Notes: a model not told the origin generated them from the letters alone. DNA of 30,455 bases from Desulfosoma sp. (GCA_037481875.1 JBBFKY010000016.1:1-30455), one strand, 5' to 3'. Numbered from the stretch's first letter, positions 1 through 30,455 are shown. Translations and numbers: made by a program.

Positions 1-320
1 AGTCATTGAGTCATTGAGTCATTGAGTCATTGAGTCATTGAGTCATTGAGTCATTAAGTCATTAAGTCATTGAGTCATTGAGTCATTAAGTCATTAAGTC
101 ATTGAGTCATTGAGTCATTGAGTCATTGAGTCATTGAGTCATTGAGTCATTAAGTCATTAAGTCGTTGAATGATTGAGTGATTGAGTGATTGAGTCATTG
201 AGTCAGTAAGTCATTGAGTCATTGTGTCATTGTGTCATTAAGTCATTGAGTCGGCGAGTCATTAAGTCTATGGGCCGTTGGGTGATTGAGTCGTTAAGTG
301 ATTGAGTTGCTGAGTGAGCT
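1..320. repeat. Tandem array of 8-bp unit AGTCATT(G/A), left end
   Basis: Forty consecutive 8-base units fit one uninterrupted register from position 1 to 320. Units 1-20 (1-160) are exact copies of AGTCATTG or AGTCATTA. From 161 onward units carry substitutions (AGTCGTTG, AGTGATTG, AGTCGGCG, GGCCGTTG) but no insertion or deletion breaks the 8-base phase. There are no spacers, so this is a simple tandem repeat. Units ending in G create TGAGTCA, a short dyad. The array continues off the left edge. The same array in the same orientation closes the right end of the window. Confidence 0.97.
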
Positions 321-349
321 GGCAATGATGGTAGGTGCCGCTTAGGCCC

Positions 350-433
350 ATGAAGGGCGGCTTCGACGATCTTTTCTGTCATCGGATTCAAGGCCATCTC
401 TGTGCTCTCTGTGTCTCTGCGGTGCATTTTCAT
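350..433 (-). pseudogene. Remnant of a GxxExxY family gene (N-terminus only)
   Basis: Reading the minus strand from the ATG at 433, the first ~28 residues begin MKMHRRDTESTE and continue into LNPMTEKIVEAALH. This resembles the start of GxxExxY proteins (PD-(D/E)XK-like family, typically LxxLTEKIIGAAIEVH). The leading CCGCAGAGACACAGAGAGCA tract is a low-complexity sequence often found at the start of such genes in environmental genomes. Similarity stops at the point where the family would continue with its GPGLLES region, and the frame then runs into the 8-bp array. Family assignment is from memory of the motif; the fragment is too short to function. Confidence 0.55.
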
Positions 434-660
434 CTCGGGAGCGCTGGCAGCATGGGTCGATCAAACGCGTTACTTGGCTTCCTTTTAAGGGGGAAGGCAG
501 AAAGCGCGTTGGCGAGGCGAAGCAAGTCAGGGTCGCGCGCCGGGTCGGCCGCGATGAGGGCGCGCAGCGTGTTGGTCTGGCCTCAGGCCTGTAGCACCAC
601 GGCCATAAGGAGGGTCCTCTGCCTGGATCCTTCGGGATCCGGTAGGACTCGAGCCATTGA
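430..660 (-). pseudogene. C-terminal fragment of an unidentified protein, interrupted by a stop
   Basis: On the minus strand one frame from about 583 to the TGA at 432-430 encodes GQTNTLRALIAADPARDPDL, then LLRLANALSA and a ~20-residue tail. The composition looks like real protein, not a shadow frame. An in-frame TGA lies just upstream (near 583) and the frame before it (TLLMAVVLQA) also reads as protein, so the gene appears broken. Its final TGA overlaps the ATG of the GxxExxY remnant (ATGA), as in coupled genes. I do not recognise the family with confidence. Confidence 0.4.
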
Positions 661-677
661 TGATAGAAATTGCTGAA

Positions 678-696
678 CCCCGATCGGGGATTTTTT
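678..696 (+). terminator. Terminator-like hairpin with T tract
   Basis: CCCC-GATC-GGGG (678-689) is followed by A and six T residues (691-696). The stem is only four G-C pairs with a four-base loop, so it is short, but the U-tract placement is that of an intrinsic terminator on the + strand. No intact + gene ends just before it, so it may be a leftover of the degraded region. Confidence 0.35.
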
Positions 697-1170
697 CTTC
701 TTGCTTATCGAATGAATATAGGACTGGACGATTGCGATGAATTGTATCTCGATGTCCGTAGTGTACCGTCATTATTCTACACTCCATCATGATTTTTCCC
801 TTCCAATAACGTGTTTTCAGGGACTTATAGGACCAAAATCGCTCAATTTGGGCTTTTTTTGCGAATTAGTGACAAACTCGGAATAAGAACCCGCTAGACT
901 AGGGGCGGACCTTGCAAAGGTTTGCGTGAATCCGCATGCCCACACCGTTTGCCCAAAATCGAATCCAGGCACGTTGGTTGCCAAGCTGCGTTCGATACCC
1001 TTGACACGGCACCGAAACCCGTGCTTTGGTACACACTGTCCATTGGTCAAAGGTGCCGGCGTCAGCCAAAGGCTTCACCCTTACAGGGGCAAAAAACGAA
1101 TCGGCGCGACACAGTTTTTAAACCCTAAGAGCCCGTAACCATCCAGGACTCACGACTTCACGAGCTCCCC
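697..1170. other. Gene-poor stretch, nothing recognised
   Basis: Only short overlapping open frames occur here, with no ribosome binding sites, no recognisable domains and no consistent codon pattern. It looks like degraded intergenic DNA between the broken genes at 350-660 and the LSm-like gene at 1171. Confidence 0.5.
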
Positions 1171-1545
1171 ATGTCCGGGATTGTGGTCGAAAAAAAAGAC
1201 GGCAAGACCATCATCACGGTGGTCCAAAAGGAATCGGAAAGGGACGGGGAAGACTCCGTACGCACCCGGTCATCGGAAACGGCTCAAGCGCACACGACCG
1301 GGCGACGCACGTTCCTTCATGATGTTCTCGGCCGCCGGCTGCTCTTTTATTTAACCACAGGAGAAGAAGTGGAAGGCATCTTGGACGGTTTTGACCATGA
1401 GTCTCTGCGCCTTGAAGACGCCTTTCTCTACGGTGAGAAAAAGGAATGGCGTGCGGATTGGATGATCGTGGAAAGACGCCAGCTTGTGACCGTGTCTCCA
1501 GCGGGACGTATACGCCGACGGCCCCCTTCCAATGATTCCCCATAA
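1171..1545 (+). CDS. Small protein with an LSm (Sm-like) domain
   Basis: A 124-residue protein. Residues ~1-45 are charged and low-complexity (a likely flexible extension). Residues ~46-110 have the Sm-fold pattern: FLHDVLGRRLLFYLTTGEEV, then GILDGFDHESLRLEDAFLYG, and a final strand around MIVERRQLVTVSP. In the LSm/Hfq superfamily this fold forms rings that bind RNA. The G-E-x-x-x-G-x-L-x-x-F-D core (Sm1) is visible; a classical Hfq KH/YKHA Sm2 motif is not, so this is not a standard Hfq. The upstream Shine-Dalgarno is weak. It stands alone, flanked by degraded DNA. An AAGACT/AGTCTT stem (1577-1596) follows without a T tract. RNA binding is inferred from the fold only. Confidence 0.65.
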   Translation: MSGIVVEKKDGKTIITVVQKESERDGEDSVRTRSSETAQAHTTGRRTFLHDVLGRRLLFYLTTGEEVEGILDGFDHESLRLEDAFLYGEKKEWRADWMIVERRQLVTVSPAGRIRRRPPSNDSP

Positions 1546-1655
1546 AATGAAACGATCGCTAATGAAGAAAGGTTTCAAGACTCTTTTGAAAGTCTTCCAA
1601 TGATCGAGTCCGAAGAGCTCTTCTCTAGGGGGAAGCCATTGGACCTCTGTTTTTT

Positions 1656-1853
1656 TCAATTTTCGAGAGGGCGCGAAACTGTTGCCGAAACGTCTTCAAA
1701 TCGTGCTCGAAGGGTTTCAAGGATGAGTGCCCGAGTCCCCTCCTGCAAGGTTCCCCGCCGAACGCCTTGCTGTATTCCCTGTTGAATTTCGGCGAGGCAC
1801 CCCTCTTCGCAGCCTTTCTTTTTGGTCAGTTCACAGGCATAGAATTCCATCAT
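1656..1853 (-). pseudogene. C-terminal remnant of an Rpn/PD-(D/E)XK transposase-like nuclease
   Basis: The 65-residue frame contains the glycine-periodic run EIQQGIQQGVRRGTLQEGTR followed by ALILETLRARFEDVSATV. This G-x3-G-x3 ladder followed by an L-x-x-RFG/E segment is typical of the C-terminus of Rpn-family (YhgA-like, recombination-promoting) nucleases and related PD-(D/E)XK proteins. The catalytic N-terminal region is absent. Upstream frames on the same strand (1831-2197) are short and shift relative to this one, consistent with a decayed gene. Function is very unlikely. Confidence 0.5.
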
Positions 1854-2197
1854 GATATCCCTCTTGCGTAGGCAATTCGCGGGGCAGATCCTTGTCCAAC
1901 AGCCCTGAAAGCAGTGTCTTACCGGTCAAAAGATCCGCCTTGTCACTTCCACCCAGCTCGAACTCATTAACCGGCTTCTTCGGCCGCACGAAAAACTTCC
2001 AACAAACCGCATTGTCTTTTGAGGACATTAAGAATCATCCCAAGGAAATAACCTGCCGATAGCTTTTTGTCGTAAAGAGGCTCCAAGGCAAATGCCTTGA
2101 CATCATTGCGCACCCCATGGTTTTCTTCGCTCGGCCGAACCCATGACGCACCGCGCGTAAGAGACAAGGCACCTAGAGCTTGGGCGAGAACCGGCAA
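1854..2197 (-). other. Possible further frameshifted remnants on the minus strand
   Basis: Two partly overlapping minus-strand frames (1967-2197 and 1831-2028) read like pieces of protein (for example KLSAGYFLGMILNVLKRQ and ADLLTGKTLLSGLLDKDLP) but change frame and end within a few dozen codons. They may belong to the same broken gene as 1656-1853 or to another. I recognise no family. Confidence 0.25.
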
Positions 2198-2214
2198 TAC
2201 CGGAGTGTTTTATG

Positions 2215-2515
2215 GCATTTCAGGGGAGGTTCGAAGCGACACCACGCCCCTTCGAGGTCAAACAGCATTTTTTAGCTGTAAGCAAACGGCGTGTCTTGCT
2301 TCGACAACCCGGAAAGGATGTTTTTCCGTGGCTGTAGGGGCGAGACGACGCCATGCCCCTCCAATGGGACACGGTGTCTTTTTCTGGGAGCGCGGATTTC
2401 CTACCTTCCGTTTGTGTAGGCGAAGCGCCCGCGGTCCTAGAGGAAAATGGGCGAGCCGCCGCCTCGCCCCAACAAGCGTGAAGGCGAACCCGCGCTCCTA
2501 GGGGGAAAATGGGCT
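2215..2515. repeat. Cluster of short GC-rich intergenic repeat fragments
   Basis: This gene-free stretch is built of near-palindromic pieces: GGGGAGG...CACGCCCCT (2222-2252), GGGGCGAGACGACGCCATGC (from 2338), a GTGTAGGCGAAGCGCCCGCG block (from ~2412) and GCGAGCCGCCGCCTCGCCCC (from ~2451). Related pieces recur at 3200, 3330, 15510, 19930 and across 22400-22960, so they belong to a dispersed family. No coding capacity is evident. Confidence 0.6.
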
Positions 2516-2638
2516 CTCGATCACGTTTCCGGACAAAGCGCATGACAGACGATTCCCATTCACAGCACAACGGCAAAACACGGGCATGTTATAGGATACC
2601 CTCATGCACAACACTCGACACCTCAGGAGGAACCCCGC

Positions 2639-3082
2639 ATGCAAATAGACGACATTCGGCGGCTTGTGGAAACGGCCATTCCCTTTGTCTCCCGATCCGG
2701 CCTTCAGGTTTTGGAAATGCGTCCCGGATACGTCAAGCTTCGCATGCCTTTTGACGGCAACCAAAACCATGTGGGCACCATGTACGCCGGAGCTCTGTTC
2801 ACTTTGGGAGAAATTCCCGGCGGGGCCCTCTGTTACTGCACCTTCGATCCTCGCAAATATTTTCCGCTGGCCAAGGAAATCACCATTCGTTATCGAAAGC
2901 CTGTTACCACGGACGCCGTGATCGAGGTGAGTCTTACTCAGGCCGAAATAGCTCGTATGCAAAGGGACCTGGACACCAACGGTAAAGCCGATTTTCTTGT
3001 GGATGCCGACATTATGGACGCATCGGGAGAATCGGTCGCTACCATTCATGGCGTTTACCAAATTCGATCCGTAACCCTGTGA
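2639..3082 (+). CDS. Hot-dog fold thioesterase-like protein (PaaI / YiiD C-terminal type)
   Basis: A 147-residue protein of the usual length for single-domain hot-dog thioesterases. The core NQNHVGTMYAGALFTLGEIP is the central helix region with its N-x-x-G-T-x-x-G-A pattern; a beta-strand region (EITIRYRKPVTTDAVIEVSL) and a C-terminal strand (SVATIHGVYQIRS) complete the fold. Family members hydrolyse acyl-CoA or acyl-ACP thioesters; the substrate here is unknown. The start is supported by AGGAGG at 2625-2630, eight bases before ATG. It is monocistronic, between repeat-rich spacers. A link to the acyl-transfer enzymes later in the window is possible but not shown by position. Confidence 0.75.
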   Translation: MQIDDIRRLVETAIPFVSRSGLQVLEMRPGYVKLRMPFDGNQNHVGTMYAGALFTLGEIPGGALCYCTFDPRKYFPLAKEITIRYRKPVTTDAVIEVSLTQAEIARMQRDLDTNGKADFLVDADIMDASGESVATIHGVYQIRSVTL

Positions 3083-3150
3083 CACGGCGCCTGCGACATC
3101 AGGCTGCCCTCAGGCCCAAGACCCAAAGATTTGCTGGGAAGATCCAAATT

Positions 3151-3363
3151 TTTAGAAGCCTGATCGAGAACGCGTTTCTTTTAGACGAGTTTGATCTTTG
3201 CAGGGGCGGTGCGACGCCTTGCCCCATCCTTGGCGGCACGGGATCCAACGATCAATGCGCGTTTTCGGAAAAGGTTTTAGAAGCGTGACCAAGAGCGCGT
3301 TTCTTTTAGAAGAATTTGGTGTTTGCTGGGGCAAGGCGGTGCCTGGCTCCACCCCCTTGGCGG
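3151..3363. repeat. Imperfect direct repeat, two copies of ~87 bp
   Basis: Copy 1 (3151-3236) and copy 2 (3276-3363) align almost end to end. Both start TTTAGAAGC, share CGCGTTTCTTTTAGA, a GGGGC...GGTG...CC core, and end CCTTGGCGG. Start-to-start distance is 125 bp. The copies differ by scattered substitutions and about 2 bases of length, so the duplication is old. The GGGGCGGTGCGACGCCTTGC part belongs to the dispersed GC-rich family of the window. The whole 3083-3475 spacer shows no convincing gene. Confidence 0.65.
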
Positions 3364-3475
3364 CCTTCGCTGCACCGGTCGGGGAGTGTTCTCAGAAAGC
3401 GTTCTCGGTTCCCGAGCCATCCGCTCCAGGGTTCCAGGCTCCGAGTTCGCTTGAGCTTGAAGAGGAAAAGAGGTC

Positions 3476-4468
3476 GTGCCTCAGGCTTTGTGGCAGGTCA
3501 TGTTCCGGCGGCTGAGCCGGATGATCTGCGTCCTTCTTGCATGTGTACCGCTTCATGAAGGCTTTTCGAACGTCTCGGAAGCATCCTGGATTCGAGGACC
3601 CGATACCGTGTCTTTGGCCGAAGAACGTTCCTTTGTCCCTTCCCCGAAGCCCCCGTATCGCCTCGTTTTCTATGACAACATGCGCCATCCCGTAACGGCC
3701 GAAAACGGGCTTCCAGCGGCTGTCTGGGCCCACTCAGATTTTTCGCCCCTTATCGCCGTGGATGCCAATCCATGGGTTGGGATCAGCGTCTTCAGAGCCA
3801 CCTCGGCGGAATCGGCTCTCTCGGATCGCCTCTACGCCAATGTGCAGCTTCAACTCATTCTGGAAGAATACGAACGCCTGCAGCAACGAGCCCGCGAAAT
3901 CCTGGAAGGATTGGGCTTAAATCTTTTGACGTCTTCCCCTGCAACAACCCTTTCCCCGAAGGCCCTGGCGGCTCTTGGCGATACCTTGCCGGCATCTTCT
4001 GTCGAAGAACCATCTTTGGAAGCGAGGCTAGCACGTCTTCGATCCATTTATCGACAGGCGGCGTTGGAGGAAGCGACCGCGATTCCATCCGAACCCGAGG
4101 CCTTATCCCCTCTTTTTCTTGCCATGACCGGTTCCCCGTCCTCAGCGAGCCCTCCATCCACACAAGGTGGGGAGTCGCGAAAACCCGAGGCCGCGTCCCA
4201 TGCGGGAAGCGGGCCCATGACGGCTTCGGCGACTTCTTCGAGCGAAAAGCCCCCGCTTCCTGAAGCCCCTCCCTCCTTTGGACCGTATTATCCCGTAGCA
4301 CGACCGATTCAGGAACAAGTTCCCTTACCCTGGATTTTTCGAGCCGGCCTTGCCATGCTACGCTTTATTTTCACGCACAAAACAGAAATCCTTGCAGGTC
4401 TTTTTTTCGCCTTTGCACTGTTTTTGGTGCTTGCGATCATCTTTTCCACCAGGAGAGAACGGCTGTGA
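3476..4468 (+). CDS. Exported or membrane-anchored protein, unknown function
   Basis: A 330-residue protein I do not recognise. An N-terminal hydrophobic segment (about residues 15-30, MICVLLACVPLHEGF) looks like a signal peptide. The middle has a helical stretch (LILEEYERLQQRAREILEGL), then a long Pro/Ser/Ala-rich linker (~residues 205-280). A strong C-terminal membrane span (ILAGLFFAFALFLVLAIIFS) ends in RRERL. The predicted topology is a large extracytoplasmic part anchored at the C-terminus. The start could be GTG at 3476 or ATG at 3500. Its stop overlaps the GTG of the next gene by three bases (GTGA), so the two are very likely translated together. Context suggests a role in the envelope or polysaccharide system. 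Confidence 0.6.
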   Translation: MPQALWQVMFRRLSRMICVLLACVPLHEGFSNVSEASWIRGPDTVSLAEERSFVPSPKPPYRLVFYDNMRHPVTAENGLPAAVWAHSDFSPLIAVDANPWVGISVFRATSAESALSDRLYANVQLQLILEEYERLQQRAREILEGLGLNLLTSSPATTLSPKALAALGDTLPASSVEEPSLEARLARLRSIYRQAALEEATAIPSEPEALSPLFLAMTGSPSSASPPSTQGGESRKPEAASHAGSGPMTASATSSSEKPPLPEAPPSFGPYYPVARPIQEQVPLPWIFRAGLAMLRFIFTHKTEILAGLFFAFALFLVLAIIFSTRRERL

Positions 4469-6798
4469 AACCCATAACCAGGACAGCACCGTCATCGCGG
4501 CTTTTGGCGTGGAGTGTGCCTACAACCCTGGTGTTTTTTGTCCTTGCCTTCTTGACCACATGTGCCTCACGGCCTGAAGATAGGGCTCGAGAATTAGACC
4601 GGCGAGCCAAAACCGCTTGGGCGGAACATCGGTTCGCCGTCGCCCTGGCGCTCTGGGAAGAAGCTTACGGCCTCACTCCCGATGATACCACCCTGGCCCT
4701 GCGACTTGCCCAGGCTTACGGGTACAGGTCTCAATGGGACAAAGGCCTTGAACTCTGCCGCCATGTGCTGGATCGAGATTCCCGCCATCTGAAAGCGTGG
4801 CGCACTTTAGCGCTGTTAGCCATGGCCTCCGGCCATATGGACCAAGCTTTACGTGCCGTGGAAACTTTAAAGCACCTGGATCCAAAAAGCGCCGCTTCCC
4901 GATCCCTCAACGGGGATTTTCTTTTGCTTCAGGGGAACGCCAAGGGGGCGCTGCAATCCTACGAAGCCGCCCTGGATTTTTTAAGATCTGAAGAAACCTC
5001 GTCGGAACCTCTTGCGGAAAAGGAAACATTGCCGGGATTAACCGACCCGGATGCGAAAGGTGTGCTGCAGGCAAAAAAAGCGGCCTGCCTTATCGCTTTG
5101 GGACGTCGCACCGAAGCCCTTCACCTGGTGGGAAACCTGGCTGCGGGCGCTTCAAAAGATTCGCAGCTTTGGGCGCATCTAGGTCGCCTTTGGGAAATTC
5201 TTGGAGAAAAAGATCAGGCGATTCGCGCCTATGAAGCCGCCTATGATTTGAATCCCGGGGATCTTTCCCCTATGGTGCACCGGATTCGTCTGGCCCTGGA
5301 TGACCATCGTCCACAGGAAGCCACCGAAGCTCTGGATCGATTGGAAAAAGACGGCGCTTCCACCGAAGTGGTTGGAAAACTTCGTCTCGAAGTCGCCCTG
5401 CGGGAAGGTCAATTGCAGGAAGCCGCTCGAGTGTTGGCGAAACTCAAGGCCAAAGGCGTCGTGGACACGGAAGTGCGGCTTCTGGAAGCCAAGATTCGAC
5501 TCTTGGAAGATCGTCCTTTAGAGGCGCTTCTTATCCTGGAAAAACTCCTAGACCTGGAACCTCATATTCCCACAACCCATTACCTGGCAGGTTTGGCCCA
5601 TCTTCGATTAAACCATATACGCTTAGCCCAAAAGTCCATGATTCGAGCTTTAGAACTGAATCCTGGATTTACGGAAGCCCGCCTGGTTCTAGCCGCTGGT
5701 TATTACAAGCTGAATGAAACGGAACCGGCTCGAGCCCATGCGGAGGCTCTGGCGGCACGGGAACCGGAAAATCCGGAGGCTCGAATCCTTTTGGCCCTGT
5801 GTGCCGCTGAAAAGGGTTTTGGGGACGAGGCGGCTCGGCATGTGCAAGCCCTTCGCCTGCTGAACGGGGATCCTCTGAGAACCTTTTCAGTGCAAACTCA
5901 GGTGCTTGCACACGCGGGGGAAACAAAACGAGCCCTAAAAACCGCTTTCAGTCTTTGGGAAAGCTTCCCTTTAGATGCCGATGCCGCCTGGCTTGCCGTT
6001 CGACTTTCGTGTCAAACAGGTCGAAGCGATGAAGCTCAGAAGCTTTTGGAACAAATTCGGGATCGTGGCGCCTCATCGTCGGTCTTTCAGGTTTTGACCG
6101 GAGATCTTGCGCTTTGTTTGAACCGAAAGGAAGAAGCACGAAAAGCCTATGCTCGAGCTCTGGAACTGGATGGCAGGGCGGCGTCGGCTTATCGAGGGCT
6201 GGTTCGGAGTGAAGAAGCTTCTGAAGAAACTCTGCGAAGAATTCTCGAAGACTTTCGAAAGCAGGTGCCTTCTTCGGTGGAACCCGTGACGGCCTTAGCG
6301 GACCTTGCCTTTCAAAAGGGGGACATGGCGACGGCCCGTAGCCTTTTGGAACGGGACCTGAGCGCCCATCCCGATTCAGCGATTTTGCTGAACAATTTGG
6401 CCTGGGTTTATTTGGAATCCGACCAATGCTTGGACAAGGCCCTGTCTTTGGCGCAACGGGCCTACGATCTTTTGCCTCATCGCGTGGAAGTCCTGGACAC
6501 TCTGGGATATGCGTATCTCAAGAAAGGCCTGTCGGCCCGTGCCTTGTGGTACTTAAGCGAAGCCCGCAGCCGGGATCCTCAGAATCCCATGCCGGCTTAT
6601 CATCTAGGGCTTCTCTATGCGCATCAAAACGACAACGACCAAGCCCGCCTGCATCTGGAAGCGGCTCTTCGCCTCGGGCTTCCAGCCGACGCCGCGGCCC
6701 ACGCAAGCTCGCTTCTCCAAAACCTTTCGTCATCCCCTAGACTCGACACTTCGCTTTCCGAATCAGTTCCGCCTTCCAATCCTTTAACTTCCAAATAA
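4465..6798 (+). CDS. TPR-repeat protein, probable lipoprotein or exported
   Basis: A 777-residue protein that begins with a membrane-targeting segment (PTTLVFFVLAFLTTCAS). The Cys after LTT could be a lipobox, though Thr at -1 is unusual. The rest is almost entirely tetratricopeptide repeats: units with the W/A/G/Y/A/P pattern such as AIRAYEAAYDLNPGDLSPM and ARKAYARALELDGRAASAYR, ending with two clear TPRs (ALSLAQRAYDLLPHRVEVLD, ARLHLEAALRLGLPA). TPR arrays hold protein complexes together, and large TPR proteins are regular members of exopolysaccharide and PEP-CTERM loci. GTG start at 4465 is supported by AGGAGA at 4451-4456 and by overlap with the previous gene. No terminator is evident after it. 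Confidence 0.75.
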   Translation: MKPITRTAPSSRLLAWSVPTTLVFFVLAFLTTCASRPEDRARELDRRAKTAWAEHRFAVALALWEEAYGLTPDDTTLALRLAQAYGYRSQWDKGLELCRHVLDRDSRHLKAWRTLALLAMASGHMDQALRAVETLKHLDPKSAASRSLNGDFLLLQGNAKGALQSYEAALDFLRSEETSSEPLAEKETLPGLTDPDAKGVLQAKKAACLIALGRRTEALHLVGNLAAGASKDSQLWAHLGRLWEILGEKDQAIRAYEAAYDLNPGDLSPMVHRIRLALDDHRPQEATEALDRLEKDGASTEVVGKLRLEVALREGQLQEAARVLAKLKAKGVVDTEVRLLEAKIRLLEDRPLEALLILEKLLDLEPHIPTTHYLAGLAHLRLNHIRLAQKSMIRALELNPGFTEARLVLAAGYYKLNETEPARAHAEALAAREPENPEARILLALCAAEKGFGDEAARHVQALRLLNGDPLRTFSVQTQVLAHAGETKRALKTAFSLWESFPLDADAAWLAVRLSCQTGRSDEAQKLLEQIRDRGASSSVFQVLTGDLALCLNRKEEARKAYARALELDGRAASAYRGLVRSEEASEETLRRILEDFRKQVPSSVEPVTALADLAFQKGDMATARSLLERDLSAHPDSAILLNNLAWVYLESDQCLDKALSLAQRAYDLLPHRVEVLDTLGYAYLKKGLSARALWYLSEARSRDPQNPMPAYHLGLLYAHQNDNDQARLHLEAALRLGLPADAAAHASSLLQNLSSSPRLDTSLSESVPPSNPLTSK

Positions 6799-7637
6799 AA
6801 CGAACATGAGCGACACCTCAAGCCATCGACAAGACACGGTCTATGGTTTTGGCCGTAAACTGGCGATCCTGAATGTTTTTTAAACGGGTTCTTCAGTCTA
6901 GAGAAAAACTTTGAAGCTTTCCTGCATCCCGCCTTCAAAGGGCATGCGGCAGGGATCCTCGAAAACGAACACTTGGCAAGGTGGGCTCTCACAACCAGAG
7001 GTCTTGGGGTCTTCCGCGATCTCTTCGGGCCAGAGCGAACCCTTGGCATGGTAAAGCCCACAAAACTCCTCAACAGAAAAAAGGTCCGCTCGGCCAAAGA
7101 AACATGTGCAACCCTGTTCCTTCTTAGGAAGACTTTTGCACACAAAAAGTGCAACGTGTTGCACACTGCGTGGAAGATTTTGGAAGTCGCTCGGTGAGCA
7201 AGGCCTTGTTTCTCTAGTAAAAACGATAGAATAAACTATATCCCTTCTGATTGACGGCGTAAGCATGGTTCTTGCAATTTGGTTCGTGCAACGGAGCGGC
7301 CTGGCCCCAACAGGATGAAAATGCCATGAGAACGCTTTGGGTTGGAAGGGTTTTGGAAGCTTTGGAGACCCTAGAGGGCAGAAAGCGGTGAGGGAAGGGA
7401 AGACTTGGGGCGAGACAAAGGAAGCTTCTTTTTCGAGATTTTTCAGGGCTGACAGGTGAGGGAAAGAGGCAACAGCGATACGGGTGATTGAAAAATCCAG
7501 GATCATGAAAGGAGCGAAGCCATGGTGAAAAGGAGGGTCTTGATTCTGTGGTATGGAAGAGCGGATCCGTCGGCCGACAAGTCTGGGCGTTTGAGCAAGG
7601 GATGGTTTCTGGGTGCAAAACAAGAAGGAGTGAGTTT
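6799..7637. other. Long non-coding spacer before the PEP-CTERM gene
   Basis: 839 bases without a supportable gene. Open minus-strand frames (up to 241 codons, 6898-7623) have no ribosome site or recognisable domain. The notable content is a perfect palindrome at 7149-7164 with half-sites around it (7106-7112, 7135-7141, 7286-7292). No convincing -24/-12 promoter was found on the + strand by eye. The spacer is unusually long for this compact locus and may hold a long leader or a small RNA, but no clear RNA structure was identified. Confidence 0.45.
7149..7164. promoter_or_regulatory. Operator-like palindrome GTGCAAC-GT-GTTGCAC
   Basis: Perfect 7-bp inverted arms separated by two bases. It fits the consensus GTGCAA-N4-TTGCAC shared with three sites at 24590-24719 in front of the sigma-54 activator gene. 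Additional half-sites occur at 7106-7112 (GTGCAAC) and 7135-7141 (TTTGCAC). It lies ~475 bp upstream of the PEP-CTERM start codon. The proposed binder is the Fis-type HTH of the locus's activator (inference). Confidence 0.55.
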
Positions 7638-8462
7638 ATGAAAAAGAGAATTCTGTTGTTGACCCTGTGTGCTTTGCTTATGGGGGGTGGTGTTGCCAAC
7701 GCCCAGTTTTTTAATAACTGGTATTTCAATCCCTACGGGACTGGGTTTGGCGCGGCCATAGAGATTACAGAATATTTCGATCTTACCGGTATCGCTTACG
7801 TGGAAAACACGATAACCGGTTCTGGCCCGGCGGGAACTTTCACGGATCATGGAGTGTTCAAATCCTTCAGCCATGATGGTGGTTCAGGGTGGCCGAGCGA
7901 CATCGAAATCACGGCAACCTTTGTGGCAACAGGAACCTTTACTGATTTAGCGAGCGGAACCTTCACCTTTGATCCAGGGGGCACGTTAGAGATCTATGCT
8001 GATCCTAGCCCCGACTATGGAACGCCCACTGACATATACGGCGCCAACAACGGGACTCTCATTGGCGTATGGACGCTTGTTTCCGGCGGAGGACAACTAG
8101 AGAATGCAGTACCTAACGGAGATATTTCCGTCTACTTTACGGCTACTTACTTGGCCTCGGATTATTGGTTTACGCCTTCGGGAGTCGACATGAGCACGCT
8201 CGCGCCACCTATCATTGCCATCTCTTTGGCGACCACGAATGCAAGCGTGACAGCGCCGAACTCTACAGTGGTGCCCGAATTTGGCGATTGGTTTGATCCG
8301 GATCCACCCGGCACTAGCAACCGGCCACTCCAATTGTGGATGAGTAATAACGGGCAATATCGTGTCGGCGTTGTGCCTGAACCGGCGACCATGCTGCTCT
8401 TGGGCTCTGGATTGGCAGGCCTTGCCGGCTTCGCGAAACGAAGAAAGTCTTCCAAAAAATAG
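7638..8462 (+). CDS. PEP-CTERM sorting domain protein
   Basis: A 274-residue secreted protein. Residues 1-22 are a signal peptide ending at ANA (MKKRILLLTLCALLMGGGVA then NA). The central ~220 residues are Gly/Thr/Ser-rich and beta-strand-like without recognised catalytic motifs. The last 29 residues are a complete PEP-CTERM signal: VPEP at ~246-249, hydrophobic stretch ATMLLLGSGLAGLAGF, then KRRK. In known systems an exosortase recognises this tail and processes the protein at the membrane, usually alongside exopolysaccharide export. The start at 7638 is set by AAGGAG at 7625-7630; the frame is open 90 bases further upstream but the signal peptide favours this ATG. Function of the mature protein is unknown; a surface or matrix protein is the likely role. 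Confidence 0.92.
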   Translation: MKKRILLLTLCALLMGGGVANAQFFNNWYFNPYGTGFGAAIEITEYFDLTGIAYVENTITGSGPAGTFTDHGVFKSFSHDGGSGWPSDIEITATFVATGTFTDLASGTFTFDPGGTLEIYADPSPDYGTPTDIYGANNGTLIGVWTLVSGGGQLENAVPNGDISVYFTATYLASDYWFTPSGVDMSTLAPPIIAISLATTNASVTAPNSTVVPEFGDWFDPDPPGTSNRPLQLWMSNNGQYRVGVVPEPATMLLLGSGLAGLAGFAKRRKSSKK

Positions 8463-8494
8463 GGCCATAAGACGCAGCCCTTTAAACTGCAGGA

Positions 8495-8521
8495 GCGGTG
8501 GACGGCTATCCGTTCCACCGC
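8495..8521. terminator. Hairpin between convergent genes
   Basis: GCGGTGGA (8495-8502) pairs with TCCACCGC (8514-8521), extended inside by CGG/CCG with one bulged T and a CTAT loop. It sits between the end of the PEP-CTERM gene (8462) and the end of the convergent radical SAM gene (8564). A T-rich but not pure-T segment (TTCTGTCGTT) follows on the + side. It is a probable terminator or transcript-end stabiliser. Confidence 0.55.
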
Positions 8522-8563
8522 TTCTGTCGTTAACGAGAAAAAGACGATCACTCCCTTCCTCAC

Positions 8564-10078
8564 TCAGCCCGAAAGCTTAGCCGGCTGTCTTTTGGACCCC
8601 ATTCTCGACTCATAGAGAAAGCGGCGTAGAGTTGTATACCCGGTGATCTTTTGCAACCTGCGAAGCAGGATAAAGGATCGCCAGAGGGGTTGTTGGATTC
8701 TGCCTAGCCGGTAAAGGGTTGCAATGCATCGAAGGAGGGCAGGAGGGGTCTTTTCATCCTCGTCGTACATGTAGTAGTTGCTTTTTCTCATGGCCTGCCT
8801 TTTGGTCAAATCCTTGATGGTGTGCACATCGAGACCGTAAGAATCGGGCAAATGGGCCGGAAATAAGAAATTTCGCTTTTCCACGGCCAGAGAAGGAAAA
8901 TCTTTTCTAACCCTTTCAGTAATAGGAGCCCCATTGTATAAACGGATGCCCACGGCCACGTTGATAAGATCCCAGGAAGCAGCCGCCTTTTCCATTGTTT
9001 CGAAAGTTTCCTGAAGGGTCTGGGTCGTTTCCCCCGGAGCTCCCAGAAGAAGGTACCATGTAACTGGAATCCCTGCCTTTTGCAGAAGCTCTCCGGTTCT
9101 TAAGATGTCTTTTTTTCGAAAATTTTTACCCAAAGATTCAAGCATGCGATCCGAGCCCGATTCGGCGCCCACGTCCACTTCGGTGAACCCCGCTTTCTTC
9201 ATCAGTTCCACCAGTTCTTCGTCCACAGCTCCCGGATTCAGTCCCATGGTGCGGACTTGAAGGTGCAGTTGACGAGCGATAAGAAGTTTAAGAACATTCT
9301 TAGCGTGCGGTAACGGAATGTTGAACGTGCTATCAGTAAACTCCACACACCGGATTCCGGTTTTCTCAACAAGGAGAGCAATTTCGTCAACGACTCTTTC
9401 TGGTTTCTTCAAGCGATACGTTCGCCCTTCGATGCGATTGTACGTGCAATAGACGCACGCAAGCGGACAACCTCGTTTGGTCTGCACTTGTAAAGGCGAG
9501 TTGTATTGAAGATAGGGTTTAAGGTCTAAATAACGACTGGGATCAACCACAGGCAGGCTGTTTAGATCGCGCACTCTGGAAGGAGCATGCTCTACCACCG
9601 TGCCATTGCTGGATCTATAAATCAGCCCAGGGACGTCTTCCAAAGGTGCGCCGTCTCTGATGCGCCCCAAAAAGGACACCATAGCTTCTTCTCCATCCCC
9701 GGCAATGGCAAAGGGGACACCAAAAAACTCCAGCATCTCTCTCCCGTTGATTCCCAGGGCGGGACCTCCGAGAACAATCGGCCCTGAAAAAGACTGTTTG
9801 CAGGGTTCGATGACGTTAGTCTTTGTGGATTCCAGTAAAAACTGTGTCTGGAACCCTACGGAATTGTCGATATTGCGAACGCTGATACCCACCACATCGG
9901 GTCGATGTTGTGCGACCGCTTTTCTGATAGCTTCCGCCGGGTTGGAAGCAAAACAGAGATCGAGCACCGTAACATCATGACCGGCTTGTTCCACAGCGGC
10001 GGCGACACAACACAGCCCGAAGGGAATAACGGGCCAGGGCTGTTTGAAGGTATTGGAATTGATCAGTAAAACTTTCAT
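8564..10078 (-). CDS. Cobalamin-binding-type radical SAM protein
   Basis: A 504-residue protein with the architecture of B12-binding/radical SAM enzymes: a Rossmann-like N-terminal domain (residues ~1-140, MKVLLINSNT, PDVVGISVRN, VLGGPALG) and a radical SAM core with the 4Fe-4S ligands C204-x3-C208-x2-C211 (GCPLACVYC). Later core strands include EFTDSTFN, VDVGAESGSDRML and WYLLLGAPGET. A classical DxHxxG cobalamin ligand is not visible, so B12 binding is uncertain. Such enzymes do methylations, rearrangements or cyclisations on lipids and natural products. It starts 30 bp after the MMPL gene with AAAGGGG in front of ATG, so it is the last gene of that operon. The substrate is unknown; lipid or small-molecule modification is inferred from context. 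Confidence 0.85.
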   Translation of the reverse strand: MKVLLINSNTFKQPWPVIPFGLCCVAAAVEQAGHDVTVLDLCFASNPAEAIRKAVAQHRPDVVGISVRNIDNSVGFQTQFLLESTKTNVIEPCKQSFSGPIVLGGPALGINGREMLEFFGVPFAIAGDGEEAMVSFLGRIRDGAPLEDVPGLIYRSSNGTVVEHAPSRVRDLNSLPVVDPSRYLDLKPYLQYNSPLQVQTKRGCPLACVYCTYNRIEGRTYRLKKPERVVDEIALLVEKTGIRCVEFTDSTFNIPLPHAKNVLKLLIARQLHLQVRTMGLNPGAVDEELVELMKKAGFTEVDVGAESGSDRMLESLGKNFRKKDILRTGELLQKAGIPVTWYLLLGAPGETTQTLQETFETMEKAAASWDLINVAVGIRLYNGAPITERVRKDFPSLAVEKRNFLFPAHLPDSYGLDVHTIKDLTKRQAMRKSNYYMYDEDEKTPPALLRCIATLYRLGRIQQPLWRSFILLRRLQKITGYTTLRRFLYESRMGSKRQPAKLSG

Positions 10079-10108
10079 AAAAAAACCCCTTTCGTTCTAG
10101 GATGAAAG

Positions 10109-12490
10109 TCAAAGTTTTGTGTTCGATATGTGACAAAGAACCCTCGGTTGACCGGATACCTGCAGACAAAGAATCAGTGCCGGAAGAAAAAGGAGATCCC
10201 CAGCAAGCGCACTGAGCATGATCATGACGCTTAGAAAGCCGAAATGGATCGTGGGAACAAAATGACTGAGCACCGAAACCCCGAAGCCGATCAAAAGAAT
10301 CAGGGTGGACGAGGTCATAGCCTGTCCTTTGGTCAAGATACCAAACGACAAGGATTGTGACGGGGTTAAACCTGAACTTCGGTTCTCCACATAGACACCG
10401 ATGAAATGGATGGTGTTGTCCACAACCATGCCGATGGCTACGGCGGCAATGATCGCTGTGGCCGTATTGAGGGGGATGTCTAGAAGCCCCATGAGGCCGA
10501 AATTAAGAGCCAAAGGGAACAGGTTGGGAATGAGACTAAGAAGCCCCAACTTCCAGGACCTCAAGGCTATGATCATAATGGGCCAGATCACAAGGATCGC
10601 CAAGGCTAAGCTTTGAGTCTGACCGCTGACCAAGGCCTCTGTGGTGTTCACTCCATGGACGGCCCGACCGCTCAGCCGAACGGTCACTCCTTCCGGAGCC
10701 TGGGATTCGGCAAATTCCCTCATACGTTGGAGGATTTCAGCCTGAGCGCTTGAACGGTGTTCGGAAAGACGAAAGGTCACCCGGGCATGGCTGTAAGAGT
10801 CGTTGACGTAGGCTTTGAGGTCTTTGGGATCGTAAAGCAGGAGGTACTGAGCGATGAGATCACGTTTTTCAGGAAGGCGATAAAAATCGGGATGCTCTTG
10901 ATGAAAAGCTTTGTTCATATCTTTTAAGAAATCCACCAAAGAAAGAGACGTGTCGACACCGTCCAAAGCTTTTCCTCGTGCCTGAAGAGCTTCCAAGTAG
11001 CGCAATAGACCGGGATCCTTGAAAGCATCTGTTTTGTGGGCGTTGACCGACACATCAAAGGAACCGACGCCCGCCAGATTCTGCTCAACAAAGGTGAAGG
11101 ACCGTCGCAAAGGGTCTGAAGGTTTAAAATAGTCAAGCAGATTGGTTTCTACCCGAATTTTTTGAGCCAGAAAGGCACCGGCGAGCATAAGGAACACACC
11201 TCCGGTGACAAGGGTCTTGGGGTGGTTGAGAACCAGTCGACGCGTCGCTTCAAGAATCCACATCATGGTCCTTTTTTCCCGGTCCTTTATGTAAAGGTTT
11301 TCCGGCGGAAAAAGCAGGATCAAAGGGGGAAGGAGCACAAAGGCGAAGAAGAACTCGAAAACCATCCCCAGAGACGCGGTCCACGCGAAATCACGAATGG
11401 GAGGAATGGGGCTGACAGCCAGGGACAGAAACCCCACAAAGGTGGTCAGTGTCGTGAGAAAAGACGGGCGGATGACCCGTGCAAGCACAGAGTTCAGGGC
11501 TCGGCGCCGATCGTTTCCTGCAGAGTGCAGAACGTTTATCTCCAGGTGGCTAAAGATATGAACCGTGTCGGAAAGGGAAAGGGCCATCACAAGGGGAGGG
11601 ACGATGACCGTGACATTGTGCAAGGTGATTCCCGCCATGGGAAAGAAACCCATGGTAGCCGTCAGGCAAGCGGAAATGTTCAAAAGGGCCAAGAGGGTAA
11701 GCTGAAATCTTCTGAAGATCCAATGAATCGTAAGACCGATAAGAAGGTATGTGATGGGAATGAAACGAAAAAGGTCGTCCTTCATGTACTGACTCAAACT
11801 GACGTTCATAACAGTCCAGCCGGCCAGATGAAATGAGGTCCCGTCGCTTCGGTACGGTTCAAGAATCCTTTCGGTTGCAGAAAGCAGGCGTTTTCGATGA
11901 TCGGGATCTTCAGGACGGTCATCCGGAAAGACGACGATGGCGGTAGTGGTTGCGTCTTGGGATAGGATCTGGCGCACATAGAGAGGGTTGGACAGGGCGC
12001 GGGAACGCAGTTCTTGAAGTGCCTCCTGGGATTCCGGAATTTCTTCAAGGAAAGGGTGGACTTCAAAAAAACCTTCGCCGCCTCGAGTCTCGTTCACGTT
12101 GGCAAGGCTCAAGACCTCGCGCACCCCGGGCAGGTTTTCCAGCTTTTCCGTGACCTCCTTGATAAGCTGCAGGTTTTCTTTGGAAAAAAGGTCAGGTTTT
12201 TGAAACGCGATCACAAAAAATTCGTCGTTTCCAAAGACTTTTTTGAGCTCTTCGTAGAAGAGCGTGTCCGGATGATCTTCCAAGGTAAAGTAATCGACGT
12301 TGTTGACGGTTTGCACAAACGGTGCGAAAGCGCCAAAGCCGAAGGCGACGAGAAGGCCGAGTCCCAGGCACAGTCGGGATCGACGCGTGACAAAGTCAGG
12401 AAGCTTATCCAAACATCCCATGATGCGCGGCATGGAACCTGAAAATCCTTTCCTTCGCGGCCGTCGGCCTGGCCGGCTAAGTGCGTTCAT
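10109..12490 (-). CDS. MMPL/RND-superfamily transporter
   Basis: A 793-residue membrane protein with the two-fold RND layout: a first span (LCLGLGLLVAFGFGAFAPF), a large periplasmic loop (~60-230), a bundle of five spans, a further span (~430-450), a second loop, and five final spans. Diagnostic motifs are VMALSLSDTVHIFSHLE in the first half and GMVVDNTIHFIGVY in the second, the MMPL proton-relay regions. Family members move hydrophobic compounds (lipids, hopanoids, siderophores) from the inner membrane using proton flow. It lies between an outer-membrane barrel gene (37 bp upstream) and the radical SAM gene. The start is uncertain: ATG at 12490 or at 12433, the latter giving a more normal N-terminus. 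The cargo is not shown by sequence. Confidence 0.88.
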   Translation of the reverse strand: MNALSRPGRRPRRKGFSGSMPRIMGCLDKLPDFVTRRSRLCLGLGLLVAFGFGAFAPFVQTVNNVDYFTLEDHPDTLFYEELKKVFGNDEFFVIAFQKPDLFSKENLQLIKEVTEKLENLPGVREVLSLANVNETRGGEGFFEVHPFLEEIPESQEALQELRSRALSNPLYVRQILSQDATTTAIVVFPDDRPEDPDHRKRLLSATERILEPYRSDGTSFHLAGWTVMNVSLSQYMKDDLFRFIPITYLLIGLTIHWIFRRFQLTLLALLNISACLTATMGFFPMAGITLHNVTVIVPPLVMALSLSDTVHIFSHLEINVLHSAGNDRRRALNSVLARVIRPSFLTTLTTFVGFLSLAVSPIPPIRDFAWTASLGMVFEFFFAFVLLPPLILLFPPENLYIKDREKRTMMWILEATRRLVLNHPKTLVTGGVFLMLAGAFLAQKIRVETNLLDYFKPSDPLRRSFTFVEQNLAGVGSFDVSVNAHKTDAFKDPGLLRYLEALQARGKALDGVDTSLSLVDFLKDMNKAFHQEHPDFYRLPEKRDLIAQYLLLYDPKDLKAYVNDSYSHARVTFRLSEHRSSAQAEILQRMREFAESQAPEGVTVRLSGRAVHGVNTTEALVSGQTQSLALAILVIWPIMIIALRSWKLGLLSLIPNLFPLALNFGLMGLLDIPLNTATAIIAAVAIGMVVDNTIHFIGVYVENRSSGLTPSQSLSFGILTKGQAMTSSTLILLIGFGVSVLSHFVPTIHFGFLSVMIMLSALAGDLLFLPALILCLQVSGQPRVLCHISNTKL

Positions 12491-12527
12491 GGCAAAGCAC
12501 TCGAGGGCGGGCCGCGTTGAGGTAACG

Positions 12528-14564
12528 CTAAAAATCGTATCGGAGGGTCACGTAAGCTTGGTCGTTATGGCTGTACGTCCCGAGAAAGGTATCGGAAGGA
12601 CCGGCGAAAAGGTTTAATCCGGCCGAGACGGCAAGGGGGGCGAAACGGCGGTAAGTGAGTGAAGGATTCCAGGTGCTTCCGCCGTCGGTGAGCATAATCA
12701 TTCCACGTAAGCGTGCTTCCAGGTCACCTCGAAGGAAATCCTTTCGAATTTCTCCATTCAGGGACACGTTATGCCGTTTGAAATAAAGAACGGAGTCGTC
12801 ATAGTCCAAAAGCACCTGATGGCCAAGCTGGAGGTTGGTGTACCAATCATGAGGCCATGTGCGGTCGATTCCCGCCACGGAAAAAAGAATCCGCTGAGTC
12901 ACGGAAGTGAGATCGGATCTGAGGAAAACAGCATGGGAAGACAAGGCTGTTTCTCCGCGGAATCCGAAGGGCCCGAGCACGGTTTCCCATTCGAAGCCGA
13001 AGGTATGCGTCCTCTGGTAATCCACGGTCACATTCCCAGGGACCAACGTCCCCTGGAATGTCGCTTTGATTATTTCGTCGGGATCGAAGGACCCGTTGCT
13101 GCGAATGCCCTTGACCGGAAAGCTCGTGATAAAAGGCATGGGATTCCATGCGTAAAGGTAGCTTGCGGCCAGATCCCAGCCGGAAAGAGTGATTCCGGTG
13201 CGTAAGCCCCACTGTGTATTTCGAAACGTATGGGACGGTTCGTTTTCGTCGATTCCCACCGATGCCACGGCTTTTTGAAGCGGTGCCGGCAGCGGAGCCT
13301 TTTTGAGAACTTCCCGTGTGTGGCGAAAGACGGCCCAGTCGGTTCCGAAAAAGTCGATATCCGCCGGTTCAAAAAACGGAATGGCGACAACTTCGAAAGA
13401 TAGAGGCTCACGAAGGAAACGCACACGGGCCATCCAATTGGGGATTTTTCTTTCTTCCAAAGTTGGGACGAGGAACTGCCTGAGGTCCTGCGGGTTCACG
13501 TTGTCCACGGGGCTTAGCTGGTCGGTTTTTCCCCATCGTATGATTTGCTTTCCTAAGCGAAGTTCCCAAGGCCCCTTGGTTCCATGGAAATAGGTCTCGT
13601 AAAGCTTAAATTCATGATCGTTCCAATCCCTATGAGGGCCGAACCAAAGGGTGTCCGATTCCCCCGAGACAAGAACATGGCTGTTTTGCAGAGGTGTTTC
13701 CAAGGGAAGCTTTGATTCCAGCCGAACACGGTTTCGAAAGGTTTGAGTGTGTTCAAAGGAGTCATCCTTTTTGAGGTCCAGGCCACCCGTAACTTCAAGG
13801 AAGCCTCGAAAACGTAACCTTTCAAGGGCATTTTTCGGGGCCTGTTCGGGTGCGGGTTCGTCTGTGGAAACGTGAGACGCGTTTTCGACCGAGTTGACAA
13901 ATGAGGCAGTTTGCGTTGTCGGGACCGTTTGCCGGGTTTCCAAGGAAGATTCACCGGTGGCAAAAGACACTTGCGTATTCTTGTTCGGGCCATGATCGAA
14001 AACGGGTGATGGATTGCCGGGCGGCGAAGAGCAAGAAAGGATGCTTGAGGATTTGGGGACGGGATACGGCTTTGCCTCGTTTTCTTCGAGAGGGGATTCA
14101 AAGACTACATGGATCGCAGAGGACTCCTTTTCCACTCGGTATTGAAGCGGTGTGCCTTTTTTCAGGAAAAAAGTGTAGTGTAAGTGATCCGGGTGACGAG
14201 AATAGGTGATTTTTTCGATGCGACGATCCAGAGAAACCGGAACGGTTCCATCGGTGAGCCCGGGCGATTCTCTCGAAAAGTAAAGATCTACCGTAAAACG
14301 CCGAGGGGCTTCCAAAAAAGATGTTCGAACCAGCGACGCAGTCTCCGCCGATCGAATTTCGAACCGGGTCTGGTGCATGGAGACATGAAGCGCATGTTGG
14401 ACGGAGCCTTTGTCCTGAGCGGCAATGCTCATGGAGGCCATGAGGATGAGAAAACTCGCAGCCATGACCACACTGGGCACCAGGAGGGACATCGAAGACT
14501 TAAGCCGTCTCGAAAGGTGAAACGGGACGTCCGCGGCGCCTTTCACCGGATTCTCCTTTACCAT
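12528..14564 (-). CDS. Outer-membrane beta-barrel protein with N-terminal AMIN domain (DUF1302-like)
   Basis: A 678-residue protein. A signal peptide lies at ~20-48 (SMSLLVPSVVMAASF then AAQ). Residues ~50-150 resemble an AMIN domain (RFTVDLYF, RIEKITYSRHPDHLHYTFFL, AIHVVFES), found in secretins and cell-wall amidases for envelope localisation. After a Ser/Pro-rich linker the remaining ~450 residues are beta-barrel-like, with the DUF1302-type signature LRLGKQIIRWGKTDQLSPVD and N-P-x-D, and a terminal aromatic strand (YVTLRYDF) as recognised by the Bam complex. The 7-bp overlap with the LolA-like gene and the downstream MMPL gene suggest it is the outer-membrane partner. A GTG at 14546, preceded by AAGGAG, is an alternative start. 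A transport role is inferred. Confidence 0.75.
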   Translation of the reverse strand: MVKENPVKGAADVPFHLSRRLKSSMSLLVPSVVMAASFLILMASMSIAAQDKGSVQHALHVSMHQTRFEIRSAETASLVRTSFLEAPRRFTVDLYFSRESPGLTDGTVPVSLDRRIEKITYSRHPDHLHYTFFLKKGTPLQYRVEKESSAIHVVFESPLEENEAKPYPVPKSSSILSCSSPPGNPSPVFDHGPNKNTQVSFATGESSLETRQTVPTTQTASFVNSVENASHVSTDEPAPEQAPKNALERLRFRGFLEVTGGLDLKKDDSFEHTQTFRNRVRLESKLPLETPLQNSHVLVSGESDTLWFGPHRDWNDHEFKLYETYFHGTKGPWELRLGKQIIRWGKTDQLSPVDNVNPQDLRQFLVPTLEERKIPNWMARVRFLREPLSFEVVAIPFFEPADIDFFGTDWAVFRHTREVLKKAPLPAPLQKAVASVGIDENEPSHTFRNTQWGLRTGITLSGWDLAASYLYAWNPMPFITSFPVKGIRSNGSFDPDEIIKATFQGTLVPGNVTVDYQRTHTFGFEWETVLGPFGFRGETALSSHAVFLRSDLTSVTQRILFSVAGIDRTWPHDWYTNLQLGHQVLLDYDDSVLYFKRHNVSLNGEIRKDFLRGDLEARLRGMIMLTDGGSTWNPSLTYRRFAPLAVSAGLNLFAGPSDTFLGTYSHNDQAYVTLRYDF

Positions 14565-15379
14565 GCTTCAAGAGCCCGGACTGTAAAGGAATTGTCGTCA
14601 AGCCCGGTATTGTAGTTGATGCTCAGGGTTTTCAGAATGGTTCGATGGCCGTCTTTAAGGTTTTCCATGACGACCTCCATTTCCGTCCAAATCCCTTGCA
14701 CCTGCTTGAGATTTCGAACTGTGTAGGTCTTAATGTGCTCTCCCTTCTTGTCCACATACTGGATCCGCATGGGTACCCAAATTTCCTTGGCGGCCCAGAC
14801 TCGCACCATGCCGTACTGGGATGGTGGAGTTTCCAGAGGAGTGGATTCCAGGATCCAGCAGGGAACATCGCCCACGGTTTCTTCACCGATCACCCGATGT
14901 TGGGAAGCCTCCACAGCCCGACGCTCCAGGTCTTCATAGCTGAAGTCCGAATTGACGAAACTTTGAGATTTTTGAGCCGTCGCGATGCGTCGGCTTCTCT
15001 TCAGTGCCGGTAGATAAAGGAACTGTTCGGTATCGCCGGGTTTCGCTTCGAGAACGAGAAAGCCTGTACCTTCAATATCCGCAGGTGAAAGAAATCGAAT
15101 CAGAGACTTTCGTGCCGAACCATCGGTTTTGACGGAGACTCGAAGTCGTCGCACCCTTTCGGAGCCGCCGGCACTCAGAAGAACCATTTCCGCTTCCGTG
15201 ACGGAATCTCGACCTACGTCGCGATCGAAAATACGTTGCGCGATATCCTTGCCATCAGGCATTTGCGCCCCACAAGGGCAAGGCGCCAAAAGAACATAAA
15301 TGACGAGAAACCATAGGATGAAGGCGGCACAGCAATAAGGCTCTTCAGCGTTTTGTCTTTGTCGAAAAGGAATCGTCAT
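14558..15379 (-). CDS. Outer membrane lipoprotein-sorting (LolA-like) protein
   Basis: A 273-residue exported protein: signal segment AAFILWFLVIYVLLAPCPCG ending near GAQ, then a LolA/LolB-like half-barrel. Typical pieces are LLSAGGSERVRRLRVSVKTD, SLIRFLSPADIEGTGFLVLE, FLYLPALKRSRRIA, FSYEDLERR and WVPMRIQYVDKKGEHIKTYT. The DLER and 'P-A-L-K-R-x-R-R-I' features are common in the family of outer membrane lipoprotein-sorting proteins encoded next to MMPL transporters. They probably bind a lipid in the periplasm. ATG at 15379 has AAAGGG at the right distance; the frame extends to TTG at 15388. It is the first gene of the export module, 293 bp after the ThiF-nitroreductase gene. Confidence 0.85.
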   Translation of the reverse strand: MTIPFRQRQNAEEPYCCAAFILWFLVIYVLLAPCPCGAQMPDGKDIAQRIFDRDVGRDSVTEAEMVLLSAGGSERVRRLRVSVKTDGSARKSLIRFLSPADIEGTGFLVLEAKPGDTEQFLYLPALKRSRRIATAQKSQSFVNSDFSYEDLERRAVEASQHRVIGEETVGDVPCWILESTPLETPPSQYGMVRVWAAKEIWVPMRIQYVDKKGEHIKTYTVRNLKQVQGIWTEMEVVMENLKDGHRTILKTLSINYNTGLDDNSFTVRALEAW

Positions 15380-15672
15380 GGTTGTCAACCCTTTCGCTGG
15401 AAAGCCAAAAACTTGTCCATGAACTCACAATGCCAAGGTTTTCATGTCGTTTCAAAGACGGGCGAGCGCCGTCTCGTTCTTAGGAACCTGAATGTCTATT
15501 TTTTCTTGGGGCGCGGGTCTTTGGCCCGCACGTTTTACGGAAGGGACGCCTGCGCTCTCAGGGTCATTCCACTCCCGAACAACCTTCTAGGCCGCATAAG
15601 GTTAAGGGTTATTTTCCTTGGGGTGTTCAAATCAAGGAACCATGTTCTCACCAACTTCGGTAAAACCACCGG
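15380..15672. other. Spacer with GC-rich repeat pieces
   Basis: 293 bases without a gene. An AGACGG/CCGTCT stem lies at about 15456-15475, and a block around 15511-15565 contains GCGGG-TCTTTGG-CCCGC followed by GGGACGCCTGCGCTCTCAGG, a copy of the dispersed repeat family also seen at 2387 and 22407. It probably holds the promoter of the LolA-like gene, but no clear box pair is visible. Confidence 0.45.
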
Positions 15673-17853
15673 TCATGTGCCGCCGTGGTCCGTTTCACGA
15701 AAAACCGGTGGGCGCCTGCGAGTGGGCTCTTCAATGGGGGCGGCCCAACCCAGCCGGAAAAGGAGCACATGAGCCCGGTTAAAAAAATCCACATGGGGAA
15801 AGAGCGCCTCATAGCCGGTAAAAACCCGTTCTAAAAGCCTTTGATGCCTGGGTTGGAACGGATGCATCCCTTGGCGTTGGTAACGGGTCCAAAAAAGCGG
15901 GACGGCGGCCATGGGCTGAAGGGATAGGTTCCATGCCGTGGCCGTGAGCCAAAGGCGTTGCAGGGCACGCCCCCCCTGAAAGTAATGAGTGGGAGTCGTT
16001 CCGGAAACGGTCAGCAACGCGCAGGCTCCTGCATGGCGCACGCTTCGAGCCGTATGAGCGGCCACAACCCGGGATATGCCAAGCCGGTTCAAAACCTTCA
16101 TGACCCCCCAAGGACGGGTGAGCCTGAGGAAAACTTCACCGGCACGTCCGGCTTCCAGATTTTTGAGGGGGAAACCGTCTCGTGTGGTGAGCACTTCTTC
16201 CTTACGGTAACGAATCATGCGATGAAGATGTTCATGAAGACGTCGATCTTCCAAGCGGATACGATCCGCCTGAAAGACGACTCGTGCCAATTTGTTTAAG
16301 CTCTTTCGATCCAAGACCCAATGGAGGCAAGAGTCCGAAAAATCCGCAATCGAGGCTTCCAGAACTTCTCGAATGACCGGCGAAAGAGGCGAGCGCTGGT
16401 AAAGTTTTCGATTGGTGCATCGTTTCCAAAGAACCTCGCTCAGTGGGTCTTCGTCAAGGGAAGCCCGTTCAAAGCGAAGTTGGGCGACGTGAAAAGGATC
16501 CTCGGGATCAGGAAAAGGTTCCACATGGGTGGATAGGCCAAGGCCGGTGGCGGCAATACGAATATTTTCGGCGACAGCCCCAGCGGAAATCACCGAAGCG
16601 ATTTGATCGACGTTGAAAAAGGATTGATCTTTTTTGGGGTCGATAAAAATTCCAATCTTTTCATTGGAAACCGAAAAAAACCACGGCTGAGCGTTGTCAC
16701 CCGACGGTGCCTGAACACCGGCTTCCAAAAGATAGTGAAGCACTGGTTCACTCAGAATAGGGCTTGAGGAGGGGGATGGGAAAGGTTTTTCCGGTCGAGG
16801 CCGACAATCGGGTCGAGGTGTTGTGATGAGGCGGGGAGGACAAAAGAGCCGTCGAAGAAAAGATCGAGCCATCAGAGCACCCGTCGGCCCTTTGGGCTGT
16901 GGTTCTTGGAAGCCATTGGGACCGTGCTTTTTGTGCAAGTGCCCCTGAGCAGGCGGCGCATCAGCTGAAGCATCTTCAAACCCGTCTTCCAAGAGAACGT
17001 GTTTGACGAAAGCTGTTTTGATGCGCTGCGAAGGATTGCGGTTGCCTCCGTGAAGCCGGCCTTGTCGCAATGTCCATGTGTAGGGGTCGATCTGAAGGTA
17101 GGAGGGAACAGGCCGGATGGGACCTCGCCCCAAAAGGATCTTAAGGGCTTCCGTGGCCGCAGCACCGGCGCATAGCATGCAGGCTGAAGCAATGGAAGGC
17201 CCCGTCTTTTCTCGAAAGCTCACTCGGCTGGTGTCCATATAGGCCAAATGGGTCGGGCGAGGCGCCAATCCCATGGCAAACCGAAGCAATTGGTCTTCTT
17301 CGGAAAGACCTTCGTGAATATGAAAATATTCGTCAAAGTTCATGCCTTCATGAGGGGAAAAAACCAAAACGGCGGCGCTGAATCCCAAAGGACCTGCAGT
17401 CACCACATGAAGGCCGAGTTCTAAAGCCCTGTTGAAAAGCAACCGACGCATGGTGAAGTTAAAAAAATCCAACCCGTCCAAGACCAAATGAGCTCCCGAG
17501 AGAAAGGAGTCAAGATTGGATTCGGTGAGTCCTTCGGGAAAGGTTTGAAGCGTCAGGTATGGGTTGATGGCCAGTGCCTGCTCCACCATGACCTCCAGCT
17601 TCGAACGTCCGAAGGTGGCGACCGTGGCCCCTGCCTGGCGGTTGATATTGACCGGTTCGAAAACATCGTAGTCCGCCAGATGAAAACGTCCCACCCCCAT
17701 TCGAGTCAATGTCAGCAGATGCAATCCACCGACACCTCCCAGCCCGGCGATGGCCACACACGACCGATGGAGCAGCGCCTGTTCCGTAGGGGTCACCAAG
17801 CCCAGGTTACGGCGGAAAGCTTGGGTGAAGTACTCGCACGAAACGTCTGGCAT
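15673..17853 (-). CDS. ThiF (E1-like) adenylyltransferase fused to a nitroreductase-like domain
   Basis: About 726 residues from ATG 17853. Domain 1 (~10-265) is ThiF/MoeB/E1-like: nucleotide loop GLGGVG (37-42), D61 and D63 in ADYDVFEPVNINRQ with the catalytic-type Arg, and ASACMLCAG near the end. Domain 2 (~360-680) is nitroreductase-like: QAPSGDNAQPWFFSV (FMN region), RRLHEHLHRMIRYRKE, and GRALQRLWLTATAWNLSLQP. A Pro-rich linker joins them. E1-like enzymes adenylate a carboxylate; nitroreductases do flavin redox chemistry. A similar pairing exists in actinobacterial Rv1355c/MoeY-type proteins (from memory). The frame is open to 18054, but that would overlap the acyltransferase by 100 bp and has no domain, so the later start is preferred. 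The substrate is unknown; the N-acyl amino acid made next door is an attractive candidate (inference). Confidence 0.8.
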   Translation of the reverse strand: MPDVSCEYFTQAFRRNLGLVTPTEQALLHRSCVAIAGLGGVGGLHLLTLTRMGVGRFHLADYDVFEPVNINRQAGATVATFGRSKLEVMVEQALAINPYLTLQTFPEGLTESNLDSFLSGAHLVLDGLDFFNFTMRRLLFNRALELGLHVVTAGPLGFSAAVLVFSPHEGMNFDEYFHIHEGLSEEDQLLRFAMGLAPRPTHLAYMDTSRVSFREKTGPSIASACMLCAGAAATEALKILLGRGPIRPVPSYLQIDPYTWTLRQGRLHGGNRNPSQRIKTAFVKHVLLEDGFEDASADAPPAQGHLHKKHGPNGFQEPQPKGPTGALMARSFLRRLFCPPRLITTPRPDCRPRPEKPFPSPSSSPILSEPVLHYLLEAGVQAPSGDNAQPWFFSVSNEKIGIFIDPKKDQSFFNVDQIASVISAGAVAENIRIAATGLGLSTHVEPFPDPEDPFHVAQLRFERASLDEDPLSEVLWKRCTNRKLYQRSPLSPVIREVLEASIADFSDSCLHWVLDRKSLNKLARVVFQADRIRLEDRRLHEHLHRMIRYRKEEVLTTRDGFPLKNLEAGRAGEVFLRLTRPWGVMKVLNRLGISRVVAAHTARSVRHAGACALLTVSGTTPTHYFQGGRALQRLWLTATAWNLSLQPMAAVPLFWTRYQRQGMHPFQPRHQRLLERVFTGYEALFPHVDFFNRAHVLLFRLGWAAPIEEPTRRRPPVFRETDHGGT

Positions 17854-17954
17854 GGCTTCACTCACAAGGTTATGGGGCTCCTCGAATGACCGTAAGTACT
17901 TGCTGATCCTAGAGCATGAGGATCGGCGTGACAAGAGGGAAACGCTTGAGAGGG

Positions 17955-18821
17955 TCAGTGAAGGCGCAGGGAGTTGCAGGAACAGAGGTAAGCGACGTTT
18001 TTTCTTTGCGTGGCATTGAGACCCTCGAGGGCGGAAGGTTCGTGAGCGAGGCACTGAAGGATTTGGTTTCCGGAAAGAGGGCGTGGTGGAGGGTCCAGGT
18101 GGCGGCGTACGTGAGTCCAGCCCGTGGCGGCTTCCCAGGTTTCGGTGAGGAAATGATATACGGAGCGCTTCAAGGCCAGGTTTTGAAGAAGCTTTTGAAT
18201 ACGCTCAGGGAAGGTTACAAGATCGGCCCGAAGAGCTACCGCCGGCGCGTTCACGAAAGGATAGGGGCGCACAGGACCCAGATCTTCAAAAAGAAAAATG
18301 GAGCGATAAAAGTCCGCATGGCGAGGGTTCACCATAATGCAAAAATCTGTGACGCGCTTTTTCAAAGCATAGCCGTAAGCGGCTCGAACAAGAAGCATGA
18401 AAAGACTTTGCAGGCAATAACTACGCCGCACAGCCAAAGCGCTCAGTTCCGCAAGACGTCGGCCTTGACGGCGCAGGGTCTTCAGTTCTTCACCATAGAC
18501 TTTGTCCATGGGAAGTCCGTAAAGATCCGTATCCAGAACAATGGTGAGTGTACCGACGGTTGTGGCGCCGTCTTGAAGAAGAAGGGTCAGGGAAGTGGGA
18601 AGTAAATGGTGCAGACGATAGATCATGCCGGAAGAGGTGGGCCGAGGAATGTAGCCCTGCCGAAGGTATTCATCGTGGACGAGTGAAAAGGCTTCCTTAC
18701 GTTCCTGCAAGGTTTCGGCCCACTTGAGGGTCAACCGATCCTGCCACGCCGGATCCAATAAAAGGTAACGTCCCCGCCTGATATAAGCCAGGTGACGTTG
18801 CTCTAAGGCTTTTTCGGCCAC
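17955..18821 (-). CDS. PEP-CTERM/exosortase-associated acyltransferase (N-acyl amino acid synthase, FeeM-like), copy 2
   Basis: A 288-residue protein, paralogous to the gene upstream at 18966-19868. Shared core: F(S/R)LVHDxYLRxGY, then LPTSLTLLLQDGATTVGTLT, LYGLPMDKVY, RRLAELSALAV, MLLVRAAYGYA, CIMVNPRHADFYRSIFLFED and VNAPAVALRADL. This GNAT/autoinducer-synthase-like fold with an ELSALA segment is that of long-chain N-acyl amino acid synthases and the exosortase-associated acyltransferase family, which join an ACP-bound fatty acid to an amino acid. GTG start at 18821 follows GAGGAGGG. It sits 101 bp before the ThiF-nitroreductase start in the same direction. Family membership is confident; the amino acid used is unknown. 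Confidence 0.85.
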   Translation of the reverse strand: MAEKALEQRHLAYIRRGRYLLLDPAWQDRLTLKWAETLQERKEAFSLVHDEYLRQGYIPRPTSSGMIYRLHHLLPTSLTLLLQDGATTVGTLTIVLDTDLYGLPMDKVYGEELKTLRRQGRRLAELSALAVRRSYCLQSLFMLLVRAAYGYALKKRVTDFCIMVNPRHADFYRSIFLFEDLGPVRPYPFVNAPAVALRADLVTFPERIQKLLQNLALKRSVYHFLTETWEAATGWTHVRRHLDPPPRPLSGNQILQCLAHEPSALEGLNATQRKNVAYLCSCNSLRLH

Positions 18822-18965
18822 GTGCCCTCCTCGATCCGACGGCTTTCGGCCTTGTCCTCTCCGCGCGCCCCTTTTTCCATGCCAAGGCCGGTTCCAGACA
18901 ATCGCGCCACGCTTAAAACCTTGCAGATTGGTTTGTCAAGCAAATATTCGCGTGAGCGGTACTTT

Positions 18966-19868
18966 TTATTGAAGTTGAGGATAATGGGTGGTGAAAAAAT
19001 CTTTTTGAGAAGGATTGAGGTTTTCCCAAAGGGATGGGAAAAGGTGAAAAAAATGGCGAACAATTTCGGCTTTACGACCGTTCATGAAAGGAACCATCGT
19101 CCTTTGGGGCCCTTCGGCCGATGAAGTTTCCGCAGGAACGGGTGTTTCTGCGGGATTCCAAGGAAGTAGACCTGTCATGCGATGGAAATAGAGATACAGA
19201 TTGGCATCCAGGTCGTTGGAATCATAAACCTGTTTGAGGCGGTCGGCGATGTGATGCATGTCCACCCGCAGGGCGACGGCCGGGGCGTCCACGCGAGGAT
19301 AATGGCGTTCCGGCCCGAAGTCTTCAAAAAGAAGAATGTTCTTATAAAAGCTTACATGCTTGGGGTTGACGGCGATACAGAGATCATCCACACCGCGGTA
19401 GCGGGAATACTGGTACATGACCTGCGCTAAAAGCATGAAAAGATTGCGCCACCGTAACTTGGGCGGAGTCACCAAAGCGGAAAGTTCCACGACTCGTCGG
19501 CCCTTTTCGCGAAGAGTATCCAGTTCCGGTTTGTAGATAATGTCCATGGGAAGTCCAAAAGCTTCCGTGTCAAAGATTTCCGTCAGGGTGGAAATGACGG
19601 TGAGGTAGGATTTGGCGATGAAAATGACCGTTTCTGGAAGAAGCGAATGGGCGCTGAAAAAGAGTCCGTTGGGCTGGGGTTCCTTGAGGTAGCCCATGCG
19701 TAGATAAGTGTCGTGCACCAGGCGGAAGGATTGTTCGTATTCGTCGATGGTTTCGGCGATCTTGATGGCCGGACGGTCGATGTCGTCCAGTTGCAGGTCG
19801 AGAAGGTTGGAACGTCTGATACGGACCGTGCGGCGTCGTTCCAAGAGGTGGGGCGTGGGGTCGGACAT
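18966..19868 (-). CDS. PEP-CTERM/exosortase-associated acyltransferase (N-acyl amino acid synthase, FeeM-like), copy 1
   Basis: A 300-residue protein with the same core as copy 2: FRLVHDTYLRMGYLKEPQ, HSLLPETVIFIAKSYLTVIS, AFGLPMDIIY, RRVVELSALVTPP, CIAVNPKHVSFYKNILLFED and VDAPAVALRVDM. The N-terminal ~40 and C-terminal ~70 residues differ from copy 2, so substrate or partner may differ. Long-chain N-acyl amino acid synthases have been reported as linked to PEP-CTERM/exosortase loci in Gram-negative bacteria, which fits the setting. ATG 19868 is chosen because AAGGAG lies eight bases upstream; the open frame continues to 19928 through repeat DNA. It is separated from the TPR gene by a 109-bp spacer with two hairpins. 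Confidence 0.87.
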   Translation of the reverse strand: MSDPTPHLLERRRTVRIRRSNLLDLQLDDIDRPAIKIAETIDEYEQSFRLVHDTYLRMGYLKEPQPNGLFFSAHSLLPETVIFIAKSYLTVISTLTEIFDTEAFGLPMDIIYKPELDTLREKGRRVVELSALVTPPKLRWRNLFMLLAQVMYQYSRYRGVDDLCIAVNPKHVSFYKNILLFEDFGPERHYPRVDAPAVALRVDMHHIADRLKQVYDSNDLDANLYLYFHRMTGLLPWNPAETPVPAETSSAEGPQRTMVPFMNGRKAEIVRHFFHLFPSLWENLNPSQKDFFTTHYPQLQ

Positions 19869-19929
19869 GGGGTTCTCCTTGATCGGACACGGGGACGGCC
19901 ACAGCGGTTCGCCCCTACGGGTTAACACT

Positions 19930-19955
19930 CGGGGCGGAGATATCGGTCCGCCCCG
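19930..19955. repeat. GC-rich hairpin (dispersed repeat family)
   Basis: CGGGGCGGA (19930-19938) pairs perfectly with TCCGCCCCG (19947-19955) around the loop GATATCGG. The same layout, GGGCGGAC-N6-GTCCGCCC, occurs at 22486-22509 and 22662-22687. It lies between the TPR lipoprotein gene and acyltransferase copy 1 and could act as a transcript attenuator or processing site. Confidence 0.6.
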
Positions 19956-19976
19956 ACGATAGAGGGACCGGTCGGG

Positions 19977-20002
19977 GCTAAGAATCCTTTTGGGTTCTTA
20001 GC
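19977..20002 (-). terminator. Hairpin overlapping the stop codon of the TPR lipoprotein gene
   Basis: GCTAAGAA (20002-19995 on the minus strand) pairs with TTCTTAGC (19984-19977), with inner CC/GG pairing across an AAAA loop. The TAG stop (19980-19978) is inside the distal arm. No T tract follows, so termination is uncertain; it may protect the upstream mRNA end. Confidence 0.4.
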
Positions 20003-22458
20003 TTGTCCATCAAAGCCTGCGCCTTTTCTTTTTCCGGGAAAGGCCCTTCTTTTTCCAGTGTCTTTTGTAATTCCTCCAGGGCTCGGTTCGTGGCACCCTT
20101 TTCCGCCAAGGCCACCGCCAGATGGTATCGAATGGAAGGATTGTCCGGCGATTTGGCCAAAGCGGCTTCAAACTGAGCGATGGCGCTTTCGTAAGCTTTC
20201 TTGTGCACAAAAATCCATCCCAGCGTATCCGCCACGGCCGGATCTTCCGGCATTTTTTCCTTGGCCATTTGGGCTAGGGTGAGAGCCCGATCGATGTTGC
20301 CGCCCGTTTCCACCAAAAGCCAGGCCAGGTTGTTGGCCGCCGGAGCGAAGTCAGGTTTTTGTTCCAGAATCTTTTCGTAATATCGTGCGGCGGATTCGTT
20401 TCTTCCCTTCACCTGGTGAAGGATGCCCAGGTTCATGAGAGCCGGAAGATAATCCGGCTGTCGTTCCAAAAGCATTTCAAGACGTTTTTCGGCCTCATCC
20501 GTGCGGCCAAGTAGATAGTAGACTTGTCCAAGCACCATGTACGGAGCGGGCCATTCGGGAGCTCTTTCAACAGCGGCCGAAAACGCCTTTTCCGCTCCCT
20601 GAAGGTCCTTTTTCACAAGCCTCACCTGACCTTCCAGTACAAGGAGAGAGGCTTCTAACAATTTATCTTCTTGAACCTTCGATAGCCGCTCCTCAATCAG
20701 GGAAAGGGCCTTATCGGGTTGTTTTTCCAAAACATAGGTCATCACGAGGCCTCGAAGAGCTTCCGTGGATCGAGGCGCCCGTTCCAACGCCGCTTCATAA
20801 TGGGTTCGAGCTTCTTGATAACGTTTGTCTGCGAATTGAACACTTGCAACGGCAAGATAACCTTCAGGGCGGTCGGGAAAGAGTTTCTGGACTTCCATAA
20901 AAACCTTTTCCGCCTCATCCGTGAGTTTCTGAGCGGCCAAAGCCCGTCCCAGAAGAAGCCGAGCCCGCATCTCCCGCGGTTGCTTTTGCACCACATCCCG
21001 AGCCAAGGCTTCCGCCTCGCTTGCTTTGTCTTCTTTCAGTAAGAGCTCCGCTTTCACCATCTTGGCCAGGAAATGGTCCGGATTGAGTTTCAAGGCCTCT
21101 TCCAGAGAGTCTTTTCCTTGCTGTTGTCGGCCCAGATCAAAACGGGCCAAAGCCCTGTAGTAGTGGGCGTCGGCCAAGTTGGGATAGTCTATCACCAGTT
21201 TATCCAAAACGGTCAAACCCTGTTGGGTTTGCTTTTCTTTCAAAAGCATGCGGGCTTCCAGAAGTCGAGCCAGAGGATCTCCTTTGGCCTTGGATTCAAT
21301 GGTTTTCAGGATGGCTCGAGCTTTTTCAAAGGCGTTCCTCTCATAGAGGATCTGGGCCTGGGCCCGTAGAGGTCGAAGATCTTCCGGATGCATTTGCGAG
21401 GCCTTTCGAAGAAGATCCAACGCCTTGTCGGATTCTCCTTTGGCCAGGTACAAGGAACTCAGCTCCAGTTGAGGTTCAATGCTTTCGGGCATGGCCGAAA
21501 GGGCGTCCAGAAGCGTTTTTTCGGCTTCTTCCACTTCCCCGCGGCTCAAATAAAACCGAGCCAGAGCTATGCGAAACTGAGGACTTTCGGGGGCTTTACC
21601 CACAGCCTTTTGAAGCTCTTCTTCGGCTTTATCGAATTCCCGTCGTGCGATGTAAAATTGAGCCATGGAAAGATTGTGCAGGGGTTCGTTGGGGAATTTT
21701 TCCTGGATGGACTTCAGGATGATTTCCGCTTTTGTTGAATCCCTCAGGGCGGCATAGAGCTGAGCCAGCGCATAAAGAGGCTGTGGGGAATCGGGCAGGG
21801 CTTCGGCGGCTTCCTGCAGCGTTTTTTCCCCTTCAGAAAGACGTCCCATGGAAAGGAAACATTGAGCTTTGAGCAGTCGCGCATCGAGACGCTTGGCATC
21901 CAGGGCCAAGGCTCGTTCCAGATCCTGCAGGGCTTCCTCAAAACGCTTGTCCCGAGCCAGGGAATGGCTACGAAGGATCAGAGCATCCACGTTGTCCGGT
22001 TGGCTTTCGAGAGCCTTTTCGGCGGCTTCCCGCGCCCGTTGGATCTGGTTTCCGGCAAGATATAAGGACGCCAGGCGGACTTGAGCCTTCACATGTCCCG
22101 GGTCAAGAGATGCCGCCTGACTGAAGGCTCCAAAGGCGTTACGAAGATCGTTTTGTTTGAGATAAACCTCCCCCAAGGCGAAATAAGCGTCTGGGGATTT
22201 GGGATTGGCCTTGAGAGCGTTTTTGTATTCCAATGCCGCTTCCGCCAGTTTTCCTTCCTCGCTGTAGGAGTTTCCTCGTGCCATGTGTTTGGCGAATTTT
22301 TTTTCCGGGCTTTGGCACCCGAAAGCAAAAACCAAAAGCAGGCTTAAGACGAAAAACCTTCCCAGAAGGCTTTTCGATAAGGAGGCAAACCCATGGTTTT
22401 CCCGAGAGCGCGGACCTTCGGCCCGCTCGAGATGCGGGCGGGACTCCCACGCTTCCAA
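19978..22458 (-). CDS. Large TPR lipoprotein of the PEP-CTERM system (PrsT-like)
   Basis: A lipoprotein signal (GRFFVLSLLLVFAFGC, lipobox FGC, Cys codon 22317-22315) is followed by ~780 residues of back-to-back tetratricopeptide repeats, from AALEYKNALKANPKSPDAYF to AIAQFEAALAKSPDNPSIRY. A TPR lipoprotein of this size is a hallmark neighbour of PEP-CTERM/exopolysaccharide loci (PrsT-type) and probably scaffolds the export machinery at the outer membrane. The start is a problem: no ATG or GTG with a ribosome site precedes the signal in frame. TTG at 22458 is the nearest candidate. The frame stays open to an ATG at 23067, but that part (22459-23067) is translated repeat DNA with abnormal Arg/Pro/Gly composition. 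An ATG at 22395 exists in another frame. Confidence 0.8.
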   Translation of the reverse strand: MEAWESRPHLERAEGPRSRENHGFASLSKSLLGRFFVLSLLLVFAFGCQSPEKKFAKHMARGNSYSEEGKLAEAALEYKNALKANPKSPDAYFALGEVYLKQNDLRNAFGAFSQAASLDPGHVKAQVRLASLYLAGNQIQRAREAAEKALESQPDNVDALILRSHSLARDKRFEEALQDLERALALDAKRLDARLLKAQCFLSMGRLSEGEKTLQEAAEALPDSPQPLYALAQLYAALRDSTKAEIILKSIQEKFPNEPLHNLSMAQFYIARREFDKAEEELQKAVGKAPESPQFRIALARFYLSRGEVEEAEKTLLDALSAMPESIEPQLELSSLYLAKGESDKALDLLRKASQMHPEDLRPLRAQAQILYERNAFEKARAILKTIESKAKGDPLARLLEARMLLKEKQTQQGLTVLDKLVIDYPNLADAHYYRALARFDLGRQQQGKDSLEEALKLNPDHFLAKMVKAELLLKEDKASEAEALARDVVQKQPREMRARLLLGRALAAQKLTDEAEKVFMEVQKLFPDRPEGYLAVASVQFADKRYQEARTHYEAALERAPRSTEALRGLVMTYVLEKQPDKALSLIEERLSKVQEDKLLEASLLVLEGQVRLVKKDLQGAEKAFSAAVERAPEWPAPYMVLGQVYYLLGRTDEAEKRLEMLLERQPDYLPALMNLGILHQVKGRNESAARYYEKILEQKPDFAPAANNLAWLLVETGGNIDRALTLAQMAKEKMPEDPAVADTLGWIFVHKKAYESAIAQFEAALAKSPDNPSIRYHLAVALAEKGATNRALEELQKTLEKEGPFPEKEKAQALMDKLRTQKDS

Positions 22459-22960
22459 GAGAAAAGCCCTATTCTGGCCGCTGTCGGGGTGGACCGATGT
22501 GTCCGCCCCTTTTCGCGGTGAGCCCATGCGCCACTCCATCGTACAGGCCGATCGCTGTCCCCAAGCCTCGTGGGGACGCAGCGACGCGTCCTTCCACACC
22601 ACGGCCGGACCGCTATGCGCGCCCATTGTCGTCCGAACAAATCGCCCTGTCCGGCCCTTGTAAGGGCGGACCCATGTGTCCGCCCTTCTTCCCGCTAACC
22701 CCATGCATAGGCCCCATGATTTTTGGGCATCCTTTGATTCAACCGGACACTCTGGTGCCCGTCCGTCCCCACACGTCGATACGGGACCGCGTCTTCTGGT
22801 CGCCGGCTGACACGGAGGCTGCCCAAGACCAACAAACCCTGTCGCATCCACCCCCGCTTGGTAAGGGCGAGGCGCCGCCTCACCCCTACTTCCCGGCGGT
22901 GTGGGGCTCGGGCCCGCTTTCTGTGCAGGCGGGACGCCCGCCCTTTCATGGAAAAGTTCG
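22395..22960. repeat. Mosaic of GC-rich palindromic repeats upstream of the TPR lipoprotein gene
   Basis: The stretch is tiled with short near-palindromes: GAGCGCGGACCTTCGGCCCG (from ~22407), GGGGTGGAC-CGATGT-GTCCGCCCC (22486-22509, one G-T pair), AAGGGCGGAC-CCATGT-GTCCGCCCTT (22662-22687, perfect 10-bp stem), AAGGGCGAGGCGCCGCCTCA (from ~22863) and GCGGGACGCCCGCC (around 22929). All three reading frames are open for long stretches on both strands, which is a composition effect and not evidence of a gene. It fills the spacer between the PilZ gene and the TPR gene (22459-23095). Confidence 0.7.
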
Positions 22961-23095
22961 TTCTCGGACAAGCTCCTGGATTCTTTTCTTTCTAGCATGA
23001 GAGGACAATGTCGAGGATGGTCAGGCATGGAATGCGTCTCCTTTGAAGAGCTCGGGACACGGAACAAAGGGGATTAGCTTTGTGACTCTTGGGGT

Positions 23096-24301
23096 TTAGG
23101 ATTTCAACTTGCCTGGTGTAAACACATGCGCGGCCGGAAGCCGCACCTGAACACGATTGTAACCGGATTCCGCTCGAATATGCACGCTGGCACCGTATTC
23201 CCGCAAGGGCAAAATCGCATGGTAAAATCGAAGCACTGTTCTCTCGTCTCTAGGTGTGACGTTTTCCATAAAACGGACGTCATCCAACGTAATGTGTAAG
23301 GAATCCGATTGGATCATTCGAAATCCATCATGACCGAAACGAATGCCGACCCAACCGTCGGTGACGGAGGTTTCTACGGTCAAGGTCGAGCCGTCACTGG
23401 CCAGGGCCGATTCCAGAAGGCCGAGAAGGCAGCCGTTGACACAGCAGGCAAAATCCAGAGGGCGAATCGCCAAAAGAGGCAGCCCGTTAGGAACCATCTT
23501 AAAGCGTAACACCCCTATTTTGCCCCCGAGAAACGTGCAGAGTGTTTCCAAGGACATGACCGATTGACGGAGAATGTCCGCCGGATCCACCGTGTACAGA
23601 TAGCTTTCGGGCTGAAGGGCCATCGCCCCTTGAAGAACACGAAAAATGGAGATGCATTCCTTGACTTTGGCCGAAGTGTTCTGAAGGGCCTGCAGAAGAT
23701 TGGTGGCGCGCTCCAGCAAAGGATGCAGCGGGGCTTCTGCGGAGACGGTGCGGGATTCCGTGAGAACCCTCTGAAGGCGCACGGATTCCAGATCCAGACG
23801 TGCGCCCAAGGTATTGAAAACCTGTTGAGCCGGTTCGGCGCACAAACCCAAAAGACCTCCGGCCCATGTTTCCCCATGCAAGGTCAAGGCGGTCTTTTCC
23901 AGTAAGGAAAGAGTCGCTCGAAGCCGTGGTGCGAGACCTCTTTGCTGCAGCCGCGCACAGGCTGTCGCGGCCGTTTCCAGTGGCAGGGAAATACGGAAGG
24001 ATTCATCAAAGGCGATACCGAAACGAAGACTGCCGTCTTCACAGCGCTGTGTCCATCGAACCCGCCCCGACACTTCCTCAGGTTTTGGATCCATGGCAAG
24101 GTCCACAACAACGCTTTCGTCTTCTTTAACAGCCACCACCTTCCCGATGCGGACACAGGCACCGATGTGATGAAGATCCTCCAGGATTCCCGACTCAGCC
24201 CATCGTCCGTCACGGGCCTTAATGGTTCCTTCCAAAGCCAAAGGAAGACGACATTGCCGCCTGCGTTCCACTCGTTCCCCGATCCCGGGCGCCCCTATCA
24301 A
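23096..24301 (-). CDS. PilZ-domain protein with a degenerate histidine-kinase-like C-terminal half
   Basis: A 401-residue protein. Residues ~10-110 are a PilZ domain: RRRQCRLPL carries the RxxxR c-di-GMP motif, GILEDLHHIGACVRI is the position of (D/N)xSxxG with Ser replaced by His, and SGRVRWTQ is the final strand. Residues ~125-395 are arranged like a sensor kinase: a helical pair (~125-215) and an ATPase-like part (VDPADILRQSVMSLE, LLAIRPLDFACCVNGCLLGL, then LREYGASVHIRAESG and VQVRLP). The phospho-accepting His and the N and G boxes are not recognisable. The likely role is c-di-GMP-dependent control of polysaccharide or PEP-CTERM export. TTG 24301 or GTG 24271 could be the start. It heads the long minus-strand gene run and has its own sigma-54-type promoter. 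Confidence 0.75.
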   Translation of the reverse strand: MIGAPGIGERVERRRQCRLPLALEGTIKARDGRWAESGILEDLHHIGACVRIGKVVAVKEDESVVVDLAMDPKPEEVSGRVRWTQRCEDGSLRFGIAFDESFRISLPLETAATACARLQQRGLAPRLRATLSLLEKTALTLHGETWAGGLLGLCAEPAQQVFNTLGARLDLESVRLQRVLTESRTVSAEAPLHPLLERATNLLQALQNTSAKVKECISIFRVLQGAMALQPESYLYTVDPADILRQSVMSLETLCTFLGGKIGVLRFKMVPNGLPLLAIRPLDFACCVNGCLLGLLESALASDGSTLTVETSVTDGWVGIRFGHDGFRMIQSDSLHITLDDVRFMENVTPRDERTVLRFYHAILPLREYGASVHIRAESGYNRVQVRLPAAHVFTPGKLKS

Positions 24302-24399
24302 TCTTCTACCCCCACCTTTCTCTGGCCATCCAATCGCCCCTTCCGGCCAAGCCCCCCTTCATCCTCCTCTTGGGCCACTTTTCTGGTTTCAGTTTAATA

Positions 24400-24415
24400 G
24401 GCAAAATTGATACCG
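24400..24415 (-). promoter_or_regulatory. Sigma-54 type -24/-12 promoter for the PilZ operon
   Basis: Minus-strand sequence CGGTATCAATTTTGCC has GG (24414-24413) and GC (24402-24401) separated by exactly ten bases, with TT before the GC, matching TGGCAC-N5-TTGC at the essential positions. Expected transcription start is near 24389, about 88 bp before the TTG start of the PilZ gene. The palindromic sites at 24590-24628 lie ~185-210 bp upstream, a usual distance for sigma-54 enhancers. Confidence 0.55.
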
Positions 24416-24589
24416 AATGAGAGGGGTTCTAAGCGTCTTTTTATGGCATACCGCTTCATGGATCATTAACTAGTTGGGATCATTAAAAATGCTCGATCAT
24501 CTCATAGTGTAGAGCCGAAATAAAGGAGCCGGAAGCTAGACTTTTTCAGAGCTTTTGCGGCCGGCTGAAAGCTTCCTTCACTGAAAAAT

Positions 24590-24605
24590 GTGCAATGGAT
24601 TGCAC
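24590..24605. promoter_or_regulatory. Operator-like palindrome GTGCAAT-GG-ATTGCAC
   Basis: Perfect 7-bp arms with a 2-bp centre; the best copy of the GTGCAA-N4-TTGCAC consensus in the divergent region. The next site is centred 23 bp away, roughly two helical turns, so both could be bound on nearly the same DNA face. Confidence 0.65.
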
Positions 24606-24612
24606 TTAAAGT

Positions 24613-24628
24613 GTGCAAAGTTTTGCGC
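24613..24628. promoter_or_regulatory. Operator-like palindrome GTGCAAA-GT-TTTGCGC
   Basis: Seven-base arms with one mismatch (A to G in the right arm). Same consensus and spacing as the adjacent site at 24590-24605. Confidence 0.6.
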
Positions 24629-24701
24629 AAGCGTTTCCTTTTTTGCAAACCCTTTTCCGTTTCAAAACAAGGAACGGCATGGGGAAGCCTCCTTGGCGAA
24701 T

Positions 24702-24721
24702 GTGTGCATTTTGTTGCACAC
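24702..24721. promoter_or_regulatory. Operator-like palindrome GTGTGCA-N6-TGCACAC
   Basis: Perfect outer 7-bp arms; the inner part reads GTGCATTTTGTTGCAC, two mismatches from the GTGCAA-N4-TTGCAC consensus. It lies 230 bp upstream of the sigma-54 activator start codon and may serve autoregulation. Confidence 0.55.
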
Positions 24722-24950
24722 CATAGGCAAAAAAGGATACGCTTCGAATCAAAGAAACCTCCGCATAAAAGCTAAACTATTGTCTTAAAAACGGAAAATG
24801 GAATGTCTACAAATCTAGCACGAACCGTGCATACCAAGAGGCCGTCGCGCTCGTTTGTTTAGGAAAGCTGAGCGCATGCGGCGGCAACGCTCACAACGCG
24901 GTTTTCGGCCCACGAGACACCATGAAAACGAAAGCCGCGATGGAGGGAAA

Positions 24951-26336
24951 ATGGCGGCAACGACCATCATCAGCGCCGAGACAATGGACTACGGGGCCTT
25001 TCTGCAGAGTTTGGTGGACCAGGTGGGCGTTCCCAGTCGATGGATACCGGTAGAGGGTTTGACACGGGATTTTCTGGAAAAGTTTCGGCCGGCCGTGGTG
25101 GTTGTGGAAACGCGACATGCCATCCCTTTGGAACTCAGCCGTTGTGCGGCTTCCTGTGGGTTTCCGCTGGCGGTGGTGAGCGAAAGAGCCGAAGTGCTTT
25201 CCAAGCTTTCCCGAAACAACGGGCAGAGCGTCTGGTGTTTTTCCAAGCCCTTGGAACCGACCGCTTTTGTGAGGTGCCTTGGGGATTTTCTGAAAAAGGA
25301 AGGATTGTTGTCTCGCGATGAAACCTTATGGGAGGGACCTTATCTCATTGGCGTCGGTGAGGCCATACGAACCGTCCGTACACGGCTTGCTCGAATAGCC
25401 GCCACCGACCTAGGGGTGCTGATTCGTGGAGAAACAGGGACGGGCAAAGGGGTTGTGGCCATGGCCATTCACAACAATTCGTCACGACGCCACGGCCCTT
25501 TCGTGCAGGTTAACTGTTCCAGCATACCCCACACCTTGCTGGAAAGTGAACTTTTCGGGTACCGCAAGGGTGCCTTTACGGGAGCCTATCGAGACAAACC
25601 GGGAAAATTCGATCTGGCAAAGGGCGGAAGTCTTTTTCTTGATGAAATATCGGACATGAGCCCTTCCATGCAAGCCAAACTTTTGCAGGTGCTTCAGGAC
25701 TTGGAATACGCTCCGCTGGGGCATGCGGAAAATGTTCGAGCCGATGTGCGCGTCTTTTCCGCAACCAACGCCCCTCTGGAAGACATGGTGGCTCGAGGTC
25801 GATTCCGCCAGGATCTCTATTTTCGACTCAATGTGGTTCAAATCGAGCTTCCCCCCTTGCGGGAACGCCTTGAAGACGTGGGACCCCTGACCCAGCATTT
25901 TCTCAACAAGTATGCGGCTCTTTTTGGATGTCCTCTGCCCGGATTGTCCCCGGAACTTCGGCGTCTCATGGAGCTCTACGACTGGCCGGGAAATGTTCGG
26001 GAGCTGGAAAATTGCATCAAGGGACTCGTGGCGGTGGGCAATGAAGAGGAATTGCTGAAGACTTTGCGTCAGAAAGTCCATGATAATCGGCGGCGGCCCC
26101 ACCCGGGTGAGAATCCGAGTGCGGTGGAGCTGCTGGAAGATATTCGGCAGAGTTCTTTGAAAGAGGTGGTTCAAAGGGTGGCTGATGAGGTGGAACGGCG
26201 CATGATCGATGAAGCTCTAAAAGAGACCCGAGGAAACAAGCGCAAGGCTGCGGAACTTCTTGGCGTGAGCCCCCGGACGCTGTACAAGAAAATGCGCATT
26301 TTGGACTCGATTGGTTCGAAGAACTTTCGAACATAA
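24951..26336 (+). CDS. Sigma-54-dependent transcriptional activator with degenerate receiver
   Basis: A 461-residue enhancer-binding protein. Residues 1-118 are receiver-like (FRPAVVVVETRH, then VWCFSKPLEPTAFVRCL with the KP motif), but the phospho-acceptor Asp position appears to be Glu53. The AAA+ domain (~130-360) has Walker A GETGTGKG (160-167), the sigma-54 contact loop GAFTGA (207-212), Walker B GSLFLDE (226-232) and DWPGNVRELEN. Residues ~416-450 are a Fis-type HTH (NKRKAAELLGVSPRTLYKKM). It activates RNA polymerase-sigma-54 from remote palindromic sites, for which 24590-24721 and 7149-7164 are candidates. The ATG 24951 start has GGAGGG just upstream; the frame extends to 24855 without support. 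The stop overlaps the chain-length gene by one base. Confidence 0.9.
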   Translation: MAATTIISAETMDYGAFLQSLVDQVGVPSRWIPVEGLTRDFLEKFRPAVVVVETRHAIPLELSRCAASCGFPLAVVSERAEVLSKLSRNNGQSVWCFSKPLEPTAFVRCLGDFLKKEGLLSRDETLWEGPYLIGVGEAIRTVRTRLARIAATDLGVLIRGETGTGKGVVAMAIHNNSSRRHGPFVQVNCSSIPHTLLESELFGYRKGAFTGAYRDKPGKFDLAKGGSLFLDEISDMSPSMQAKLLQVLQDLEYAPLGHAENVRADVRVFSATNAPLEDMVARGRFRQDLYFRLNVVQIELPPLRERLEDVGPLTQHFLNKYAALFGCPLPGLSPELRRLMELYDWPGNVRELENCIKGLVAVGNEEELLKTLRQKVHDNRRRPHPGENPSAVELLEDIRQSSLKEVVQRVADEVERRMIDEALKETRGNKRKAAELLGVSPRTLYKKMRILDSIGSKNFRT

Positions 26337-27934
26337 TGCAACCGCAGAGGACGACGGCCATGATTCAATTGCCAAAGATCAACGTGGAACCTTATGTGGA
26401 TGCCTTGATTCGGCGCAAGTGGTGGATTGTGGTGCCCTTGGTGCTGAGTGTCATCGGAGGGGTCCTGTATGCCATGACCACGCCGAAAATCTACGAAGCC
26501 AGCACGCTCATTCTCGTCGAAAAACAGCGTATCCCCACCAGCTATGTGCAGCCTACGGTGACGGAAAGTGTGGAAAGCCGTTTGAGGACCATCTCCCAGG
26601 AGGTGAACAGCCGCACGAACCTGGAGCGTATTATCAAAGATTTTAACCTTTACCCCGATTCCCGGATTCGGGAACGCGGTTTCAAAGATGTCTTACTCGA
26701 TCACGTGAGAAAACTCTTGGGACGTCCCCTACCCAAGGAAGAAGAAGCCCCGAAAGTCCCCATGATGGACTTGGTGGAAAATATGAGGAAAAAAATCGGC
26801 GTCAATGTCAAGGGGCAAGGCAATGCCTTTGAAATCACTTTTCAGTGGGACGACCCGCAGACGGCGGCGGCTGTGGCCAACGCCATCGCCAGCCAGTTCA
26901 TAGAGCAGAACCTGAAGGTTCGAGAAGAAATGGCCATGGGGACGACAGCCTTTTTGGATGTGGAAACCCAAAGGTTGCGAAAGGAATTGGAAGCTCGGGA
27001 ACAGGCGCTGGAAAAATTCAAGAAAGAAAACATGGGCATGCTTCCGGACCAGCTTCAAAGCAATCTGAATATTCTCGGCCAACTCAAAGAAGAACTTACG
27101 GATCTGGAAAAACGTGTGGCTGTGGAAAAGCAACAGGCCATGATGCTTCAGTCGCAGAGCCAGGCCATGGCCCAAAGCGGCCCGGACCTGTCGTCGCTCA
27201 TGGTTGAAGACGAATCGGGGTCCTTTGTCGGGGGGGAAATCGATCAACTGCGCCAAAAACTTGAAGACCTTCTGACCCGCTACACGGAACGGCACCCCGA
27301 TGTGGTGGCTTTGAAAAGGAAAATCGAAAAGTTGGAAAAAGAAGCCGCTGAAGCTCTAGAAGCTTCCCGGCGTTCAGGAAAAAAGGGTTTACCGAACCTT
27401 GGAGGTTTGTCCGGGCAGGACATGTTCGCCATACAAACTCAACAGATCAACGCCAGGATTGCCGATTACGAAAAACAGATCGGCGTCTTGAAGGAACAGA
27501 TCGCTCTCTACAAAGACCGCGTGGAAAAAACACCCCAAGTGGAATTGGAACTGACAAAACTTGTTCGCGACTACCAGACGGTGCAGGACCGTTATGCCCG
27601 GCTTTTGGCCAAGAAACTGGATGCCCAGATGGCCGAAGAGCTTGAACGTCGGCAAAAGGGAGAACAGTTTCGTGTGATCGATCCTGCAGTTGCACCGGAT
27701 CGCCCCATCAAACCCGATGTGCGAAAGGTCCTGGCCATAGCCTTGTTGGCCGGCTTGGGGCTTGGATGCGGCCTGGCCTATGTACGGGAAACCTTGGATC
27801 CTCGATTTTATTCTCAAGAAGAGGTGGAAGCCGTCACTCGATGCAAGGTGCTGGTGAGTATTCCTTTGATAAAGGAGCAAGCGGCCAAATCAGGCAAAGG
27901 ATTCAAGGTGTTCGGCAAGAAAAAGGCTGCGTGA
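26336..27934 (+). CDS. Polysaccharide chain-length determinant (Wzz/GNVR family, exosortase-system type)
   Basis: A 532-residue inner-membrane protein. The first span (WWIVVPLVLSVIGGVLYAM, ~30-48) is followed by the Wzz domain (KIYEASTLILVEKQRIPTSY), long coiled coils (~205-265 and ~305-345), a GNVR segment (DYQTVQDRYARLLAKKLDAQ, FRVIDPAVAPDRPIKPD) and a second span (VLAIALLAGLGLGCGLAYV, ~468-486) with a short cytoplasmic tail. Such proteins set polysaccharide chain length and partner a separate tyrosine kinase, here the next gene. The start may be ATG 26336 (overlapping the previous stop) or ATG 26360, which has AGAGGA upstream. Without a fused kinase it matches the Gram-negative exopolysaccharide arrangement in which the kinase is separate. 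Confidence 0.9.
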   Translation: MQPQRTTAMIQLPKINVEPYVDALIRRKWWIVVPLVLSVIGGVLYAMTTPKIYEASTLILVEKQRIPTSYVQPTVTESVESRLRTISQEVNSRTNLERIIKDFNLYPDSRIRERGFKDVLLDHVRKLLGRPLPKEEEAPKVPMMDLVENMRKKIGVNVKGQGNAFEITFQWDDPQTAAAVANAIASQFIEQNLKVREEMAMGTTAFLDVETQRLRKELEAREQALEKFKKENMGMLPDQLQSNLNILGQLKEELTDLEKRVAVEKQQAMMLQSQSQAMAQSGPDLSSLMVEDESGSFVGGEIDQLRQKLEDLLTRYTERHPDVVALKRKIEKLEKEAAEALEASRRSGKKGLPNLGGLSGQDMFAIQTQQINARIADYEKQIGVLKEQIALYKDRVEKTPQVELELTKLVRDYQTVQDRYARLLAKKLDAQMAEELERRQKGEQFRVIDPAVAPDRPIKPDVRKVLAIALLAGLGLGCGLAYVRETLDPRFYSQEEVEAVTRCKVLVSIPLIKEQAAKSGKGFKVFGKKKAA

Positions 27935-28082
27935 ATTTGGAATGTTTTTTATGTGGGTGCTGAAGGCGCCATGAAGCGCTGTGGTGAAAAAAATCTTCAA
28001 GGTGCCCTTTTCTTTGACCGATTGTCCCTATGGAACGGGACGATCGGAACCGGCATCGAACGTTTCAAGAACGGGTAAACGC

Positions 28083-28910
28083 ATGGGAAAAATTTACGAA
28101 GCCCTGGAACGAGCCAAACAGAGTCGAACTGAAATTCCCGTGGTTCCTTCAACCTCGGACGGTGCCGATCCCGAAATCCCCGTTTCGGACCTTTTGCCTC
28201 AAGGATTCAGTCGTGAACTCGTGGTTCTGGACAAGCCCGGTTCCCAGGCCAGCGAAATGTTTCGGTACCTGAGATCCTTGGTGGTTCATCCGGCGGAAGG
28301 AGATCCCCCTCGTACCATTCTGGTCACCAGTGCCCTTTCGGGGGAGGGCAAGACTTACGTGGCGTCCAATTTGGCCGTGGCTATCAGCCAAGGCCTGGAT
28401 GAATATGTGCTTCTGGTGGATGCGGACCTTCGAGCGCCCCGCATCCATCGAGTTTTCGGCCTTACCGATGTGACCCACGGTTTGTCGACCCACTTGGATA
28501 AACAGGTTCCTTTGGAAGAACTGCTTCGAAAGACCGGGCTTCCGAAGCTGACCATCCTTCCTGGAGGCAATTCCACGCATCGGCCTGCGGAACTTCTTAC
28601 GTCCGAGCGCATGCGCCGACTCATTCGGGAAGTGCGGGACCGATACTCGGACCGGTTCGTCATCTTTGATTCCACGCCGCTGGAACTGACCCCGGAAACC
28701 TATGTGCTTGCCAATGAAGTGGACGCCATTCTCTTCGTGGTGCGCCGCGGTGTGACGCCGCGACGTTCGGTACAGGCGGCCTTGGAAAAAATTCGGCGGG
28801 AAAAACTCCTGGGGATGGTTTTTAACGGAGATGACGCCATTCTAAAGCGCTATCGCAAATACGGATATTACAAGAGTTACGGAGACGAGTCTCGCAAAAA
28901 CAAGAGCTGA
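28083..28910 (+). CDS. Tyrosine autokinase (BY-kinase, exosortase/exopolysaccharide system)
   Basis: A 275-residue cytoplasmic kinase of the BY family. Walker A TSALSGEGK (82-90), Walker A' VLLVDADLRAP (109-119) and Walker B FVIFDS (192-197) are in order. The C-terminus carries a tyrosine cluster (Y257, Y260, Y262, Y263, Y266) as the autophosphorylation tail. The N-terminus MGKIYEALERAK is characteristic of the exopolysaccharide/PEP-CTERM kinase family. Phosphorylation state controls polymerisation with the Wzz-type partner. The frame is open from 27981, but the conserved MGKIYEAL start at 28083 is preferred. Spacing to the chain-length gene is ~150 bp and its stop overlaps the next start by one base (TGATG). 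Confidence 0.92.
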   Translation: MGKIYEALERAKQSRTEIPVVPSTSDGADPEIPVSDLLPQGFSRELVVLDKPGSQASEMFRYLRSLVVHPAEGDPPRTILVTSALSGEGKTYVASNLAVAISQGLDEYVLLVDADLRAPRIHRVFGLTDVTHGLSTHLDKQVPLEELLRKTGLPKLTILPGGNSTHRPAELLTSERMRRLIREVRDRYSDRFVIFDSTPLELTPETYVLANEVDAILFVVRRGVTPRRSVQAALEKIRREKLLGMVFNGDDAILKRYRKYGYYKSYGDESRKNKS

Positions 28911-30322
28911 TGACCGAAACCGCCATGCTGAAAATCTTCCACACCTATTATCCCATTCGAAATTTCCTGTTTTTCCTGGGGGAAGGTCTGCTTATTTTCG
29001 GCGCCCTTTGGGTCGGCTTCACGCTGCGCTACCACGGTTTTTACACCACGCCCGATACCCTAAGGCACAGTATCTGGATCCGAGTTCTGGTGGTCACCTT
29101 TGTCGTGCAGCTCAGCCTTTACTACCATGATCTTTACACAGTCTCGAAACCTTTGAGCCTTTTTGACCTCAGTTTAAAGCTCGTGCAGGCCACGGGCGCG
29201 GCTTGTATCGTGTTGGCCGGTATCTATTTCGTGTATCCGCCCGTCATTTTGGAACAAGGCGTGTTTTTTCTGGCCCTTTTTTTGGTATTGCTTCTGCTCG
29301 TCTCGTGGCGTTTCGGTTATCAATACGTGTGCCTCAAAGGGATCGGCTCGGAGAAGGTTTTCCTTATCGGCAGCGGGCGCCTGGCGGGACTCATCGGATC
29401 GGAAATTTCCGAAAATCTGGATTCCGGTTACAGAGTGGAAGCCATCTTGGATCGTGATGCCACAGAAAATGTCGCCGATAAATTGGGTGTGGAGTTTTAC
29501 CGGGACTACGAGCGCATGTGCGAACTGGCATTGGAACGAAAAGTCTCCAAGATCATTGTGGCCTTGGATGAAAAACGTGGCAAATTTCCCGCCGAAGCCT
29601 TGCTGCGATGCCGTATGGCCGGAATTCCCGTCTTTGACGGCGTGACTTTCTACGAGGCCCTTAGCGGGAAGATTCTGGTGGAGGGGGCCCTACCTAGTTG
29701 GCTCATCTATTCCGACGGTTTTCATCGGCATCGATGGACACAACTGGCCAAGCGAACCCTGGATATCATCTTCGCCACCGCCGGTCTCGTGCTGTCGGCT
29801 CCGATCATGGCTGTAGTCGCTTTGGCGGTTAAATGGGATTCCCCCGGCCCTGTCTTTTACACTCAGGAACGAGTAGGACAAAAGGAGAAATCCTTTCACA
29901 TTGTCAAATTCCGCACCATGGTGCAGAATGCCGAACAACTGAGCGGACCTGTGTGGGCCGGGGAGCGGGATCCTCGAATCACCCGCGTGGGCCGAATCCT
30001 TCGAAAACTGAGACTGGACGAGCTGCCGCAGTTCTGGAATGTGCTGCGAGGCGACATGAGTTTCGTCGGGCCCAGGCCGGAACGGCCCGTCTTTGTGCAA
30101 AGGCTGAAGAAGCGCCTCCCATACTATGGGGAACGGCACACGGTCAAACCCGGCATCACAGGATGGGCTCAGATCAACTACCCTTACGGCGCTTCGGAAG
30201 AAGACGCCCTGAAAAAACTGGAATACGATCTCTTCTACGTAAAAAACTTCTCCATCCTTATGGATATCTACATTGTGCTCAAGACCGTTCAAATTGTGTT
30301 GTTTGGGAAAGGGGCGAGGTGA
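28910..30322 (+). CDS. Undecaprenyl-phosphate sugar-phosphate transferase (WbaP/EpsB-like)
   Basis: A 470-residue protein that starts a polysaccharide repeat by moving a sugar-1-phosphate onto undecaprenyl phosphate. Residues ~1-150 hold several membrane spans ([35 protein letters not shown]). A CoA-binding-like middle (~160-270, [17 protein letters not shown]) follows, then the catalytic bacterial sugar transferase domain (~275-470): [62 protein letters not shown] and [12 protein letters not shown]. Length and layout match exosortase-associated sugar transferases. It is the last gene of the + operon; the stop is followed within 15 bases by the 8-bp array, so any downstream gene is lost to the window edge. 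Confidence 0.93.
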
Positions 30323-30329
30323 AATGTTG

Positions 30330-30455
30330 AGTCACGAGTCATTAAGTCATTGAGTCATTGAGTCATTGAGTCATTGAGTCATTGAGTCATTGAGTCATTA
30401 AGTCATTAAGTCATTAAGTCATTAAGTCATTAAGTCATTAAGTCATTAAGTCATT
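30330..30455. repeat. Tandem array of 8-bp unit AGTCATT(G/A), right end
   Basis: After one partial unit (AGTCACG) fifteen AGTCATTG/AGTCATTA units run from 30337 to the window end, which cuts the last unit after seven bases. The orientation equals that of the left array. It begins only eight bases after the sugar transferase stop codon. Confidence 0.97.

Follow-up and report, generated by a model that had tools for sequence, protein, structure and literature searches.

What do two N-acyl amino acid synthase genes and a gene for a ThiF-nitroreductase fusion make together, and how is their product linked to protein sorting? The locus that raises this question lies in a 30,455-nucleotide stretch of Desulfosoma sp. 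DNA, which was analyzed at its full length and is called the window below. An original prediction had recognized the three genes as co-directional neighbors, and this assignment was borne out by matches to PF21926, 2G0B, PF00899 and PF00881 (Table 1). The genes for FeeM-1 (start ATG 19868, stop 18966), FeeM-2 (start GTG 18821, stop 17955) and the fusion protein are all intact and follow each other directly on the minus strand. FeeM-1 and FeeM-2 cover PF21926 over the whole domain, well above the cut-off of 27 bits, and both match the solved FeeM structure (2G0B).

Table 1. Features of the window with their positions, strands and supporting matches.
Feature	Position	Strand	Evidence
FeeM-1, N-acyl amino acid synthase	18966..19868	-	PF21926 164 bits; PRK14852 260 bits; 2G0B E 2e-11
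FeeM-2, second N-acyl amino acid synthase, separate clade	17955..18821	-	PF21926 164 bits; 2G0B E 9e-15
ThiF-like cyclase with FMN nitroreductase-family (Acg-like) domain, TrzS/OxzB-type fusion	15673..17853	-	PF00899; PF00881; PRK07877; 1ZFN; 2YMV; motifs
LolA-like periplasmic protein, probable lipid carrier	14558..15388	-	PF17131 212 bits; putative export role
DUF1302 protein, probable outer-membrane barrel	12528..14564	-	PF06980 51 bits
MMPL/HAE3 RND pump, probable inner-membrane lipid transporter	10109..12490	-	PF03176 99 bits; TIGR00921 HAE3 183 bits (below cut-off)
PrsT-type TPR protein, XrtA system, directly upstream of FeeM-1	19978..23067	-	TIGR02917 442 bits (cut-off 312)
XrtA exopolysaccharide genes	24855..30322	+	TIGR03007 286 bits; TIGR03018 205 bits; TIGR03013 471 bits
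PepA-type PEP-CTERM protein, exosortase substrate	7548..8462	+	NF033554 104 bits (cut-off 80); PF07589

In the fusion protein, the ThiF domain (PF00899, 151 bits) is followed by a C-terminal nitroreductase domain (PF00881, 30 bits, cut-off 23.5). The two halves matched E. coli ThiF (1ZFN) and Acg (2YMV, E 1.5e-10) in phmmer searches. The Rv1355c-family model PRK07877 scored 268 bits, and the Acg/Rv3131 FMN family model 169 bits, below its cut-off of 199. Two NCBIfam models, PRK14851 (ThiF-nitroreductase) and PRK14852, are both named only "hypothetical protein" and matched as well, in all cases below the models' own cut-offs; the first part of PRK14852 (989 positions) matches both FeeM proteins, and its later parts match the fusion. 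The open reading frame of the fusion, as listed, starts at GTG 18054 and overlaps FeeM-2. Because ATG 17853 corresponds to the position at which the relatives start, we placed the start at this codon, which predicts a protein of about 726 residues. A structure prediction of the fusion, based on a two-sequence alignment, had a low mean pLDDT of 33 and backs no claim.

Residue conservation was compared in 13 ThiF-nitroreductase sequences, either fused or joined in order from neighboring genes. In the ThiF half, the GGVGG loop, an NxxRQ-type stretch, K85 and D129 are kept, with D129 aligned to the aspartate of the CTD stretch in E. coli ThiF. These adenylation residues of a ThiF-like cyclase are intact in the fusion. 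The 13 sequences also share an NR motif and the SxDNxQPW stretch of the flavin site. A single CxxC (fusion residues 225-228) lies in the ThiF domain and is invariant in the 13 relatives; MoeB-type enzymes usually have two CxxC motifs. The fusion further contains conserved arginines (R482, R531, R548) and a conserved glutamine (Q646) as candidate counterparts of R540 and Q651, flavin-site residues of TrzS studied by mutation (PMC12856293).

According to the original prediction, no pathway with this exact set had been described. This part has to be given up, since the acyl-oxazolone pathway is known (PMC10404671, PMC12856293) and Stieleria has the genes together with a PEP-CTERM gene (PMC7293339, PMC12479983). 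In OxzAB (P. rubra), TyzACB and TrzAS (mycobacteria, Rhodococcus), an aromatic amino acid is N-acylated, an ATP-dependent ThiF-like cyclase closes the oxazolone, and a flavin oxidase from the nitroreductase superfamily desaturates it in an O2-dependent step (PMC10404671, PMC12856293). OxzB of Pseudoalteromonas rubra is a ThiF-NTR fusion according to de Rond et al., as cited in PMC10404671. TrzS is a ThiF-oxidase fusion, in which ring closure precedes the flavin redox step (PMC12856293). The predicted chemistry, activation of the amino acid carboxylate followed by oxidation or reduction, thus has the TrzS order, and its second step narrows to oxidation in the characterized relatives. The enzyme types of the acyl-oxazolone pathway are represented in the window, namely FeeM/LuxI-fold N-acyltransferases, a ThiF-like cyclase and an Acg-like flavin oxidase fused to ThiF. 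With TrzS/OxzB-like domain content and order next to acyltransferase genes, the acyl-oxazolone pathway is therefore favored; profile models and domain order are what suggests membership in this group.

TrzAS (Rv1356c-Rv1355c; M. tuberculosis, M. smegmatis, Rhodococcus; PMC12856293) resembles the window in that an acyltransferase gene adjoins a ThiF-flavin oxidase fusion of the same domain order, and in that the Rv1355c-family model recognizes the fusion. It differs by having one short-chain tryptophan acyltransferase and by its occurrence in aerobes, whereas the window, from an anaerobe, has two FeeM-type synthases and adds the XrtA genes and the LolA-like/DUF1302/MMPL set. OxzAB and TyzACB share N-acylation, ATP-dependent ring closure and flavin desaturation, and mmpL9 adjoins tyz in M. 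tuberculosis. However, TyzB and TyzC are separate proteins (PMC10404671), and we found no description of an exosortase or PEP-CTERM link for either system in the parts of the literature that were searched. Clusters of the same genes in Stieleria, Thalassotalea and Massilia produce dehydro-N-acyl tyrosines (PMC12479983). The stieleriacine cluster (PMC7293339, PMC12479983) has several NAS genes, ThiF, nitroreductase and transporter genes, and the S. maiorica paper places a PEP-CTERM gene in the cluster and exopolysaccharide genes nearby (PMC7293339). In contrast to the window, its ThiF and nitroreductase are unfused, methyltransferases are present, the product is open-ring, and the export genes are not identified as LolA-like/DUF1302. 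A link between N-acyl amino acid synthases and PEP-CTERM/exosortase systems goes back to Craig et al. 2011, as cited by later papers. The combination of acyltransferase, ThiF and oxidase with PEP-CTERM has thus been described already and is as such not new.

What this work adds is the occurrence of the gene set across Thermodesulfobacteriota. In a sample of 395 genomes from the phylum, the ThiF enzyme (counted above 320 bits) was found in 22 genomes of 12 genera. FeeM was present in all 22 of these, but in only 22 of the 373 genomes without the ThiF enzyme (P 3e-24); by genus, the fractions were 12/12 and 17/234 (P 7e-13). An exosortase was present in 19/22 versus 139/373 genomes (P 6e-6), which supports the predicted exosortase link. 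The P values ignore kinship beyond the collapse to genus. The profile survey detected neither ThiF enzyme, FeeM, exosortase nor PepA in genome G022, from the same genus as the window, and at some loci (in G205, G252 and G294) ThiF lies apart from the other genes. Five loci (L064 2376-3062 and cluster c12 in G197, G367, G384 and G002) have a TIGR03694 exosortase-associated acyltransferase near ThiF, which apparently replaces the strong FeeM match there.

Nature has also joined the three enzymes in a single protein. DVUL_RS15680, encoded on plasmid pDVUL01 of Nitratidesulfovibrio vulgaris DP4, contains FeeM, ThiF and oxidase in one 989-residue chain and in the same order. Its gene is part of an XrtA cluster and is flanked by exopolysaccharide genes of the XrtA system and by PEP-CTERM genes. 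An ABC exporter is encoded about 8 kb away, and the exosortase about 27 kb away. A literature search on the plasmid exopolysaccharide genes of D. vulgaris returned nothing relevant. A search of plasmids identified Nitratidesulfovibrio and Bdellovibrio only. A single scan of genome contigs identified one locus, on a Desulfosoma MAG contig with the same genes in the same order and a fusion that is 75% identical. The gene row is not due to chance, as indicated by this second Desulfosoma copy and by the one-chain protein with the same domain order. The natural fusion and the presence of FeeM in all genomes with the ThiF enzyme also uphold the view that the enzymes act together; in the genomes sampled, the ThiF-nitroreductase enzyme did not occur without the acyltransferase, contrary to what would have refuted the original prediction. 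Taken as a whole, the original interpretation is partly supported.

In a phylogenetic tree, FeeM-1 is the copy closest to the fused FeeM domain of N. vulgaris and groups with it at moderate support (83/87), and FeeM-2 forms a clade of its own. Four genomes, from two genera, retain both as a pair. G018 and G019 have this pair on one contig, next to XrtA exopolysaccharide genes, and the ThiF fusion on a different one; the two modules united in the window can thus also be separate.

We consider it fairly likely that these genes produce an acyl-oxazolone-type lipid, which would probably be exported and reach the surface beside the XrtA exopolysaccharide and PepA. FeeM-1 and FeeM-2 would acylate a probably aromatic amino acid with a fatty acyl group. 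The ThiF domain would adenylate the carboxylate with ATP, and the amide oxygen would close the oxazolone (azlactone) ring. Desaturation by the FMN domain would then give a 2,3-dehydro-amino-acid oxazolone, whose ring may remain closed or be hydrolyzed to yield a dehydro-N-acyl amino acid. The MMPL pump, the LolA-like carrier and the DUF1302 barrel would carry the lipid to the cell surface, where it would work alongside the XrtA exopolysaccharide and the PepA-type PEP-CTERM protein. Domains, conserved residues, fusions, co-occurrence and linkage are observed; from these, we infer the chemistry by way of characterized relatives, and export and surface role by way of the neighborhood only.

The same enzymes could release an open-ring dehydro-N-acyl amino acid of the stieleriacine or thalassotalic acid type, with the oxazolone as a mere transient. 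Oxazolones hydrolyze easily, and no oxazolone was observed from the bacteria with NAS, ThiF and nitroreductase genes that make dehydro-N-acyl tyrosines (PMC12479983). However, the enzymes known with this fused architecture, TrzS and OxzB, have oxazolones as their detected products, and we rate an open-ring product as unlikely, with the reservation that sequence by itself does not separate open from closed rings. A further objection to the acyl-oxazolone pathway comes from oxygen. Desulfosoma species are anaerobic sulfate reducers, and the characterized oxidases use O2. TrzS and TyzC need O2 for desaturation; when it is limited, the cyclized saturated form builds up. The flavin domain might thus use another acceptor, be active only during brief oxygen exposure or be inactive, and the product might be a saturated oxazolone or an N-acyl amino acid. 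Inactivity is argued against by the flavin-site motif APSGDNxQPW, which is kept along with the other motifs in all fused relatives, and we regard these alternatives, taken together, as quite unlikely.

A role of the ThiF domain outside lipid synthesis was considered as well. As in MoeB or ThiF, the domain could activate a sulfur carrier or ubiquitin-like protein, with the FeeM genes as unrelated neighbors. It belongs to the same superfamily, shares the adenylation residues and has one CxxC. No carrier-protein family was seen among the annotated neighbors, and the triple fusion with FeeM, the complete co-occurrence with FeeM and the fusion to an Acg-like oxidase all speak against such a role, which we find hardly credible. 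It was on account of the fusions and the association with FeeM that we rejected the MoeB-like role.

The export part of the acyl-oxazolone pathway was suggested by the genes directly 3' of the fusion. The LolA-like, DUF1302 and MMPL genes, which the original prediction had left aside, are consecutive there (10109-15388) and on the same strand. The LolA-like gene is the sole copy found in the Desulfosoma sp. genome. Of the 23 genomes examined, 22 had such a gene, mostly 1-3 copies of it, and at 13 of the 20 loci read it was at most 12 kb from ThiF; by chance, it would be expected within 15 kb of ThiF in about 0.4 genomes. DUF1302 was near ThiF at 13 of the 20 loci, and MMPL at 10. A LolCE-like ABC permease was found at 5 others, never together with MMPL. 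Because sister genome G023 combines the same FeeM pair and fusion with the ABC exporter version (and a glycosyltransferase), the pump type, HAE3/MMPL or LolCE-like ABC, looks interchangeable. Even in another phylum, a Bdellovibrio plasmid combines FeeM, ThiF, a LolA-like protein, an ABC pump and a similar glycosyltransferase. It is probable that an export set of LolA-like protein, DUF1302 protein and either pump travels with the synthesis genes, and its position suggests that it probably exports the lipid. Sets of HAE3, LolA-superfamily and DUF1302 proteins are known efflux cassettes (PMC6394551), and they also serve other hydrophobic cargo, a point against this reading. AmeABCD of Castellaniella has the same three protein types (PMC6394551), but is tied to monoterpene tolerance, its LolA-type protein is a DUF1329 protein, and it has an extra protein, AmeC.

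A macrolide/UGT-type glycosyltransferase (L022 15142-16611; L094 9506-10765) was noted close to ThiF at five loci and also occurs on the Bdellovibrio plasmid. It accompanies the ABC type of exporter in most cases, and the lipid may be glycosylated at these loci. In the window, the downstream run ends with a B12-binding radical SAM protein (8564-10078, minus strand) that resembles TIGR04072 (lipid biosynthesis), below cut-off. It has relatives of 54-56% identity near FeeM genes in G252 and G348 (L072 11974-13527; L088 6031-7512), and may further modify the lipid.

Parts of an XrtA locus were also found, namely exopolysaccharide genes, PrsT and EpsI on the other side of the FeeM genes, and the PEP-CTERM protein. 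The exopolysaccharide genes encode a sigma-54 regulator, a chain-length determinant, a tyrosine autokinase and a TIGR03013 glycosyltransferase, and run on past the window with an export protein, a TIGR03016 protein and EpsI. In the listed reading frame of PrsT, the first ~220 codons are probably not coding. A sigma-54 motif search returned 28 sites versus 29 expected, which is chance level. The sole exosortase found in this genome is at the end of contig C7 (172541-173296, L081). EpsI (33009-34046, L020) is near the end of C16, the window's contig, and the two contig ends may adjoin. In the sister genome, the exosortase is on the same contig as the FeeM genes, about 13 kb away.

One particular PEP-CTERM family, that of the floc protein PepA, is linked to the set by its position as well as by phylogenetic profile. 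In 23 genomes with the ThiF enzyme, 10 of 16 full-length PepA-like hits were at most 10 kb from FeeM, ThiF or oxidase genes versus 0.3 expected (P 8e-15), several of them less than 1 kb away. Across the 395 genomes, the PepA profile (E 1e-12 or better) identified 21 genomes, 14 with the ThiF enzyme (P 2e-15) and 19 with FeeM (P 2e-18). The association held within exosortase genomes (P 8e-10 for the ThiF enzyme, 9e-11 for FeeM) and by genus (P 3e-6 and 6e-9, respectively). PepA and PrsT have been linked to flocculation in Aquincola (PMC9850573). This family-level association of PepA was not found in the literature searched, and may have been reported earlier.

The acyl-oxazolone papers call the physiological role of these compounds a major unresolved question, and the effect of exosortase on PEP-CTERM proteins is also poorly known. 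With synthesis enzymes, a probable export set and one sorted protein in one cluster, the two questions can be addressed together. The lipid-export set and the exosortase-system protein suggest where such lipids go, and point to a possible role in strict anaerobes. O2-dependent chemistry is here placed in anaerobes, which allows the oxidase step to be questioned directly, and N. vulgaris, which encodes all three enzymes in one gene on a plasmid, offers a simple test system. As a long shot, the exported oxazolone might be a missing lipid partner of exosortase sorting, an electrophilic acyl donor that would attach to or anchor PepA-type proteins or their polysaccharide on the cell surface, with O2-dependent desaturation making anchoring or flocculation oxygen-responsive in anaerobes.

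A PilZ-domain protein (window 23096-24301, minus strand) precedes PrsT and has relatives in the corresponding position in G023, G018 and G019; control of the locus by c-di-GMP may therefore apply. The trzAS genes of M. tuberculosis also adjoin c-di-GMP genes.
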